From an uncultured Methylococcaceae bacterium (GTDB lineage Bacteria > Pseudomonadota > Gammaproteobacteria > Methylococcales > Methylococcaceae): a stretch of 62,021 bases of DNA. The stretch is taken from positions 1 through 62,021 of the forward strand of contig CAIZPP010000044.1 in NCBI GenBank assembly GCA_903934875.1. Direction: 5' to 3'. A program made the translations under genes and the position numbers. The stretch's first letter is position 1. Each line of letters begins with the position of its first letter. Under the pieces are notes generated by a model, which saw only the letters and a list, made by a program, of their open reading frames with translations, was not told the origin of the DNA and made no database searches. Of this stretch, positions 1-62,021 are shown in pieces.

Positions 1-144
1 TAACTGATGTTACGCAACCGTGTAGGCTGTAGCCCGGATGTTGTGGAGTGCGGCGACTCGTCGCCGCGTTTTGCCTCCAGCGGCGACGAGTCGCCGCACT
101 CCACAAGTTGCCATCCTCTAGCGATGACTGCGTAACATCAGTTA
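1..144. repeat. Inverted-repeat element with TAACTGATGTTAC ends (family D, copy 1) carrying a nested hairpin
   Basis: The ends TAACTGATGTTAC (1-13) and GTAACATCAGTTA (132-144) are exact reverse complements. Between them lies a strong hairpin with arms 42-67 and 80-105, rich in GCGGCGA/TCGCCGC. A second, shorter copy of the outer element is at 32123-32176 without the hairpin. The hairpin recurs inside a different element at 29932-29991, so it looks like an independent insertion. Confidence 0.75.
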
Positions 145-225
145 TGAACGGCCTGCTCACACTGTTTTGCTGGATAGGCAAGGAACTGCATGCTAACGTG
201 AGCGCTGCGTAAGCGTTCACCCCTG

Positions 226-321
226 CCTGAAATCCCCTCGCCCTGAGAGGGTTAGGGCACTCAATATCAGTGTATTATAATTGCCCTCACCCCCGGCCCC
301 TCTCCCGCAGGGCGAGGGGGG
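226..321. repeat. Imperfect inverted repeat, CCCTCGCCCT-type
   Basis: CCCCTCGCCCTGAGAGGGTTAGGG on the left faces CCCTCACCCCCGGCCCC...GGGCGAGGGG on the right. This is a dispersed palindrome style common in proteobacterial intergenic DNA. It lies just upstream of the response-regulator gene and could place that gene's promoter between 320 and 395. Confidence 0.5.
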
Positions 322-402
322 GAACGCTTACAGCGCTGCAAGACAGATATCTTGCGTCAACATAATTGACCAAACCGAACCAATAGAATATTAGGAGCAG
401 GT

Positions 403-1065
403 GTGCGCATATTGCTAGTTGAAGACGATACGATGATAGGCAAGAGTGTGCAACTCGGGCTGAAGCGGGAGGGACATGCCGTCGATTGGGTGCGCGACGG
501 GGTTGCTGCGGAACTTTCGCTTGCCAATGGCACCTATGAGTTCCTTCTGCTTGACTTGGGGCTTCCACGCAAATCGGGGTTGGAAATTTTGGCGGGTCTG
601 CGGGCCAAGAAAAATTCCATTCCCGTGTTGATTTTGACGGCTAGGGATGCCGTCGCCGACCGTGTCAAGGGCTTGGATGCGGGTGCGGACGATTATTTGA
701 TCAAACCCTTTGATTTGGACGAATTGAGCGCCCGCATCCGCGCACTGTCCCGCCGGCAAGGGGGCAGGGCCGCGCCATTGATTGAGCACGGCGAACTTAC
801 CGTCAACCCCGTCTCCCACGAGGTCAACTTGCGAGGCGTACCGATTACCCTGTCTGCGCGTGAATATGCCTTGCTGGCCGCTTTGTTGGAGCGACCGGGA
901 ATTCCATTGTCGCGCAGCCAGTTGGAAGAGAGCATTTACGGTTGGGGGGAGGAGGTGGAAAGCAACACAGTGGAGGTTTACATCCATTCCTTGCGGCGCA
1001 AGCTTGGCCAGGAATGGATTGTTAATGTGCGCGGCGTCGGTTATTTGATCCCCAAATTTAAGTGA
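403..1065 (+). CDS. OmpR/PhoB-family response regulator (QseB/PmrA-like)
   Basis: A 220-residue transcription factor controlled by phosphorylation. The receiver domain (about 1-115) shows the acidic pair in VEDD (residues 7-9), the phospho-acceptor D51 (LLLDLGLP), T79 (LILTAR) and K101 (LIKPF). A winged-helix DNA-binding domain follows (about 125-218), ending in the usual SLRRKL...VRGVGYLI. The start is GTG at 403, chosen because AGGAG sits at 393-397 just upstream and the N-terminus matches the family. It overlaps the kinase gene downstream by 4 bp, so the pair is translationally coupled. Family knowledge suggests QseB/PmrA-like regulators, but the signal and targets are unknown; no binding sites could be read from the sequence. 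Confidence 0.95.
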   Translation: MRILLVEDDTMIGKSVQLGLKREGHAVDWVRDGVAAELSLANGTYEFLLLDLGLPRKSGLEILAGLRAKKNSIPVLILTARDAVADRVKGLDAGADDYLIKPFDLDELSARIRALSRRQGGRAAPLIEHGELTVNPVSHEVNLRGVPITLSAREYALLAALLERPGIPLSRSQLEESIYGWGEEVESNTVEVYIHSLRRKLGQEWIVNVRGVGYLIPKFK

Positions 1066-2381
1066 AATCGATCCGCAGCCAATTGCTTGCCGCGCTGCTG
1101 GGGACTATTTCCCTAGGGCTGCTGCTAGGCGCGTTTGTCATTTACCGGTCCACGCTGGCGGAGGTTGATGATCTGTTTGATTACCAATTGCGCCAATTGG
1201 CGCTTTCCCTGCGCGACCAGGCCTTCCATAACGCCTTTGCCCCGGCGACGGGCGATGTGGCGGAGGATTTCGATTTCGTGATTCAAGTGTGGAGCCCGGA
1301 GGGTGTGCGCGTCTATTACTCGCATCCGCATAAGACTTTGCCGGGTTTGGTGCAGATTGGCTACAACACCATTCAGACACCAGAAGGAAACTGGCGGGTG
1401 TTCGCGGCGAAATTGAATTCACTGGTAATCCAAGTCGCCCAGCCGTTGAAGGTGCGCAACCAAATGGCACTACGTACAGCCATGCACTTGCTGATACCGC
1501 TGTTTGCGCTGTTGCCGGTGCTGTCTGTGTTGATTTGGATTCTAGTCAGCCGCGGGCTTGCCCCGTTGAACCGGCTCGCCAAGGCCGTCGCCACGCGCAG
1601 CCCCAAAGCATTGGAACCTCTGCCGGAACAGAAGTCGCCCGTGGAAGTTCTTCCCCTAGTGCGCTCCCTCAACGATTTGCTCGCCAGGCTGGCAGAGGCC
1701 CTGGCCGCGCAAAAAGCGTTCATCGCCGATGCCGCCCACGAATTGCGCACCCCCATCGCTGCGATGCAACTGCAAGCCCAACTGGTGGAACGTGCCGAAA
1801 CGGAGGAGGAGGCCAAGGTAGCGCTGGAAGATTTGCAAGCCGGCATCCACCGCGCCGGACATGCGGTCAGGCAATTGTTGACCTTGGCGCGGCAAGACCC
1901 CGACATGGCGGCCAAGCCCTTTGCTTCGGTCTCGCTTGCCGAATTGGCCAGAAGCGTGATTGGCGACCAAGTTGCCTTGGCCGGGGCCAAAGACATTGAT
2001 CTAGGGCTTGCCGCCGCTGACGAAAAGGCACTGGTGATGGGCGACACCGAAGGGTTGCGCATACTCCTTGCCAATCTGGTCGAGAATGCGGTTCGCTATA
2101 CGCCACCGGGTGGGCAAGTGGATGTATCGGTCCGCCGCCAAGAAGACGGCAGTGCTATCGTTGAGGTGGCCGATTCGGGGCCGGGCATAGCCATCAAGGA
2201 CCAGTCCCGCGTGTTTGACCGGTTTTACCGTGGTGAAGCGACGACGGAGCCAGGGACCGGCTTGGGTCTTGCCATCGTCAAAACTGTGGCCGACCGGCAT
2301 GGGGCCAAGGTCGAGTTGCAAAATGGCGAGACGGGGGGCTTGCGGGTTAGGGTGGTGTTTGCGGGGTTTGGAAGTGGGTAG
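1062..2381 (+). CDS. Two-component sensor histidine kinase
   Basis: A 439-residue inner-membrane kinase, partner of the regulator immediately upstream. Two membrane segments (about 8-28 and 143-164) bracket a periplasmic sensor of about 110 residues. A HAMP-like linker follows, then the H-box with H226 in DAAHELRTP, the N-box (LVENAVRYTPP, about 336-346) and G-boxes DSGPGIA and GTGLGLAI. The start is GTG in the GTGA overlap with the regulator. The QseC/PmrB-like architecture is family knowledge; the ligand is unknown. The C-terminus ends near the last beta strand of the ATPase domain, so it looks full length. Confidence 0.94.
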   Translation: MKSIRSQLLAALLGTISLGLLLGAFVIYRSTLAEVDDLFDYQLRQLALSLRDQAFHNAFAPATGDVAEDFDFVIQVWSPEGVRVYYSHPHKTLPGLVQIGYNTIQTPEGNWRVFAAKLNSLVIQVAQPLKVRNQMALRTAMHLLIPLFALLPVLSVLIWILVSRGLAPLNRLAKAVATRSPKALEPLPEQKSPVEVLPLVRSLNDLLARLAEALAAQKAFIADAAHELRTPIAAMQLQAQLVERAETEEEAKVALEDLQAGIHRAGHAVRQLLTLARQDPDMAAKPFASVSLAELARSVIGDQVALAGAKDIDLGLAAADEKALVMGDTEGLRILLANLVENAVRYTPPGGQVDVSVRRQEDGSAIVEVADSGPGIAIKDQSRVFDRFYRGEATTEPGTGLGLAIVKTVADRHGAKVELQNGETGGLRVRVVFAGFGSG

Positions 2382-2456
2382 TTGGTAAATTCTCGAGATG
2401 GAAGACTAAAGCGTTACCTGTTGCATGGGGTAAGTGAAGCTTAGTCTGCACTGGAG

Positions 2457-3167
2457 TCAAGGAACCGCATTTTTCTCTGGTTCCCACGCTCTGGGGAATT
2501 CATTCCCTCCATACTCCGCCAACTGCTCGCTGACCGCCCAGCGGATAGCCTTCGCCCGTCCGGCCCCTATGCCCGCAACGCCTTGCAGTGCAGGCTCGTC
2601 GGCGGTGAGGATGGCTGACACGCTGCCAAATTGTTCCAGCAGGCTGTGGGCGATTCCCGGGCCTATGCCGGGGAGGGATTGGAGTATCCGCATTTGGGTT
2701 TTGCGCTTGCCCCTTGGGCGTTTGCCGGCGAACAGCCTTGGTGCGGACTGCTCGGCGATGCGGTCAAACTGGATATCTGCATAGAGCATCAGCCGCGCGG
2801 TTTCTTGCGCGTCCGCAGCGCGTAGCAAGGGAATGCCGAGAAACAGCGTGAGGGTGATCAGCGCCCCTTGCAGAGCCTCCCGCCCGATTCCGCAGCTTGC
2901 CAAGTCGCGGGCGTTGCCTTCCAAGATGATCGCCTTGTGCAAGGGCGAGGCGGCGAGGCGGATGCCCTGCGCAAACAAGCGGCCATCTTTGAGTGATGCG
3001 GCGAAATCATGCATGGTTTTGCGCTCGAATAATAGCCTATCATCCAATAGATAGTCGCCCAACTCCAGGTGGCTTAGCGTGACTTCGACTCCGTCATGCT
3101 GCTTGAGCGCGTCGATGACCGAGGACGGCCTTTCGCGGTCATCGGCTAGGATATGGATGGGTGGCAT
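2457..3167 (-). CDS. ERCC4-domain nuclease with C-terminal helix-hairpin-helix (XPF/MUS81-like)
   Basis: A 236-residue DNA structure-specific nuclease candidate. The N-terminal ERCC4 fold shows the metal-binding signature spread over LADDRE (about 8-13), LGDY (about 36-39) and FERKT (about 47-51), as in archaeal Hef/XPF (GDxnERKxxxD). The C-terminus carries tandem helix-hairpin-helix motifs (LPGIGPGIA, about 166-174; VAGIGAGRA, about 200-208) that bind duplex DNA non-specifically. The XPF/MUS81 helicase-like part is absent, as in other bacterial stand-alone ERCC4 proteins. It converges with the kinase gene. The substrate is not known; branched DNA is an inference from the family. Confidence 0.85.
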   Translation of the reverse strand: MPPIHILADDRERPSSVIDALKQHDGVEVTLSHLELGDYLLDDRLLFERKTMHDFAASLKDGRLFAQGIRLAASPLHKAIILEGNARDLASCGIGREALQGALITLTLFLGIPLLRAADAQETARLMLYADIQFDRIAEQSAPRLFAGKRPRGKRKTQMRILQSLPGIGPGIAHSLLEQFGSVSAILTADEPALQGVAGIGAGRAKAIRWAVSEQLAEYGGNEFPRAWEPEKNAVP

Positions 3168-3179
3168 GGGCGGCTCCTA

Positions 3180-3297
3180 CAGCGTTTTCAACATCAGTGA
3201 GTTACTTGATAGTGGGTATGATAGCGTAGGTTATTCGGCTAACCTGAAGGGTTAATGGAATGTCTGTTTTAGGTATATTTTTAAGATGAAAACGCTG
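3180..3297 (+). repeat. 118-bp palindromic MITE-like element, type A (copy A1)
   Basis: Begins CAGCGTTTTCAACATC and ends GATGAAAACGCTG, near-perfect terminal inverted repeats, usually flanked by TA. The interior (GGTTATTCGG...) is itself palindromic, so a transcript or single strand would fold into one long hairpin. There is no coding capacity. Further conserved sequence (ACATAAAGATATTTCCATG) follows the right end and recurs after other copies. It lies 12 bp upstream of the nuclease start. Confidence 0.85.
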
Positions 3298-3385
3298 AAC
3301 ATAAAGATATTTCCATGCTTCACATACCCTTTTCAGAAATGTATGCCAATGGCGGCTAACTTAAGGCGGGACCCTCTCTCCAAAG

Positions 3386-3452
3386 GCTTAACCGTTCGCC
3401 CTGAGCTTGTCGAAGGGTGGACGGTTAAGCCGTGCATGGTTCGACAGGTTTT
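3386..3452. repeat. Dispersed palindrome GTTCGCCCTGAGCTTGTCGAAGG
   Basis: Contains CGCCCTGAGCTTGTCGAAGG followed by CATGGTTCGACAGG. The same sequence with the same layout recurs at 49439-49531. It is a repeat style widespread in proteobacteria, with no coding content. Confidence 0.6.
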
Positions 3453-3504
3453 TATTTACCGACAAAAGCGGCCTCTGCGCCACTACATCGCTAGGAGTTC
3501 CGGC

Positions 3505-4197
3505 TTATGCCCGCGCACAAGCCCACACGTCAATCCGCTGGACCCCCGCTTCGCGCAAAGCTTTCGCCAGTTCATTGACAGTCGCGCCGGTGGTGACCAC
3601 ATCGTCGAGTATCGCCACATGGCTAAACGGCAATGGTTTGGTGACAGCGAATGCTTTTTTTATATTGCGCCGCCGTTGCTCGGCTGTCAGCTCGGTCTGT
3701 GCTTGGGTGGCAACCAGTCGTGTGCAAATTCGATAGTCCAGCGGCAGTTCAAGGCGGTGCGCAAGCGTGCGGGCGATTTCCAGCGATTGGTTGTAGCCGC
3801 GTTGCCGGTAGCGGCTAGGATGCAGCGGCACGGGGATGATTACGCCGGGCTTGTCGTCTAGATTAGCCAGTCTGTCGGCCAGCATGTCTCCTAGCAAGCG
3901 TGCGCAGGCATAACGGGAGTGGAATTTAAGCGCATGGATCAGGTGGCGCACCGGCTCTTCGTAACGGAACAGGGCCAGGCTGCTGTCGTATGCGGGGGGG
4001 TGTTTTTGGCAGTTGCCGCAGGGTATGCCAGTCGCAACAGGCAGCGGCAGGGCGCATCGCGGGCAGGCCGGAAAGTTGATGGGCAATGATTCGGCGCAGG
4101 CTGCGCACAGGTCGCGCCTTTCGGTTCCCGCATCCCCACACAATAGACAGGTGGGCGGGAACAGCCAATCCTGTATAATGTCTAGCCAGTTGTTCAT
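3505..4197 (-). CDS. comF: ComF-family phosphoribosyltransferase-like protein
   Basis: 230 residues. The N-terminal third has four CxxC pairs (CLLC, CAAC, CPRC, CGNC, roughly residues 18-82), probably a zinc-binding double finger. The remainder is a phosphoribosyltransferase fold, with IPVPLHPSRYRQRGYNQS in the middle and the PRPP-binding loop ILDDVVTTGAT near 193-203. ComF proteins are cytoplasmic and needed for DNA uptake in naturally competent bacteria; the biochemical step is not settled. It is transcribed divergently from bioB, a neighbourhood common in gammaproteobacteria, which supports the assignment. Confidence 0.93.
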   Translation of the reverse strand: MNNWLDIIQDWLFPPTCLLCGDAGTERRDLCAACAESLPINFPACPRCALPLPVATGIPCGNCQKHPPAYDSSLALFRYEEPVRHLIHALKFHSRYACARLLGDMLADRLANLDDKPGVIIPVPLHPSRYRQRGYNQSLEIARTLAHRLELPLDYRICTRLVATQAQTELTAEQRRRNIKKAFAVTKPLPFSHVAILDDVVTTGATVNELAKALREAGVQRIDVWACARA

Positions 4198-4296
4198 AAT
4201 TTATCTGCTTCGATGTTGACAGCTTGCCTGAAGAAAAATCCTTCATGCAATCTCATGCAAATGAAGTGAATAGAATCCCTACGGAATATCAAGCCC

Positions 4297-5310
4297 ATGC
4301 TAGCAGAATCAAGCCCCAATTTGTGCGGGAAAAAATATATTGAAGATGGCTTGCGCCATGACTGGAGTTTGCAGGAGGTGCTGTCCCTGTTTAAGCTGCC
4401 GTTCAGCGACTTGCTGTACCAAGCCCAAACGGTGCATCGATCACACTTCGACCCCAATGAAGTGCAGATTAGCAGTTTGCTGAGCATCAAGACTGGGGCG
4501 TGTTCGGAGGATTGCGGCTATTGCCCGCAAAGCGCCCATTACCAAACCGGTTTGGGACGCGAGGAACTGATCCCTTTGCAGGAAGTATTGCAGGCGGCCC
4601 GCCGGGCCAAGCAACAAGGCGCTGCACGCTTCTGCATGGGAGCGGCTTGGCGCAGTCCAGCCGACCACGATATCGAGCGGATAGTGGCGATGATAGAGGG
4701 GGTGCGCTCGTTGGGGATGGAAACCTGCGTGACGCTAGGCATGTTGACCGACAGCCAGACGCAGCGCTTGAAGCAGGCCGGTTTGGATTACTACAACCAC
4801 AATCTCGATACCTCACAAGAATATTATGCGGAGATTATCAGCACGCGCACCTATCAGGACCGCTTGGATACCTTGCAACGGGTGCGGGAGGCCGGGATCA
4901 ACGTCTGTTGCGGTGGCATCATCGGCATGGGGGAGAGCGCTCAAGACCGCGCCAATTTATTGATTGAACTGGCTAACCTGCCGCAGCACCCGGAAAGCGT
5001 GCCGATCAATCTGCTGGTTCGCGTGGAAGGCACACCCCTAGCCCAAACCGCCACGCTCGATCCTCTGGTGTTTGTCCGCACGATTGCCGTTGCCCGCATC
5101 CTGATGCCTAAATCGCGGGTGCGGCTGTCTGCCGGACGCACGGAAATGAGCGATGAAATGCAGGCTTTATGCTTTCTGGCCGGTGCCAATTCCATTTTTT
5201 ATGGCATAAAACTGTTGACGACGGATAATCCCTTGGCCGATAGTGACCGGCAGTTATTCCAGCGTTTGGGCCTGCGCATGGGGGGTAAAGAGGAAGCCCA
5301 TCACGCATGA
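4297..5310 (+). CDS. bioB: Biotin synthase
   Basis: 337 residues, a radical-SAM enzyme that inserts sulfur into dethiobiotin, the last step of biotin synthesis. The SAM-binding 4Fe-4S cysteines are C69, C73 and C76 ([13 protein letters not shown]). The conserved stretches [30 protein letters not shown] and FYGIKLLTT follow in the usual order. Relative to the E. coli enzyme the N-terminus is about 15 residues longer, so translation may start later than the ATG used here; no strong ribosome site decides it. The last bases ATGA overlap the bioF start. Confidence 0.97.
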
Positions 5311-6467
5311 GGCTCGACTGGCTTGCCGAGCGTTTGGCCGAGATTGAAGCGCTAGGGCTTTACCGCCGCCGCCGCGTCGTGGAAAGAATACACGGGGCGC
5401 AGGCGCTTGTGGAGGGTCGCCCCGTGCTGAATTTTTGTTCCAATGATTATTTGGGGCTTGCCGACCACCCCGATGTGGTGGCGGCGTTCCGGCGTGGAGC
5501 GGATATGTACGGTGTGGGCAGCGGGGCATCCCATTGGGTGACGGGGCATAGCCCGCCACATCACGCCCTAGAAGAAGAACTGGCGGATTTCACCGGGCGG
5601 GAACGGGCTTTGCTGTTTTCCACCGGCTATATGGCAAACCTGGGTGTCATCGCGGCATTGGCCGGGCGCGGCGACTGGGTGTTCGAGGATAGGTTGAACC
5701 ATGCGTCCTTGCTGGATGGGGGCTTGCTTTCTGGGGCCAGACTGAAACGCTATGCCCATGCCGACGCAGAAGCCCTGCGGAGCTTATTGGCCGAATGCCC
5801 GGCGGCAGTAAAGCTGATTGCCAGTGACGGGGTTTTCAGCATGGACGGCGATCTTGCTCCCTTGCCCGAACTGTCCAAGCTGGCAAGCCAGACGAACGCT
5901 AGTCTGATGATCGATGATGCCCACGGCTTGGGCGTGGTGGGGCCAACCGGGCGCGGCGTGGTGGAGCATTTCGGGCTGGGGGTGGCTGACGTTCCCGTGC
6001 TGGTGGGTACGCTGGGCAAGGCTTTCGGCACGTTTGGCGCTTTCGTTGCCGGTAGCGAAGACTTGATCGAATATCTCATCCAGACCTGCCGTCCCGCCAT
6101 TTACACTACGGCCTTGCCTCCGGCAGTGGCCGAGGCGACACGCGCCAGCCTGCGTTTGCTGATAGCGGAAACGTGGCGGCGGGACAAGCTACGCTTGTTG
6201 ATTAAACGCTTCCGCTTGGGCGCGGCACAGCTTAGGCTTAATCTATTGGCTTCAGACACACCGATCCAACCCATTTTGGTTGGCGATAACCATGCAGCCG
6301 TGCAAGCCAGCCAAAGCCTGCTTGCTGCGGGGTTTCTGGTTTCCGCCATCCGTCCGCCAACCGTGCCGGAGGGTACCGCCCGCTTGCGCATAACCCTTTC
6401 CGCCGCCCATCAGGAAAGCGATGTGGAGCGTTTGTTGGAGGCTTTGGCGGGGTTGAATTTTGATTAG
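5307..6467 (+). CDS. bioF: 8-amino-7-oxononanoate synthase
   Basis: 386 residues, a PLP enzyme that condenses pimeloyl-ACP with L-alanine to give KAPA. The PLP lysine is K238 in GTLGKAFG, preceded by the PLP-contacting DDAHGLGV (about 203-210). [10 protein letters not shown] near residue 42 is the family N-terminal signature. Length is typical. It starts inside the bioB stop (ATGA), so expression is coupled to bioB. Its stop codon lies only 3 bp before a MITE-like element, where the operon is interrupted: bioH, which often follows, is 6.6 kb away. Confidence 0.97.
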
Positions 6468-6470
6468 CGA

Positions 6471-6588
6471 CAGCATTTTTAATATCAAAGAGTTACTATT
6501 AGGTTATATCATTTTGGAAGGCACATACACACACGATGGTTTGATTGAGTGTCCTTTATTATTATTTTTTGTTAAGATAAAAATGCTG
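6471..6588 (+). repeat. 118-bp MITE-like element, type B (copy B1)
   Basis: Ends CAGCATTTTTAATATCAAAGAG and GATAAAAATGCTG. The same length and outer ends as type A, but a different core (GGTTATATCATTTT...GGTTTGATTGAG). It starts 3 bp after the bioF stop codon. The tail ACATAAATACAAACCGGGACTCCT is shared with other type B copies. Confidence 0.85.
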
Positions 6589-6641
6589 TACATAAATACA
6601 AACCGGGACTCCTTGCGATGTATTAACACACATACCATCCA

Positions 6642-6798
6642 GATTAGGAAGATGTTTCAGCAAAATCCAGAACGCCATCGTTCCGGTATGAATCGCCAGA
6701 ACCTAGGCTCCATGTATGGCGGGGCTTTAGGCATTCCTGCTATCTGGATTCAGTCGGTCCATGCCGGAATCGGAATAGATTGAAGAATCTTCCTAATC
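6642..6798. repeat. 157-bp segment bounded by a perfect 12-bp inverted repeat
   Basis: GATTAGGAAGAT (6642-6653) and ATCTTCCTAATC (6787-6798) are exact reverse complements. The enclosed DNA has no convincing ORF. It sits between two MITE-like elements (6471-6588 and 6847-6964) and may be a remnant of a further small element. I saw no second copy in the window. Confidence 0.5.
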
Positions 6799-6846
6799 AG
6801 GTGCATTTATGAAGTGGTATGTGAAGCATTGGGATGTCTTTATGTA

Positions 6847-6964
6847 CAGCATTTTCATCTTAAAAATATACATAAAACAGACATTCCGTTAACCCTTCAG
6901 GTTAACCGAATAACCTGCTCTTAAATACCCACTATCAAGTAACTATTTGATGTTGAAAACGCTG
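6847..6964 (-). repeat. 118-bp MITE-like element, type A, reversed (copy A2)
   Basis: Reverse orientation of type A: begins CAGCATTTTCATCTT and ends TTGATGTTGAAAACGCTG. The upstream flank (GTATGTGAAGCATTGGGATGTCTTTATG) is the family's conserved tail. Its right end contains an ATG that opens the reading frame of the next gene. Confidence 0.85.
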
Positions 6965-6973
6965 TATAAATGC

Positions 6974-7945
6974 ATGAATAACAACAAGATAAAATATTTT
7001 AATAAATATTTATCAACGCTTGCCTTAATATTCTTTTTTATAGTATTACCACTGAACGCAGAAGCACGAGGAAGCAATGTTGATAATATCAGCAGTTCAA
7101 ATAATTATTCGGTGAACAAATTGGATTTCACTCTGCCTTTTCATCTGATTGATGGATACATTTTTATAGATGGTCAGGTTAACAAAAAGAAAGGTAAATT
7201 CATGTTTGATACAGCGGCAAGTTTTGCTTTTTTTCTCAATAATCATTTTATTCCTTTAGCCAAAGATAATTATCTGTCAAAGGGTTATACTGGTTCTGGG
7301 CAATTATTGGTTTTGCATACTCAAAATCAGCCTGTGTCTGTCAATTTAACGGAACAAATAAAGTTTGCTAAGCTAAAGTCACTGCCGCATAGCAACTTCA
7401 ATTTTATTGAAAATGCTGTTGTGAAAAGTTTTTTAGGAATAACGGGTCATGCTTTTAATAAAGATTATTTATTCATCATCAATTACGATGACCAAACTAT
7501 AGAGTTTCATTCACTCAAACAGAATGATAAATCCCTGAGTCATTATATAGACAATAATAGAATCATTGCCATATTGCCTTTTATTGCTAAAGACGATGGC
7601 AGAAAACCTGAGCTTGAATTTTTAATTGGCACTCAAAAAGTGACTGGTATATTTGATACAGGCAATCCGGGTAGTTTAACGCTAACTCAAGATATGAAAA
7701 CCCGATTGGAAAATGAGGGGTATTTGAGTGTGGAAAAAAAGGATTATAGTTATGGAAGATATGAACCTCATTTGTCCTGTACCTTGAGGAAATTAATGTT
7801 TAATGGTCATGCTTTGAATGATATTCACAATATTCAGTTAAGAATTGGCAATAAGAACGAATTATGGTTGGGATACCAGTTTTTGAAAAGTTATATCAGC
7901 GTATGGGATTATAAAAACAAAATAATTACCTTATTGGAGCGATGA
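6974..7945 (+). CDS. Secreted retropepsin-like aspartyl protease family protein
   Basis: 323 residues from the chosen ATG. Another ATG in the same frame at 6947 lies inside the MITE-like repeat, and neither has a clear ribosome site. I prefer 6974 because it gives a normal signal peptide (basic MNNNKIKYFNK, then a hydrophobic run, then a cut near LNAEA). Two lobes follow, each with an aspartyl-protease-type motif: FDTAAS in the first and canonical FDTGNPG in the second, as in clan AA bacterial proteins. The first motif lacks the usual glycine, so activity is uncertain. The gene is markedly AT-rich compared with the bio genes around it, a sign of transfer. Likely envelope-located; substrate unknown. 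Confidence 0.75.
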   Translation: MNNNKIKYFNKYLSTLALIFFFIVLPLNAEARGSNVDNISSSNNYSVNKLDFTLPFHLIDGYIFIDGQVNKKKGKFMFDTAASFAFFLNNHFIPLAKDNYLSKGYTGSGQLLVLHTQNQPVSVNLTEQIKFAKLKSLPHSNFNFIENAVVKSFLGITGHAFNKDYLFIINYDDQTIEFHSLKQNDKSLSHYIDNNRIIAILPFIAKDDGRKPELEFLIGTQKVTGIFDTGNPGSLTLTQDMKTRLENEGYLSVEKKDYSYGRYEPHLSCTLRKLMFNGHALNDIHNIQLRIGNKNELWLGYQFLKSYISVWDYKNKIITLLER

Positions 7946-7963
7946 GTTTTTTAAGCATTTCTA

Positions 7964-8080
7964 CAGCGTTTTCAACATCAGAGAGTTACTTTTAGGTTAT
8001 ATCATTTTGCAAGGCACATACTCACAAGATGGTTTAATTGAGGTTCCTTTATTATTATCCTTTGTAAGATAAAAATGCTG
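7964..8080 (+). repeat. 117-bp MITE-like element, type B (copy B2)
   Basis: Begins CAGCGTTTTCAACATCAGAG and ends GATAAAAATGCTG. The core matches B1 and B3. The ATG of ATGCTG at its right end is the first in-frame start of the next gene. The conserved tail of this family continues into that reading frame. Confidence 0.85.
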
Positions 8081-9103
8081 TACATGAAGACAAAAATCGT
8101 GACTCCTAAGGAGGTAGTGGCACATAGGCCGTTTTTTGTCGAACAACAAAAAGACGTTGCTAGAACTACGGCTTACGCCTATTGTACCTTGCCACGTTTT
8201 GTTTGGTTCTTCTCCAGCTTGGCCGGATTTTTTGCTATTCTTGCTGTTGCACAGGCGCAAGACCTGGAACCTAGAGCCTATGCCAATACCCCGGTCGGAC
8301 TCAATTTTTTGATTGTAGGCTACAGCTACTCGCAAGGTGGCTTATCCACCGATCCTTCGATTCCGTTGCAGAACGCCAAACTGCAAACCAACAGTTCGGT
8401 GTTTGCCTATGCCCGTTCTCTGGATGTGTTCGGACTCTCAGGAAAGTTCGATGTGATTCAGCCTACCTCTTGGTTAGCGGGCAGCGCTACGCTCGCAGGG
8501 CAGTCAGTGGATCGCACGACATCAGGGTTCGGTGACCCGAGATTCCGCTTCTCCGTCAACCTCTACGGTGCCCCAGCGCTGTCTCTGGACGAATTCAAGG
8601 ACTATCAGCAGGATATCATCATCGGTGCCAGTGTGCAGGTGACGGCACCCGGCGGCGAATATACACCTTCAAAACTGGTCAACATCGGCAGCAACCGTTG
8701 GTCCGTCAAGCCTGAGCTGGGAATCTCCAAGCGATTCGGGGATTTGACCTTGGAACTCAGTGCCGACGCAACTTTCTACACCGATAATAACGAGTTTCTC
8801 GGCACCCATACCCGTTCCCAAGACCCTATCTATGCGCTGCAAAGCCATATCATCTATAGTTTACCTTATGGCATTTGGGCTGCGTTGGACGGTACTTTCT
8901 ATGCAGGCGGGGATACTACCATTGATGGCAAAAAGAGTAATGACATGCAGGAGAATACTCGCATCGGTGCCACGCTGGCGTTACCATTAAGCCGGAATTA
9001 TTCAACCAAGCTGTATTGGAGCACCGGTGTGGTGACCCGCTTCGGAACCAGTTTTGATACCGTTGGCATTCTTTTCCAGTACCGCTTTGGAGGGGGGATT
9101 TGA
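8075..9103 (+). CDS. Predicted outer-membrane beta-barrel protein (MetA-pathway/phenol-degradation transporter-like)
   Basis: 342 residues as opened by the ATG at 8075. The first 20 or so codons are repeat-derived: the same DNA follows other type B elements. The natural start could therefore be later, for example TTG at 8189, which leads straight into a hydrophobic signal (FFSSLAGFFAILAVAQAQD). The mature part has alternating amphipathic strands, motifs such as SGFGDPRFRFSVNLYG, and a C-terminal VGILFQYRFGGGI-type barrel end. This resembles the family annotated as MetA-pathway of phenol degradation (PF13557). The role is unknown; transport of a hydrophobic compound is a family-based guess. 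Confidence 0.7.
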   Translation: MLYMKTKIVTPKEVVAHRPFFVEQQKDVARTTAYAYCTLPRFVWFFSSLAGFFAILAVAQAQDLEPRAYANTPVGLNFLIVGYSYSQGGLSTDPSIPLQNAKLQTNSSVFAYARSLDVFGLSGKFDVIQPTSWLAGSATLAGQSVDRTTSGFGDPRFRFSVNLYGAPALSLDEFKDYQQDIIIGASVQVTAPGGEYTPSKLVNIGSNRWSVKPELGISKRFGDLTLELSADATFYTDNNEFLGTHTRSQDPIYALQSHIIYSLPYGIWAALDGTFYAGGDTTIDGKKSNDMQENTRIGATLALPLSRNYSTKLYWSTGVVTRFGTSFDTVGILFQYRFGGGI

Positions 9104-9106
9104 TTA

Positions 9107-9224
9107 CAGCGTTTTCAACATCAAAGAGTTACTTGATAGTGGGTATAATAGCGTAGGCTATTCGGTTAACCGGAAGAATTAACTGAATATCAGTTTTAGG
9201 TATATTTTGAAGATGAAAACGCTG
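9107..9224 (+). repeat. 118-bp MITE-like element, type A (copy A3)
   Basis: CAGCGTTTTCAACATC to GATGAAAACGCTG, nearly identical to A1. It begins 3 bp after the stop codon of the outer-membrane gene and ends with the shared tail TACATAGATATTT. Confidence 0.85.
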
Positions 9225-9247
9225 TACATAGATATTTTTAAAGCGGA

Positions 9248-9553
9248 TTAGGCAATGTGCCGCCCTATGTCCATATGCTCATGCAGGATGCGGGATACAT
9301 ACACTGCGGTATCGTTAGCCCGATAGATGATGATATGCCGGCCAGCGGGAAATATCAGGTGTGCTGCGGAAAGTTCCGGGCTACTGTGTCCGATTTGCGG
9401 GTGCTGCTGAACCGTTAACAATGCCTTGTTGAGTATTGTGCGGTAGGCATAAAACTGCGCTTCACCCCAAGTTTCAATTGTGTATTGCAGTATGTCGGCA
9501 AAATCCTCTTCCGCTTGTGGGGAGAGAATCACCGGCACATTAGGGGGCGACAT
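9248..9553 (-). CDS. parE: ParE/RelE-family toxin
   Basis: 101 residues. Reads as the ParE fold: ILSPQAEEDFADILQYT at the N-terminus, a central GHSSPEL, then AGRHIIIYRA and VYVSRILHEHMD at the C-terminus. Toxins of this group poison gyrase or, in the RelE branch, cleave mRNA; the sequence does not decide between them. It overlaps the antitoxin gene by 14 bp, antitoxin first, the normal ParDE order. Both are flanked by MITE-like elements. Confidence 0.85.
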   Translation of the reverse strand: MSPPNVPVILSPQAEEDFADILQYTIETWGEAQFYAYRTILNKALLTVQQHPQIGHSSPELSAAHLIFPAGRHIIIYRANDTAVYVSRILHEHMDIGRHIA

Positions 9554-9821
9554 CAGGATTTACTTTTTTGCCGTTGCGAGAGTTGGCGAAGGCTTTTTCG
9601 GTGATAGCTTCCAGCCGTTCCGCCGTATAGGCCAGTCCTTCCCCACGGTTAAGCTGGTCGTCGCCGACTTGTACGGCAGCGCGTAGGGTGTTCAACGTTT
9701 CATCTTCTTCCCACATACGGCGGATGGCATCGCAGACGACTTCGGACGCGTTTCTGTAAAGTCCCGTGCCAACTTTGCTTTGTAGGTACTTCTCCATTTC
9801 TTGGGACAAGTTGATATGCAT
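9540..9821 (-). CDS. parD: ParD-family antitoxin
   Basis: 93 residues from the ATG at 9821, chosen over an upstream GTG (9833) because GTGAGG lies at the right distance before it. The N-terminal ribbon-helix-helix (MHINLSQEMEKYLQSKV...NASEVVCDAIRRM) binds DNA and normally represses the pair's own promoter. The C-terminal part, predicted helical and disordered, would wrap the toxin. The start is preceded almost directly by a MITE-like element, which must therefore contain or abut the promoter. Confidence 0.85.
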   Translation of the reverse strand: MHINLSQEMEKYLQSKVGTGLYRNASEVVCDAIRRMWEEDETLNTLRAAVQVGDDQLNRGEGLAYTAERLEAITEKAFANSRNGKKVNPDVAP

Positions 9822-9837
9822 GGTTAACCTCACAATA

Positions 9838-9964
9838 CAGCGTTTTTAATATCAAATGGTTATTGGATAAAACTTATGCATTTGCGCAGACTTTCATTAA
9901 ATCATATACTTGTGCCATTGCCTATCATTATTTTTTTAGTAACTTTTAGAACATAAAAACGCTG
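9838..9964. repeat. 127-bp diverged MITE-like element
   Basis: Begins CAGCGTTTTTAATATCAAATGG and ends CATAAAAACGCTG. Outer ends match the A/B family but the core differs and is longer. The tail ACATGAATGCAAATCGGAACTCCT matches the type B tail. It separates parD from the divergent TIR gene. Confidence 0.7.
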
Positions 9965-10022
9965 CACATGAATGCAAATCGGAACTCCTAACGAAAAATG
10001 AGGGATAAAAGCTAGTTCGACC

Positions 10023-12254
10023 ATGAGCGAAAAAACTGTTTTCATCAGCTATCACCGCGATGCGGCAGGCAAGGCCTTTGCCCGTTCGATCAAACAAGAA
10101 CTCACACACCGTGGGTACGATGCCTTTCTTGATGTGGATGATATTGCTGCGGGTGATTGGGCCAAGCAAATTCTGACGCAAGTGCCAAAACGCGCACATT
10201 TTTTACTGCTAGTAACGCCGGGGGCTTTGGATGCTTGTTCCAATCCGGAAGATTGGATTCGGCGAGAGTTTGCGCTTGCTAGGGACCGCAGTCGAAATAT
10301 TGTTCCAGTGTTTGAAGAGTCGGTGGACATAGCCAAGCTTAGGCAACAGTGCCCAAGCGCCATGCAAGGAATTTTTGATTTTCAAGGTTTGGCTTTGCGC
10401 CACGACGAGTTTACAGATGGCATCAGCAGGCTGATAAATCATTACATCCCGCCGCACAAAGCACCCGTGGATGTGATTCAAGCTGCTGTGGTGCCTAAGA
10501 TTAATCAACCCTATGGGAGTGATAAGCCGCCTATCTTGCTCATCGCACTGATGACACTGGCATTCGTCATTTTGGCTGCTGTCGTAGTGGTAATAGTCAA
10601 ATTAACTTTAGGTGATGTCGATGTGAGAGTGCCTGCTGCCACTGATGTCGGCCACCCGCAACAACCCGCCGAGGCAAAATCATTGGTTTTGGATGATGTC
10701 GATGAAGTCCAAGCGGACAATACCCATGTCATCTATCTAAAACCGCCGGAGAAAAAGCATTTGTCTCATCTCATGAATATGGGTAACGAACCTGAACAAT
10801 TTCGATTGCCGAGCTTCCCCCACGATGTCTTTTACACCAACTTAGACGATGATGAAAATCGTTCCATCAACGCTGGGGAATCCAAATCCTTGCGTCTGAT
10901 TTTAATTGCGCTGGCCCCGGAGCGTAAGGAATACGCCTTTGAGATACAGAGTACTAAGCATACAGACTCCCTCATCCGCGTTAGTATCCGCTTGCAAGGG
11001 GATTGGAAGGCTTTCCACCAACAGCAATTGCAAGACTGGGCTGAAAAGACCAAGACATTGAATGCCCCAGCACAGCTTTACCAAGCTGCCTTGCAAGTGA
11101 TCGACCGGGAAAACCCGGATTTAGAGAGGGGTGCAAAGCAAGCCTTGACCGGACAATTTCTAGTCCATGCCGGTCGAACCGATGCTGCCGTGCTGGCTTT
11201 TGCCGATGCCGACAAGTCGGTGCCAAAAACCGTGGAGCGTTTGGTTTTTGCCGCAACGCCTTCGCTCATCACCGCTTTGGGCAAACACTATGAAACCCAG
11301 CAAGACTATGCCAAGGCTGCAAGTTGGTATACCGCTGCGGCTAACACGGGATATGCCGAGTCCGAGTATTCTTTGGGTAAATTGTTTGCAAGCGGAAATG
11401 GCATCCCGCAAGATAAAGCGGCGGCTCAAGCGTGGTTCCGCAAGGCGGCGGAACAAGGCCATCCGGGTGCATTGCAAAGCACCGGCTCGGGTGATGAATC
11501 GAAACCGCTAGACCCGCCTAAGCCTGGTGCAAGTGCAAAAGACTGCCCTACCTGTCCCGAAATGGTTGATATACCCGCTGGCAGTTTCATGATGGGTTCG
11601 GATGCAGCCGAATCAACTGAGCCAGATGAAAAGCCTCGCCATAAAGTGGATATAGCGGCATTCAAATTAGGGAAATATGAGATTACCCAAGCCGAATGGA
11701 CGGCAGTCATGGGTTCCAACCCCTCGCACTTCTCGGAATGTGGACCTGGCTGCCCGGTGGATCGGGTCAGTTATGACGATGTTCAAGCGTTCATTGCCAA
11801 GCTGAACCGGCTAACGGGGCGACATTATCGTTTGCCCACCGAGGCGGAATGGGAGTATGCAGCGCGCGCCGGGACGGTAACTGCCTTTTCAACCGGCGCT
11901 TGCATCACCACTGACCTAGCCAATTATGATGGCAATGTTGCTTACAAGGACTGTGCTAAGACAGGCGTTTATTTGGCAAAAACAAGACCGGTCGGCAGCT
12001 ATCCGGCCAACCCTTGGGGGCTGTATGATATGCATGGCAATGTGTGGGAATGGACTTGCTCGATTTATACAGATAGTTATGCAGGTAGAGAAAACGCATG
12101 TGTTGATGACTCAGTGCTTAGGAGCTGGCCCCGGCGGGTGATTCGCGGGGGGTCTTGGGACAGCGGACCGGGCCTGCTCCGCTCGGCCGGCCGCAGCTGG
12201 GACTACACAGGCAACCGGTACGACTATATCGGTTTTCGTCTTGCCCAGGACTAA
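10023..12254 (+). CDS. TIR - membrane segment - Sel1 repeats - FGE-sulfatase domain protein
   Basis: 743 residues. Order: TIR domain (about 1-140, with VFISYH at the start and a W78/E82 pair in DWIRREF, the position of the catalytic glutamate in TIR NADases); one membrane helix (about 170-196); an unassigned middle; Sel1/TPR-like repeats (about 419-485, NTGYAESEYSLGKLF, KAAEQGHPGAL); and a formylglycine-generating-enzyme-like domain (about 510-743) with RLPTEAEWEYAAR and GLYDMHGNVWEW. The last 35 residues after RGGSW are rich in D, S, G and Y encoded by NNC codons before the conserved IGFRLA, resembling the variable region of diversity-generating retroelement targets. Likely membrane-anchored with cytoplasmic TIR. 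Conflict or signalling role inferred. Confidence 0.85.
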   Translation: MSEKTVFISYHRDAAGKAFARSIKQELTHRGYDAFLDVDDIAAGDWAKQILTQVPKRAHFLLLVTPGALDACSNPEDWIRREFALARDRSRNIVPVFEESVDIAKLRQQCPSAMQGIFDFQGLALRHDEFTDGISRLINHYIPPHKAPVDVIQAAVVPKINQPYGSDKPPILLIALMTLAFVILAAVVVVIVKLTLGDVDVRVPAATDVGHPQQPAEAKSLVLDDVDEVQADNTHVIYLKPPEKKHLSHLMNMGNEPEQFRLPSFPHDVFYTNLDDDENRSINAGESKSLRLILIALAPERKEYAFEIQSTKHTDSLIRVSIRLQGDWKAFHQQQLQDWAEKTKTLNAPAQLYQAALQVIDRENPDLERGAKQALTGQFLVHAGRTDAAVLAFADADKSVPKTVERLVFAATPSLITALGKHYETQQDYAKAASWYTAAANTGYAESEYSLGKLFASGNGIPQDKAAAQAWFRKAAEQGHPGALQSTGSGDESKPLDPPKPGASAKDCPTCPEMVDIPAGSFMMGSDAAESTEPDEKPRHKVDIAAFKLGKYEITQAEWTAVMGSNPSHFSECGPGCPVDRVSYDDVQAFIAKLNRLTGRHYRLPTEAEWEYAARAGTVTAFSTGACITTDLANYDGNVAYKDCAKTGVYLAKTRPVGSYPANPWGLYDMHGNVWEWTCSIYTDSYAGRENACVDDSVLRSWPRRVIRGGSWDSGPGLLRSAGRSWDYTGNRYDYIGFRLAQD

Positions 12255-12332
12255 TTTCCTTTGCTCTTTGAACTTTTTCCCTTTGTGTTTTTTACTTGAG
12301 GCTTTTACTGGTTATGAAATGCAACAGCCAGT

Positions 12333-12405
12333 AGGTCGGGTGCGTCTTTTTACGTTGTGCCCGACAATCCGAATGTCGGGCAACGGTGAAGCTGTTGCCC
12401 GACCT
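12333..12405. repeat. AGGTCGGGCAAC-type inverted repeat
   Basis: AGGTCGGG at the left and TGTTGCCCGACCT at the right, with TGTCGGGCAACG inside. A related copy is at 20635-20671. Otherwise the gap between the TIR gene and 12487 is empty. Confidence 0.55.
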
Positions 12406-12486
12406 TGGCTGAATTGCAAGAACAAACGCGTTAAAAAACCCACCAACCAATTTCAGACAAGCATATGAGTTTTAAACGGTTAAATT

Positions 12487-12750
12487 ATGAAAACGTTGTT
12501 ATTAGAGATAGACGAAACAATCTACATGCAAGTGCTTAACTTTTTAAAGTTGCTGCCTGAAAATCAATGCCATATTATCGAAACACAGCAGCCGTTAGAA
12601 AGTCATGATGAGACACTGGATATTACATCCGCATTTGGTTTGATTAAAACACCCATTACTGCTAGCTTGGCAGAGATTGAAGAAGGAATTATAGCTGGAG
12701 CAATTAGTGATAGCGATAGATACCAATGTACTTGTTCGCGTGATTGTTGA
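12487..12750 (+). CDS. Small antitoxin-like protein paired with a PIN toxin
   Basis: 87 residues, acidic, AT-rich. I do not recognise a DNA-binding fold with certainty. The call rests on context: the PIN-domain gene starts within it (44-bp overlap), the usual order for VapB-VapC type pairs. The C-terminal TPITASLAEIEEGIIAGA is the sort of short helix that docks on a PIN toxin. The toxin is truncated, so the antitoxin may now be an orphan. Confidence 0.55.
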   Translation: MKTLLLEIDETIYMQVLNFLKLLPENQCHIIETQQPLESHDETLDITSAFGLIKTPITASLAEIEEGIIAGAISDSDRYQCTCSRDC

Positions 12751-13015
12751 CGATACTGGGCAACCAGAGCAAACAAGAATAGCTCGCGAACTAGTAAAAA
12801 ACGCCCAACAAGTTTATATCAATCAAATAGTGCAAGTAGAATTTACATGGGTACTGGCAAAAGTGTATAAAATTGGCAAAATTCAACTAGTGAGCGCGTT
12901 AGAGCATTTTCTAAATAACCCTGATTATATTTTACAACGTGCTGATGTGTTTGAAACTGCATTGTATTTATTTCGAGTTGATTCACAGAAAAATCTGCAA
13001 TACCATAAAACCTAA
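12707..13015 (+). pseudogene. Truncated PIN-domain toxin (VapC-like)
   Basis: 102 residues from a GTG start (IAIDTNVLVRVIVDD, the first PIN strand with its acidic residue D5). QIVQVEFTWVL carries the second conserved acid. The reading frame stops after FETALYLFRVD, where intact PIN toxins of about 130-140 residues continue with the third acidic residue (usually in a D-x-L-I context). The stop falls just before a relic of the MITE-like family (13018-13042), so an insertion and later decay probably removed the 3' end. Probably inactive as a ribonuclease. Confidence 0.7.
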
Positions 13016-13017
13016 TA

Positions 13018-13042
13018 CTATAACTTTTGATGTTGAAAACTC
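13018..13042 (-). repeat. Relic of a MITE-like element end
   Basis: TAACTTTTGATGTTGAAAAC matches the inner end of reversed type A elements (TAACTCTTTGATGTTGAAAACGCTG). Only this end remains, between the broken PIN gene and bioH. Confidence 0.5.
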
Positions 13043-13066
13043 TGGGTTGGAAACGCTGACTTGAAA

Positions 13067-13858
13067 ATGCCAATTAGACAAAATGGAGTTCTGTACTCCG
13101 AAACCTTCGGCACCGGCCCGGACGTGGTGATGGTGCATGGCTGGGGTATGCACTCGGGGGTATGGCGAGTTTTTGCGCATAGGCTTGCGGATTGTTTCCG
13201 CATTACCCTAATCGACCTTCCGGGCCACGGACGTAGCGGCATGATAGCTGATTTCAGCTTGGAGGGGGCAGGGAAAGCCTTGTTGGAGATAGCCCCGGAG
13301 CGGGCGCATTGGTTGGGATGGTCATTGGGGGCGACAATTTCCTTGCAGGTGGCCGGACACTCACCCGAACGCTTGGCGAGTCTGGCGATGATGGCGGGCA
13401 ATGCCCGCTTTTCCCAATGCGATGGCTGGCCTTGCGCGATGGATCTTCCGCTGTTGAGCGGTTTTGCGGCAGACCTGCGGGCTGATTATCATCATACATT
13501 AATGCAGTTTTTAGGGCTGCAAACGATGGGCCTGGAACACGCCCGTGCGGTGCTGCGGGATTTGAAAGCCCATGTGACCGAATGCGAAGAACCCGATGAG
13601 GCGGCTTTGCAGGCTGGCCTGGATATTTTGTGCACAGGCGATTTGCGGGACTTGCTACCCGAATTGCGAATGCCTTTGTTGTTATTGTTGGGTAGCCGCG
13701 ATCGCATGGTGAAGCCTGCGGTCGGCCAGGCCATGCAGGCATTGTCATGCGGGGCTGAATTGCAAATTATTGAGGGTGCGGCACACACGCCCTTCCTATC
13801 CCATGCCGACGAGTGCCTCACGCTGCTCACTGATTTCTGGCAACGCCATAATGATTGA
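13067..13858 (+). CDS. bioH: Pimeloyl-ACP methyl ester carboxylesterase
   Basis: 263 residues, alpha/beta hydrolase that frees pimeloyl-ACP from its methyl ester, the step before BioF. The catalytic triad is visible: nucleophile serine in GWSLGA, aspartate in GSRDRM and histidine in AAHTPF. The oxyanion region is VHGWGMHSGVW near the N-terminus. I use ATG at 13067; an in-frame TTG at 13061 is possible and neither has a good ribosome site. It overlaps bioC by 8 bp. The gene has lost its usual linkage to bioF and must be expressed from a promoter in the accessory DNA upstream. Confidence 0.92.
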   Translation: MPIRQNGVLYSETFGTGPDVVMVHGWGMHSGVWRVFAHRLADCFRITLIDLPGHGRSGMIADFSLEGAGKALLEIAPERAHWLGWSLGATISLQVAGHSPERLASLAMMAGNARFSQCDGWPCAMDLPLLSGFAADLRADYHHTLMQFLGLQTMGLEHARAVLRDLKAHVTECEEPDEAALQAGLDILCTGDLRDLLPELRMPLLLLLGSRDRMVKPAVGQAMQALSCGAELQIIEGAAHTPFLSHADECLTLLTDFWQRHND

Positions 13859-14642
13859 CAAACTCTGGGTCGGAAGGTCGTTCAGCCGGGCGGCGGCGGG
13901 TTATGACCGCGTAGCCGCTTTGCAGCGTCAGGCGGGGGAAGGGTTATTAGAGCGTTTGCCTGATGCTGTCTTTTCACCGGGAACCATCCTTGATCTAGGT
14001 GCAGGCACGGGCTATTGCACTGCCCTTCTGGGGAATCGTTTCCCCGCTGCGGATATGATTGCCTTGGATATCGCCGAAGGAATGTTAAGCACGATTAAAC
14101 AGCGTCAGGGCTTGCCGGAAAAAGTCAGCCGCATCTGCGGTGACGCTGAAACTTTGCCGCTTAGGGATGCAAGTGTCGATCTGGTTTTTTCTAATTTAGC
14201 GCTACAATGGTGTACGGACCTGTCTGCGGTGATGGGGGAACTCTATCGGGTACTGCGTCCGGGCGGTCTGCTGTTATTCAGCACTTTCGGCGAAGCGACT
14301 TTGTGGGAGTTGCGGGAGGCTTGGACCAAGGCCGATCACTATACTCATGTGAATACCTTCGTCGCAAAGCTTGCCGTCGAAACAGCATTGACCAATGCCA
14401 GTTTTGCTTGCATATCGGTCCACAACGAGCATTGTGGCATTGCTTATTCCAGCGTCTATGCGTTATTGTGCGAACTCAAAAGCCTAGGAGCGCACAATGT
14501 CACCATGAACCGCCCCCGCCATCTGACCGGCAAGGGAGTTTTTCGCAAGATGTTGGAAGCTTATGCCGCCGCCATGCCGCCGGGGCGCATTGAGGCCAGT
14601 TTTGAAGTCATCTATGGCCAGGCGCGTAGCAGAAACGTTTAA
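13851..14642 (+). CDS. bioC: Malonyl-ACP O-methyltransferase
   Basis: 263 residues. Methylates malonyl-ACP so that it can enter fatty-acid elongation as a disguised primer for pimelate. SAM-binding motif I is LDLGAGTGYCTALL (about 45-58), followed by LALDIAEGML and GDAETLPL, then SNLALQWC, a BioC hallmark. The start ATG lies inside the 3' end of bioH, which fixes it better than longer frames that open further upstream. Length is typical of the family. Followed 29 bp later by bioD. Confidence 0.94.
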   Translation: MIDKLWVGRSFSRAAAGYDRVAALQRQAGEGLLERLPDAVFSPGTILDLGAGTGYCTALLGNRFPAADMIALDIAEGMLSTIKQRQGLPEKVSRICGDAETLPLRDASVDLVFSNLALQWCTDLSAVMGELYRVLRPGGLLLFSTFGEATLWELREAWTKADHYTHVNTFVAKLAVETALTNASFACISVHNEHCGIAYSSVYALLCELKSLGAHNVTMNRPRHLTGKGVFRKMLEAYAAAMPPGRIEASFEVIYGQARSRNV

Positions 14643-14671
14643 CTCAACATGATCGTTGGGAGTGTTTGAGC

Positions 14672-15382
14672 ATGGCCGGATTTTTCATCACGGGCACCGA
14701 TACAGGGGTGGGTAAGACTTGGGCAACCGTCGCGCTGATGCGGTTTTTTAAAGCCCAGAGTTGGTCTGTCATCGGCATGAAGCCTGTGGCATCCGGCTGT
14801 TTTCGCCAAGACGGAGAGTTGCGTAACGAAGATGCCTTGTTATTGATGGAAAACGCTTCTTTTCCGGTCAATTATGCGAAATTAAATATTTACGCATTTG
14901 AGCAGGCAGTTTCACCCCACATCGCCGCACGGCATTCGGGCGAGACCGTTGATATTGGAAGCATAGTGGTGCATTGCCGGGAATTGGAAAGCATGGCCGA
15001 TGTCGTTTTGGTCGAAGGCATAGGGGGGTGGGAGGTTCCCCTCAATGAGAGTGAAAAGGTGTCTCAATTGGCCTATGCCCTACAAATGCCGGTTATAATG
15101 GTCGTCGGGTTCAGATTGGGATGCTTAAACCATGCTTTCTTGACCCACGATGCGATCATCCGCTCCGGTGTGGCGTGTGTGGGGTGGATTGCCAACTGCA
15201 TAGAGGATGGTTTCCCCTGCCTTGAGGAAAACCTGAGAACCTTGGAGTCTGCGCTCTCATCACCATGCCTAGGTGTCATGCCGTATTGTGCCAGATTGGA
15301 TGGATTAAGGCCAAAGTACTTTAATGAAAAGGATTTTTTCAGGAAATGCCGCGAAGAAATCTTGCTTAGACCGCCCGTATAA
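14672..15382 (+). CDS. bioD: Dethiobiotin synthetase
   Basis: 236 residues from ATG 14672 (GGGAG lies 9 bp upstream; an in-frame TTG six bases earlier is less likely). ATP-dependent carboxylation of DAPA to dethiobiotin. P-loop GTDTGVGKT near residue 8, MKPVASG (substrate lysine region) near 36, and VEGIGGWEVPL with the conserved acid and glycines. Completes the bioH-bioC-bioD half. bioA (DAPA synthase) is not in the window. Confidence 0.95.
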   Translation: MAGFFITGTDTGVGKTWATVALMRFFKAQSWSVIGMKPVASGCFRQDGELRNEDALLLMENASFPVNYAKLNIYAFEQAVSPHIAARHSGETVDIGSIVVHCRELESMADVVLVEGIGGWEVPLNESEKVSQLAYALQMPVIMVVGFRLGCLNHAFLTHDAIIRSGVACVGWIANCIEDGFPCLEENLRTLESALSSPCLGVMPYCARLDGLRPKYFNEKDFFRKCREEILLRPPV

Positions 15383-15539
15383 GTTAAATTTCCCTATCCC
15401 AGCAAGGTCTGTTATGTGGAAGCGGAAAAACGCTTAAGTTTCTGGATGTTTCCGCTGGAGGTTTTTGCCGTTTAGTTGTATGAAGGCTATGCGCGGTTGG
15501 ACCTGTGCTGATGCGTCTTAAAGATGGGGGGGTAACATC

Positions 15540-16019
15540 ATGGTTGAGTCTGAGCATGATGCGGATACAGGCGAAAAAACCATCGTATTAAAGCCCAATG
15601 GCTCTTTGACCCGTGGGCAGGCGTATATATTGCTTATATTTTGTGGTGTACTGATGGGAACGGTCGCCGGTTTTTCTGCCGCCTTGGGGGCGTGGCTGGT
15701 TTTGCCGTTCTCCGGGTTGGAGTGGGTGCTGTTGGCCTATTGCCTTCATCTTAGCCTTGGACAGAGTCGGGAGCGGGAGGTTATCACCATCACCGACGAC
15801 TTGGTTAGGGTGGAGAAGGGGCGCGACCGCCCTGAGCAAACCTACAAGTTCCAGCGTGCTTGGGTAATGCTGCACTGGATACAGTCGCCTATTCGAGGGC
15901 GGCCTAGCCGCCTGACACTGAGCTTGCATGGCAAGGAAGTTGAAATAGGGCGGTTTTTGGTAGAGTCCGAGCGGCAGGTTTTGGCTAGGGAGTTGAAGTT
16001 CCTGTTGAGTTCAGGATAG
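15540..16019 (+). CDS. DUF2244 membrane protein
   Basis: 159 residues with two closely spaced membrane helices (about 28-49 and 53-75) and a soluble C-terminal part with REREVITITDDLVRVEKGRDRPE, the characteristic DUF2244 pattern. Proteins of this family often precede the cytochrome c oxidase operon, as here (coxB begins 46 bp later). A role in oxidase assembly is inferred from that linkage only. Confidence 0.8.
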   Translation: MVESEHDADTGEKTIVLKPNGSLTRGQAYILLIFCGVLMGTVAGFSAALGAWLVLPFSGLEWVLLAYCLHLSLGQSREREVITITDDLVRVEKGRDRPEQTYKFQRAWVMLHWIQSPIRGRPSRLTLSLHGKEVEIGRFLVESERQVLARELKFLLSSG

Positions 16020-16065
16020 TTAAATAATTAAAAGCTTTTTTAAGTACTTTAGAAGAGAGGGCTCC

Positions 16066-17223
16066 GTGAAGAAAACATTACAACTGCTGGCCGGTTTTTG
16101 GCTGGTGTTATGGGGGGTGGCGAATGCCGAAACTGGCAGCGGCACTGGTGTGGGATGGGGTGCGTTGAACCTCCCGGCAGGCGTGACCCCCGACAGCCAT
16201 GACATCCATGATCTGCACATGACGATACTTTGGATCTGCGTAGGCATAGGCATCCTAGTCTACGGGATTTTAGTGTATTCCTTGATCCACCACCGCAAGT
16301 CTAAGGGTGTGGTTCCCGCGACCTTCCATGAAAATACCAAGTTGGAAATCGTTTGGACTATTATTCCTTTTCTGATATTGATTGCGATGGCGATTCCCGC
16401 CACCAAGGTCATGATTAAGGTGTATGACACTAGCGCCTCCGATATGACCATCAAGGTCACAGGTTATCAATGGAAGTGGCGATATGAATACCTGACCGAA
16501 GGTGAAGGCAAAGGCATCGACTTTTTCAGTTCTCTAGACGCCAAGAGCAACGAAGCCCGGCAACTCGGTTCGAAAATAGATCCGGCCACGGTGGAGCATT
16601 ATCTGCTGAATGTCGATAAACCTTTGGTGATTCCAGCCAATAAGAAAATCCGCATCCTGCTGACTGCCGCCGATGTGTTGCATGCTTGGTGGGTTCCTGA
16701 ATTTGGTTGGAAGAAAGATGCCATACCCGGTTTCATCACTGACGGCTGGATCAAAGTCGAAACACCCGGCGTGTATCGCGGACAGTGTGCCGAATTGTGC
16801 GGCAGAGACCACGGTTTTATGCCGATTGTCGTCATCGTAAAAACCGAAGATGAGTATAAGCAATGGGTTGCTGCGGAGAAGGCCAAGCAAGACGCAGGCA
16901 AAGCCGATGCCAGCAAGCCGTTGTCATTGGATGAACTGGTGGCGAAGGGCAAGGAAGTCTATGCCTCAAACTGCGCCGCTTGCCATGGTTTGGAAGGCGA
17001 AGGAGTGCCGAGTGTGTTTCCCGCCATCAAAGGCAGCAAAGTGGCCTTAGGCCCCTTGGCTGACCATGTGAAACTAGTGTTACACGGCAAAGCGGCCATG
17101 CCTGCGTTCAAGGAGCATTTGAGCGATGTCGAGGCCGCAGCAGTAGTGACTTACCAGCGTAACGGGTTTGGCAACAACAAGGGCGACTCGATTCAACCTG
17201 CCGATATCCAGGCTTACAAATAA
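16066..17223 (+). CDS. coxB: Cytochrome c oxidase subunit II with fused cytochrome c domain
   Basis: 385 residues, GTG start with GAGAGG just upstream. Signal peptide (about 1-22), two membrane helices (about 48-70 and 95-115), then the periplasmic cupredoxin domain with the CuA ligands around C241 and C245 (QCAELCGRDHGFM). A cytochrome c domain follows with CAACH at 303-307. This caa3-like fusion takes electrons from soluble cytochrome c and passes them to CuA. First structural gene of the operon and 21 bp upstream of coxA. Confidence 0.96.
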   Translation: MKKTLQLLAGFWLVLWGVANAETGSGTGVGWGALNLPAGVTPDSHDIHDLHMTILWICVGIGILVYGILVYSLIHHRKSKGVVPATFHENTKLEIVWTIIPFLILIAMAIPATKVMIKVYDTSASDMTIKVTGYQWKWRYEYLTEGEGKGIDFFSSLDAKSNEARQLGSKIDPATVEHYLLNVDKPLVIPANKKIRILLTAADVLHAWWVPEFGWKKDAIPGFITDGWIKVETPGVYRGQCAELCGRDHGFMPIVVIVKTEDEYKQWVAAEKAKQDAGKADASKPLSLDELVAKGKEVYASNCAACHGLEGEGVPSVFPAIKGSKVALGPLADHVKLVLHGKAAMPAFKEHLSDVEAAAVVTYQRNGFGNNKGDSIQPADIQAYK

Positions 17224-17244
17224 TATTTAGAGCATTTGAGGTAA

Positions 17245-18864
17245 ATGACAATGTCAGTAACAACTCATGACGATACCCACGCCCATGATCATCACGATCA
17301 TGGTCCCGCTAAGGGATTTATGCGCTGGGTGACGACTACTAACCACAAAGACATCGGCACGCTGTATCTGATTACCGGCCTGATTATGTTTTTCGTGGGT
17401 GGCGCGATGGCGCTGGTTATTCGTGCGGAGCTTTTTGAGCCGGGCCTGCAATACGTAGACCCGCATTTCTTCAACCAGATGACGACGCTCCATGCCTTGA
17501 TCATGGTTTTCGGCGCGGTAATGCCAGCCTTTGCCGGACTTGCCAACTGGATGATACCGATGATGATCGGTGCGCCTGACATGGCACTGCCACGGATGAA
17601 CAACTGGAGTTTCTGGCTTCTGCCGTTCTCATTTGTGATGCTTGCCAGCACCTTGTTCATGGACGGTGGTGCGGCGGCGGCCGGTTGGACGCTCTATCCG
17701 CCTTTGGTGTTGCAAACAGGACATGCACTGCCATTTACGGTCTTCACTGTCCATTTATTGGGCATGTCCTCCATTATGGCGGCTATCAATATCATCGTTA
17801 CCGTGTTCAATATGCGTGCACCGGGCATGACGATGATGAAATTACCCTTGTTCGTGTGGACTTGGGTCATTACGGCGTTCCTGTTGATCGCGGTGATGCC
17901 TGTGTTTGCCGGTGCCGTGACCATGTTGTTGACCGACAAGTTTTTCGGCACTAGCTTTTTCAATGCGGCAGGTGGCGGCGACCCGGTGCTGTACCAGCAT
18001 TTGTTCTGGTTCTTCGGACACCCGGAAGTTTACATTCTGATCCTTCCGTCCTTCGGCATCATTTCCTCCATCATCCCGACTTTCTCACGCAAACCGTTGT
18101 TTGGGTATTCTTCAATGGTTTATGCGACGGCCTCCATCGGTTTGTTGTCCTTCATCGTATGGGCACACCACCAGTACACCGTTGGCATGCCTCTAGCCGG
18201 TGAACTCTACTTCACCTACGCCACCATGCTCATCGCCGTTCCCACCGGGGTGAAGGTGTTTAATTGGTTGGCAACCATGTGGAAGGGCGCGATGACTTTT
18301 GAAACCCCGATGCTGTACGCCATCGCATTCGTGGTTCTGTTCACCATGGGCGGTTTCACCGGGTTGATGATGTCCATTTCGCCGGCCGACTTGCAATACC
18401 ACGACACTTATTTCATTGTCGCCCATTTCCATTATGTACTAGTACCGGGCGCGGTGTTCGCACTGTTCGCTGCCACCTACTATTGGTTGCCCAAGTGGAC
18501 AGGCCATATGTACGATGAGCGTCTTGGCAAGTTGCATTTCTGGTTGACGACGATTTCCGTCAACATCTGCTTCTTCCCTCAGCATTTCGTCGGTTTGGCC
18601 GGTATGCCGCGCCGCATCCCCGATTATGCCGTGCAGTTTGCAGAATTCAATGCGATGTCCAGCGTGGGTGCGTTTGTGTTCGGTTTCTCCCAGTTGATTT
18701 TCGCCTACGTCATCTACAAAGCCATACAAGGCGGCGAGAAGGCAAGCAGCGAAGTCTGGGAAGGTGCGGAAGCGCATGGCTTGGAGTGGCATTTGCCGTC
18801 TCCGCCACCGTACCACAGTTGGACGGAAGCGCCTGCTCAGGCACTGATTTCAGACCTGCATTGA
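17245..18864 (+). CDS. coxA: Cytochrome c oxidase subunit I
   Basis: 539 residues, twelve-helix catalytic subunit carrying haem a, haem a3 and CuB. Conserved blocks: [12 protein letters not shown], the CuB/cross-linked Tyr helix [27 protein letters not shown] and the haem-ligand helix [13 protein letters not shown]. The HPEVY motif indicates the A-family proton-channel design. The histidine-rich N-terminus ([13 protein letters not shown]) is cytoplasmic and may bind metal, though that is speculation. Length is normal. Confidence 0.97.
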
Positions 18865-19019
18865 ACTTTATAGGCCCATTCCCGCCCCTTAAGGAGATGG
18901 TCGGGAACAATTTCTCTGCTGTGAGTCTGTGGATGGAGTTAGCGCACTATTTCCTAGGCAGGTTTTCGAGAAGTTGTTTTTTACCAAATCCTAACGGGGC
19001 GGGGTAGGCGGCACACACG

Positions 19020-19127
19020 ATGGATACGCGCAAAAAAAACCTTATTTTAGCAGCGATAATAGCGTTAATCGCTATTTCGCTTTACGTTTTCTCGATTGTT
19101 AAAGTGGTCCTTTCAAAATCGGCATGA
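19020..19127 (+). CDS. Small single-helix membrane protein of the cytochrome oxidase operon
   Basis: 35 residues (MDTRKKN, then one membrane helix LILAAIIALIAISLYVFSIV, then a short tail). It sits between coxA and ctaG, where many proteobacteria encode a tiny cytochrome oxidase assembly protein of the same shape. Its 3' end would overlap ctaG if that gene used the upstream TTG. The preceding 155 bp after coxA hold no other gene. Confidence 0.6.
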   Translation: MDTRKKNLILAAIIALIAISLYVFSIVKVVLSKSA

Positions 19128-19134
19128 TAATTTA

Positions 19135-19686
19135 GTGGACGCAAAAGAACTGCAAAAAGCCAACGCCCGGCTAGTTTGGCGGATGGTGGTCATCGCTTTG
19201 TTGATGTTTGGCATGGGCTTCGCCATTGCCCCCTATTATGATGCGGTATGCAATTTTTTCGGCATCAGTGGGAGGGTGAAGGAGGCCAGTGCCGAACAAG
19301 CTTTATCGGTGGATGAGTCTAGGCAGATCAGCCTGGAATTTGTCACCGTAGTGAACGGGCAGATGCCATTGCGTTTTCGGGCCGAAACCGGCAAGCTGAA
19401 AATCCATCCGGGGCAATATTACACGGTTAATTTCTACGCAGAAAACACTTCTGATAAGAAGTTGATAGGGCGTGCGATACCGACGATTTCGCCATCTTGG
19501 ACTTCTGCCTACTTGAAAAAAACTGAATGTTTTTGCTTTTATGATCAGGAATTTGAACCCCACAAAGAGCGAAAGATGCCGGTGCGCTTCGTGGTTGACC
19601 CCACGGTTCCTGCGGACACCAAGGAGATGACCCTCTCCTATACGTTTTTTGACAAAACCGAGAAAACACAAACCATTAAGAATTAA
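19135..19686 (+). CDS. ctaG: Cytochrome c oxidase assembly protein CtaG (Cox11)
   Basis: 183 residues from GTG 19135; a TTG at 19096 would add 13 residues and overlap the small upstream gene. The GTG start gives DAKELQKANARLVWRMV, the usual N-terminus. One membrane helix (APYYDAVCNFFG at its end) anchors a periplasmic domain that inserts copper into the CuB site. The copper-binding CFCF motif is present (ECFCFYDQEFEP), followed by MPVRFVVDP. Last assembly gene before coxC, 12 bp downstream. Confidence 0.93.
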   Translation: MDAKELQKANARLVWRMVVIALLMFGMGFAIAPYYDAVCNFFGISGRVKEASAEQALSVDESRQISLEFVTVVNGQMPLRFRAETGKLKIHPGQYYTVNFYAENTSDKKLIGRAIPTISPSWTSAYLKKTECFCFYDQEFEPHKERKMPVRFVVDPTVPADTKEMTLSYTFFDKTEKTQTIKN

Positions 19687-19698
19687 CTGGGGAACCTC

Positions 19699-20586
19699 AT
19701 GGCAAGTACAACCAAAGACGCTTATTACATACCTCACAAGGCACAATGGCCGATTTTCGGGTCCATTGGGCTATCGACTCTATTGGCGGGTTTCGCCAAT
19801 TACCTGAACGGGCACGGCTTCGGCTCCACTATGATGATAGTGGGCTTAGGTATCCTAGTGACCATGCTTTTCGGCTGGTTTGGGACGGTCATCAATGAAA
19901 GTGAAAACGGAATTTTCAACCACCAAGTGGATATATCTTTCCGCTGGGGGATGATGTGGTTCATATTTTCAGAAGTGATGTTCTTCGCGGCTTTTTTTGG
20001 CGCTCTCTACTATACCCGGGTGTTGTCGGAGTCGTGGTTGGCCGGTGATAGCTCTTTTTCCTACGGTTCGACAAAAGAATTGCTTTGGCAAGGGTTTACT
20101 GCCGTATGGCCAAACAATGGCCCAGGGCATGTAGGCGGATTGGAAGACGGCACCTTCCATCCCATGGGCGCGTGGGGCTTGCCTGCACTGAACACGCTGA
20201 TCCTGCTGAGTTCAGGGGCCACCGTGACATGGGCGCATTGGGGGCTATTGGCGGAAAACCGGGCGCAATTGATCAAGGGTTTGATTGCCACCGTTATCCT
20301 GGGATTTTCATTCGTGTTGCTTCAGGCGACCGAATACCATGAAGCGTACTCTGAAATGGGCCTGACTCTGGGCACCGGGATTTACGGTTCAACCTTTTTT
20401 ATGCTGACCGGATTCCACGGATTGCATGTGACTATCGGTGCGATTTTCCTGACCGTGGTTCTGTTCCGTAGCATCAGAGGGCATTTCACGGCCAAGCACC
20501 ACTTTGCTTTCGAGGCGGCAGCTTGGTACTGGCATTTTGTGGACGTAGTCTGGTTGGGCTTGTTTATTTTTGTTTACTGGCTATAA
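19699..20586 (+). CDS. coxC: Cytochrome c oxidase subunit III
   Basis: 295 residues, seven-helix subunit III that supports proton uptake and oxidase stability. Family signatures: RWGMMWFIFSEVMFFAAFF with the conserved acidic residue, NTLILLSSGATVTWAHW and GFHGLHVTIG, ending in WYWHFVDVVWLGLFIFVYWL-type sequence. Complete. Ends the visible oxidase operon. Confidence 0.96.
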   Translation: MASTTKDAYYIPHKAQWPIFGSIGLSTLLAGFANYLNGHGFGSTMMIVGLGILVTMLFGWFGTVINESENGIFNHQVDISFRWGMMWFIFSEVMFFAAFFGALYYTRVLSESWLAGDSSFSYGSTKELLWQGFTAVWPNNGPGHVGGLEDGTFHPMGAWGLPALNTLILLSSGATVTWAHWGLLAENRAQLIKGLIATVILGFSFVLLQATEYHEAYSEMGLTLGTGIYGSTFFMLTGFHGLHVTIGAIFLTVVLFRSIRGHFTAKHHFAFEAAAWYWHFVDVVWLGLFIFVYWL

Positions 20587-20609
20587 AGCGCTGCTGGCGC
20601 ATCGCTTTA
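20584..20609 (+). terminator. Weak hairpin after coxC
   Basis: TAAAGCG (20584-20590) pairs with CGCTTTA (20603-20609) across a 12-base loop, overlapping the coxC stop. There is no T-run, so a true intrinsic terminator is doubtful. Confidence 0.3.
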
Positions 20610-20634
20610 TATAGGCGAAGCCGTCTAGCTGTAT

Positions 20635-20671
20635 AGGTCGGGCAACATCTTCTTGCGTTGCCCGACAATCG
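20635..20671. repeat. AGGTCGGGCAAC repeat, short copy
   Basis: AGGTCGGGCAACATCTTC followed by GTTGCCCGAC, the same unit as at 12333-12405. Confidence 0.5.
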
Positions 20672-20700
20672 AATGTAGAGCCCAACACACCTATACGGGT

Positions 20701-20874
20701 TGGCTTATTTCAAATTTCCAACAGGTAAATTGGTTGCTCGTTGTGTCCGCTATATTGTCTTTGCTGATAATCAGCCTAGGTGGATACCGAATTCAAAAGC
20801 GCATCGAAGAGAAAATCACATCACTTGAGGAAAGGCAGGCTAAACAAGTGTTAACCCTTGCCATTTTCAATTAA
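20701..20874 (+). pseudogene. Possible SURF1 N-terminal remnant
   Basis: A 57-residue open stretch reading NWLLVVSAILSLLIISLGG, then YRIQKRIEEK...EERQAKQ. Helix, then a Q-rich basic stretch and an E-R-Q-A motif, is the layout of the first 50 residues of SURF1, the assembly factor often found downstream of coxC. The frame stops at 20874, and a dispersed repeat follows at once. Either the rest was lost to that repeat, or this is an unrelated small membrane protein. Confidence 0.35.
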
Positions 20875-20902
20875 AATTGAAAGAACAATCTCAATACATT
20901 CG

Positions 20903-20960
20903 CCAAGCTGGTGCTTGGCGCTCCCACTGGGAAGGCCAAGCACTAGCTTGGCTCTTAGAT
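20903..20960. repeat. GCCAAGCTGGTGCTTGGC palindrome (copy 1)
   Basis: CGCCAAGCTGGTGCTTGGCG, then CCCACTGGGAAGGCCAAGC, then AGCTTGGCT. Related copies at 25681-25738 and 39829-39877. The remaining DNA up to pilB (20961-21058) shows nothing definite. Confidence 0.65.
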
Positions 20961-21058
20961 CGGCGGTTCTGTGCCAAAATTGGAGGTCCCTCATGTTATT
21001 GCCGAAGGCATTGCAATCTTCAATCCTAAATTTAACCATTCTTTAGGCCACACACACT

Positions 21059-22777
21059 ATGGCGATAGCCGCGTCAAAACTTCCCCTTAGCGGATTAGCT
21101 AGAAGTTTGGTGAAAGAGGGTCTGCTTACGGAAGTGGACGCGCAAGTGCATTATGAGGAATCCCTCAAGAAGCGGATGCCTATAGTGCGCTTCCTCGTCG
21201 CAAACAAAATTCTAGACAGTCTGAGCCTTGCCAGGACGATTTCTAAAGAATTCGGGCTACCATTGTTCGATCTGAACGCAATTGCCCTTAACAATCTCCC
21301 CATCAAACTGGTCAATGAAAAGCTGATAAGGCAGCACCATGTATTGCCTCTGCTGAAGCGCGGCAACCGGCTTTTTTTGGCGGTCTCAGACCCCACTTGC
21401 TTCCAAGCTCTGGATGAGATCAAGTTTAATACTCGGTTGTCGACAGAAAGCATTGTGGTGGAGGATGACAAGCTTACCCACGCGATAGAAAACGCGCTGG
21501 AAGCGGCTGATACGTCCATGAAGGATCTGCTGGACGCAGATTTGGATAACCTCCAAGTGACCAGCGGCGAGGAAGATGAGGCCCGTGGGGCTGACATTGA
21601 CACCAGTGAAATTGACGATGCCCCCATCGTCCGCTTTGTCAACAAGATATTGCTTGATGCAATCAAAAAAGGTGCCTCGGATATCCATGTCGAACCCTAT
21701 GAAAAATACTTCCGCATCCGTTTTCGGCAGGACGGGATGTTGCATGAAATTGCCACTCCCCCGGCAAACTTGGCATCCCGTCTTTCTGCCCGTTTAAAGG
21801 TCATGTCTAGAATGGATATTGCCGAAAGGCGCATTCCACAGGACGGACGTATAAAAATGGCGATTTCAAAAACCCGCTCGATTGACTTTCGTGTGAATAC
21901 CTGCCCCACTTTGTTCGGGGAAAAAGTGGTACTGCGAATTCTGGACCCTAGCAGTGCCCAAATTGGGATTGAAAGATTAGGTTTCGAACCAGAACAGCAG
22001 GAAGCCTTTCTAAAAGCCATCAGCAAACCGTATGGGATGATATTGGTTACTGGGCCTACAGGCAGTGGCAAAACTGTTACACTTTATACCGCGCTAAATA
22101 TACTTAATCAGCCGGACGTTAACATTTCAACGGCGGAAGATCCGGTGGAAATCACCGTTGCGGGAATTAATCAAGTGAATGTCAATGTCAAGACAGGACT
22201 GACTTTTGCCGAAGCCTTGCGAGCTTTCTTACGCCAAGACCCTGATATTATCATGGTTGGTGAGGTGCGCGACTTGGAAACAGCGGAAATCGCAGTGAAG
22301 GCCGCACAGACGGGCCATTTGGTGTTGTCCACTTTGCACACCAATGATGCGCCGCAAACATTGAATCGCCTAATGCAAATGGGGATACCCTCATTTAACA
22401 TAGCTTCATCGGTATTGCTCATCATGGCCCAGAGATTAGCAAGACGCTTGTGCGAGCATTGCAAAAAGGTGGAGAATTTGCCCCCAGAAGTGCTGTTGGA
22501 CGCTGGGTTCAGAGAACATGAATTGGGGACTTTCATTGTCTATGGCCCCGTAGGGTGTGATAAATGCACTAAGGGGTATAAGGGGCGGGTAGGCATCTAT
22601 CAGGTTCTGCCGATTACAGAAAGCATTAACCGCATCATTTTGGAAGGGGGCAATGCGCTACAAATCTCCGAGCAAGCCAAACGGGAAGGCATAGCCGATT
22701 TGCGGGAATCTGGTCTGAAGAAAGTCAAGGCGGGAATTACCAGTTTGGAAGAAATTGACCGGGTAACCAGAGATTAG
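21059..22777 (+). CDS. pilB: Type IV pilus extension ATPase PilB
   Basis: 572 residues, cytoplasmic hexameric ATPase that drives pilus assembly. N-terminal GSPII_E domains, then Walker A GPTGSGKT (about 335-342), the Asp box region around TAEDPVEI, Walker B DPDIIMVGEVRD, the His box GHLVLSTLHTNDA and a C-terminal tetracysteine zinc site (CEHCKK...CDKC). Length is that of typical PilB. First gene of pilB-pilC-pilD-coaE, with short gaps. Confidence 0.96.
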   Translation: MAIAASKLPLSGLARSLVKEGLLTEVDAQVHYEESLKKRMPIVRFLVANKILDSLSLARTISKEFGLPLFDLNAIALNNLPIKLVNEKLIRQHHVLPLLKRGNRLFLAVSDPTCFQALDEIKFNTRLSTESIVVEDDKLTHAIENALEAADTSMKDLLDADLDNLQVTSGEEDEARGADIDTSEIDDAPIVRFVNKILLDAIKKGASDIHVEPYEKYFRIRFRQDGMLHEIATPPANLASRLSARLKVMSRMDIAERRIPQDGRIKMAISKTRSIDFRVNTCPTLFGEKVVLRILDPSSAQIGIERLGFEPEQQEAFLKAISKPYGMILVTGPTGSGKTVTLYTALNILNQPDVNISTAEDPVEITVAGINQVNVNVKTGLTFAEALRAFLRQDPDIIMVGEVRDLETAEIAVKAAQTGHLVLSTLHTNDAPQTLNRLMQMGIPSFNIASSVLLIMAQRLARRLCEHCKKVENLPPEVLLDAGFREHELGTFIVYGPVGCDKCTKGYKGRVGIYQVLPITESINRIILEGGNALQISEQAKREGIADLRESGLKKVKAGITSLEEIDRVTRD

Positions 22778-22796
22778 ACGGGCTAGGCAATAAGCA

Positions 22797-24011
22797 ATGG
22801 CAAAACAAGAATTAATCAACTTCAGTTGGGAGGGCGTGGATAAATCAGGTTCGCGCATCAAAGATGAAATCAGTTCGCGCTCGGAAACTTTGGCTAGGGC
22901 GGAGTTACGGCGGCAAGGTTTCAAAGTCATTAGGATCAAAAAAAAATCAAAACCGCTATTTGCAGCCCGTAAGCAGAAAATCGTAACCAAAGACATTGCT
23001 ATTTTTAGTCGGCAACTTGCGACAATGCTGAGTGCGGGTGTGCCTTTGGTACAGGCTTTTGACATTGTGGGGCGTGGGCACGAAAACCCATCGATGCAGG
23101 AATTGCTAATGACAATCAAAGGGGATGTGGAGGGGGGGAACACATTGGCAGATTCCCTAGGCAAGCATCCTGACTATTTTGATGATTTATTCTGCAATCT
23201 TGTGCATTCTGGCGAACAGGCCGGTGTACTGGAAGGCCTGCTGCACAAAATTGCCGAGTACAAAGAAAAAACCGAATCCATCAAGGCAAAAATAAAGAAG
23301 GCGCTCACCTATCCTATAGCGGTTTTGATAGTGGCGTTTATCGTCACGGCAGTCCTGCTGATTTTCGTAGTCCCGCAATTTGAGGATTTGTTCAAAGGAT
23401 TCGGAGCGGAGTTGCCCGCTTTCACTCAAATGGTAGTGGCAATGTCGCGGTTCATGCAACACTATTGGTGGATGGTTCTGGCCGTTCTGATGGGTGTGGG
23501 ATTCATATTTGGCAATCTTAAACGAAAGTCCAAGGCATTCAACCAAGGGTTGGACCGTTTGATGTTAAACATTCCCGTGGTGGGGGTGATCATACGCAAG
23601 GCGGCCATCGCACGGTTTGCGCGCACATTGTCAACCATGTCTTCTGCCGGTGTTCCTTTGGTGGAAGCACTCCAGTCAGTCTCCGGTGCCACGGGTAACA
23701 TCGTATATGGCAATGCCGTTCTGGTTATGCGTGATGAGGTGGCTACTGGCCACCAGCTCCAAATGACTATGCGGCAAGTTGGTATATTTCCAAACATGGT
23801 TATACAGATGGTGGCTATTGGCGAGGAGTCGGGGGCACTTGACAGTATGTTGGCGAAGGTTGCGGATTTCTATGAGGAGGAAGTGGATAATGCCGTGGAC
23901 TCCCTGAGCAGTTTGCTTGAACCGTTAATTATGTCAGTATTGGGCATAATAGTCGGAGGCTTGATCATCGCTATGTATTTGCCTATATTTAAGCTGGGTT
24001 CTGTCGTCTAA
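22797..24011 (+). CDS. pilC: Type IV pilus inner-membrane platform protein PilC
   Basis: 404 residues, two GSPII_F domains with three membrane helices (about 172-196, 223-241 and a C-terminal helix at about 377-399). Conserved strings include FSRQLATMLSAGVPLVQAFDIV and FARTLSTMSSAGVPLVEAL, the paired repeats of the family. It anchors the motor and transmits PilB movement to pilin addition. Confidence 0.96.
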   Translation: MAKQELINFSWEGVDKSGSRIKDEISSRSETLARAELRRQGFKVIRIKKKSKPLFAARKQKIVTKDIAIFSRQLATMLSAGVPLVQAFDIVGRGHENPSMQELLMTIKGDVEGGNTLADSLGKHPDYFDDLFCNLVHSGEQAGVLEGLLHKIAEYKEKTESIKAKIKKALTYPIAVLIVAFIVTAVLLIFVVPQFEDLFKGFGAELPAFTQMVVAMSRFMQHYWWMVLAVLMGVGFIFGNLKRKSKAFNQGLDRLMLNIPVVGVIIRKAAIARFARTLSTMSSAGVPLVEALQSVSGATGNIVYGNAVLVMRDEVATGHQLQMTMRQVGIFPNMVIQMVAIGEESGALDSMLAKVADFYEEEVDNAVDSLSSLLEPLIMSVLGIIVGGLIIAMYLPIFKLGSVV

Positions 24012-24035
24012 GTCAATAAAGGAAACACTAGTCCG

Positions 24036-24920
24036 GTGAACACTTTACAAATGCTACTTCAAACTGAAAATTCTGCATATTTTCTTTCTTTCATCACGAT
24101 GGTTGGCTTGGCTGTGGGGAGTTTCCTTAACGTGGTGGTTCATCGCTTGCCGATCATGCTGGAAAAGTCATGGCGGAGTGAATGTGAGGAATTTCTTAGT
24201 AAGAAAACCTCGTTAGAGGAATCACAGCCTAAATTTAATTTGATTTTTCCCCATTCCCATTGCCCGCATTGCCAGCATTCCATCCGCGCCCATGAAAACA
24301 TCCCGGTTATTAGTTATCTGTTGCTCAGAGGCCAATGTTCGCAATGCAAAGCTAAAATTTCGTTGCGATACCCGATAATCGAGACAATCACCGCACTGGT
24401 TTCGCTGATAGTAGCCTGGAAGTTTGGCCCGACATGGCAGACCGTATGGGGACTGGCGCTAAGCTGGAGCTTGATCTGTCTGTCGGCAATTGATTTTGAC
24501 GTGCGCTTACTCCCCGATGTGATTGTGCTGCCTTTCATATGGTTGGGTCTTTTCATCAGTCTGTTTGGTGTTTACACCGATAGCCATGCAAGCATAGTCG
24601 GGGCCATAGCCGGTTACATGAGCTTATGGCTGGTTTTCCAGGTATTTAAATTGGTCACAGGCAAGGAAGGCATGGGGTATGGCGATTTCAAACTATTGGC
24701 CATGTTAGGAGCATGGCTGGGCTGGCAAAGCCTGTTGTTGATTGCCTTGCTCTCGTCTTTGGTCGGATCCATCGCGGGGGGGTTGATGATTGCCTTGTTT
24801 AAACAGGATCGCTACACCCCCATTCCTTTCGGGCCTTATCTGGGCTTGGCCGGATGGATCGCTATGTTGTGGGGGGACGAGATAACGTCACTCTATTTTC
24901 GCCTGGCGGGAATTCATTAA
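24036..24920 (+). CDS. pilD: Prepilin peptidase PilD
   Basis: 294 residues, GTG start. Membrane aspartyl protease and N-methyltransferase that processes type IV prepilins. The zinc cysteines are CPHC and CSQC in the first cytoplasmic loop. The catalytic aspartates are in AIDFDVRLLPD and GMGYGDFKLLAMLG. It ends 3 bp before coaE. No pilin gene is present, so its substrates are encoded elsewhere. Confidence 0.95.
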   Translation: MNTLQMLLQTENSAYFLSFITMVGLAVGSFLNVVVHRLPIMLEKSWRSECEEFLSKKTSLEESQPKFNLIFPHSHCPHCQHSIRAHENIPVISYLLLRGQCSQCKAKISLRYPIIETITALVSLIVAWKFGPTWQTVWGLALSWSLICLSAIDFDVRLLPDVIVLPFIWLGLFISLFGVYTDSHASIVGAIAGYMSLWLVFQVFKLVTGKEGMGYGDFKLLAMLGAWLGWQSLLLIALLSSLVGSIAGGLMIALFKQDRYTPIPFGPYLGLAGWIAMLWGDEITSLYFRLAGIH

Positions 24921-24922
24921 AG

Positions 24923-25549
24923 ATGCTGAGAGTCGGTTTGACCGGTGGTGTTGGCTGTGGCAAGAGCACCGTGGCCGGCCTGTTTGCCGAGAAGGGGGTT
25001 CCCGTTCTTGATGCGGATCAAATTGCACATGCCATAATGGAACCCGGCCAAGCAGGTTTTGCCGCAGTGATTACTGCATTCGGTGAGAGTCTTTTGGAGC
25101 ATGGCTGGATCAACAGAAAGAGGCTGCGTGACCGGGTATTCGCAAATGCCGCAGACAGGCTAACCCTTGAGGCTATTATCCATCCTTTGGTCTATCAGGC
25201 TCTGCATGATCAGGCGGGGGAGTTGGCATATCCGTATTGCCTAATGGCCATCCCACTGTTGCTAGAAACTGGACGGCGGAGTTTCGTGGACAGGATACTT
25301 GTCGTCGACTGCCGTCCAGACCAGCAACACGAACGCGTTAGGCAACGGGACGGGCTGGACGACGCAGCCATCGAGCGTATCATACGAGTCCAGACCAGCC
25401 GCGAGGAGAAGCTCGCCGCGGCAAACGATGTCATCGAAAACACAGGTAGCATTGAGCAAATACAGGATCAAGTCGAAGCATTGCATCAGATTTATTTGGT
25501 ATTGGCGCAAAAAGAAAGTCTCACGCAGCCACGCAACGACGCAAAGTAA
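24923..25549 (+). CDS. coaE: Dephospho-CoA kinase
   Basis: 208 residues. Final step of coenzyme A synthesis. P-loop GGVGCGKST (residues 8-16), VLDADQIAH (substrate aspartates) and the lid region RVRQRDGLDDAAIERII. Start ATG 24923 fits the family exactly; the frame is open further upstream inside pilD but without homology. The pilD-coaE linkage is conserved in gammaproteobacteria. Confidence 0.95.
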   Translation: MLRVGLTGGVGCGKSTVAGLFAEKGVPVLDADQIAHAIMEPGQAGFAAVITAFGESLLEHGWINRKRLRDRVFANAADRLTLEAIIHPLVYQALHDQAGELAYPYCLMAIPLLLETGRRSFVDRILVVDCRPDQQHERVRQRDGLDDAAIERIIRVQTSREEKLAAANDVIENTGSIEQIQDQVEALHQIYLVLAQKESLTQPRNDAK

Positions 25550-25568
25550 AAGTCAGTGGCCGATGTTA

Positions 25569-25626
25569 CAGCGTTTTTAATATCGAAGAGTTACTTGTTT
25601 GGTTATATCTTTTTTGCAAAGCAATG
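25569..25626 (+). repeat. Left half of a type B MITE-like element
   Basis: CAGCGTTTTTAATATCGAAGAG, then GGTTATATCTTTTTTGCAAAGCA, matches the left part of type B. The right end is missing, replaced by the palindromic repeat that starts at 25681. Confidence 0.6.
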
Positions 25627-25680
25627 CGCATACAGGAATGAATTGTCCACGAAAATCATGAACAATCCCTCCGCAAATCA

Positions 25681-25738
25681 CCTTGCCAAGCTGGTGCTTG
25701 GCGTTCCTGCTGGGAGCGCCAAGCAACAGCTTGGCTTT
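25681..25738. repeat. GCCAAGCTGGTGCTTGGC palindrome (copy 2)
   Basis: Same unit as 20903-20960: TTGCCAAGCTGGTGCTTGGC, TGGGAGCGCCAAGC, AGCTTGGC. Confidence 0.65.
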
Positions 25739-25788
25739 TGGATGGGGTGTTCTTTACATTGGGGCGTTTCTATTAATATGTTGCAATA

Positions 25789-26220
25789 ATGGACTTTGCA
25801 ACGCTGGGCATCTGGGGGATGTTCCTCAGCGCGTTCGTTTCATCGACCCTGGCACCGGGCGGCTCGGAGCTAATGCTGGCCTATCTGCTTAATCAGGCTG
25901 AAATTCCGACCGGCCTGTTGTTGCTTGTCGCGACCGTGGGCAATACCTTGGGGGCGCTGACTACTTGGTTGCTGGGAGTTTGGGCGGCCCGCCACTATCC
26001 ACTCGATAAATTGGTAGATGAAAAGCAGCGCAAAGCGGTCCAAACCGTGCGCCGCTTTGGTGTGCCCATCTTGTTGCTGTCCTGGCTGCCGCTAGTGGGC
26101 GATGGGTTTTGCTTTGCGGCGGGCTGGCTCAGAATGTCCTTCCTGGCATCGCTGTTAGCCATCGCCTTGGGAAAGCTAGGCCGATACGCTGCGATTGTTT
26201 ACTTGTTTACAGCGTTTTAA
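25789..26220 (+). CDS. yqaA: YqaA/DedA-family membrane protein
   Basis: 143 residues, about four membrane helices, with PGGSELMLAYLL near the N-terminus and the YqaA motif LLSWLPLVGDGFCFAAGWLR. This is the short DedA-related (SNARE-associated) family; a role in envelope lipid handling is suggested for relatives. The final codons (TAF-stop) are supplied by the MITE-like element that begins at 26210, so the native C-terminus may have been altered by a residue or two. Length is otherwise normal. Confidence 0.85.
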   Translation: MDFATLGIWGMFLSAFVSSTLAPGGSELMLAYLLNQAEIPTGLLLLVATVGNTLGALTTWLLGVWAARHYPLDKLVDEKQRKAVQTVRRFGVPILLLSWLPLVGDGFCFAAGWLRMSFLASLLAIALGKLGRYAAIVYLFTAF

Positions 26221-26327
26221 CATCAAAGAGTTACTTGATAGCTGGAATGAAAGGGCAAGATATTCAGTTAACTTGAAACGTTAGCTGAATATCCTTTATT
26301 AGATATGTTTTAAAGATGAAAATGCTG
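26210..26327 (+). repeat. 118-bp MITE-like element, type A (copy A4)
   Basis: CAGCGTTTTAACATC to GATGAAAATGCTG. A sub-type with TATTCAGTTAACTTGAAACGTTAGCTG in the core, shared with A5 and A6. Its first bases include the stop codon of yqaA. The tail ACATAAAGATATTTCCATGCG matches A1. Confidence 0.8.
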
Positions 26328-26376
26328 TACATAAAGATATTTCCATGCGTCTCATGCTATTTTGTTGAAGGACACC

Positions 26377-26937
26377 CTACGCCCACAAATCCGCCAATGA
26401 AAAAGCCACTGCGTTAAACGGCGGCACGGCGACCGTGTCGTCTTCCTTCAAGGTACTGATAAGCGTCCACTGGCCTTCGCGCAATTCAAAGGCTTCCAAG
26501 GTTTGCGCCGCCGGGTCCACGATCCAGACATGCGCCACGCCATAATGGGCATAGAGGGGCAGTTTCACCACACGGTCTTTCTTTGCCGTGGACGGCGACA
26601 GGATTTCGCAGAGCCAATCGGGGGCCACCTCGAAACGGTGGCCTTCCGGGATGGACGGCATCCGTTCGCGCCGCCATCCGGCCAAATCCGGCACGGCGAC
26701 TTCCACATCGCGGAGGAAATGCACCTCCGGCTCTTGGATGATCCACCAGCCACCCGGCCCGCCCCGGCCAAAGCCAAATGGCCCGCCCAAGTCAACATTC
26801 AAAGAACTGGCGACCAAGCCATGCCGTCCGCTTGGGCGCGGCATCGCATATAACTGGCCATTAAGAATTTCGCCGGTGACATGCTCCGGCAAGGCCATCA
26901 GTTGTTCATACAGGCTAGGATGCAAAATGGCGTTCAT
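26377..26937 (-). CDS. Uma2-family (DUF820) putative endonuclease
   Basis: 186 residues. Uma2 proteins carry a PD-(D/E)XK nuclease-like fold and are often abundant near mobile DNA. Visible are LNGQLYAMPRPSGRHG near the N-terminus, EVAVPDLAGWRRER (conserved PDL) and LCEILSPSTAKKDRVVKLPLYAHYGVAHVWIVDP, with the E-x-L-S-P-S-T and D...K...Y signatures. The first 23 codons and the leader are duplicated at 27861-27947. Flanked on both sides by MITE-like elements. Function in the cell is not established. Confidence 0.85.
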   Translation of the reverse strand: MNAILHPSLYEQLMALPEHVTGEILNGQLYAMPRPSGRHGLVASSLNVDLGGPFGFGRGGPGGWWIIQEPEVHFLRDVEVAVPDLAGWRRERMPSIPEGHRFEVAPDWLCEILSPSTAKKDRVVKLPLYAHYGVAHVWIVDPAAQTLEAFELREGQWTLISTLKEDDTVAVPPFNAVAFSLADLWA

Positions 26938-26958
26938 GCGGTTCCCCTTGCTTAATTA

Positions 26959-27077
26959 CAGCATTTTCATCTTTAAAGTATACCTAATAAAGGATATTCA
27001 GCTAACGTTTCAAGTTAACGGAATATCTTACCCTTTCATTCTAGCTATCAAGTAACTCTTTGATGTTGAGAATACTG
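26959..27077 (-). repeat. MITE-like element, type A, reversed (copy A5)
   Basis: CAGCATTTTCATCTTTAAAG to TTGATGTTGAGAATACTG. Same sub-type as A4 and A6. Fused directly to a truncated type B element on its right. Confidence 0.8.
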
Positions 27078-27187
27078 TATCTTAACAAAGGAAAATAATA
27101 AAGGAAACTCAATCAAACCATCCTGTGTGTGAATTGCTTTGCAAAAAAGTATAACATAACAAGTAACGTGTGATATTAAAAACACTG
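27078..27187 (-). repeat. Truncated type B MITE-like element, reversed (copy B4)
   Basis: TCTTAACAAAGGAAAATAATAAAGG to GATATTAAAAACACTG is the reverse of type B lacking its left terminal repeat, where it abuts A5. Confidence 0.7.
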
Positions 27188-27222
27188 TATATTGGTTAGA
27201 TTGATTCCGGTTTAGCAGGGGT

Positions 27223-27477
27223 TTAATGAACGGGTTCAATAAGTTCGGACAATTCGTAGAGTGTCTCCGGGTCGATGTCGATCTCTCCGGGCCAAACCAC
27301 TGTGCCATTCTCCACTCTGGCCCGAAAAAACAAGGGGGAATTTTTTAATCTAGCCCAAGGTTTTTGATTCATGTGAGGGGACATATCGAAACGACGAAGC
27401 TCGCCGTTCTCAAACTTTATCACTAACTGATGCCCCGGCTGTGCTTGGACATTGATCACGTCGAGTAATATTCCCAT
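27223..27477 (-). CDS. DUF2442 protein (antitoxin-like partner of DUF4160)
   Basis: 84 residues from ATG 27477 (GAGG lies 8 bp upstream). Reads MGILLDVINVQAQ...LVIKFENGELRRFDMSPH...LYELSEL, the DUF2442 pattern of a small beta-rich protein. It lies 10 bp behind the DUF4160 gene, the conserved order of this two-gene unit, which is widely suspected to be a toxin-antitoxin pair. Biochemical roles are not established. Confidence 0.8.
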   Translation of the reverse strand: MGILLDVINVQAQPGHQLVIKFENGELRRFDMSPHMNQKPWARLKNSPLFFRARVENGTVVWPGEIDIDPETLYELSELIEPVH

Positions 27478-27487
27478 GATTGCGGCC

Positions 27488-27757
27488 TCATTTGAGTGGA
27501 TCAATACGGAAAGGTGTTTCACCGGCAGTCGCTAACTCCCAGTCGGCAAGCAATTCATCTCTGTGCAGGTCAATCCACACTTGCACCATGCGAAGCTGCC
27601 GAACGGGGATTTCCCCGGCCAGTAAAGCACCATCGTCTATCGCAATAGAGGCTTTCATCCCTTGATAACGGACATGGACATGTGGAAAGTGATGTCTGTC
27701 GTTAATCTCGAAAAACATCGAAACGATGATTCCGTAAAACATGCTGATGGTTGGCAT
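27488..27757 (-). CDS. DUF4160 protein
   Basis: 89 residues from ATG 27757 (MPTISMFYG, the family start). The hallmark DRHHFPHVHVRYQG is present near residue 20, followed by IDDGALLAGEIPVRQLRMVQVWIDLHRDELLADW. Pairs with the downstream DUF2442 gene. A longer open frame extends upstream but has no family match and runs into the duplicated Uma2 fragment. Confidence 0.82.
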   Translation of the reverse strand: MPTISMFYGIIVSMFFEINDRHHFPHVHVRYQGMKASIAIDDGALLAGEIPVRQLRMVQVWIDLHRDELLADWELATAGETPFRIDPLK

Positions 27758-27860
27758 TAAACTGACTCCAAAATTGAATGGCGAAGGGTGTATTCCGCTA
27801 GATGGCACCACGGCGGAATAACCCAACAAAACGGTTGACCTTGGAGCCGGACGGGATTTG

Positions 27861-27929
27861 TTCGCCGGTGACATGCTCCGGCAAGGCCATCAGTTGTTCA
27901 TACAGGCTAGGATGAAAAATGGCGTTCAT
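27861..27929 (-). pseudogene. Duplicated 5' fragment of the Uma2 gene
   Basis: 87 bp (27861-27947) repeats 26869-26956 with one obvious mismatch. It contains the ATG and 23 codons of the Uma2 gene (MNAIFHPSLYEQLMALPEHV) and its leader. The copy then runs into unrelated sequence. A remnant of a second Uma2 gene or of a partial duplication. Confidence 0.75.
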
Positions 27930-28032
27930 GCGGTTCCCCTTGCTTAATCAAGCTGTATTGTCTGATAATCAAGCTTAATCAGGCAAGAGGAATAGAGGGC
28001 TGCCAGCAATTCCAATTTTGGAAAAAAAACGC

Positions 28033-28162
28033 CGTCATTCCAGCATGGATGCAGGAATCCAGTCACAGGGACGTGAAGCCTCAAGCTTACGATAGCTTGC
28101 CGTACCCTGTAGTTTGCCATCCTTGGACGCTGGATTCCTGCTTCCCGGCAGGAATGACAGAG
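28033..28162. repeat. Inverted repeat GTCATTCC...GGAATGAC
   Basis: GTCATTCCAGCATGGATGCAGGAATCCAG on the left faces CTGGATTCCTGC...GGCAGGAATGAC on the right. A dispersed palindrome type frequent in proteobacteria. From here to 28447 no gene is supported. Confidence 0.55.
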
Positions 28163-28447
28163 TACCATTTTAACGCCTTGGCTCAAAATGAGAATTGCTG
28201 GAGGACTGCGGAAGTAAAGCAAGCTGATTATCGTCGGCACCGATGCCGGGCAAATCCTGCGCTGGCCGTTGAAATAACCCATGAAACCAAGCTCCGCCAA
28301 GCATTGGACGACGAACGCTCTTGGAGCCGTACGGGATTTGCAATCCCGCGTCCGCAAGGTTTTGTGTTTGGGTGGGCATGGTTGAGATGCTATATCGGCT
28401 CGACTGGTGCGTATGGTGGCTCGAACAGAATAATGAATAGTGGCAAT

Positions 28448-29588
28448 ATGAGTGAACAATTTGACGTTTTTATCAGCCATAACAGTCAAGACAAACCCAC
28501 CGTGCGGGAATTGGTAAACGCGCTTAATGCGCGGGGCTTGCGGGTTTGGCGAGATGAAGACCAATTGCAACCAGGGCAACCTTGGCAAGAAGCACTAGAA
28601 GCAATCATCCAGACGACCAAAGCCGCCGCCGTGTTGGTTGGCAAAGACGGGCTTGGCCCTTGAGAAAACATCGAAATGCGGGCTTGCTTGTCAGAATTTG
28701 TGGAACGCAAACTGCCTGTTATTCCAGTCATGTTGCCGGATGCGCCAGCCAAACCTCAGCGGGCAACGGCGTTAAGCGGTTTGGGCGGCGTTGGCAAAAC
28801 GCAAACGGTTGCCGAGTATGTCCATCGCTATCAAGCCGAACATTCGGCGGTGCTGTGGGTATTGGCCGACGGCAAAGATTTATTACGCGGCAGTTTTGCG
28901 CAGTTATCAACCTTGCTGGGTTTCAGAGCGGAAAAGCAAGATGACCAAATTCTGGCGGTGCAATCTTGGCTGCGCCACCATGACGGCTGGCTGCTGATTT
29001 TTGACAACGCGGAAACTTTGGAACTGCTGACCGCCGCCAAAGACCTGTTGCCGACGGATGCCAAAGGCCATGTGTTATTCACCACCCGCGCCCAAGCCAC
29101 CGGGGCATTAGCCTCCGTCACCGTCGATTGTTTTGATGATGACACCGGGGCGGTGTTTTTATTGCGGCGATCCAAGCTGGTGGACATAGGTTTGGCTACC
29201 GTCGAAACCGTGCGCTTGCGTGTACCGGGCAATGATTGGCAAACTGCAACGACCTTGGTGCATGAACTAGGCGGCTTGGCCTTGGCGATAGACCAAGCCG
29301 GTGCGTATATCGAACAGACCGATTGTGGATTGGAAGGGTATTTAACCCGCAAGGCTGTTGAATCAAACGGCTTTCTATCTTGACATCAAAGCAGATTACA
29401 CCAGTGCCTTGCCACTGTATCAACAAGCGTTAAGAATCCACACCAAAATCCTAGGCGAAGACCATCCCTCCACCGCCACAACATATAACAACCTCTCCTT
29501 GTTATACCATGCGCAAGGTGATTATGAGCCAGCTTTGCCCTTGCTTCAGCGGGCATTGCAAATACAAGAAAAACTATTACGCGTTTAA
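28448..29588 (+). pseudogene. Decayed TIR - NB-ARC - TPR (NLR-like) gene
   Basis: Three pieces of one multidomain gene. First, a TIR domain from ATG 28448 (FDVFISHNSQDK, GLRVWRDEDQLQPGQPW), ended by TGA at 28661 where relatives have tryptophan (GLGP-W-EN). The same frame then continues without a break (ENIEMRACLSEFVERKLP), jumps over the missing linker, and enters NB-ARC: P-loop GLGGVGKTQT, WLLIFDNAE, HVLFTTR and ELGGLALAIDQAGAYI. It stops at 29383. In another frame, TPRs of the kinesin-light-chain type follow (LYQQALRIHTKILGEDHPS, TYNNLSLLYHAQGDYEPALPL) until the repeat at about 29581. Intact relatives are STAND-type immune receptors. This copy cannot be functional as read. Confidence 0.8.
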
Positions 29589-29647
29589 ATGATTGGTTGG
29601 CATACATTTCTGTAAGTGGTATGTGAAGCATGTGGATATCTTTATGT
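29581..29647 (-). repeat. Conserved outer flank of a type A element
   Basis: GCGTTTAAATGATTGGTTGGCATACATT, then GGTATGTGAAGCATGTGGATATCTTTATG. The same sequence occurs at 48414-48476 without a core element, and part of it at 6808-6846. It supplies the stop codon of the TPR fragment. Confidence 0.6.
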
Positions 29648-29765
29648 CAGCATTTTCATCTTTAAAATACACCTAGTAAAGGATATTCAGCTAAGTTTCA
29701 AGTTAACCGAATAATTTGCCCTTTCATTCCAGCTATCAAGTAACTCTTTGATGTTGAAAACGCTG
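29648..29765 (-). repeat. 118-bp MITE-like element, type A, reversed (copy A6)
   Basis: CAGCATTTTCATCTTTAAAA to TTGATGTTGAAAACGCTG, closest to A5. Confidence 0.85.
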
Positions 29766-29823
29766 TAAATGCATAAGATTATCCAACGCGAATGATGCGC
29801 CTCGTTACTCGGCACATCCTACA

Positions 29824-30066
29824 TTAGACTATATCGGAAACCCACTGATTGACCCCTTCCTTTGCTGCATTGGTGGGTCTGGCCTTGGTCATCGTTCAGC
29901 CCAATTGCTAGGGCTAGCAGTTTGCGCTTTCTGGAGTGCGGCGACTCGTCGCCGCTTGGCACGAAAGGCGGCGACGAGTCGCCGCACTCCATAAGCTAGT
30001 TTTCCCCTCAAACCGCGCTGGGCTGAACGATGACCAATGCCGTGGAAGGTTTCCGATAAAGTCTAA
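29824..30066. repeat. Nested inverted-repeat element with TTAGACT ends (family C, copy C1)
   Basis: The outer ends TTAGACTATATCGGAAACC and GGTTTCCGATAAAGTCTAA pair. Inside, GGTCATCGTTCAGCCC pairs with GGGCTGAACGATGACC. Innermost is the GGAGTGCGGCGA hairpin (29932-29955 with 29968-29991) also seen at 42-105. Short copies without the insert are at 39923-39994 and 48482-48554. The right end overlaps the stop codon of the next gene. Confidence 0.7.
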
Positions 30067-31961
30067 TGCACATCCCCAACCGGTGCGGCATAGGCATCCA
30101 AAACCAAGCTTTCCACAGTATCGCCAGTCAGGGATTGCAGCAACGCCACGAGTGCATCAATTTCGCCTACGCTTAACCCCAAAGGCTTGATCAGCGGGTC
30201 GAGATTTTCATTGGGTTCACCTCCACGGTTATAAAATTCCACCACCTCCCGCAACGATACCAAGCCACCGTTATGCAGATAAGGGGCGGTGAGGGCGATA
30301 TTGCGCAAGGTCGGTGTTTTGTATTTCCATCGGTCCGCCGGGTTTTGGGTGATTTCGTATAGCCCCAAATCATTGGGTTTGCTTGCGCCGACTTGCTTGA
30401 TGGCCGACTCGTCCATGTCAATGCTAATACCCGGTGCAAGCTGAACCCGCCGCTTGTCCGGTTCCTTCAGCATGCTTTCCCTAAACCCCCAGCCAGTGTT
30501 GTGCAATTGATTGTCCATGAACAGGGCATTGCGCTGCCCGATACTATGGCATTGTGAGCAGCCCGCTTTACCGGTGAACAACGCAAAACCCATTTTTGCA
30601 GGGCCACTCAAGGCTTCGGCTTGCCTGCCGTAACGCCAGCGGTCAAAGGGGGAACCGCCTGAAATCAGTGTGCGTTCATAAGCGGCGATGGCCTGGCTGA
30701 CGGTTTCCATAGAAGGGCCACGGTGGAAAGCCTGCTCAAACCCTCCCCGATAATCCGCCAGGTGCTTGAGTTTGTCAACCACGAAGCCGACCGAAGGATT
30801 GCCCATTTCGTTGCGGGCAAGAAACGGCCCCCAGACTTGGTTTTCCAGCGTACTCTCGCGCCCATCGTGGAATAACTTGTCGGCATAGGCCACGTTATAC
30901 AAGGTAGGGGCGTTGCGCCGCACTGTGCGCCCTTCGATGCCAATGGCCGTGGCCTGTTCCTGGCTGGTGTAGCCTTGCTCAGGGATGTGGCACATGGCGC
31001 AGGAAAAGGTATTGTTCAACGACAGGCGGCGGTCGAAGAACAGCTTGCGGCCCAAGGCAATTTTTGCGCGGCTCATGGGGTTGTCATGGGGGGTAGGCAC
31101 TGGTGGCAGACCCAAACCGGGGTGTTGGGCTAATTTCAGCAAATCGGCGGGGCACCCTATGCGTTGCGCCAATGCGACGGAATGAGTTTGATATTGGGCG
31201 CTATCATATCCAGACTTGTCATCGCCTGCGCGTAGCAATTCAGGCTTGGCCTGCATATTAGCTTGGGCTGGTTCGGGCTTGGCTTTGCTTTCCAATAGCA
31301 GGGTTTCAATGTCTGCCAGCACGGTTTCAGGGTGCAGCACGGACACGGTGTAAATATTGCGGATGCGTTTGTCGCGGTCAATCAGGAACACCCGCAGCAA
31401 ATGCGAGAACTTGCCCGTGGCATGGCCTTTTTCGTCGAATTCCTGTTCCACCGATTGCCCGTAGCCTTTCAAAATGGGTTGGATTTCGGCCTTTGCTGCG
31501 GTGGTCAAAAAGCGCCACTCGACGCCTGCATCTTGGAAACCTTTGCCATAGCGGTCCATGACTTGCGGCGTGTCCTGTTCGGGGTTGAAGCTCAGGGTAA
31601 TCAAGCGCAGCTTATTGGCAAGTTCCGGTTTAGCCTTTAATTTGGCTTTGATGTTGTGGAACACAGAAGTCGCCAGAGGGCAACCATTCACATCATCACA
31701 GGTGGCATAGATGAAGCTGAACAAAACCAGCTTGTCGCCAAACAAGTCGTGCAGTTTTAACGCTTTCCCATCCGAATCCAACACATTGCCATCGGCTGCG
31801 ATACCCATAGCAGGGAGTTGATAACTCCCAGGTTTGGGGGCAGGGAAGGGCAGGGGGGCATAACCCGGTGCCAATGCCTGCTGGGCCGGTTGGCTGGGTT
31901 CGGCGGTGGCTGGCGAACTCCAGGCAAAGAAAATGATTATAAGCAGAGTAATTGGATTCAT
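30063..31961 (-). CDS. SCO/SenC domain fused to a MauG/CcpA-type dihaem cytochrome c peroxidase
   Basis: 632 residues with a signal peptide (about 1-20). Residues 45-225 form a thioredoxin-like SCO domain with the copper cysteines C88 and C94 (ATCDDVNGCP, six-residue spacing) and H187 (FSHLLRVFLID). Residues about 285-625 are a dihaem peroxidase with CAMCH at 321-325 and CSQCH at 468-472, plus RNAPTLYNVA and YKTPTLRNIALTAPYLHNGG, typical of the MauG/CcpA/MbnH superfamily. Export and two covalent haems place it in the periplasm. It is divergent from cti, with 250 bp between. A copper-delivery or copper-linked oxidation role is inferred from the fusion; the substrate is unknown. Confidence 0.9.
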   Translation of the reverse strand: MNPITLLIIIFFAWSSPATAEPSQPAQQALAPGYAPLPFPAPKPGSYQLPAMGIAADGNVLDSDGKALKLHDLFGDKLVLFSFIYATCDDVNGCPLATSVFHNIKAKLKAKPELANKLRLITLSFNPEQDTPQVMDRYGKGFQDAGVEWRFLTTAAKAEIQPILKGYGQSVEQEFDEKGHATGKFSHLLRVFLIDRDKRIRNIYTVSVLHPETVLADIETLLLESKAKPEPAQANMQAKPELLRAGDDKSGYDSAQYQTHSVALAQRIGCPADLLKLAQHPGLGLPPVPTPHDNPMSRAKIALGRKLFFDRRLSLNNTFSCAMCHIPEQGYTSQEQATAIGIEGRTVRRNAPTLYNVAYADKLFHDGRESTLENQVWGPFLARNEMGNPSVGFVVDKLKHLADYRGGFEQAFHRGPSMETVSQAIAAYERTLISGGSPFDRWRYGRQAEALSGPAKMGFALFTGKAGCSQCHSIGQRNALFMDNQLHNTGWGFRESMLKEPDKRRVQLAPGISIDMDESAIKQVGASKPNDLGLYEITQNPADRWKYKTPTLRNIALTAPYLHNGGLVSLREVVEFYNRGGEPNENLDPLIKPLGLSVGEIDALVALLQSLTGDTVESLVLDAYAAPVGDVH

Positions 31962-31963
31962 AG

Positions 31964-32081
31964 CAGCGTTTTCAACATCAAATAGTTACTTGGTAGTGGG
32001 TATGATAGCGCAGGTTATTCGGTTTATCTGAAGGGTTGACTGAATATCAGTTTTAGGTATATTTTGAGGATGAAAACGCTG
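31964..32081 (+). repeat. 118-bp MITE-like element, type A (copy A7)
   Basis: CAGCGTTTTCAACATC to GATGAAAACGCTG, 2 bp upstream of the SCO-peroxidase start codon. A further TGAAAACGCTG lies at 32091-32101, an extra terminal repeat suggesting a second event. Any promoter for the SCO-peroxidase gene must lie in or beyond it. Confidence 0.85.
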
Positions 32082-32122
32082 TATAATCGTTGAAAACGCT
32101 GCAAAATTTTATTTTATACTAA

Positions 32123-32176
32123 TAACTGATGTTACCCACCCTACAACAGCCTGCAAGTGGCATCGCGTAACATCAG
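32123..32176. repeat. Inverted repeat with TAACTGATGTTAC ends (family D, copy 2)
   Basis: TAACTGATGTTAC and GTAACATCAG enclose about 31 bp. Short form of the element at 1-144. Confidence 0.65.
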
Positions 32177-32212
32177 CACTTGCCCCTTTCAACCATCCAT
32201 CAGTAAGCATCC

Positions 32213-34573
32213 ATGCGCCAGTTACTGCTATTTTCGGTGTTGTTCCTCATTGCCGGTTGCACCGCCTACACGGGTTACCAACTCGACCAACGCTACGGTG
32301 TCGCCAACCCCTCCCGTTTTGACCGGCCTGCTGAACCGCAAGCCATAGCGCTTGCTCCGGTTGAATATTTCCGCGATGTGAAACCCATCACCGACACGCG
32401 TTGCGCGGTTTGCCACGGTTGCTTCGATGCGCCTTGCCAATTGCAAATGGGGAGTGTGGAAGGCATCACCCGGGGCGCAAACAAGACCAAAGTGTATGAC
32501 GCTCTGCGCTTGTTTCCTGCTGAACTTAGCCGCTTGTTCGCCGATGCTCAAAGCAATGCCGAATGGCGCTTGAAAGGGTTCCATCCGGTCCTCAACGAAC
32601 GCGATGCAAGCGCTGAAGCCAATCTAGATGCCAGCGTCATGGCGCAAATGCTAGCGTTGAAAGACAAACACCAGTTTATTGCAGGCAGTCCACTGCCCGA
32701 TAACCGTTTCGATTTTTCCCTGGACCGGAACCAATCTTGCCCGACCATGGCGGAATTCGATGACTTTGCGCAGGAGCATCCAGATTGGGGGATGCCATAC
32801 GGTATGTCTGCCCTATCAAAAAAGGAACAGCATACCATCAGAGAATGGCTGGCAAACGGCTCACCTGCCGCCGAACCCAAGCCTATCCCGCAAGCTGAAC
32901 TGGAGCAGGTCGCAAGCTGGGAGTCTTTTTTGAATGGCTCCACCTTCAAAGCCCAATTGATGGCCCGCTATCTCTATGAGCATTGGTTTCTGGCGCACTT
33001 TTATTTCGACGGACTGCCACAGAGCGGATTTTTTGAGTTGGTGCGCTCCAAGACCCCGCCTGGGCAACCCATCCAGCACATTGCAAGCCGTAGACCGTAC
33101 GATGACCCCGGCGTTCCCCAGGTTTATTACCGGCTACGGCCCGTAAAAGGCGCGATCTTGGCAAAAACGCACATGCCTTACGCGCTCAACCCCGCACGCT
33201 TGGCACGGATAAAAGCTTGGTTCATCGACGTGCCATACCGTGTCACCCAGCTCCCTTCCTATGATCCTGTCGTCGCGGCGAACCCCTTCGTCGCCTTTGA
33301 GCAGATACCGGTGCGCTCCCGTTACCGTCTGCTGTTGGACGAAGCGCAATTTACACTGATGGGGTTCATAAAAGGTCCGGTGTGTCGCGGTCAAGTCGCG
33401 CTTAATGTCATCTCCGACTATTTCTGGGTTGGGTTCGCTGACCCCGACCATGAGGACTTGGACAGCAACGCCAACTATTTGTCCGATGTTCTGCAAAAAG
33501 TACGCCTTCCCAGTGAACAAGAAAGCGATGCCAATCTGTTGAAATGGAAACATTACGCGGAGATGGAAAACCAGTACCTGAGGAAAAAAAGCGAATACTT
33601 GAACCAACACATGGTCGGGAGAAAGCTGCCCAATCTGGACATGCTGTGGCAAGGCGACGGGGCCAACCCAAACGCCGCACTGACCGTGTTTCGCCATTTT
33701 GACAGTGCCAGCGTAGTTAAAGGCTTGGTCGGTGACAAACCACAAACCGCCATAATCATGGGTTATACCTTATTGGAGCGTATGCATTACTTATTAGTGG
33801 CGGGCTTTGATGTGTATGGAAATACTGCACATCAACTCGAATCCAGGCTGTATATGGACTTCCTGCGCATGGAGGGTGAGTTTAACGTCCTTGCCCTATT
33901 GCCTAAGGATTCCCGCAACCAAGTACGCGACTTTTGGTATCGTAACGCTTCCGACGATATAAAAGCCTACTTAAACGGAAGCAAGGCGTTTTTCTACCAA
34001 GACAGTGGCATGGACTATACATCCGACGATGCCTGGCCAGAGCTGTTGGGCATGTGGAAAACCTACCTCAAACCCGTATTGGATCAGCGCTATGACTTGA
34101 ACCAAAGCAAACTGGCAGAAGAGGATTTGGCCTATCTGCGGCAACTGTCCGCTTCAACGGGCAAAGCGGTTTCATTTTTACCCGAGAATGCGTTCCTGAC
34201 CGTAATTGATGACCAAAAACGGGAGCATCACTTTAGCCTGTTGCGCAATAGCGCCCATAGCAATATCTCGCAGATGTTCAACGAAGACAAACGGCGCTTG
34301 CCAGATGAAGACACACTGACGCTGGTTCCCGGTTTTTTGGGCGCTTACCCGAATGCGTTTTACCGGGTGGAGTCCTCCCGCCTGCCTTGGTTCGTTAAAA
34401 TGGTCGGAAATCTGCAATCCGATGCCGATTATGCGGCCCTCTGCTCCCGATTCGCCATCCGGCGAACGGATAACCGGTTTTGGCAGCATAGCGACGCGCT
34501 AATTGAGGACTATCGCAAAACTTACCCCATTGAGGCTGGGCTGTTCGATTACAACCGGTTTGAAAATCGTTGA
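32213..34573 (+). CDS. cti: Fatty acid cis/trans isomerase
   Basis: 786 residues. A periplasmic haem enzyme that converts cis unsaturated fatty acids of membrane lipids to trans, a rapid response to solvents and heat. The lipoprotein-like signal (LLFSVLFLIAGC) is followed by the cytochrome c-type haem site CAVCHGC (about residues 62-68) and the Cti-specific stretches YRLRPVKG, THMPYALNPARLARIKAWF and FRHFDSASVVKGLVGDKP. Length matches Pseudomonas Cti. It is normally constitutive, controlled at the level of activity. Divergent from the SCO-peroxidase gene. Confidence 0.93.
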   Translation: MRQLLLFSVLFLIAGCTAYTGYQLDQRYGVANPSRFDRPAEPQAIALAPVEYFRDVKPITDTRCAVCHGCFDAPCQLQMGSVEGITRGANKTKVYDALRLFPAELSRLFADAQSNAEWRLKGFHPVLNERDASAEANLDASVMAQMLALKDKHQFIAGSPLPDNRFDFSLDRNQSCPTMAEFDDFAQEHPDWGMPYGMSALSKKEQHTIREWLANGSPAAEPKPIPQAELEQVASWESFLNGSTFKAQLMARYLYEHWFLAHFYFDGLPQSGFFELVRSKTPPGQPIQHIASRRPYDDPGVPQVYYRLRPVKGAILAKTHMPYALNPARLARIKAWFIDVPYRVTQLPSYDPVVAANPFVAFEQIPVRSRYRLLLDEAQFTLMGFIKGPVCRGQVALNVISDYFWVGFADPDHEDLDSNANYLSDVLQKVRLPSEQESDANLLKWKHYAEMENQYLRKKSEYLNQHMVGRKLPNLDMLWQGDGANPNAALTVFRHFDSASVVKGLVGDKPQTAIIMGYTLLERMHYLLVAGFDVYGNTAHQLESRLYMDFLRMEGEFNVLALLPKDSRNQVRDFWYRNASDDIKAYLNGSKAFFYQDSGMDYTSDDAWPELLGMWKTYLKPVLDQRYDLNQSKLAEEDLAYLRQLSASTGKAVSFLPENAFLTVIDDQKREHHFSLLRNSAHSNISQMFNEDKRRLPDEDTLTLVPGFLGAYPNAFYRVESSRLPWFVKMVGNLQSDADYAALCSRFAIRRTDNRFWQHSDALIEDYRKTYPIEAGLFDYNRFENR

Positions 34574-34618
34574 GTAGGGGCAAATTCATTCGCCCGCGGG
34601 CGGCTAAGCCGCCCCTAC
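34574..34618. terminator. Hairpin between cti and tldD
   Basis: GTAGGGGC (34574-34581) pairs with GCCCCTAC (34611-34618), with an inner CGCCCGCGGGCGG palindrome. It lies between two convergent genes and overlaps neither CDS beyond the cti stop. There is no T-run, so it may be a dispersed repeat rather than a terminator. Confidence 0.4.
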
Positions 34619-34639
34619 ATCCCACCTTAACCAATCGGC

Positions 34640-36085
34640 CTAAACGCTGGTTCCGCCGACTGTCAAGCCATCCACTCGCATTGAGGGTTGGCCCACACCC
34701 ACAGGGACACTCTGGCCTTCCTTGCCGCAAGAGCCGACACCGGGGTCGAGTTCCATGTTATTGCCTACCATGCTGACACGGGTCAGCACCTCCGGGCCAT
34801 TGCCGATTAGCGTGGCCCCCTTCACCGGACGGGTGACCTTGCCGTTTTCGATCAAATACGCCTCGCTGGCGGAAAACACAAACTTGCCGGAGGTGATATC
34901 CACCTGGCCCCCGCCAAAATTCTTGGCGTACAGCCCTTTCTCCACCGAGGCGATGATTTCTTCAGGATCGTGGGTTCCAGCCAACATATAGGTATTCGTC
35001 ATGCGCGGCATGGGCAAATGGGCGTAGGATTCCCTGCGTCCGTTGCCGGTTGGCTTGGTGCCCATGAGCCGGGCGTTGAGCTTGTCCTGCATGTACCCCT
35101 TGAGTATGCCATTTTCAATCAACACATTGTATTGCGTTGGCGTGCCCTCGTCGTCAATATTGAGCGAACCGCGCCGTCCCGGCAGGGTGCCGTCGTCCAC
35201 CACGGTGCACAGGGGTGAAGCCACCCGCTCGCCGATCCGGCCCGAGAACACCGACGTGCCCTTGCGGTTGAAATCACCCTCCAAACCGTGGCCTATGGCT
35301 TCGTGCAGCAGCACACCGGGCCAGCCCGCCCCCAACACCACGGTCATATTGCCGGCCGGCGCGTCCACAGCCTCCAAATTGACTAGCGCCATGCGCACAG
35401 CCTCCCTAGCGTACTCAAGTCCACGGTCATTTTCCAGAAAATAGAGATAATCAGTCCGCCCGCCGCCGCCCGCACTGCCCTGTTCGCGCCGCCCGTTCTG
35501 TTGGACGATGACGCTGATGTTAAGCCGGACCAGAGGGCGCACATCGCCATGCATGATGCCGTCTTGCCCTAACACCAAGATCACTTCATGGGAACCGCCT
35601 AGGCTGACCATCACCTGCTCGACACGCGGGTCAATTTTCCGCGCTTCGGCATCGATGCGCTGCAATAACAGGATCTTGTCCTCCTCCGGCATGGATTGCA
35701 GGGGGTCGATAGGCGGATAAAGCCTGCGGTTGGACGGGTCAGTGGCTATCGCCAAGCGTCCCTCATGCCCGGAAAAAGCAATGGCACGGGCATTTTTGGC
35801 CGCATCCAGCAAGGCCGGCAAGGCGATTTCGTCGCTATAGGCAAAACCGGTCTTTTCCCCCGACACGGCACGCACCCCGGCACCTTGTTCGATGCTATGG
35901 CTGCCTTCCTTGACAATGCCGTCTTCCAGCCCCCAGCTTTCATAGCGGCTGGACTGCATATAAATGTCGGCGGCATCGACCGACGCGCCGAGTAGCGCCC
36001 CCATGACGCGGTCGATATCGCCGGTGGTGAGTCCTGCGGGTTCTAGGATGGATTGGCGGGCAAGTTCTAAGGATTGATTGGGCAT
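34640..36085 (-). CDS. tldD: Metalloprotease TldD
   Basis: 481 residues, one half of the TldD/TldE protease that degrades unfolded peptides and trims some ribosomally made peptides. The zinc motif HEAIGH lies in the centre ([14 protein letters not shown]), with further family blocks [20 protein letters not shown] and, at the C-terminus, [18 protein letters not shown]. Complete. In E. coli it directly follows yhdP; here 3.9 kb of accessory genes lie between. Confidence 0.96.
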
Positions 36086-36123
36086 GGTTGTTGTTTCGGT
36101 TGGTGAAGTATGGATACTCTAAA

Positions 36124-36369
36124 TCAGATTTCATCAAAGCCCTTTGCAAGGGTTTCGCCTTGGGCAGACTTGCGCAACGCTTCCCGTGCCAGTTCTGACA
36201 ACTGTTTTTGTGGATGCTGCGAGGTTTTTCGTCTATCTACCAGCTTGCAATCCGGTCGTTGTTGGCGCACCTGAAGATCGGCCACCATTTCATCAAAGCT
36301 GTAGTGATGCAGGGCGGTGTAAGCATCCCGGTTTCGCCAAACTTCAACGATAATTTCATCACGATACAT
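36124..36369 (-). CDS. Small protein paired with a PIN-domain toxin (probable antitoxin)
   Basis: 81 residues from ATG 36369, the start that makes an 11-bp overlap with the PIN gene ahead of it. Begins MYRDEIIVEVWRNRDAYTALH, then a basic, helical C-terminal half. This pattern is familiar as the small gene directly after certain PIN toxins (toxin first, antitoxin second). No fold is assigned. Confidence 0.65.
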   Translation of the reverse strand: MYRDEIIVEVWRNRDAYTALHHYSFDEMVADLQVRQQRPDCKLVDRRKTSQHPQKQLSELAREALRKSAQGETLAKGFDEI

Positions 36370-36850
36370 CGTCATTATCCTCCGGTAAAAGTTCCATAGG
36401 TGTGCAGATTTCTGGGTAGGAATATCCTGCTGCGACACAGATTGCACGGATTATGGGTTTCCTAATAGCGTTGTCGATATGTCGGCAATTCCAAGTCAGT
36501 AAATAATCAATACCATGAACCGCCGCAACCGCTACATGCAGCGCATCGGCCTTTGCAACCATCGGTATCCCACCCTCCCAAACCAATTTTTCAGCTAACG
36601 CTTGAACCTCCTCATCAATCAAAAGCTCCGCGATTCCTTGGAGCGATTCCAGTCGTCGCGAAGCGGCTTCTGAATTCCCGTCCGATGCCTCAGCAACGAC
36701 CAATGATGACATAAAAAGCTCATAATTATCCCGTGCTTCGTCCCACCACTGGCTGGTAATCTGCTGCCAAGCTGCGGCTCTAACATCGCGGCTTGGCCTC
36801 GCCGTCAGGTAACTGGGAATCGATGTCTCGATATAAACGCTTTTTTTCAT
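36359..36850 (-). CDS. PIN-domain VapC-like toxin
   Basis: 163 residues from ATG 36850. The PIN fold is seen in VYIETSIPSYL (first acid E7), a middle EA...SRRLESL region and DALHVAVAAVHGIDYLLTWNCRHI with the third acid and the conserved T-W-N before the last strand. Ribonuclease activity on tRNA or rRNA is expected from the family. Unlike the pair at 12.5-13.0 kb this one looks intact. Confidence 0.8.
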   Translation of the reverse strand: MKKSVYIETSIPSYLTARPSRDVRAAAWQQITSQWWDEARDNYELFMSSLVVAEASDGNSEAASRRLESLQGIAELLIDEEVQALAEKLVWEGGIPMVAKADALHVAVAAVHGIDYLLTWNCRHIDNAIRKPIIRAICVAAGYSYPEICTPMELLPEDNDDVS

Positions 36851-36872
36851 TGATTGGAGCAAAAAGAAATCC

Positions 36873-37088
36873 TTATGCTACTCTTGATGTTAATACTGCT
36901 GTCTCATAATCAACTTGCTGTAAAGCTTTTTGAATATGATTTACTTCATTTTCCTCGAAAAGTGCTTCTCCGCATTGGGTGCAAACCCAAGCCGGAATTG
37001 CTTCCCACACAATATGGTATCCATTCCGATCTACACTAAACGGCGCAGAACCTCTAAATAATTTACCTTTACAATAAAGACATTCCAT
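36873..37088 (-). CDS. YgiT-type zinc-finger protein (MqsA N-terminal-like)
   Basis: 71 residues with two CxxC pairs (CLYC near the start, CTQC near residue 36), as in the N-terminal zinc domain of MqsA antitoxins. The helix-turn-helix half of MqsA is absent. It follows the DUF4258 gene by 1 bp; DUF4258 plus YgiT-type finger is a recurrent pair considered toxin-antitoxin-like. Confidence 0.78.
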   Translation of the reverse strand: MECLYCKGKLFRGSAPFSVDRNGYHIVWEAIPAWVCTQCGEALFEENEVNHIQKALQQVDYETAVLTSRVA

Positions 37089-37089
37089 C

Positions 37090-37392
37090 TTATTTCCTCG
37101 TTTTGAAGCCTGTAGACCATTGATCGGGCAATGGCAAGTATGCTGTTATTACGGCTAAATAATCCGATTTCGGGGCGCAAACGACATGTATAGTGTGATT
37201 TTCAGCAGCATGCATAATTAGGCAACTTTCACCTCGCTGATCGTCTGGATATTCTTCAATTATTTCACCCAGTAGCACTGCTTCGCGTACCTCATCTGTG
37301 GTGATCATTCTGTCAGGTCGGGACATCTGCTTGATCGCATGTGGCAAGAAAAGTATTTTCTGGGTTGCTGCCGCAGCTATTTTTTGTTTCAT
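37090..37392 (-). CDS. DUF4258 protein (toxin-like partner)
   Basis: 100 residues from ATG 37392; an upstream ATG at 37443 would add 17 residues that come partly from a dispersed inverted repeat. Core pattern LPHAIKQMSRPDRMITTDEVREAVLLGEIIEEYPDD, then HVVCAPKSDYLAVITAYLP, matches DUF4258, a RelE/BrnT-like small fold. Pairs with the YgiT-type finger gene that follows. Confidence 0.78.
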   Translation of the reverse strand: MKQKIAAAATQKILFLPHAIKQMSRPDRMITTDEVREAVLLGEIIEEYPDDQRGESCLIMHAAENHTIHVVCAPKSDYLAVITAYLPLPDQWSTGFKTRK

Positions 37393-37424
37393 TTCATAAA
37401 TTTTATTGTTTACGTTACGTCTTC

Positions 37425-37513
37425 GCGCCTTTGCGTGAGACAAAAAAACCTCGCTCTGCTACGACCTAGCCGCCTTGCAATAGAAGTAAAAAGAAATCCT
37501 CACGCAAAGGCGC
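37425..37513. repeat. Inverted repeat GCGCCTTTGCGTGAG
   Basis: GCGCCTTTGCGTGAG (37425-37439) and CTCACGCAAAGGCGC (37499-37513) are exact complements. The rest of the gap up to 37662 is empty. Confidence 0.65.
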
Positions 37514-37662
37514 AACGTTAAAAGCAAAGCATTAGAACCCATCCATCCGCCACCACAACACTGATAAAATACCCATGCCATCTTTTTAAATCAGGGCATC
37601 AAACACAAGCCAGCTTATTTTTTTGTTTCATGGGGGCGTGTCTCTCCAAAACTACCTACGGG

Positions 37663-38532
37663 TTACTTTATAGTTAGTTTAATTGCAAATGTAGTATAAC
37701 GAATATTATTTAAGGTAAATCCATTGCTGGTTTCTGATGATACTTGTATACCTATGTTATGTATATCGCATATAACCTTAGCAAAATACAAACCATAGCC
37801 TCCTCCACTGTCATCTAATTTAATAGCTGCTTGACCCCGTGCCCCTTTTTCAAAAACTGTTTCAATTTCTTGTTTAGTTAATATCGGACCCATTGAGCTA
37901 ACAATGATCTCAAGGCATCCCATATTTTCTTCAAAGTTAACCGTTATATCTTGTTTTTCTGGAGAATATTTAACTGCATTTTCCATAATCACAAAAGGCA
38001 GGAATTCAAAGACTGGATATATGTCAATTTTTTTAAATGAATTTCCAACAAAATTTTTAATTGTAACTGACTTGCGTTTAGCGCGTACCTCTAGCACATG
38101 AGCAGATTTTTGAAACTTCCCAAAAACAGATGCGCTATATGGAGTAGATGAGGTTACAATTCTTGGATTTTCATCGAAATCAAAAATATTTAATCTAACC
38201 GAAATTAATGAACTAGCTGCAAAAATAGCCTTAGCATTTTTTTCAACGTTATTTTGGTTATTAGGGTCCATTATTTCTTCTGAAAGATTCTTTATCTCAG
38301 TATTAAACTTCCTAATCTCATGCAATGATGAGTTCATAAGTTCAATATCATGCTTTCCATCTGTGTCGCCTTTTAGCAAATTTATTTTTTTAATCGCAGC
38401 AATTACACTACTAACAGGTAGTGTTGGAAGAAAATCATCCATGCGTTCACAAATGCTAGGCGCATCGAATAGAATCCCATTTTCTAGGAGACTATCTATG
38501 GTATTCCATACAGGAAAAGGAGAAAAGTTCAT
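37663..38532 (-). CDS. Atypical histidine-kinase-like protein (GHKL ATPase)
   Basis: 289 residues, soluble, AT-rich. A candidate phospho-accepting histidine is in SSLHEIRKFN (about residues 87-96). The ATPase domain has an N-box FVIMENAVKYSPE (about 178-190), a short G1-like segment and GGGYGLYFAKVICDIHN. No membrane helix and no PAS or other named sensor domain. The N-terminal 80 residues are not recognised. It lies 1 bp after the receiver-domain gene, so the two form an operon. Low GC against the neighbours points to recent transfer. Confidence 0.75.
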   Translation of the reverse strand: MNFSPFPVWNTIDSLLENGILFDAPSICERMDDFLPTLPVSSVIAAIKKINLLKGDTDGKHDIELMNSSLHEIRKFNTEIKNLSEEIMDPNNQNNVEKNAKAIFAASSLISVRLNIFDFDENPRIVTSSTPYSASVFGKFQKSAHVLEVRAKRKSVTIKNFVGNSFKKIDIYPVFEFLPFVIMENAVKYSPEKQDITVNFEENMGCLEIIVSSMGPILTKQEIETVFEKGARGQAAIKLDDSGGGYGLYFAKVICDIHNIGIQVSSETSNGFTLNNIRYTTFAIKLTIK

Positions 38533-38533
38533 A

Positions 38534-39190
38534 TTATCCGATTAGAATTTTGAAAATTAAGCTAGAAACAAAACCATTTAAAACGCTTCTGACATCAGAG
38601 CTAAGCCCTTCTATTGTCTTAGATTTGCCAAATTTTGTTTTGTCTTTATTTATAATTGCGCCTATGTATTCTTGCTCCAGTTCAAATAACTTCCTTGTTG
38701 ATACATCATGCGCATATAAGTAATTTCTAATTCGGTTCCATTGCTCGATAGGAGAGACTACTTTTGAGATAGTTTCATCAAGAATTGAAACCCAATTATC
38801 AGAATCTACATCTTTTGTAAGAACAAAATCACACATTGAAAAGAATTTATTATATCTAGCATCGAATTGCTGTCCTGTATAAGCAATAACCACTTTGTCT
38901 GGATAATTCTTTTTTATCTCTTCAATAATGTGCCCTCCTTCAAACTTAGAACCAAGCTTGCTACCAATTCCTTTTATATCGCATATTACTACAGGATAAT
39001 CAGATGTTGCCTTTATATCTTCTATATCATTCAATACGCGGATATTAAAATTATGATTTCGCAGGATATTTTCATAGGGTAATCCTTCGTCGTCAATGCA
39101 TAAAATAGGTACTATACCCCTGTTTTTATTTTCAAGCGGATTAATACTGCCTAATTTAGATAGTTCATGTACTTTCCATCGGAATAACAT
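38534..39190 (-). CDS. Receiver-domain protein without a recognised output domain
   Basis: 218 residues. The receiver fold is visible: ILCIDDEG (acidic pair), YPVVICDIKGIG (phospho-aspartate), VVIAYTGQ (switch threonine) and FVLTKD (lysine). The loop after the phospho-aspartate is longer than usual (GIGSKLGSKFEGG). The C-terminal 80 residues are helical and contain no helix-turn-helix that I can recognise. First gene of the pair with the kinase-like protein. Function unknown; a phosphorelay controlling a protein target rather than a promoter is inferred. Confidence 0.75.
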   Translation of the reverse strand: MLFRWKVHELSKLGSINPLENKNRGIVPILCIDDEGLPYENILRNHNFNIRVLNDIEDIKATSDYPVVICDIKGIGSKLGSKFEGGHIIEEIKKNYPDKVVIAYTGQQFDARYNKFFSMCDFVLTKDVDSDNWVSILDETISKVVSPIEQWNRIRNYLYAHDVSTRKLFELEQEYIGAIINKDKTKFGKSKTIEGLSSDVRSVLNGFVSSLIFKILIG

Positions 39191-39240
39191 TAGTATTTCC
39201 CCGTAATTATTTCAAGATAAATTATCATCAACACTAATCA

Positions 39241-39420
39241 CTATACACAGGGCCAAGGATGCAATAGAGGTACACCGAATATTGCACCGAATGGGTTGGA
39301 AAGCGAAATCGGGCAATATTTTTCCCTTTGCCAGACTTTCTTGACCGAAAGCTCATAAATGTCGGGAGCAACGCAAATAAACGCATCCGACATGGCTAAT
39401 TCGCTTTGACTGATGACCAT
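39241..39420 (-). CDS. Hypothetical 59-residue protein after HicB
   Basis: Starts 4 bp after the HicB stop (ATG 39420) and reads MVISQSELAMSDAFICVAP...KKVWQREKYCPISL. Not HicA (no double-stranded-RNA-binding-like fold) and not otherwise recognised. Its position suggests co-transcription, but it could be a remnant. Confidence 0.35.
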   Translation of the reverse strand: MVISQSELAMSDAFICVAPDIYELSVKKVWQREKYCPISLSNPFGAIFGVPLLHPWPCV

Positions 39421-39424
39421 TGGT

Positions 39425-39631
39425 TCATATGGCGACGAGCGAGAAGTGAATGGGTATAGGACGGCTTTCTCTTTGTTCCAGTCGCTCGGCAATGATGCGT
39501 AGAGCGAGAGCCTCGGCCTTGAGCATAGCTTCCTCCGCAGTTGAACCATAGGCAAAGACTTCCGGCAATTCAGGAACCTCAGCAAGCCAGCGCCCATCTT
39601 CTTCTTGTTCGTGTTCGATGCTGAAATTCAT
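39425..39631 (-). CDS. HicB-family antitoxin (orphan)
   Basis: 68 residues from ATG 39631 (MNFSIEHEQEEDGRWLAEVPELPEV, the HicB pattern of a partial RNase H fold), then YGSTAEEAMLKAEALALRIIAERLE. Short HicB proteins normally neighbour a HicA mRNase; none is seen on either side, so this is a solitary copy or the toxin has been lost. Confidence 0.78.
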   Translation of the reverse strand: MNFSIEHEQEEDGRWLAEVPELPEVFAYGSTAEEAMLKAEALALRIIAERLEQRESRPIPIHFSLVAI

Positions 39632-39677
39632 GGATGCTCCGAAATCAAAAATGATCAAAACTCAATCTTACTACTTA

Positions 39678-39711
39678 CAGCGTTTTCAATATCACACGTT
39701 ACTTAAAAATA
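39678..39711 (+). repeat. Left-end fragment of a MITE-like element
   Basis: CAGCGTTTTCAATATCACACGTTACTT, then AT-rich sequence. The right half is missing; the next palindrome starts at 39727. Confidence 0.5.
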
Positions 39712-39726
39712 TATATATGCAACAGG

Positions 39727-39806
39727 GTAGGAGCGGGCCATGCCCGCGAGTAATAACCCACTATGCAGAATCGGGCCAAATCAATCGCGGGCATGGCCCG
39801 CTCCTT
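39727..39806. repeat. Inverted repeat GGAGCGGGCCATGCCCGCG
   Basis: GTAGGAGCGGGCCATGCCCGCG faces CGCGGGCATGGCCCGCTCC across about 35 bp. Dispersed repeat. Confidence 0.65.
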
Positions 39807-39828
39807 CAACCTAAACCATGCCAATCAG

Positions 39829-39877
39829 CTCGCCAAGCTGGTGCTTGGCGTTCCCATTGGGCGAACCAAGTTCACTC
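39829..39877. repeat. GCCAAGCTGGTGCTTGGC palindrome (copy 3)
   Basis: CGCCAAGCTGGTGCTTGGCG, CCCATTGGGCGAACCAAG. Third copy of the unit at 20903 and 25681. Confidence 0.6.
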
Positions 39878-39922
39878 GCTATTGATGCACTTCGTACCTC
39901 AGCGCATCCTACGGCCCTAACT

Positions 39923-39994
39923 TTAGACTTTATCGGAAACCCAATAAATGGCCACTCCTTGATGTGATAGTGTAAGGTTTCCGAGAATGTCTAG
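39923..39994. repeat. Family C inverted repeat (copy C2)
   Basis: TTAGACTTTATCGGAAACC to GGTTTCCGAGAATGTCTA, 72 bp, ending next to the yhdP stop codon. Confidence 0.65.
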
Positions 39995-39995
39995 T

Positions 39996-42900
39996 CTATT
40001 CTGAAGCATTGCCCTCCTTACTCCCCATCCCCGACATCGCTTTGAAATCCGACCACGCCCGGTCGATCATGTCCAAGGGCATACTGCCTTCAATGTGCTT
40101 GATCTGCGGGTCATCCCAACTGCCGGTGACGGAATAATTCGTACTAGCCAAGTTGACATCTTCCGCACCGACCAGCCGATGCGCCAAATCGACGACCGCG
40201 CCCACCGCCGCACCGCCGACAATCGCACCGGCTAATGGAATGGAAGCCACAGCGTGAGGCATCACGGAAATGGTTTCATCCAAGTCATGGCTGGCGAGTC
40301 CAACCCTGCCCATAATCAAAATTTCGGCGGCGATAGCGTCAATCATGAAGCCTTTGGTTCGCGCCTGCCCTTCCCCCAATTGAAACACCCCTTCCATGCC
40401 GTCATAGGCCAGTCCCTTGCCAAACAAATCGCTGAAATCCAGCAATAATAAGCGGCTTAAGGTATGCAAGTTTAACATACCCAAGGCCCGGCCCAGACCC
40501 GGCTCCACTTGCAGTACCCTGCCACGCCCCATATTCAGCCGCACTTCGCCCGCCACGCTTGCACTGGAAAACTGTTGGGGTGCGCCACCCCAAGCAAGAG
40601 CAAACGCGGATTCGGTCGGTGTCCGATAAATTTCTCTGCCGTAACCCAAAAGACCAAGGAAATTGCCCAGATCGTTAACTTTCAGTTTGCCATTCAACTT
40701 GGTTTCATCGTGCCCGTCCTGGCGCATCCAACTCCCCTTTAGGCTCAGTTCGTGATTGTCAGTGCTCAATCTCAGGTGCTTAATATTGACTCCCGAAGTC
40801 CAATGTTCGGTCTCCAGGTCCAGCGCCCCTAAGTCCTCCTCCCGGCGCAGCAGATGGTTTGCGCGTATTTGCATGGCTGGCAGGGTGGCCGGGTCAGGCG
40901 GGGAGGCTGGCGGCTGTCCATCTTTGGCATCAGGAAATTTGGGCAGGTTAAGGTGCTCAAAGTCTAGCCTAAGCAAGGCATGGCTGTACTCGGGGAATGC
41001 GGCACTGTAGGTTCCCTTGCCATAGAAACAATCCACCTCGCCCAGCAACTCCTCTCCCTCCCGCTTTCCCAGCAGAAACAACGGACCCAAATCCTCGCCA
41101 TTCCACAGCAACTTGCCTGCGTCTAGGTAGACTTCACGGGGAACGGACGGGGCCAAACCCTCTCCGAATTCCGCCAATAACGCCCGCCATTCGCCAATAT
41201 CCACGCTGTTTGTTTTCAGGTAAAGCCCCAAACCGGGTTCCCCGGAGACGGGCGGCTGTGCTTTCCCCCAAGCCACATCGCCACTTTCCAAGTGAAAGCC
41301 CGAATTATCCGAAAAAAGCGACAAACGGGCCTGCCCTTCACGGCCATAAGCAACACGCAAGGACAAACTATCGCCCCGCCGGAACGTCAAATCGGCGTTG
41401 AAGTCCTTTTTATCGGCAGCCGGTTTAACCAAGGGCGCGGGGAATTTCAGTTCAAGCCCTGCCAAATCGGAAGACAGCGCGATGCGCAAAGGCTTGCCGG
41501 AAGAGTCCAATGACTCGGGAATTTGCAGATTCAGATGATATCCAAAGCCTCCGTCTGCGTGTTTCCAAAGCCCGCCGGGAAAAACCTTGCGCAATGCGGA
41601 AACATCCGTCCTGCCAATGATATCGAGTAGGATGTCGCCATTCTGTTGGTCTACATCAAATTGTATGGGTTCATCCAGGGCTTTGCCGGCGAGTTGCTTG
41701 CCCCCCATCCCTTTTTCCGTGAAACCCAAACTACCGGTAATTTCCTGCACTTTCAGATTTATTTCTTTTAGAGCAAGGCTGTCGTTGTTTAGTTGCAATA
41801 GCCCACCCACACCAACATCACCCATACCGTAAGTCATTGGGATCATGAGGTTCAAGTCCAAATGAAACGCCCCCGAAGGTTCGGCCACTCTGGACAAACG
41901 CTCCGACACAAACCGGACCGGGGTTTGCCGCAAAAACTTCATGGACGACGCTAAATCACCATCCATATTACCCTTCAAAGCCATCCAACCATCACCAATG
42001 TAGTCGCCGGTTTCGGCGTGTACGGCATTAAACGGAATATTACCGATGCGCCCACTTTCAGAGTCAACAAACAGGGAGGGTCCGAAAAACAGAATCTTTG
42101 CCTTGACATCGTAAAGATGGGGCCACGCTGGGCTGAAATCCAACTCCATGTTTTCAGAGTCCACTTGGGCCTCAAACAGACCTTCTCCGTGAGGAAAGGG
42201 GAAATCGGCAAGCTGTCCACGCAACAACACATTGGCGGTTTTCAGTTTGCCACCATCAAATACTTGACCCAGCCATTTTGCGGCGTTTGGAGTCATGATA
42301 GCTAACGGGAGATAATCGCGCAGGCGGGCGGCATCCGTTTCGCGCAAGTGCGCATCCATGTCGACAACCGGCGACTCGCCCTCGCCTGCGGGCAAGTCAA
42401 GGGCAAAACCGCCGCTTGCCTGAAGCCCCGGCGCGGCCACTTCAATCCGATTGCCAACAATGCGCCATGTGGAACCGCCAAGCATCGGATTGGCTTCCGC
42501 AGGCGTTTGGGAAGCAGGGATGCCCGCCCCGCCCATCCTGCGCCATTGAAAATTTCCGCTGAGGGCATCAAGGTCGACTGGTTTTTGCCACATGCGTGGC
42601 AGGTTAAATTCAGGCTTGACCATGTTGAAGTCTACGCTGCCGACACGGTCATTGCCGCACAAATGTCCGGTCAAGAGACCGAACTTCGGCCAGCCCTCCG
42701 GTGGGTTGAAGACAAGCCCGTCCAGTTCGCCGCAAAATCCGAAATGTCCGTCGGCTTGGTAAACCAGCCGTCCATTGCGCACTTCACCCTTTGCGGCGTA
42801 AGCCCGCAGGGTTTCGCGCAGATTTCCGTCCAACAACGGAAGGCCACCTGCCAACAAAGCTTGGGCATCGTCCAAACGCAGAAAATTGACCGCCGCCCTG

Positions 42901-43913
42901 AGGGATTGCAGACTGTTGTCTTCGGCATTGCCCACGGCGACGGCGAAATCGGTTTCCGGCCAGACCTTACCATTGTGGGACAGGGACAGGCGTTTCGCAT
43001 CCAGACGCCAACCGTTATTCTCCTTGTGCCAGAATAGCCACCCCCCCAGATTCTCCAAGTTCATCATTCCATCCGTCCCGTCAGTCCCGCGCCAGGTAAA
43101 CACAGGCCGATCCATGTCGAGTCGCCCGACTATCTCGCGCAATGTGCCCCCATTCCATTTTCCCCAAGCCTGCACACCGATCTCGCCGGAACGCATCCGC
43201 ACCGGAAGCGTTTCGACGAAGGCACCCTCGCGCAGTCGTTTGGCCTCTACATAAACCCTTCCGTTCCAGTCGTTCGAACGCAGCGGATTGCCTTCGATCT
43301 CCGCCGACAGTTTTACCAGCTTGCCAAGCTTTCCCGGCAAATCAACCCTGATATCCAGAGTATGCTTGGTGCCCGCATTACGCAAACGGATCTGGGCACG
43401 GCCCAATGGCAGGGTTTGTCCGTCTTGTCCACCGCTCCACTCTAGGTCGATATCGGAGAATCTGACCTCTCCTTCGGCAAACAGCCAAAGCGGGGCGTCG
43501 CCGGGTTTCAGTCCCATTACCGCCACCCCCCCGTCCGGGCTACGTGATAGCCGTAACTTTGCTCCATCCAGATTGATGCGGTTGACCACAGGATTGCCGG
43601 AGATGAGTGAGCGCACCACATCCAAGCCCACGCCTAGACGCTCGAATTCCAAGGGAGGTCCGTCGTTGGCTGCATTTTCTATGCGAAATCCGCGCACCGT
43701 CAATTCCGGCTTGAATCCCCTCATCCCTGCGGACAGAGCCTTGATCTGAACAGTTTCGCCAGTCATTGCACTGATAGTCGAACGTAACTCATCCCGCCAT
43801 TCGGAAGCACGAGGCAACAGCCAAAGGCGGACAGCAGACAGCAACAGTGCTGTCACCAGCAGGCCTACGGCTAGCATGAGTTGGGCGTAGCGGCTCAATT
43901 TTAGAATGATCAT
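39996..43913 (-). CDS. yhdP: YhdP-family AsmA-like envelope protein
   Basis: 1305 residues. One N-terminal membrane helix (about 11-32) anchors a very long beta-rich periplasmic body (DUF3971 and AsmA-like regions), the bridge shape of lipid-transport proteins that move phospholipid to the outer membrane (YhdP, TamB, YdbH in E. coli). Conserved C-terminal blocks are ARTKGFMIDAIAAEILIMGRVGLASHDLDETI and VTGSWDDPQI. It sits 18 bp behind rng, as in E. coli. Length is close to that of E. coli YhdP (about 1270). Confidence 0.93.
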   Translation of the reverse strand: MIILKLSRYAQLMLAVGLLVTALLLSAVRLWLLPRASEWRDELRSTISAMTGETVQIKALSAGMRGFKPELTVRGFRIENAANDGPPLEFERLGVGLDVVRSLISGNPVVNRINLDGAKLRLSRSPDGGVAVMGLKPGDAPLWLFAEGEVRFSDIDLEWSGGQDGQTLPLGRAQIRLRNAGTKHTLDIRVDLPGKLGKLVKLSAEIEGNPLRSNDWNGRVYVEAKRLREGAFVETLPVRMRSGEIGVQAWGKWNGGTLREIVGRLDMDRPVFTWRGTDGTDGMMNLENLGGWLFWHKENNGWRLDAKRLSLSHNGKVWPETDFAVAVGNAEDNSLQSLRAAVNFLRLDDAQALLAGGLPLLDGNLRETLRAYAAKGEVRNGRLVYQADGHFGFCGELDGLVFNPPEGWPKFGLLTGHLCGNDRVGSVDFNMVKPEFNLPRMWQKPVDLDALSGNFQWRRMGGAGIPASQTPAEANPMLGGSTWRIVGNRIEVAAPGLQASGGFALDLPAGEGESPVVDMDAHLRETDAARLRDYLPLAIMTPNAAKWLGQVFDGGKLKTANVLLRGQLADFPFPHGEGLFEAQVDSENMELDFSPAWPHLYDVKAKILFFGPSLFVDSESGRIGNIPFNAVHAETGDYIGDGWMALKGNMDGDLASSMKFLRQTPVRFVSERLSRVAEPSGAFHLDLNLMIPMTYGMGDVGVGGLLQLNNDSLALKEINLKVQEITGSLGFTEKGMGGKQLAGKALDEPIQFDVDQQNGDILLDIIGRTDVSALRKVFPGGLWKHADGGFGYHLNLQIPESLDSSGKPLRIALSSDLAGLELKFPAPLVKPAADKKDFNADLTFRRGDSLSLRVAYGREGQARLSLFSDNSGFHLESGDVAWGKAQPPVSGEPGLGLYLKTNSVDIGEWRALLAEFGEGLAPSVPREVYLDAGKLLWNGEDLGPLFLLGKREGEELLGEVDCFYGKGTYSAAFPEYSHALLRLDFEHLNLPKFPDAKDGQPPASPPDPATLPAMQIRANHLLRREEDLGALDLETEHWTSGVNIKHLRLSTDNHELSLKGSWMRQDGHDETKLNGKLKVNDLGNFLGLLGYGREIYRTPTESAFALAWGGAPQQFSSASVAGEVRLNMGRGRVLQVEPGLGRALGMLNLHTLSRLLLLDFSDLFGKGLAYDGMEGVFQLGEGQARTKGFMIDAIAAEILIMGRVGLASHDLDETISVMPHAVASIPLAGAIVGGAAVGAVVDLAHRLVGAEDVNLASTNYSVTGSWDDPQIKHIEGSMPLDMIDRAWSDFKAMSGMGSKEGNASE

Positions 43914-43931
43914 AAAGCAGACGAATAACAG

Positions 43932-45386
43932 TTAAATCAAGACAACGTCGTACTGTTCCTGGGTGTATTGGGTTTCCACACGAAACTTGACGCTGACACC
44001 AAGAAAAGCTTCCAGTTCGGAGAGCATATCCGCCTCCTCGTCCAATAGTCGCTCCACAACTTCGTTGGAAGCCAAAACCAACAATTCCTGCACATTATAC
44101 TGGCGAACCTCGCGGATAATTTCACGGAAAATTTCCAAGCATACGGTTTCAGCCGTTTTCAACACCCCGCGTCCGCCACAACTGGGGCATGGCTCGCACA
44201 AAATATGCTCCAAACTCTCGCGGGTGCGCTTGCGGGTCATTTCCACTAGCCCCAGGGAAGAAACTGCACTGATGGCGCTTTTGGCATGATCTTTTTCCAG
44301 CCCCCGCTCCAAGGCATGCAGCACCGATTGTTTATGTTCGGCATCCCTCATGTCAATGAAATCGATGATGATGATCCCGCCAAGATTACGCAGCCGCAAT
44401 TGCCTGGCGATGGCTTGCGCCGCCTCTAGGTTAGTCTTGAAAATGGTCTCTTCCAAGTTGCGCCCGCCGACGAAGGCCCCGGTGTTCACGTCCACCGTAG
44501 TCATTGCCTCTGTCTGGTCGAATATCAGATAACCACCGGACTTAAGCACCACCTTGCGCTCCAGTGCGCGCTTTATCTCATCCTCCACCCCATATAGCTC
44601 AAACAATGGCCGTTCGCCAGCATAATGTTCGATCAATGAGAGGGATTCCGGCACAAACTCCTTGGCAAACTTATGCAATCGTGCGTGCGTTTCGCGGGAG
44701 TCCACGCGAATTTTTTCCACCCGGCTGCGCTGTAAATCGCGCAAAACTCTCATTGCCAGAGGCAAATCCTCATGCAGCAGGGTTTTGACCCGCGCCGTTT
44801 TGATCCTTTGGGCGGTGGAATTCCACATTTTATGCAGAAACAGCATATCAGCGCGCAGTGCTGCATCCTCCACGCCCTCAGCGGCCGTGCGGCAGATAAA
44901 ACCGCCGGTATTGTGTTCGCGCAGGAAGGTTTCCACCACCCCCCGCAATCTGACACGTTCTGACTCGCATTCGATACGCTGGGAAACCCCGCTAACTTTG
45001 CAATAGGGCATGAACACCTGGTAGACTGAAGGAATGGAGATATCCGTGGTCAGACGCGCCCCCTTGGCGCCAATCGGGTCCTTGATAACTTGCACCACCA
45101 CATCCTGGCCTTCTCTAAAAGCCAATTCTATCTGATCATGCACGGCGCGCGCCCTATCACTTGCGTTTACATCGGAAACATGCAGGAAAGCCGCTCGCTC
45201 CAAGCCTATGTCCACAAATGCCGCCTGCATACCGGGCAACACCCGGCAGACTCTGCCCTTATAAACATTGCCGACCAAGCCCCTCTTGCGGGTTCGTTCG
45301 ATCAAGACTTCCTGTAACACACCATTCTCAACAATGGCGATTCGAGTTTCCGGCGGGGTGACATTGATCAGAATTTCATCGCTCAT
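43932..45386 (-). CDS. rng: Ribonuclease G
   Basis: 484 residues from ATG 45386 (MSDEILINVTPPETRIA, the family start; the open frame extends 12 codons upstream). Endonuclease of the RNase E/G family for 16S rRNA 5' maturation and mRNA decay. S1 domain (about 35-125, DIGLERAAFLHVSD), catalytic aspartates in AMTTVDVNTGAF and IIIIDFIDM, and zinc-link CPSCGGRG. Complete and first of rng-yhdP. The divergent rdgC starts 181 bp away. Confidence 0.96.
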   Translation of the reverse strand: MSDEILINVTPPETRIAIVENGVLQEVLIERTRKRGLVGNVYKGRVCRVLPGMQAAFVDIGLERAAFLHVSDVNASDRARAVHDQIELAFREGQDVVVQVIKDPIGAKGARLTTDISIPSVYQVFMPYCKVSGVSQRIECESERVRLRGVVETFLREHNTGGFICRTAAEGVEDAALRADMLFLHKMWNSTAQRIKTARVKTLLHEDLPLAMRVLRDLQRSRVEKIRVDSRETHARLHKFAKEFVPESLSLIEHYAGERPLFELYGVEDEIKRALERKVVLKSGGYLIFDQTEAMTTVDVNTGAFVGGRNLEETIFKTNLEAAQAIARQLRLRNLGGIIIIDFIDMRDAEHKQSVLHALERGLEKDHAKSAISAVSSLGLVEMTRKRTRESLEHILCEPCPSCGGRGVLKTAETVCLEIFREIIREVRQYNVQELLVLASNEVVERLLDEEADMLSELEAFLGVSVKFRVETQYTQEQYDVVLI

Positions 45387-45567
45387 CACGGGTAACGCTT
45401 TTATCAGATCGCATGGCTTCATTTTCTCGATTCTTTCTAACTCCGCGCATTGTAGCAGCGAGAGCGGTATTTAGCCGATATGTCAAACAATGTTTCCAGT
45501 AGGTGACAAATCCGTCTATAAACCTGATAATCTGTTTTTTTTAGTTAACTCAAGGCAAAAATCCTGA

Positions 45568-46482
45568 ATGTGGTTCAAAAACCTTTCTTTGTTACGCTTC
45601 ACTGAAGCCTTCACCCTCAGCGCGGAAGCACTGCAAGAACGCTTGGAAACAGGCCGTTTCCAGCCCTGTGGCAGTCTGCAACCGATGAGCTACGGTTGGA
45701 CCGCGCCGCTAGGGCGGGACGATGGGCCGCTAGTCCACGCCACAGGCGGGCGATTCATGATCTGTGCCTTGCGGGAAGAGAAAATTCTTCCCGCTTCCGT
45801 GGTCAATGAGATACTCACTGAAAAAATCGCCGAGATAGAAGAACGCAAAGGGACTCCTGTGCGTAAAAAAGAGCGCGAAGCGCTACGCGAAGATATCATC
45901 CATGAGCTGTTGCCGCGTGCTTTCAGTTTCACGCGCAAACTCTATGCCTACATCGACCCTGTGGCCGGCTGGCTGGTGGTGGACAGCGCCAGTGCCAAAA
46001 AATCCGAAGAACTGGCCTCTTGGCTGCGCCGTTGCCTGGAATCGCTGCCGGTGGCCTTGCCTTCGGTACAGGAGCGCCCCGCTTCCGTGATGACCCGCTG
46101 GCTGGCTGATGGAGCCCCGCCTGCCGACATCGCCATCGAAAGTGAATGCGAACTGCGGGCCACTGACGAGGAGGGCGCTACCATCCGTTGCAAAAATCAC
46201 GATCTGTCCGCGCCAGAAATTCAGAATCACCTGGAAGCCGGCAAAGAAGTTGTCAAACTTGCGGTAAACTGGAACGACAGGCTCGGTTTTGTGCTAGATG
46301 ATACCTTGGGCATCAAACGGCTACGCTTCCTTGATGCGATCCAAGATCAGGCCACTGACATCGAAGCCGCCGATGAGGCGGAGCGCTTTGATGCCGATTT
46401 TTCCATCATGAGCTTGGAGTTGGCCGCCTTTCTGCCCAAATTGCTGGAACTTTTCGGCGGCGAAAACACCTTAAAGAAATAG
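45568..46482 (+). CDS. rdgC: Recombination-associated protein RdgC
   Basis: 304 residues, as in E. coli (303). A ring-forming, non-specific duplex-DNA-binding protein that restrains RecA. Family start MWFKNLSLLRFTE and blocks YGWTAPLGRD, ILPASVVNEILTEKIAEIEE and LPRAFSFTRKLYAYID are all present. Transcribed away from rng. Confidence 0.96.
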   Translation: MWFKNLSLLRFTEAFTLSAEALQERLETGRFQPCGSLQPMSYGWTAPLGRDDGPLVHATGGRFMICALREEKILPASVVNEILTEKIAEIEERKGTPVRKKEREALREDIIHELLPRAFSFTRKLYAYIDPVAGWLVVDSASAKKSEELASWLRRCLESLPVALPSVQERPASVMTRWLADGAPPADIAIESECELRATDEEGATIRCKNHDLSAPEIQNHLEAGKEVVKLAVNWNDRLGFVLDDTLGIKRLRFLDAIQDQATDIEAADEAERFDADFSIMSLELAAFLPKLLELFGGENTLKK

Positions 46483-46516
46483 ACTTAAAAGCTTTACCGT
46501 AATGCTAGGCAACACC

Positions 46517-47803
46517 ATGACTATTCCACGCGCCGCAAGACTTATCCTAAGCGGTTTTATGCTGAGTTTACTGCCCCTGTCCGCCATCTCCGAATCGCTC
46601 AGCCTGCCTCCGGCAGGTTCGGATTTGGTGGGGAGGATTCGCTATATCAAAGCGCTGCAAGGCGACACATTGATCGACATCGCCCACCGCAATAGCGTGG
46701 GCCAGGATGAAATTGTGATGGCCAACCCCACGGAAAGCCGCTACTATTGGGTTCCGGGAGAAGGCACAAAAGTGAAAATACCCGACCAGTTCATACTTCC
46801 CGACGCACCGCGCGTTGGTATCGTCGTGAACATTCCTGAAATGCGGCTTTACTATTTCCCGCCCGGAGCAAATAAGGAAGCACCCACCGAGGTCATCACC
46901 TATCCGATTAGCATCGGGCGCATGGACTGGAAGTCTCCGCTGGGTGTGACCAAAATAGTCGAAAAGATCAAAGACCCCACTTGGACTCCCCCTGAATCGA
47001 TCAAGAAGGAACATGCCCTAGACGGCGAAATCCTGCCTGATGTGGTACCTGCTGGCCCGGACAATCCGCTAGGCCAGTTCGCCATGCGCTTGGGAGTGAA
47101 AGGCAGTTACCTGATTCACGGCACCGGGCAGACCAAGGCCGACGGCATAGGCATGATGGTGACGCATGGTTGCATGAGGATGTATCCAGAAGACGTGGCG
47201 CAACTGTTTCCCATAGTCAGCTTGGGAACACAAGTCAACCTAGTGAACCAACCCGTAAAACTTGGCTGGTATGGCGATATGCTTTACATCGAAGTGAGCC
47301 AGCCTTTGGATGATGACAACCTCAACTATAAGCAGTTGCTGAGCCAGGCGACTGTCCTAATCCAGAAAAAAACCGCAGACCGCCCCGATTTTGTTCTTAA
47401 CGGCGAGGCATTGAAGCACGCGTTGGAAAAGCCCGACGGTATTCCCACGGCGATTTCAGGCCGTGTGTCAACGACTATCCAAGCCGCCAACCCCGGACAA
47501 CAGCCCCAGCAAAACATCCCGCCGGTCATACAGGGTGGCGGACAGCCCGGTGCGGCGGTCCAAGCCAAACCTGATGCTGTTCCTGGACCAGCGCCCAGCC
47601 AATCCAGTCAAGTGGCAATACCGAACACTCAACCCGCTGCTCCGGTCGCCGTTCCGTCGTCCGGCCCGGTCACAATGACCAACCAAAGCGCTCCGCCGCA
47701 GCAAAGGCCAGCCGCCACTAACCCGGCGGAGGCCCGACCCGGCCCTTCGATAATCCCCGCCAACTCCAAATCGGAACAACAACTGCTGCCGCCCATATAC
47801 TAA
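46517..47803 (+). CDS. L,D-transpeptidase (YkuD/ErfK family) with LysM-like domain
   Basis: 428 residues from ATG 46517, preferred over ATG 46502 because AGG lies 8 bp before it. Signal peptide (about 1-25), LysM-like segment (ALQGDTLIDIAHRNSVGQDEIVMANP), then the YkuD catalytic domain with HGTG and the nucleophile cysteine in VTHGCMRM. The last 130 residues are low-complexity P/Q/A-rich, probably a flexible cell-wall linker. Forms 3-3 cross-links or attaches lipoproteins in the periplasm; which one cannot be told from sequence. Confidence 0.9.
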   Translation: MTIPRAARLILSGFMLSLLPLSAISESLSLPPAGSDLVGRIRYIKALQGDTLIDIAHRNSVGQDEIVMANPTESRYYWVPGEGTKVKIPDQFILPDAPRVGIVVNIPEMRLYYFPPGANKEAPTEVITYPISIGRMDWKSPLGVTKIVEKIKDPTWTPPESIKKEHALDGEILPDVVPAGPDNPLGQFAMRLGVKGSYLIHGTGQTKADGIGMMVTHGCMRMYPEDVAQLFPIVSLGTQVNLVNQPVKLGWYGDMLYIEVSQPLDDDNLNYKQLLSQATVLIQKKTADRPDFVLNGEALKHALEKPDGIPTAISGRVSTTIQAANPGQQPQQNIPPVIQGGGQPGAAVQAKPDAVPGPAPSQSSQVAIPNTQPAAPVAVPSSGPVTMTNQSAPPQQRPAATNPAEARPGPSIIPANSKSEQQLLPPIY

Positions 47804-47805
47804 TA

Positions 47806-47923
47806 CAGCGTTTTCAACATCAAAGAGTTACTTGTTGATTTGTATCATTTTGCAAAGCACAGACACAGAGGATGGTTTGATTGAGTGTCCTTTATTATTT
47901 TTCTTTGTTAAGAAAAAACGCTG
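47806..47923 (+). repeat. 118-bp MITE-like element, type B (copy B3)
   Basis: CAGCGTTTTCAACATCAAAGAG to AAAAAACGCTG, 2 bp after the transpeptidase stop. The tail ACATAAATGCAAATCGGGACATCT, then GTAGTGACACATAGGCC, continues to about 47990 and matches the tail of B2. Confidence 0.85.
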
Positions 47924-48131
47924 TACATAAATGCAAATCGGGACATCTAGCAATGTAGTGACACATAGGCCTTTACTTGTTGAGTTTCAAAAATTGTAGT
48001 GATTAGGGAGTAGATCAATGCATTCATCGAATTGGATGGCAGGTAAAAAGAAAACGGTCCCGCAACCAACACTGATATGCCTGATTTTTAGCCCCTACAT
48101 ACTTAGGCGATTTACAAAAATGTTTATACCA

Positions 48132-48180
48132 AGTAGAAGCGGCTTCCAGCCGCTTAAAGCGGCAAGATGCTGCTTCTACT
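48132..48180. repeat. Hairpin AGTAGAAGC
   Basis: AGTAGAAGCGGCTTCCAGCC faces GGCAAGATGCTGCTTCTACT. The stretch 47990-48131 holds nothing I can assign. Confidence 0.5.
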
Positions 48181-48266
48181 TTTGGGAGTTTATTTATCGG
48201 AAATCGCCTCACTGTCAGCCTGTAAATAAAAAACATTTCCTGGCGCAGCAGCAACAATTTTATTAT

Positions 48267-48404
48267 CGTTCCCACGGTCCCCGTGGGAATGCTGCCTTCG
48301 ACGCTCCGCGTTGAGTTTCTCTCCAATGGCCATACCTTTTCCCTCAAAAAAACAGTCGGACGCAGAGCGTCCGTGGAGGCATTCCCACGCGGAGCGTGAG
48401 AACG
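48267..48404. repeat. Inverted repeat CGTTCCCACG...CGTGAGAACG
   Basis: CGTTCCCACGGTCCCCGTGGG and GGACGCAGAGCGTCCGTGG, then GCATTCCCACGCGGAGCGTG. A dispersed repeat known in style from many gammaproteobacterial genomes. Confidence 0.55.
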
Positions 48405-48413
48405 ATGTAAATT

Positions 48414-48476
48414 ATGATATGCGTTTAAATGATTGGTTGGCATACATTTGTGAAAAGGGTATGTGAATCATGGGAA
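48414..48476 (-). repeat. Type A outer flank without a core element
   Basis: GCGTTTAAATGATTGGTTGGCATACATT, then GGTATGTGAATCATGGG, the same as 29581-29640, but followed by a family C repeat instead of a type A core. Confidence 0.55.
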
Positions 48477-48481
48477 AATCA

Positions 48482-48554
48482 TTAGACTCTATCAGAAACC
48501 GCCCTTTGGTTGAGCAGTGGCGCGGACGCTAGCTAGGTTTATGATAATGTCTAT
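48482..48554. repeat. Family C inverted repeat (copy C3)
   Basis: TTAGACTCTATCAGAAACC to AGGTTTATGATAATGTCTA, the most diverged copy. The 110 bp after it hold no gene. Confidence 0.55.
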
Positions 48555-48668
48555 TATGTACATATTCCCATGTCACTCTAAAAATGCTTGATAGGTAAGA
48601 TGGGCAAAGGCAGCTAGGCCGTGCCCATCCTACACTTTTATGTCCAATTTTGCAGTGATTGAGACCGC

Positions 48669-49016
48669 TTACTCGCAGTCCCCCAATTGGAGCAAAGCCG
48701 TTTCGTACGCGCTTTGATCGTCAGGGTTCTTCTTAATATTGGCCTTCAGCGTGTTCAGCTTGTCTTCGGTAGGCTTCAGGCGTTTGTTGATGGCATCCAG
48801 TTCCGGTGCCAAGGAATTCAGCTTGCCCTGATCATGCTGTTGATGGGCGATAAACAACTGCACTTGGATTTTTTTCTTTGCGCATTGTTCCGCATGGTGT
48901 TGCTTGTCCAACGCAATGGCCGCATCAACATCGGGGCTGGCGGCAAAAGCGGGAGAGGTCGCGGCGAAATGACTGGCGAACGTGAATAAAAACAATGGAA
49001 ACAAATGCTTACCCAT
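48669..49016 (-). CDS. Small exported protein of unknown function
   Basis: 115 residues with a clear signal peptide (FPLFLFTFASHFAATSPAFA, cut near residue 25). The mature part is charged and helical, probably a coiled coil (KKKIQVQLFIAHQQHDQGKL, LDAINKRLKPTEDKLNTL), with two cysteines (near residue 45 and at the C-terminus) that could form a disulfide. I do not recognise a family with confidence. Periplasmic. Confidence 0.7.
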   Translation of the reverse strand: MGKHLFPLFLFTFASHFAATSPAFAASPDVDAAIALDKQHHAEQCAKKKIQVQLFIAHQQHDQGKLNSLAPELDAINKRLKPTEDKLNTLKANIKKNPDDQSAYETALLQLGDCE

Positions 49017-49122
49017 AAATACCTCGTTTATGTTGAAGTAGGCCCGCTTGATGCGATGTCTGTTTTTGATGTTACTCGCAACTATCTAAGCACATTGGCT
49101 GGCATAAAGGAGAAAAATTTAA

Positions 49123-49128
49123 TATAAT
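49123..49128 (+). promoter_or_regulatory. Probable -10 element of the tRNA-Leu gene
   Basis: TATAAT, 11 bp before the tRNA. The best -35 match at 17 bp is TGGCAT (49100-49105), weak. Confidence 0.55.
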
Positions 49129-49139
49129 GTCTACATATT

Positions 49140-49226
49140 GCCGAGATGGCGAAACTGGTAGACGCACCAGACTCAAAATCTGGCGGTGGTGACACCGTGC
49201 CGGTTCGATTCCGGCTCTCGGTACCA
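49140..49226 (+). tRNA. tRNA-Leu(CAA), attachment site of the downstream island
   Basis: 87 nt including the encoded CCA. Acceptor GCCGAGA pairs with TCTCGGT; the anticodon stem CCAGA/TCTGG closes the loop CTCAAAA, giving anticodon CAA. The variable arm (GGCGGTGGTGACACCGT) is long, as in class II tRNAs, and the T arm is CCGGTTCGATTCCGG. A broken integrase lies about 320 bp downstream, so this is the probable insertion site. Confidence 0.95.
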
Positions 49227-49259
49227 ATTAGGGATTCCAAGCAGTCCCAAGCAGCACCA

Positions 49260-49295
49260 AAACCCGCAAGCTTCAAGGCTTTGCGGGTTTTTTAT
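49260..49295 (+). terminator. Intrinsic terminator of tRNA-Leu
   Basis: AAACCCGCAAGCTTCAAGGC, then TTTGCGGGTTTTTTATT: a GC-rich stem (ACCCGCAA/TTTGCGGGT) followed by six T residues, 34 bp after the tRNA. Confidence 0.88.
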
Positions 49296-49322
49296 TGTGC
49301 CAAGCCGTACCATCTGATACCG

Positions 49323-49430
49323 TCTAAGCCCCGCTTCAAGCAGATGCCAAACTAGCGACTTGGCAAAGTCGCGCAAGTCGATGGGCAAAACTACAAAATC
49401 CCTGCTCATTCGCTGATCTCCTGATAAGTT
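49323..49430 (-). pseudogene. Diverged 5' fragment of the 404-residue island gene
   Basis: Matches 52090-52195 over about 105 bp with scattered differences. It includes the ribosome site (reading TATCAGGAGATCAGCGA on the minus strand), the ATG at 49409 and about 27 codons (MSRDFVVLPIDLRDFAKSL...), plus the tail end of the DUF4365 frame. It then runs into tRNA-proximal sequence. A relic of a second, non-identical copy of the operon at 50-52.7 kb. Confidence 0.75.
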
Positions 49431-49438
49431 AAGGATTT

Positions 49439-49531
49439 TCCGTTCGCCCTGAGCTTGTCGAAGGGTGGAGGGAAAATCCCCATATCATTGATCGTTAGGC
49501 CGTTCATGGTTCGACAGGCTCACCACGAACG
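49439..49531. repeat. GTTCGCCCTGAGCTTGTCGAAGG palindrome (second copy)
   Basis: CGTTCGCCCTGAGCTTGTCG, then CCGTTCATGGTTCGACAGG and CACGAACGGC. Same as 3386-3452. Confidence 0.6.
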
Positions 49532-49549
49532 GCTAAACTTAATGGCAGT

Positions 49550-49806
49550 GAGCCATCGCCGGGAAACCATGCCCAGTGATTTGCGTTTTGGTGTCGTAAG
49601 CCATTCGCTTGAGTGCCGCGTTGACTATCGCCTCGGACATGGGTTTTTTTTAGATCGCGGCCCGGAAAGACATGTTGACCGTTGCCGGTTAGGGCGTGAA
49701 GTTCGCGTAAGATAGCCACGGCTTGCCGCGCCAGCGGGACAAGGTGTTCGGCATGAGTTTTGGCCCATGTGGGTTGGTACTTGGCGAACCATTCCCGCGC
49801 TATCAC
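49550..49806 (-). pseudogene. Fragment of a P4-type tyrosine integrase
   Basis: Reads AREWFAKYQPTWAKTHAEHL, then PLARQAVAILRELHALTGNG, VFPGRDLKK, and after a one-base slip PMSEAIVNAALKRMAYDTKT and ITGHGF. This is the catalytic-domain segment of tRNA-integrating P4-family integrases, ending at the HxxR region. The N-terminal DNA-binding part and the catalytic tyrosine are missing. The run of eight T residues at 49646-49653 marks the slip. Immobile unless another integrase acts on the ends. Confidence 0.75.
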
Positions 49807-49817
49807 TTCAAACTAAA

Positions 49818-49837
49818 AAGCCAGCATTTACGCTGGC
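49818..49837. terminator. Hairpin AGCCAGC/GCTGGCT
   Basis: AGCCAGC and GCTGGCT around a 6-base loop, between the integrase fragment and the operon. No T-run. Possibly terminates the minus-strand operon. Confidence 0.4.
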
Positions 49838-49941
49838 TTAAGAACTTAGTTGGATTGTGTGGAACGGGTGTTTGGGATGAAGTCTATCGAACTAAAATAA
49901 GTCATACAATAAATACATATAGTTATGAATTTCATATAAAT

Positions 49942-49967
49942 TTATGCCCCCAAATATGCCCCCATAA
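49942..49967. repeat. Tandem ATGCCCCCA repeats
   Basis: TTATGCCCCCA, then AATATGCCCCCATAA: two direct ATGCCCCCA units 12 bp apart, in the integrase-side flank. Possible recombinase or excisionase binding sites. Otherwise 49838-50072 is AT-rich and empty. Confidence 0.4.
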
Positions 49968-50072
49968 AAATGATGTTGCCCATTTTTTAGAGGTTTTTGG
50001 TTTGGCAAAGTCTATCTTTTGTTAAAAAATATTATAAGAAATTTTAACATTTCTGTTTGGCATAGACGACGT

Positions 50073-50963
50073 TCATTTCAAATCGGCTGGGATGGTTCTT
50101 GACTCAACCCGATTAGCCGCCTCAAAAATGGCATACATGCTAACTTGGGACAAATCTGCTTTTTCGATGAGCGAACTCAGATACGCCTTTGAGCGGGAGG
50201 TAACGCCGTTTCTTTGGCATACCAGCCAAGCCACGGCTTCAGCCTCCATTTCGCATAAAGCATCATCCAAAGTAGAACGGTCAGGCCAGCGGCCTTTTGA
50301 TTCTCGTCCGACATGCCCACAGTAGATATGTCCCAACTCATGGGCCAAGGTTGCAAAACGGGTAGGGAGGTCGTGCTTCTTGTTCACTTTTACCTGAAAT
50401 GGAACTTTGGGATTAGCACTGTTAAATTCTGGTCGTATACCTAACCCTAAAGCCGTTCCCGCCAATAATACGCCGTATTGGTCTGTCTCGTTCACTGCAA
50501 CGCCATATTTCTCAGCCGCTTTTATAGTATTGTCATAGGTCTTCTTGTCGATTTTCCCGGTTGCGAATAACGGTGAATCCGCCTCACCAACGATGTCTTG
50601 ACCTTCCGTATCGCCAAATTCAAAAACGAAACGGACAGGGCCAAAAGGTTGCAGAATGACAATAGGAATGGCCCCCGGCATGACACGCCGCCCTATCGAC
50701 TGCCATTTCTTCCGGCTTGCCACTGCCGAAGCGCCAGGGCGTTGAACCCGCACCAGCATGGCGTTATAAACCGATAGGTTGCTAAACTTTTCAGCGAAAT
50801 TTAGGAATTCGTCAAAAGCCGATGCTCCCCGTTCGATAAACGCTTGTTGAAACAACCCGTCAATGGCCGATGCGCAATCCTCAAAATGTGCCAGTCGCAA
50901 TTCACCTTGCCCATGATGGTGTTGTTCTGGTTCGTCTGTGAACAATAACCCCTGTGCATTCAT
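50073..50963 (-). CDS. ArdC/ImmA-like zinc metallopeptidase
   Basis: 296 residues. The N-terminal half (FSNLSVYNAMLV, then ASRKKWQSIGRRVMPGAIPI) resembles the ArdC ssDNA-binding/antirestriction region. The C-terminal half is a zincin with TLAHELGHIYCGH (HExxH plus a later H) and the third ligand candidate in EMEAEAVAWLV, as in ImmA/IrrE peptidases. It overlaps the gene before it by 4 bp (ATGA), so it is the last gene of a coupled three-gene operon. ArdC proteins counter host restriction during DNA entry; ImmA-type proteins cut repressors. Which applies is open. Confidence 0.78.
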   Translation of the reverse strand: MNAQGLLFTDEPEQHHHGQGELRLAHFEDCASAIDGLFQQAFIERGASAFDEFLNFAEKFSNLSVYNAMLVRVQRPGASAVASRKKWQSIGRRVMPGAIPIVILQPFGPVRFVFEFGDTEGQDIVGEADSPLFATGKIDKKTYDNTIKAAEKYGVAVNETDQYGVLLAGTALGLGIRPEFNSANPKVPFQVKVNKKHDLPTRFATLAHELGHIYCGHVGRESKGRWPDRSTLDDALCEMEAEAVAWLVCQRNGVTSRSKAYLSSLIEKADLSQVSMYAIFEAANRVESRTIPADLK

Positions 50964-52174
50964 GATTCGCCAAAAATCTCGTTTTGGGTGACTCTCTCAT
51001 TAGTGGAGTCTGGATGTTCGGACCGTTCAACCGGTTTGCCCGCCTCAATCGGGAGAATCAATTCAAAGCGTGAAATTTCGGACATTTGCCGTGGCTGTCG
51101 CCCTTGCTGAAGTTTGCCGGCCACTTGCACATAAGCCCCTTCTGTCATGTGCGCTTTGTCGGCTTTTGCGTAGTCATCCGCCGAGAGTGCGACTCTGGCG
51201 CGGATGCTCTCCCCTTCTTGAAGTAGCAAGGCAAGAATCACCTCGCCAGACCGCCGCCCATCCTCGCCCATTTCTCCGCAAAGGCGTTCAACGGTTCCGA
51301 TAAAGCTCTCTTTCATGTGACCGTCAAAGAAACGCAATTCCCGGCGAACTTCTTCTATGCGCCCGAAATAGTCGCGCTGAAATCGCAAAGGCAGCTTGTC
51401 CGCCTCTGCAACCGGCTCCACAACAGACCAGTCAAAAGCCACATCCAGAGAGTTATCCAAGGCTTCATCATAGAATTGGGTCAACGCTTCGCAAAGGTTC
51501 GAGGAAAGCAAAGGGTTCGATTCTTGTTTGAGCGATTCCACAAGACGATCCAAGGTATCCGCTTCAATCGCCCTGATAAGCTGCTCCATGCCACGCCGTA
51601 GCGCAAGCGTCACACGCCGGACAAATGGCAGACAGCTATCGTCCAAGGCAAGCATTCCTTGCACATCCAGCGCATGGATGGGGCAAGACACGCGAAGCAC
51701 AAAGCTCCCCGCCTCGGTCTGGCCAAAGCGTGATTTTTCGATCAGTTGTTGCGCCTCGGTCAAAGTCAGGCGCGGATGGTGGTAACGTGGGCGCATCACC
51801 GTACAAGCCGCCGCTTTCAGCAATTGCTGCACCCCGGCAAGCAGCGAACCCGCAAAGCCAAGCGGCAATGAACGGTCCCCAATATCGGAGAAAACCCGGA
51901 AGCGCAAGGTGTCATCACGGACAGCCTGGGCGCGGACTCGCAATGCATCGGGTCGTTCAAGCAACATGTCTCCCAGCTTTTCCAATACACGAGTCGTTGA
52001 TTCCAAATAATCGGGGGCATCCACGTTCATTGGAAAAACCAACTGTCGGCGCGGGAAATTAGGGTTTTGCAAGACATAAAGCCTGTCAGTAAGCCCCGCT
52101 TCAAGCAAATGCCAGCCTAGGGATTTGGCAAAGTCGCGCAGGTCGATGGGCAAAACTACAGTATCCCGGCTCAT
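50960..52174 (-). CDS. Unknown 404-residue island protein
   Basis: No family recognised. Begins MSRDTVVLPIDLRDFAKSLGWHLLEAG and reads as a soluble, mixed alpha/beta protein without membrane helices, P-loop or nuclease motif. The last 70 residues (GEVILALLLQEGESIRARVALS, AYVQVAGKLQQGRQPR, ISRFELILP) look like a compact beta barrel, possibly nucleic-acid binding; that is inference. It overlaps both neighbours by 4 bp (DUF4365 upstream, metallopeptidase downstream). A diverged copy of its 5' end lies beside the tRNA at 49323-49430, so the gene has had relatives at this site before. Confidence 0.75.
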   Translation of the reverse strand: MSRDTVVLPIDLRDFAKSLGWHLLEAGLTDRLYVLQNPNFPRRQLVFPMNVDAPDYLESTTRVLEKLGDMLLERPDALRVRAQAVRDDTLRFRVFSDIGDRSLPLGFAGSLLAGVQQLLKAAACTVMRPRYHHPRLTLTEAQQLIEKSRFGQTEAGSFVLRVSCPIHALDVQGMLALDDSCLPFVRRVTLALRRGMEQLIRAIEADTLDRLVESLKQESNPLLSSNLCEALTQFYDEALDNSLDVAFDWSVVEPVAEADKLPLRFQRDYFGRIEEVRRELRFFDGHMKESFIGTVERLCGEMGEDGRRSGEVILALLLQEGESIRARVALSADDYAKADKAHMTEGAYVQVAGKLQQGRQPRQMSEISRFELILPIEAGKPVERSEHPDSTNERVTQNEIFGES

Positions 52175-52719
52175 TCGCTGATCTCCTGATAGGTGGGCAC
52201 TTTGTTATGGGATAGTTGCGCCATCAACGCAAGCAAGCCTTCTGGGTCGAATCGTTGAGATTTCGGCAGATAAATTATCTGTCCAGAGCTATTAGAGCTA
52301 GATTTTGCTCCCCGCAGACTGACCCAATAGGCGCATTTACGCAATATCAAGGCTTCATCATTCAAACCAAGCCAATCTGCCTCATTCTCTGGAAGAAACA
52401 AAACCACTAGAATTCGATGTGTCGAAAGCGTTTCTTTACGCAGATCATCATAGCGAGAAATGCCATTGAGAAAATAAGGCCAATACTCCCCCTTGGGGAC
52501 TGGCGTTTTCACCGTGGCTTTCAACTGAACCTTGATGTCGATTTCCGTAAGATAACCGCCATTGGGAAACGGTCCCCAGCCGGTTAGCTCGGCATCAATT
52601 CCGGCATTGTCATCGTGCCTAGAACCTAGCTTGCAGCCGACTCCCGCTTTCGATGCCACAGCATGGAGGTAGGCGTAGCTTAGTTCAGCTTCAATGTTAT
52701 TGGTGGTCAGTGGTTTCAC
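52171..52719 (-). CDS. DUF4365 protein, PD-(D/E)XK nuclease-like
   Basis: 182 residues. The DUF4365 signature is clear: IEAELSYAYLHAVASKAGVG, RHDDNAGIDAELTGWG, EIDIKVQLKAT. The pattern GIDAE ... D-I-x-x-Q-L-K is that of a PD-(D/E)XK nuclease core (acid, acid, Q, K). First gene of the three-gene operon. The upstream gap to res is 55 bp. DUF4365 proteins are often found in defence or mobile contexts, usually without an assigned partner. Confidence 0.8.
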   Translation of the reverse strand: MKPLTTNNIEAELSYAYLHAVASKAGVGCKLGSRHDDNAGIDAELTGWGPFPNGGYLTEIDIKVQLKATVKTPVPKGEYWPYFLNGISRYDDLRKETLSTHRILVVLFLPENEADWLGLNDEALILRKCAYWVSLRGAKSSSNSSGQIIYLPKSQRFDPEGLLALMAQLSHNKVPTYQEISE

Positions 52720-52774
52720 GTTTATAACCTGGCTTCAATATTTGGATTGCTTGGATAAATCGGTTATAACCTTT

Positions 52775-55342
52775 TCACACACCACTAAGCTTCAATATCG
52801 CCACATCCAACTCCGATTTGAACCCATACAAATCGCCTTCTCGGAGTTTCTGGAAGAATGCATTGAAGTTTTTCGGACTGAGCATGTTGAACTGGTAGCG
52901 AGTGGCAAGCCCTTTGTTTTCCAGCCATTCATTCAGCCGCTTGAAGTGTGCCAGTGCATATTCGTGCTTTTTGATGTTCTCCGCCGCAGGTTCGCTGATC
53001 TCTCCATCGTCCTTGATTTCCAACACAAAAATCCACTCGGTTTGTTTGATAAAGAAATCCGGGCTGAATTCGCCACGTTTCGGGTGTTCGCCCTTCTTCC
53101 AAGCATATTCCAAGGAATAAAAACCCATGTGCGGGTTTTTTAACCAAGCGTCCAAGTTTAAGGCATTTTCTCGCTTGGTCAGTTCACGCATGAATTTGCG
53201 TTCCGGTGTCCTGTCGGCAATGGCAAGATAAACCGGCGTTTTGAAGTCAGCCGGGTTTTCCACCACTACACAGGCACTTGCGAAATCTCCATCGGGGTCT
53301 TTGGCTTCTTGGAAAAAGTCTTGTTGCTCGTCTGGCAAATATTGCCCGCATTCGGGGATATGAAAAACGCTTTTGGAATCCCGGCGCAATTCCGCCGCGC
53401 TACAATTCTCCTGAGGCTTATCTTTCGTATCCAGGGTTTTCAAGGCTTGAGGGGCAAGCGTGTAGATTACCCGCTTTGCCGATTTACGGCGCAAGGGTCC
53501 AAGTGCTTGCAGAATTTTCTGCCGGTTCTCGTCGGTGACACGCCCACTATGGATATTGGCCTGTTTTAGCGATTCAACAATAATTTCCTCACATCGCTCT
53601 AATGTGAATTGCCGGGTATATTGGGTGCGGTCTTCTGGATTTTTAGAGGAGGATGATTCCATGTCGATGTCAGTAAGCCGTCGAAAGATTTCAGCAGCCA
53701 CCGTATCAACTGGGTATGTTTTGCGCTTAATGGATGTCTTGAATTCCACCTGTTCGCCGGAAACGGCCCGCTCAAAGCTCACCGTCACCGCTTCTTCCTC
53801 AATTTGGGTCGGCAAATCCACATAGCCTTTTTCAAGCAGATGGTATTCCCCGCTCTTTTGGCTTTCGCTCACTTCTGGAATGCGCGTGTAATCCAAATGG
53901 TGCAGCGTAAAATGGAAGTCCGAAATGGGATTGACAGCGGAAGTCAGCCTTTGCTCGATTTCCAAAATCTCATTCACCAGCCCCTTGATACGACCAGACC
54001 AAGCATCGTGATTGAACACCGTCACCACGGGTTCATCTCCTTGCCAATTGTCCGGGCGGCGTAGGCCACGCCCAAGCACTTGGGCAATCAGCAATTTGCT
54101 ATTGAAAGCCCGTTCTTCGTGCGGAACAATCTGGAACACATTTTTCACGTCCCACCCCTCGGAAAGCATCGCCACCGAGACGATCCACTCAACCTTGCTT
54201 TCCGGCCTATCGACATGCTTGAGGGTGGCAATATTAGGCTGATGGTCTTTGTGTGAACTCACCGCTAAGACCTTCTCCCGCACTTGTTCGGGGTTCGGTG
54301 TTTTGTCCCATTCCTGTAGCCATTCCCGAAGTTCTTCCACGACTTGCCTACAGGTTTTGATGTCGTGGGTGACGATAATCGTCAAAGGCCGGATACCCCG
54401 GCTTTTCAATTCCTTGCGGTATTTTTCATGGCGGTTCCAAATTAGTTGCCATTTTTCTTCCGACGAATGGGTAACGGGCATTTCGGCAACATAGTCCACT
54501 TTCTTGACAAAGCGTTGCTCAATGGCCTCGCGCAAGGAGTACCTAAACACCACGTCGGCAAAGTAATCATTGCCCACATAGCAAGTGCCGGACACTCCGG
54601 CTACATAACGAAAGCCATAGTCTGGGTTAAGCAGGAACTCCTTCCAACGCTTGGCATTCTTGCCGGTTTCGTTGGCGACATGGTGCGCCTCGTCGTTAAG
54701 CACTAGCGTCCTGCCGCCCTTGCCCTGTAGGCTGTCGCGGATGGACGATTTGACCGTTTCCAAAATGGCATGGTAGTTTTCCACGCAAACCGCCCCGTCT
54801 ACAATGCTCTCGGAAGCGTTGATTATTCTCGGCGTTCCGATCTTTGCCTCTAACGGCAAGGCATCGCGGAGGTCGGCATTCGTCGCCAACTCCCTGAACT
54901 TGGCCAGCAAACCCGCCTCAATCGTCTTGGAGGGACAAAGCACCAGCACCCTATCCACCACACCCTCTGCCAACATCACCGCCGCCAAGCCATAGAGGAT
55001 GAAGCTCTTGCCAGTGCCGGTCGCCAAATCCAGCGAGCAGGCCAGTTGGTCGGGTAGCTGTAATGTTCGCGCCATGTGTTCAAAGCGTCCATGCAAGGAT
55101 TGCAATTCTTCATTGGCGTTGAAATTTTCCAAAGCCAGCGCACGAGTATTAGGGAACTGTTGCCCTAGCCAATAGCGCAAGCAAACCCGAATCGCTTCCT
55201 TCTGATATTCCCGATGGCCGCACAATGCATCAAGAAACCCCTCGTAGCGGTTTTCATTCCATCGCTTGGGGTCGATGTGCGGCGACACTTTAAGAACCAA
55301 ATCCTCATTGCGGTAGGTGCGCCGGTCAGTGTTGCGGTTCAC
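52775..55342 (-). CDS. res: Type III restriction endonuclease subunit
   Basis: 855 residues from GTG 55342 (VNRNTDRRTYRNEDLVLKV), chosen because it overlaps the mod stop as GTGA; the frame is open 61 codons further but inside mod. Helicase superfamily 2: Walker A ATGTGKS, DEAH-type LNDEAHHVAN, motif VI region LLIAQVLGRGLRRP. The C-terminal endonuclease motif PDF...FVLEIKDDGEIS provides PD-(D/E)XK residues. Works with Mod to cut DNA with two inversely oriented sites. Downstream is the DUF4365 operon, same strand. Confidence 0.92.
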   Translation of the reverse strand: MNRNTDRRTYRNEDLVLKVSPHIDPKRWNENRYEGFLDALCGHREYQKEAIRVCLRYWLGQQFPNTRALALENFNANEELQSLHGRFEHMARTLQLPDQLACSLDLATGTGKSFILYGLAAVMLAEGVVDRVLVLCPSKTIEAGLLAKFRELATNADLRDALPLEAKIGTPRIINASESIVDGAVCVENYHAILETVKSSIRDSLQGKGGRTLVLNDEAHHVANETGKNAKRWKEFLLNPDYGFRYVAGVSGTCYVGNDYFADVVFRYSLREAIEQRFVKKVDYVAEMPVTHSSEEKWQLIWNRHEKYRKELKSRGIRPLTIIVTHDIKTCRQVVEELREWLQEWDKTPNPEQVREKVLAVSSHKDHQPNIATLKHVDRPESKVEWIVSVAMLSEGWDVKNVFQIVPHEERAFNSKLLIAQVLGRGLRRPDNWQGDEPVVTVFNHDAWSGRIKGLVNEILEIEQRLTSAVNPISDFHFTLHHLDYTRIPEVSESQKSGEYHLLEKGYVDLPTQIEEEAVTVSFERAVSGEQVEFKTSIKRKTYPVDTVAAEIFRRLTDIDMESSSSKNPEDRTQYTRQFTLERCEEIIVESLKQANIHSGRVTDENRQKILQALGPLRRKSAKRVIYTLAPQALKTLDTKDKPQENCSAAELRRDSKSVFHIPECGQYLPDEQQDFFQEAKDPDGDFASACVVVENPADFKTPVYLAIADRTPERKFMRELTKRENALNLDAWLKNPHMGFYSLEYAWKKGEHPKRGEFSPDFFIKQTEWIFVLEIKDDGEISEPAAENIKKHEYALAHFKRLNEWLENKGLATRYQFNMLSPKNFNAFFQKLREGDLYGFKSELDVAILKLSGV

Positions 55343-57459
55343 AGAGTTTCCTCGCTCTTTTTGCTTTTTTTCCGTTTTGCATAAACCGCTTTTTTCTCTT
55401 TCAGATTCGGTTCTAGGCCAAACTTTTCCGCCGGTATCAACTCCCGTGCCTCGTTGCCGTAAATGTCCACGAAAATCGCCATCATCTTCTGCCCCAAAAG
55501 TTCGGCGGGGAAACTCAGTTCCCAATCGGCATTCGCCAAATCATGGGCATAAAACACCTCGTCCAAGTCAAACACGCCGGTTTCGCTGTCGGCATCCGCA
55601 CCGCCATAGCAATAATCCAGCATTACCATAGACAGCGTTTCCCGGTTCTCTTTTTTGCGCAATGTCTCGCGCACCACGGCATCACTATAAAAACTCTCAA
55701 TGCGGATGTAGCCTTCCGCGAACAAGTCTTTCTGGCGGGTTCCTATCTTGTAATCCAGTGTAGGGCGTTTGATGAAGTCGAACCCCACCGCTTCCACGGT
55801 GTCATTCACTGCCATCTCGTCGGCGGGTTGCTTGAGTGCCATGAATTCGCGCTGGTGCAATTCATGGATAATGGAATAGGGGATGCGCAAGGCGTAGTAA
55901 CGCACATCACCCACATCAATATAATCCTGCTGAAAATCAAAGGACATTGCCGGTGCGGCAATGAACACCCGCAAACCGACACGGGAACCTGCCGCCTCAT
56001 GGATGGAATGAAGGGTTTGCTCGTCCACGCGAACGCCTTCCCGCTCCCTATGGTTGAACACCATCACACTGCCACCTTTTAAAGTGCCGTCGAAGCGTAT
56101 GCCGCCTATGCTGTGCGGTTCGTCCCTACAGCCAAACAGTTCCAATGCAAAAAAGCGCCAAGACTCCCAAGGCAATTCATTGAGTTTGGAAAAGTCGTAC
56201 AAACCGGCGTTGTAGAGTGAAAAGGCTTTAGGTTTCAAAGCCGCACCCTTGTTGCCTATCTTGGCTTTAAGATTGAGCATCCGTTTCTGGATGGTGTAGA
56301 TAGCCAACTTGCCGCAATCTATGCCTATCCAGCGGCGGTTAAGTTTCTCGGCTACGGCTAAAGTCGTACCCGAACCGGCGAAGGCATCAAGTACAATATC
56401 ACCGTTATTTGAGGATGTGGCAATTATCCTTTGTAATAGCGACTCCGACTTTTGCGTTGGATAATCCATTCTTTCCTCTGCTTGCGAATTCACCGGAAAT
56501 ATGTCACTCCACATATCTGATGGCGGCAAACCAAGGAGATCATCAACATATCTTTTGATTCTTGCTACACCATTCTTGGTATAATAAAGTTTATCTTCTT
56601 GCTCATAACGTTGCATTGTTTCAATTGGGCATCTCCATGTTTTAAAAATGCCCTTCCATTCATACGGATAGCCACCACCTCTAAGGCCAGTACCGATCAA
56701 GTTATCATCGGAAAACCTTTGCCCTTTTCGCCTTCCTGTTGTTTCAATATGTTTGTATCTTTCGGCAATATATTCTTCAGTATATGGTACAAACTGAGGA
56801 TTAAATATAAACGCACCAGATTTTGAATAAAGAAGTAGTGCATCATGGACATTCGCAAATGTTGTTGAATCGCTATGTGCAGATGTGCGCTTCCAAATAA
56901 TTTCATTTATAAACCGGCTTTCTCCAAATATTTCATCTAACACGATCTTCATGTAATGAATCTTCTTAACGTCGAGATGAAAGTAGATACATCCATTATC
57001 AGCGAGAAGTTCTCTTAATAAGACCAAACGACGACGCATAAACTCTACAAATTGCGCTCCTGCAATCTTATCTTGATATGCTTTTTGATCTTGGCTCCCT
57101 TGAAAGTCCTGCTTGGTTGCAAACGGCGGATCAATATAAACCAGCCGCACCCCCGGCGTACCGTCCGCATTGACCAGCTTCCCCGCCTTTTTCAACTCCA
57201 ACAGGCTTTTCATGACTTGGAGGTTGTCACCGAATATAAGCCGATTGTGCCATTCCACGCCATTGCGGCCAAAAGTCCGCACTTTCTGCAACGGCACGGC
57301 CAAGGTGTTGGCGATAATGTCCTCTTCGCGCTCCTTGCCGTGGTACACCAATTCATATTCCCGTTTTTCAGGCGGAAACAGAATCCGCGCCCATTCCGGT
57401 GAAATCTCCTCCCCCGCCTGTAGCAGTTGAATCAGTTGTTGGCTTTGTTCAGGTGTCAT
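55339..57459 (-). CDS. mod: Type III-like DNA adenine methyltransferase (Mod)
   Basis: 706 residues. Amino-methyltransferase of the beta arrangement: the catalytic IDPPFATKQDF (DPPF variant of DPPY) comes before the SAM motif AFAGSGTTLAVAEKL. It methylates adenine in the site recognised by Mod-Res. The target-recognition part between the two motifs (about residues 160-320, DNA about 56500-56980) is clearly more AT-rich than the rest, as if exchanged. The stop codon overlaps the res start. Confidence 0.92.
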   Translation of the reverse strand: MTPEQSQQLIQLLQAGEEISPEWARILFPPEKREYELVYHGKEREEDIIANTLAVPLQKVRTFGRNGVEWHNRLIFGDNLQVMKSLLELKKAGKLVNADGTPGVRLVYIDPPFATKQDFQGSQDQKAYQDKIAGAQFVEFMRRRLVLLRELLADNGCIYFHLDVKKIHYMKIVLDEIFGESRFINEIIWKRTSAHSDSTTFANVHDALLLYSKSGAFIFNPQFVPYTEEYIAERYKHIETTGRRKGQRFSDDNLIGTGLRGGGYPYEWKGIFKTWRCPIETMQRYEQEDKLYYTKNGVARIKRYVDDLLGLPPSDMWSDIFPVNSQAEERMDYPTQKSESLLQRIIATSSNNGDIVLDAFAGSGTTLAVAEKLNRRWIGIDCGKLAIYTIQKRMLNLKAKIGNKGAALKPKAFSLYNAGLYDFSKLNELPWESWRFFALELFGCRDEPHSIGGIRFDGTLKGGSVMVFNHREREGVRVDEQTLHSIHEAAGSRVGLRVFIAAPAMSFDFQQDYIDVGDVRYYALRIPYSIIHELHQREFMALKQPADEMAVNDTVEAVGFDFIKRPTLDYKIGTRQKDLFAEGYIRIESFYSDAVVRETLRKKENRETLSMVMLDYCYGGADADSETGVFDLDEVFYAHDLANADWELSFPAELLGQKMMAIFVDIYGNEARELIPAEKFGLEPNLKEKKAVYAKRKKSKKSEETL

Positions 57460-57929
57460 AGGTTTCCTAATGTCATGAAGGGCTATTGTCCCACAATTCG
57501 ACAGCTTCCCATTTTAAGCTTTTTTACCCAAACTTCGCACTCACCCCCCCCTCCTGAGTTTTCGCACTTTTCCCCAGTTCCAAGGGCGTAGGGGGATTTA
57601 TCCACAACCCTAGCGCATTTATGGCACAGCATTTCATCGTTCATCCGGTACTAGACCCCCCCCCACTTCCAAATCTACACTTTTTCCGTTTTCCTTCCTA
57701 TGTAAATGATTAGGTTCCCTTGGTTCCCTCATAGTCTTTCATTCAAGCTTTCGCCGTTTTGGGTTTTGCCCTGTCCGCCATCCGAGAAAACCGCCATCAC
57801 ACTACGCCGGGTAACTTCCGGTTATTTAGAGAGAACTTAGGGAACCAAGGGAACGCCCAATAACAGCAAGGGTTCCACGGGTTCACTCCGGGTTTTGGCT
57901 GAGGGAACCTCGGGAACCAGAAAGCGACA
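57460..57929. other. Probable replication origin of the island
   Basis: 470 bp without a gene. It contains TTATCCACA (57598-57606), the exact DnaA-box consensus, and four blocks of paired GGTTCCC/GGGAACC units: 57712-57729, 57840-57855, 57870-57885 and 57903-57919. Some copies are 9 bp apart (GGTTCCCTTGGTTCCC). Several T-rich and C-rich runs are also present. Placed directly after the DUF927 helicase stop, this fits a plasmid-like or P4-like origin with iterons. Confidence 0.55.
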
Positions 57930-60119
57930 TCATTCCTCAATGTCTTTGGGAAGAATCCAGTAAAGCGATATTTTTTTCCGATTGCCGATGTCGGTTTTCT
58001 TGCTCCGCTTGCCTTTTTCCTTGTCGTGGCTATGAATCCACCCGGCGGAATCCAGTGCCGACAACACACGCGGCAAATCATGCCCCTTGGTGGCCTCCTT
58101 GAGTCCATCCGATGTGAACAGATACACCCGGCCTATGTCTTCCAAATCAATCCACCAGCCCGCCCGGTTGAGGATGAAGCTTTCCTTTTGTTCATCATTA
58201 TTGCCTGATTTGCAGGTGAATCGTCCGTCGCCGTTTCTGCTGATAAAATCCGCCACTGCCTCAAGAATTTGACGGTCCTCGGTAGAACCGCCGCCGTGCA
58301 TCTCATACCATAGCCGGTAACATTCCACCGCCGCTCGGATGGCTTCATTAGCAGGCCAGGGTAATATCCCAAACTCTTGCGCCAATGTACCGGCAAGGGC
58401 GTATAGGGCAAACCGCGAAGCCACCCGCTTGGCTTGGCTGTCTTCAGCGGCAAATTCGGGTTTTGCCTTGATATTCTCCAACATCGCACAATAATCGGTT
58501 TCAGTCTTCAGGATGGCATCAATAAAGGCTGGTCCAGCATGGCCGTAATGCTTCGCCGTGGCCGCCTTAAGATGGTCGGACAAAGCCCGCCCCTCGGTGA
58601 ACCCGTGCAACACATCAAACACGCCAAACGCCCGCGCCGTTGGAATATTGAGCAGCCGCACCAATTGACCAGCCTTCGGTTGCTTGCCGCCCTCGGCCAT
58701 TTGCGCCGACAAGGTGCGCTCCCCGGTGGACAACAACGTAAGCCGCCAACGAGCGACGTTCCGGGCAGAGCCTATGCGGTTAGCCCGCGTTTTGCCGGTT
58801 CCATTGCCTAGCGCATAGATAATGCTGCCGATTTCCTTGGGGTCGGCCTCGTTGATTTCATCCAAGCAGAGGCAGGTGTCTGTCAACGCCGCCGCCGTGC
58901 CTTCCAAGCCGTTGGCAGTCCCCCGCCAAGTGCGCCGGTAGGTTTCCCCGCCCCACACAGAACTTCCAACGAAAAGCGCAGTGGATTTGCCGATGGAACT
59001 GTCGCCCACCCAATGCACCCCGCCTGAATCCTGCTGTATTTTGGCAAGTAACGGCCCTGCCAACGACACACAGACCGACAAAGCCAAGATCGGATTGCCC
59101 ACGCAATACGCCGCCACGTCCTTTTGCCATGCCGCAAAATCCCCAACCGTCTCCGCCATGCCTTCTTGGTGCATGGTTTCAGATTGGTAGATCACATCTT
59201 CTGAGCCGATGACCTTTTCAGGCAATACAAAGGCTTTCCCGTCGCGTGTCCAACCAGTGCGCAATGCCGCCGTCACCCGCCGCTGAGGGGTTTTCCATTG
59301 CAGATAATCCGCCAGCCGCGTCCGCTCCCGGTGGTCGATATGCACCCCCGCCGCCAATAGTTCCCCGCGCAATTCTTCACAGGAACCGCGCAGCATTTCC
59401 ATTGGCATGGCCCAAGTTCGCCTAGTCCCGAAAGTGTCTATAAACACCAGCAATCGCCCAAAATATCGCTTGTCATCTGTGCAAGTGACCGCAGCAACGC
59501 TCAACGGGGAACACAGCCACAGATTAACCGGCTCCGGGTCTTTGTCCTTGCCACTGGTTTTGTGTCCATGATACCAAACCCCCGGTGGCCCGAACTGGCT
59601 CCAATCCTCCCTAACCACATAGGAAGGCCGCGCCGGTTCGTTAGTATCGTCTGGCAGTGGCAATCCGCTCCCTTTCTGTCGCCGCCGGGAGGATAAATTA
59701 ACCACATTGGCATTATTCCCCGAGTCAATCCTCTCTGACTTTTCGGGATTGGTTCCCGTCGTTCCCTCTGCCGGATTGCCAAGGGAACCGCTAGAAGCCG
59801 CGCCAGCCGTGGCGGTTCCCTTGGTTCCCCTAGTTCCTTTGGAATTGTCGTTGCTTTGGCGTGTTGCCGGTGTTGGCTTGGTTTTCCGTTTTGGCTTCTC
59901 TGCCTGGTCAACCATGGTTTTGATGTCCAACATTTCAACAGGACTGGTTCCCTCGGTTCCTCCTGTCGGACTATCAAGGGAACCGCTGGAAGTTGTTTCA
60001 ACCGTGGGGGTTCCCTTGATTCCCCTAGCTCCCTTGGAATCATCGACATTTATCTTAATTTTGTCCTTCGCAGTGGTTTTGCGCCGATTTTGTTTCTCAT
60101 TCTCGGGCTTATTGGTCAT
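57930..60119 (-). CDS. DUF927 helicase-like replication protein
   Basis: 729 residues. The first 160 residues are low complexity and contain two copies of a segment of about 38 residues (SKGARGIKGTPTVETTSSGS and SKGTRGTKGTATAGAASSGS). The body is DUF927: Walker A GDSSIGKST, then a Walker-B-like LCLDEINEAD, TGKTRAN and the C-terminal lobe. DUF927 proteins are replicative helicase-like ATPases of phages, satellites and plasmids. It overlaps the primase gene by 11 bp, forming an alpA-primase-helicase operon. It probably unwinds the origin that follows it. Confidence 0.88.
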   Translation of the reverse strand: MTNKPENEKQNRRKTTAKDKIKINVDDSKGARGIKGTPTVETTSSGSLDSPTGGTEGTSPVEMLDIKTMVDQAEKPKRKTKPTPATRQSNDNSKGTRGTKGTATAGAASSGSLGNPAEGTTGTNPEKSERIDSGNNANVVNLSSRRRQKGSGLPLPDDTNEPARPSYVVREDWSQFGPPGVWYHGHKTSGKDKDPEPVNLWLCSPLSVAAVTCTDDKRYFGRLLVFIDTFGTRRTWAMPMEMLRGSCEELRGELLAAGVHIDHRERTRLADYLQWKTPQRRVTAALRTGWTRDGKAFVLPEKVIGSEDVIYQSETMHQEGMAETVGDFAAWQKDVAAYCVGNPILALSVCVSLAGPLLAKIQQDSGGVHWVGDSSIGKSTALFVGSSVWGGETYRRTWRGTANGLEGTAAALTDTCLCLDEINEADPKEIGSIIYALGNGTGKTRANRIGSARNVARWRLTLLSTGERTLSAQMAEGGKQPKAGQLVRLLNIPTARAFGVFDVLHGFTEGRALSDHLKAATAKHYGHAGPAFIDAILKTETDYCAMLENIKAKPEFAAEDSQAKRVASRFALYALAGTLAQEFGILPWPANEAIRAAVECYRLWYEMHGGGSTEDRQILEAVADFISRNGDGRFTCKSGNNDEQKESFILNRAGWWIDLEDIGRVYLFTSDGLKEATKGHDLPRVLSALDSAGWIHSHDKEKGKRSKKTDIGNRKKISLYWILPKDIEE

Positions 60120-61164
60120 GGCTACCTCCTTTTAATAGCTTTGCGAAGTCATTGAAATCGCCGCCTTGTATCGGCGGCAAGGTGACAAACCCATCCACCA
60201 AGGCCGCTGCTTCCTCAGCCTTCTCGATTCCTGCCCGCCGCCCCCGTTGGTCGGGTAAGTCGTTGTCACCGCATAGCACAATTTTTGCCTCTGTGAACGC
60301 ACGTCGCACCAGCAAGGCAACAGCGGGCAAGTTTCCTGCCGAAAATGCGACAAAACAGCGGTATTCGGTGGCCGCAAACACGGAGGCACAGGTGGAGTAA
60401 CCCTCGCCTATGCACAGGGTAGGTGTGCGCTGTCCAAGCCAATGGAATAACCCGCTTACCCGCGCACCCGGCAAAAAATCACGGTCCCGCTCCAAGGCTG
60501 GGCAAACTCCGGGGAAGATGAATTGCAAATTCCAGATAACGCCGTTTTGGTCGCGCATCGGGATGACCAACACTCCCCCATGAATGCGGACGGTTGCAAA
60601 CGTGCCATCGTCTTGGTACACCCGCCGTTCCCAAGTGGGCAGGTATCGAATGCCATGCACTCCTACGCCTTTTCGGTGCAAATAGGGAAAATCCGGCTTG
60701 GCCGGTACAGACCGCCGCCACAATTCCCGCGCCCATTGCGCCCGTTTCAGGTGTCTGGCTTGGGTTTCCTGTTCGCGTTGCGCCTGATTTTCCCTGAATT
60801 GCCGCCGCCGCTTTTCACGCTCTATTGGATCAATCGACTGTTGGCCCTTGGGGAACCACGTCCATTGATGACCGCGCTTCAAATCGGTGAAATGCACATT
60901 CTGGGGAGTATCAATATGGACAAAGACACGAATCGGTTTATGGCCTTTCCTATCCTCACTGGTTCCAACATAATTAACAGGCCCATAGGTCTTTACATCA
61001 TCCCGAATCTCCAGCCCGAATTGGTTAAAATAGGCTTCCTTGGCTTGCTTCCAAAGTTCCCAAGGTTCGATGTAAGGGGTATGTCGGTTTTCATTTTGAT
61101 TACCAGCCCCGCAAAGCCCGCCAGCCATGTAGGGCTTTTCATGTGAATGGAGTCTCAGATTCAT
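60109..61164 (-). CDS. Toprim primase of a P4-like island
   Basis: 351 residues from ATG 61164; ATG 61257 would add 31 residues and overlap alpA by 47 bp. N-terminal substrate region, basic linker (REKRRRQFRENQAQREQE) and a Toprim domain with the glutamate in LCIGEGYSTCASV and the DxD in IVLCGDNDLPD. No zinc finger is evident at the N-terminus. It makes primers for the element's replication with the DUF927 helicase next to it. Confidence 0.85.
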   Translation of the reverse strand: MNLRLHSHEKPYMAGGLCGAGNQNENRHTPYIEPWELWKQAKEAYFNQFGLEIRDDVKTYGPVNYVGTSEDRKGHKPIRVFVHIDTPQNVHFTDLKRGHQWTWFPKGQQSIDPIEREKRRRQFRENQAQREQETQARHLKRAQWARELWRRSVPAKPDFPYLHRKGVGVHGIRYLPTWERRVYQDDGTFATVRIHGGVLVIPMRDQNGVIWNLQFIFPGVCPALERDRDFLPGARVSGLFHWLGQRTPTLCIGEGYSTCASVFAATEYRCFVAFSAGNLPAVALLVRRAFTEAKIVLCGDNDLPDQRGRRAGIEKAEEAAALVDGFVTLPPIQGGDFNDFAKLLKGGSHDQ

Positions 61165-61210
61165 AATCTTATCTGTCCATTTTGAATGCGGCTTATGAGT
61201 TCCACAGTCA

Positions 61211-61438
61211 TCAGGCGATACCTCCCTGCTTAGTAATGAGTTCCCTAATGTCTTCAACTCGCCATGCGGTTGTTCTTGGCCCTAATTTGACAGGAGACGG
61301 ATAACGCCCATTTTTCACCCCCTCAAACCAACTGGTACGACCAACGGGGATGATGGCGGGGACGGGAGGGTTGGCTTTCTTGTCGCCCAAAATTTGCTTG
61401 AGGCGAAGAAAGCCGGTTTCTGGTAGTGGGTTGTTCAT
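61211..61438 (-). CDS. AlpA-family DNA-binding regulator
   Basis: 75 residues with the AlpA/MerR-like winged helix: GFLRLKQILGD, then IPVGRTSWFEGVKNGRYPSPVKLGPRTTAWRVEDI, the typical W-x-x-G...P...K-L...R-T-x-W run. In P4-like prophages AlpA activates excision or int and regulates the replication genes. First of the alpA-primase-helicase operon. Confidence 0.92.
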   Translation of the reverse strand: MNNPLPETGFLRLKQILGDKKANPPVPAIIPVGRTSWFEGVKNGRYPSPVKLGPRTTAWRVEDIRELITKQGGIA

Positions 61439-61501
61439 TTAGGGTTGTCCTCGTTTGTTTAAGTACGAAGAAACTCTAAATGAATCTTTACGAAACAGTC
61501 A

Positions 61502-61566
61502 CTTAACGGCCTTATTGTCAGCTAATGGAGTTTAATGGTCGGTGTTAAGTGTGCTTAATGGTCGGT
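61502..61566. repeat. Repeated CTTAATGGTCGGT units upstream of alpA
   Basis: TTTAATGGTCGGT (61531-61543) and CTTAATGGTCGGT (61554-61566) are near-identical direct repeats; CTTAACGGCC (61502) and GCTAATGGAG (61521) are weaker matches. They lie 65-130 bp before the alpA start, suitable for an operator. The gap 61567-61909 shows only a short hairpin, CCTCTGC/GCAGAGG (61843-61859). Confidence 0.5.
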
Positions 61567-61909
61567 TTTTGGTAGCCTGTTAAAACGCCTTCTAAGATTG
61601 CCCTTAGTTATCACATCGCTTTTACCTCGTATTAAGCAGGCATCTCTTTGTTTGACTCCACGCTTGCCGGGATCAGCAATCACGCCAAACTCTTGGCAAG
61701 GGTTTGTCAACAAAAAGCCCCAAAGTTGCGGCCATGTTGGTTAGAACTGATGTTGTGCTTGATATTTGTGGATTGCATCTATCAGTATTTCCCGCCATTC
61801 ATCGGCTCTTTCAATCGTAACCATTTACCCCCCCACCATGCACCTCTGCCTAGCAGAGGCTAGACAAGGCGGCAGAATTGTTTACCATAAGCGCTAATCC
61901 TCCCGCATT

Positions 61910-62021
61910 TTGCAAAAACAGACCGTGCATCTCAGCGACTTTGACCTTCGGCAACTTGAAGCCAGAAATCTGGAAGAATTGCCTGTTGCCGTGAAAGACC
62001 GGCTACTGGAAAGTTTGCTGA
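61910..62021 (+). CDS. Start of an open frame cut by the window end
   Basis: Open from TTG 61910 or GTG 61925 to the end: LQKQTVHLSDFDLRQLEARN, LEELPVAVKDRLLESLL. A helical leucine-rich start that recalls the N-terminus of IS66-like transposases (a coiled region before N-Q-N-S). Not enough sequence to be sure. Confidence 0.3.
   Translation, partial: MQKQTVHLSDFDLRQLEARNLEELPVAVKDRLLESLL

Follow-up and report, generated by a model that had tools for sequence, protein, structure and literature searches.

Gene content and layout of the locus

The window, by which we mean the entire 62,021-nucleotide stretch of DNA analysed here, carries five tightly spaced genes in the order Mod-Res-A-B-C, with the trio A, B and C at the end of the run (window ORF calls). 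This run is flanked by AlpA, primase and DUF927 genes on one side and by a tRNA-Leu gene and a weak integrase remnant on the other. The features are as follows.

61211–61438, minus strand: AlpA-type regulator of the element (Phage_AlpA, E 1.1e-4, barely over the Pfam cut-off)
60109–61257, minus strand: Toprim_3 primase-like protein of the element (Pfam E 2.5e-8)
57930–60119, minus strand: DUF927 protein of the integrated element (Pfam E 2.1e-85)
55339–57459, minus strand: Mod, DNA methylase (N6_N4_Mtase) of type III-like restriction-modification (R-M) (Pfam PF01555, E 6.5e-45)
52775–55342, minus strand: Res, ResIII helicase/nuclease subunit (Pfam PF04851, E 8e-12)
52171–52719, minus strand: A, DUF4365 PD-(D/E)XK-type nuclease, PDC-M02A (182 aa, GTG start)
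50960–52174, minus strand: B, PDC-M02B (404 aa)
50073–50963, minus strand: C, ArdC-like metallopeptidase (296 aa)
49504–49806, minus strand: weak integrase remnant (Phage_int_M, E 0.06, under the Pfam cut-off)
49325–49429, minus strand: relic of an A-end/B-start junction (105 bp, 90% identity to 52090–52194)
49140–49226, plus strand: tRNA-Leu (caa), its 3' end facing the C side

The ORF calls confirmed the three genes of the trio and the 4-bp overlaps that a preliminary description had reported between A and B (52171–52174) and between B and C (50960–50963). For Res, the GTG at 55342 is an inferred start that gives a 4-bp overlap with the Mod stop; the ORF list has an upstream TTG at 55525. 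By Pfam, an N6/N4 DNA methylase (Mod) adjoins a ResIII-domain protein (Res), the arrangement by which we recognise type III R-M. Since the top PADLOC model for Mod was MTase_II (5.6e-85), with MTase_III second (1.4e-52), and Res matched REase_III only in part (E 3.1e-10), we label the pair type III-like.

The earlier placement of the trio among defence cargo, between a type III pair and an integrase scar, broadly holds, with Mod-Res upstream and the integrase remnant downstream. The tRNA-Leu gene, also downstream, is likely the integration site. A search within the window for attR, as a repeat of the tRNA 3' region, returned just two 13-base matches of the kind expected by chance.

Predicted functions of A, B and C

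Protein A matches DUF4365 over residues 12–167 of 182 (63.6 bits against a gathering score of 24.3, E 2.7e-17), in agreement with the PD-(D/E)XK-type nuclease domain first proposed for it, and matches the PADLOC model M02A over residues 1–180 (E 2.4e-89). Judged from the alignment, the predicted DUF4365 active-site residues are retained, with D37, D42, Q65 and K67 identical in all 19 aligned rows. Q65 and K67 correspond by motif, the two proteins not having been aligned to each other, to Q62 and K64, the active-site residues proposed for the DUF4365 nuclease TmuRE (PMC10810196).

Protein B had been called unknown. This stands for Pfam and NCBIfam, where no family matched at E up to 1, but not for PADLOC, which names it PDC-M02B (E 6.5e-167, residues 1–373 of 404). 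Its AlphaFold2 model (pLDDT 85.2) has an N-terminal alpha/beta part (~1–280), a predicted OB fold near the C-terminus (~283–378) and a non-conserved tail of ~28 residues, which was unaligned in 16 relatives. OB folds are common. The best structural match to this one was the metal-binding protein SilF (Z 9.8); ssDNA-binding proteins were also among the matches, at Z 7.8 and lower, the background level of the tool. We also considered a HicA-like N-terminus (6g26_F, VIA-align Z 6.0, rmsd 2.8, 60 residues aligned) and set it aside, since the tool itself notes that scores under Z 8 are background; ten B N-termini gave no Pfam match to HicA at E up to 10. Fold matches to the middle of B (~86–280) reached Z 5.0 at most, and no Argonaute was among the 50 matches listed, which excludes nothing.

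The preliminary description had proposed a zinc peptidase with an ArdC-like N-terminus for C, and our analysis agrees as far as a probable ArdC-like zinc peptidase. The HExxH motif (H208, E209, H212) and E238/E242 do not vary across the 11 aligned sequences, that of the window among them, and the C family profile reaches the ArdC structures 6i89 and 6sna (E 0.0023–0.0025, positions 183–283), although the sequence match is weak. Against plasmid proteins annotated as ArdC, tblastn aligned residues 31–294 at most, at 24–30% identity. Pfam found no ArdC-N match in C. The window protein scored below the Pfam cut-offs for MPTase-PolyVal (15.2 bits against 27.5) and for Peptidase_M78, the ImmA/IrrE family (19.3 against a gathering score of 22), while a relative at another locus (L058) scored 24.3 for the latter. 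All 11 aligned rows matched the PADLOC model RT_III-A (best E 3.8e-9), a match that we did not read as placing C in that family; in the window protein it covers only residues 185–264. We saw no dedicated model for C in PADLOC-DB 2.0.0.

Independent distribution of A-B and C

Genes A and B travel together. Of the 57 other B loci, 53 have a match to A next to B, some of these matches being fragments (for example, the copies at L075, L102 and L113), and the A/B 4-bp overlap is exactly kept in 32 of 48 relatives (47 genome-contig loci and one viral contig), more than chance would give. Gene C follows a different course: in the DNA examined, none of the 57 other B loci held a match to it, and none of the 26 other C loci an intact A-B pair. 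One C locus (L053) holds an A fragment, and the remaining 25 showed no match to A or B in a search that was partly by single sequence and may miss distant ones. The co-occurrence check that the preliminary description had called for therefore separated C from A-B.

These counts were made after leaving out nine order-level B loci (L037–L045), judged, by the lengths of the contigs and the positions on them, to be the same contigs as L070, L073, L104–L106 and L110–L113. Plasmid records were sampled (3 of 14 with B, L067–L069; 3 of 19 with C, L064–L066), and the two phage records with B (26% identity) were left out; the viral set held B on one IMG/VR contig, and no phage record with C was found. 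Also outside the counts were C matches in G097, G251, G995 (L170) and the viral loci L124–L157 (identity 32% or less), as well as the B locus L192. L063 gave no profile match. The B set includes near-duplicates (Caballeronia and allies, L068, L096, L097, L100, L101, L107, L114, L115).

The B/C overlap has a single counterpart, a decayed relic at L053, from the same genus, which retains the A start, the last B codons and the C start in that order. This shows that the contiguous A-B-C order predates this genome. The L053 result speaks for shared descent, and it fits a cooperating trio too. At other loci C overlaps different, unrelated upstream genes, so the B/C overlap marks no dedicated partner, and the view that the three genes must be made together does not point to a partner. 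The cargo ahead of C also differs between L051, L052 and L053.

We conclude that the trio is not one new system, as first described: A and B are a nuclease pair already listed in PADLOC as the candidate defence system PDC-M02, and C is a separate gene.

Association with restriction-modification genes

R-M genes lie near part of the loci of each family. Of 48 B loci, 8 had an R-M seed match no more than 3 kb away, compared with 1 of 80 control positions (p 0.0017); the figure stayed at 8 of 48 after each locus's own seeds were dropped. For C, an R-M or helicase-methylase seed match occurred within 3 kb in 14 of 26 other loci compared with 1 of 80 controls (p 1e-9), and in 10 of 26 after dropping own seeds (p 2e-6). 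All of these p values are rough, because the loci are partly near-duplicates and the controls, drawn from five genomes within a single order, overlap one another. The 23 seeds detect only R-M types resembling themselves, and some were labelled without Pfam, either from the annotation of their records (N6d, DEAD64) or from their similarity to the window Res (Res123).

No seed-detected R-M gene lay within 3 kb in 46 of 57 B loci, some of which adjoin housekeeping genes, so dependence of A-B on R-M is not a given. At other loci A-B lies between hsdS and hsdR of a type I operon (L092) or directly behind Mod-Res, as in the window (L036). In 12 of the 26 C loci the seeds matched no R-M or helicase-methylase gene within 3 kb; at the other 14, C is often joined to the genes matched. 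The R-M linkage of C is the least described part of the locus, and a literature search on peptidase, ImmA, ArdC, R-M and defence island found no paper.

Interpretation of the locus

With moderate confidence, we read the locus as the defence cargo of a tRNA-Leu element, made up of Mod-Res and two independent accessory modules, A-B (PDC-M02) and C. Under this reading, B would bind nucleic acid through its predicted OB fold and serve as sensor and partner of nuclease A. The trigger would come from infection, as single-stranded or restriction-cut phage DNA or, as with PrrC, through the disabling of the R-M complex by an inhibitor from the phage, and triggered A would then cut DNA, backing up R-M as a second line embedded in it. 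C, as a putative ArdC-like ssDNA-binding and zinc-peptidase protein, would join R-M loci independently, and more probably moderates restriction than releases A. Such moderation could mean shielding from restriction, or easing it, during the time in which the element or newly arrived R-M genes become established, and the B/C overlap may be a trace of how A-B came into an operon ending in C.

Tentatively, C could instead be an ArdC-like anti-restriction or establishment protein of mobile elements, unrelated to defence and placed at the element end via the att site. Its ArdC-like profile and its relatives in 19 plasmid records (6 typed conjugative, 7 mobilizable) are consistent with this, as is the presence, both in the window and at 4 of the 26 other C loci, of a tRNA 3' end that faces the C 3' end within 1 kb. 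ArdC itself defeats HsdRMS in recipients, with peptidase activity dispensable for that effect, according to PMC7213743. However, the sequence match to ArdC is weak, and the R-M or helicase-methylase genes so often near or joined to C would not be required of a protein serving transfer alone.

It is somewhat unlikely that A-B acts as a PrrC-like guard that the R-M complex holds silent until an inhibitor from the phage disables R-M and thereby activates it. The embedding of A-B in type I operons and right behind Mod-Res (the window and L036) argues for a guard, and PrrC, silenced by its linked type I enzyme, is a precedent (PMC2610378). Yet the seeds detected no R-M gene near most B loci, where such a guard would have to rely on a partner acting in trans or on a different trigger.

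About as doubtful is chance juxtaposition through repeated turnover at the tRNA site, with neither A-B nor C working with Mod-Res. The relic of another A-B copy by the tRNA and the varying cargo ahead of C would fit such turnover, but R-M genes are enriched next to each of the two modules relative to control positions, which argues against it.

A further reading, which we regard as unlikely, is that C is a portable restriction-control peptidase attaching to type I, type III and helicase-methylase-ATPase operons, where it would dampen or clear restriction complexes or shield DNA during moves into new hosts. If so, C would serve mobile R-M systems in general as an accessory gene, here also coupled to the PDC-M02 nuclease module.

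A dedicated three-gene system, in which peptidase C cleaves B or the B-A complex and frees nuclease A, is very improbable: the 4-bp overlaps, the intact trio in the window, the gene order kept in the L053 relic and the invariant catalytic residues of C would suit it, but the neighbourhoods rule against it (C absent from all other B loci, most of which have an A match; no intact A-B among the C loci, nearly all without A or B in the partly single-sequence search; C overlapping unrelated genes elsewhere), and no result favoured the earlier idea that a peptidase sets free a nuclease that is otherwise restrained.

Removing a false new trio leaves two testable points in its place. The candidate PDC-M02 gains an anatomy, a DUF4365 nuclease with a predicted OB-fold partner; as it occurs within some R-M operons of type I and type III, a trigger that depends on R-M can be tested. 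In addition, restriction operons themselves are found with members of an ArdC-like peptidase family joined to them, although ArdC, after which the family is named, is a plasmid protein that counters restriction. One may therefore ask whether R-M systems on the move bring along a restriction-relief factor of their own.

Comparison with known systems

A has the same nuclease domain as the short Argonaute system SPARDA (TmuRE-Ago), with its Q-x-K active-site residues. The SPARDA nuclease is fused to APAZ, whereas A leaves no room for APAZ outside DUF4365, and we rejected SPARDA as its system family. Pfam found no Argonaute match in the neighbours Mod, Res, B and C.

PrrC lies within its hsd locus. 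A-B resembles PrrC with its type I R-M host locus in its gene embedding, as a nuclease module that lies within an R-M operon (between hsdS and hsdR) or follows one. PrrC is an anticodon nuclease, whereas A has a DNase-type DUF4365 domain. According to PMC2610378, PrrC is genetically linked to the type I enzyme that silences it and is activated by a phage anti-restriction factor.

C resembles ArdC (R388, pSa) and other ArdC-N/MPTase proteins in size, in its predicted C-terminal HExxH peptidase and in partial alignment to plasmid proteins annotated as ArdC, and its relatives likewise occur on conjugative and mobilizable plasmids. It differs in its low identity, in falling under the Pfam cut-offs for MPTase-PolyVal and M78, and in its position behind an R-M operon beside a tRNA.

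PDC-M02 is a phage defence candidate of PADLOC-DB 2.0.0. The source of the PDC entries is the preprint of Payne et al. 2024, as cited in PMC12988326, and a literature search for 'PDC-M02' found no paper. A and B match M02A and M02B near full length as best models, adjacent and on the same strand; the window locus has, in addition, gene C and a tail on B.

Gene order and probable mobile-element context

A, B and C are the last three genes in a run of five same-strand genes headed by the methylase (Mod) and helicase/nuclease (Res) genes of a type III-like restriction-modification (R-M) operon. The three open reading frames of the preliminary description, with both 4-bp overlaps, were reproduced from the window sequence. 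The Mod stop and Res start share a GTGA overlap (read from the junction sequence, with the Res start codon inferred), and Res and A are spaced by 55 bp.

55339-57459, minus strand, Mod
~55342 to 52775, minus strand, Res (start codon inferred)
52171-52719, minus strand, A
50960-52174, minus strand, B
50073-50963, minus strand, C
49325-49429, 105-bp relic of the A-end/B-start junction (90% identity to 52090-52194)
49140-49226, tRNA-Leu, downstream of C

DUF927, Toprim_3 and AlpA-type genes lie on the far side of Mod, and a weak integrase remnant lies downstream of C, with the 105-bp relic placed between this remnant and tRNA-Leu. The relic probably derives from an A-B copy that once occupied this site. 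Because these genes, the integrase remnant, the relic and tRNA-Leu flank the cargo, we infer from sequence that the locus is an element integrated at tRNA-Leu and carrying defence cargo; no second att copy was found in the window. Short repeated DNA at ~48256-48410 matches two places (~4710-4770 and 5348-5394) in L051, a locus from a same-genus genome, and is a dispersed repeat.

Co-occurrence of A, B and C

We compared 57 B loci beyond the window (L036, L046-L050, L067-L069 and L070-L117; nine duplicates removed). They came from a search of 301 order-level genomes, 14 of which carry B, from 14 plasmid records (of which three were examined), from genome_contigs (47 loci) and from viral contigs (one locus). 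Profile searches placed A, sometimes fragmentary, beside B in 53 of the 57, and the A/B overlap was exactly 4 bp in 32 of the 48 loci L070-L117. The four loci lacking a profile-detected A were L046, L047, L081 and L103, with an A remnant detected by tblastn in L081. C was detected near B in none of the 57 (up to 8 kb of DNA on each side, shorter at contig ends). Across the 301 genomes, B occurred in 14, C in 13 and both in two, the window's own and G130, where they are on separate contigs; only in the window are they adjacent. Wider samples, each counting the window's genome, contained C in 7/369 and 2/398 genomes and B in 2/339.

These counts do not support the trio as one system. We conclude that the locus combines a known candidate pair, A-B, with an independent ArdC-like gene, C, behind one R-M operon. 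One result favours shared descent. In L053 (G091, same genus), Mod is followed by a fused frame that opens with the A start and closes with the final codons of B; it runs into the C start through the ATGA overlap known from the window, and the C frame is also disrupted further along. Since L053 preserves these parts in order, A-B-C contiguity was once present in at least one further genome of the genus and has decayed there.

Identity and structure of A and B

To call A-B undescribed was too strong, because PADLOC-DB 2.0.0 names both genes as the phage defence candidate PDC-M02 (A against M02A, E 2.4e-89; B against M02B, E 6.5e-167). A literature search on the term "PDC-M02" found no paper in the collection searched. 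A is a DUF4365 protein by domain match, and its residues D37, D42, Q65 and K67 are identical in 19/19 alignment rows. For TmuRE, a DUF4365-APAZ nuclease, Q62 and K64 are described as proposed active-site residues, and its complex, once activated, as degrading DNA nonspecifically (PMC10810196).

A structural model of B, computed with 42 sequences as input (mean pLDDT 85.2), has a predicted OB fold at residues ~283-378. The best fold match of this region was SilF (Z 9.8, rmsd 2.5, 75 aligned); many ssDNA-binding proteins followed at Z ≤7.8, the tool's own "common" level, and Foldseek against the PDB gave E values of 0.0017 or higher. The N-terminal 282 residues, modelled alone (pLDDT 89.4), had no fold match exceeding Z 6.0. 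Among viral models, the top match was a protein of Leptospira phage LE1 (E 2.5e-20). In 16 relatives, the final ~28 residues of B fall outside the alignment.

Association with restriction operons

Matches to 23 R-M/helicase-methylase query proteins (seeds) lay within 3 kb of B in 8/48 loci (p 0.0017, same control as for C, below) and in three of the other nine (L036, L046 and L047). L092 has the order hsdM, hsdS, A, B, hsdR, interrupted by small genes; L090, L095 and L102 resemble it, the latter two with more intervening genes. L036 has A-B immediately after Mod-Res, the order seen in the window, but lacks C. In L046 (6018-7973), a distant B relative that has no A/DUF4365 partner stands between hsdS and hsdR, behind a frame read from sequence as PIN-toxin-like, and a similar B lies beside hsd genes in L047. 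The remaining 46/57 loci had no seed match near B, and some adjoin suf or 6-phosphogluconate dehydrogenase genes.

For C, we examined 26 other loci (L051-L062, L064-L066, L118-L123 and L165-L169), including weak relatives (L061 and L062). A seed match lay within 3 kb in 14 (p 1e-9), or in 10 when each locus's own seeds were dropped (p 2e-6), against 1/80 control positions, which were taken from 20 stretches in five order-level genomes. Because control positions overlap and loci are partly non-independent, the p values should be read as approximate. By Pfam, the partners are type III-like (L051, L058), type I HsdR (L055, L165), N6_Mtase (L056, L060, L123) or SNF2 helicase-DUF1156-DUF499 sets (L120, L166). 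C is inside the set in L120 (916-11342) and directly behind it in L166 (1992-8756); we take these sets to be Hma-type. In L055, a YgjP-like metallopeptidase gene (6582-7313) lies between hsdR and C, and therefore two different zinc peptidases stand behind one type I R-M gene. No seed match was found within 3 kb at 12/26 loci (L121 and L122 begin near a contig end), some of which adjoin transposase, glycosyltransferase or PEP-utilising genes.

The 4-bp overlaps had been taken to mean that the three genes must be made together. A 4-bp overlap between C and the gene upstream recurs in L066 and L060, and in L052 C overlaps an unrelated 527-residue gene, so overlap is a habit of C rather than a partner mark. 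That gene (4374-5957; no Pfam match) follows a different Res gene and a 75-bp scar (3776-3850) matching the end of the window's Res, a sign that the cargo ahead of C has been exchanged. In the window and 4/26 other loci (L051, with a C fragment, L052, L057 and L123), the 3' end of C has a tRNA within 1 kb, oriented with its own 3' end toward C; the 400 kb of control sequence held two tRNAs. Plasmid relatives of C comprised 19 records, six typed conjugative.

We found no dedicated C model in PADLOC-DB 2.0.0 with 11 C proteins scanned. All 11 matched RT_III-A (best E 3.8e-9), the window's C over residues 185-264 only (model positions 485-564 of 597), which suggests that this model contains a related peptidase domain. 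Two matched capP, and two further models were matched once each.

Possible function and comparison with known systems

The established part consists of the anatomy, residues and neighbourhoods, together with the predicted OB fold at the B C-terminus. B would sense nucleic acid and A would cut DNA, giving a second layer of defence after restriction. The trigger could be nucleic acid exposed by infection or by cutting, or, by analogy with PrrC, loss of the R-M complex; a genetically linked type I enzyme is described as keeping PrrC silent, and a phage anti-restriction factor as activating it (PMC2610378).

The R-M linkage of C is the most interesting remaining point. By sequence, ArdC appears to be the closest characterised relative of C that we found. 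ArdC is reported to bind ssDNA and defeat HsdRMS in recipients, with its peptidase activity dispensable (PMC7213743). ArdC-N and zincin domains are described as common in the polyvalent proteins of mobile elements, ArdC-N chiefly in those of conjugative elements (PMC5512222). The preliminary description suggested a nuclease released by the peptidase; with low confidence, we prefer C as a moderator of restriction over C as a switch for A.
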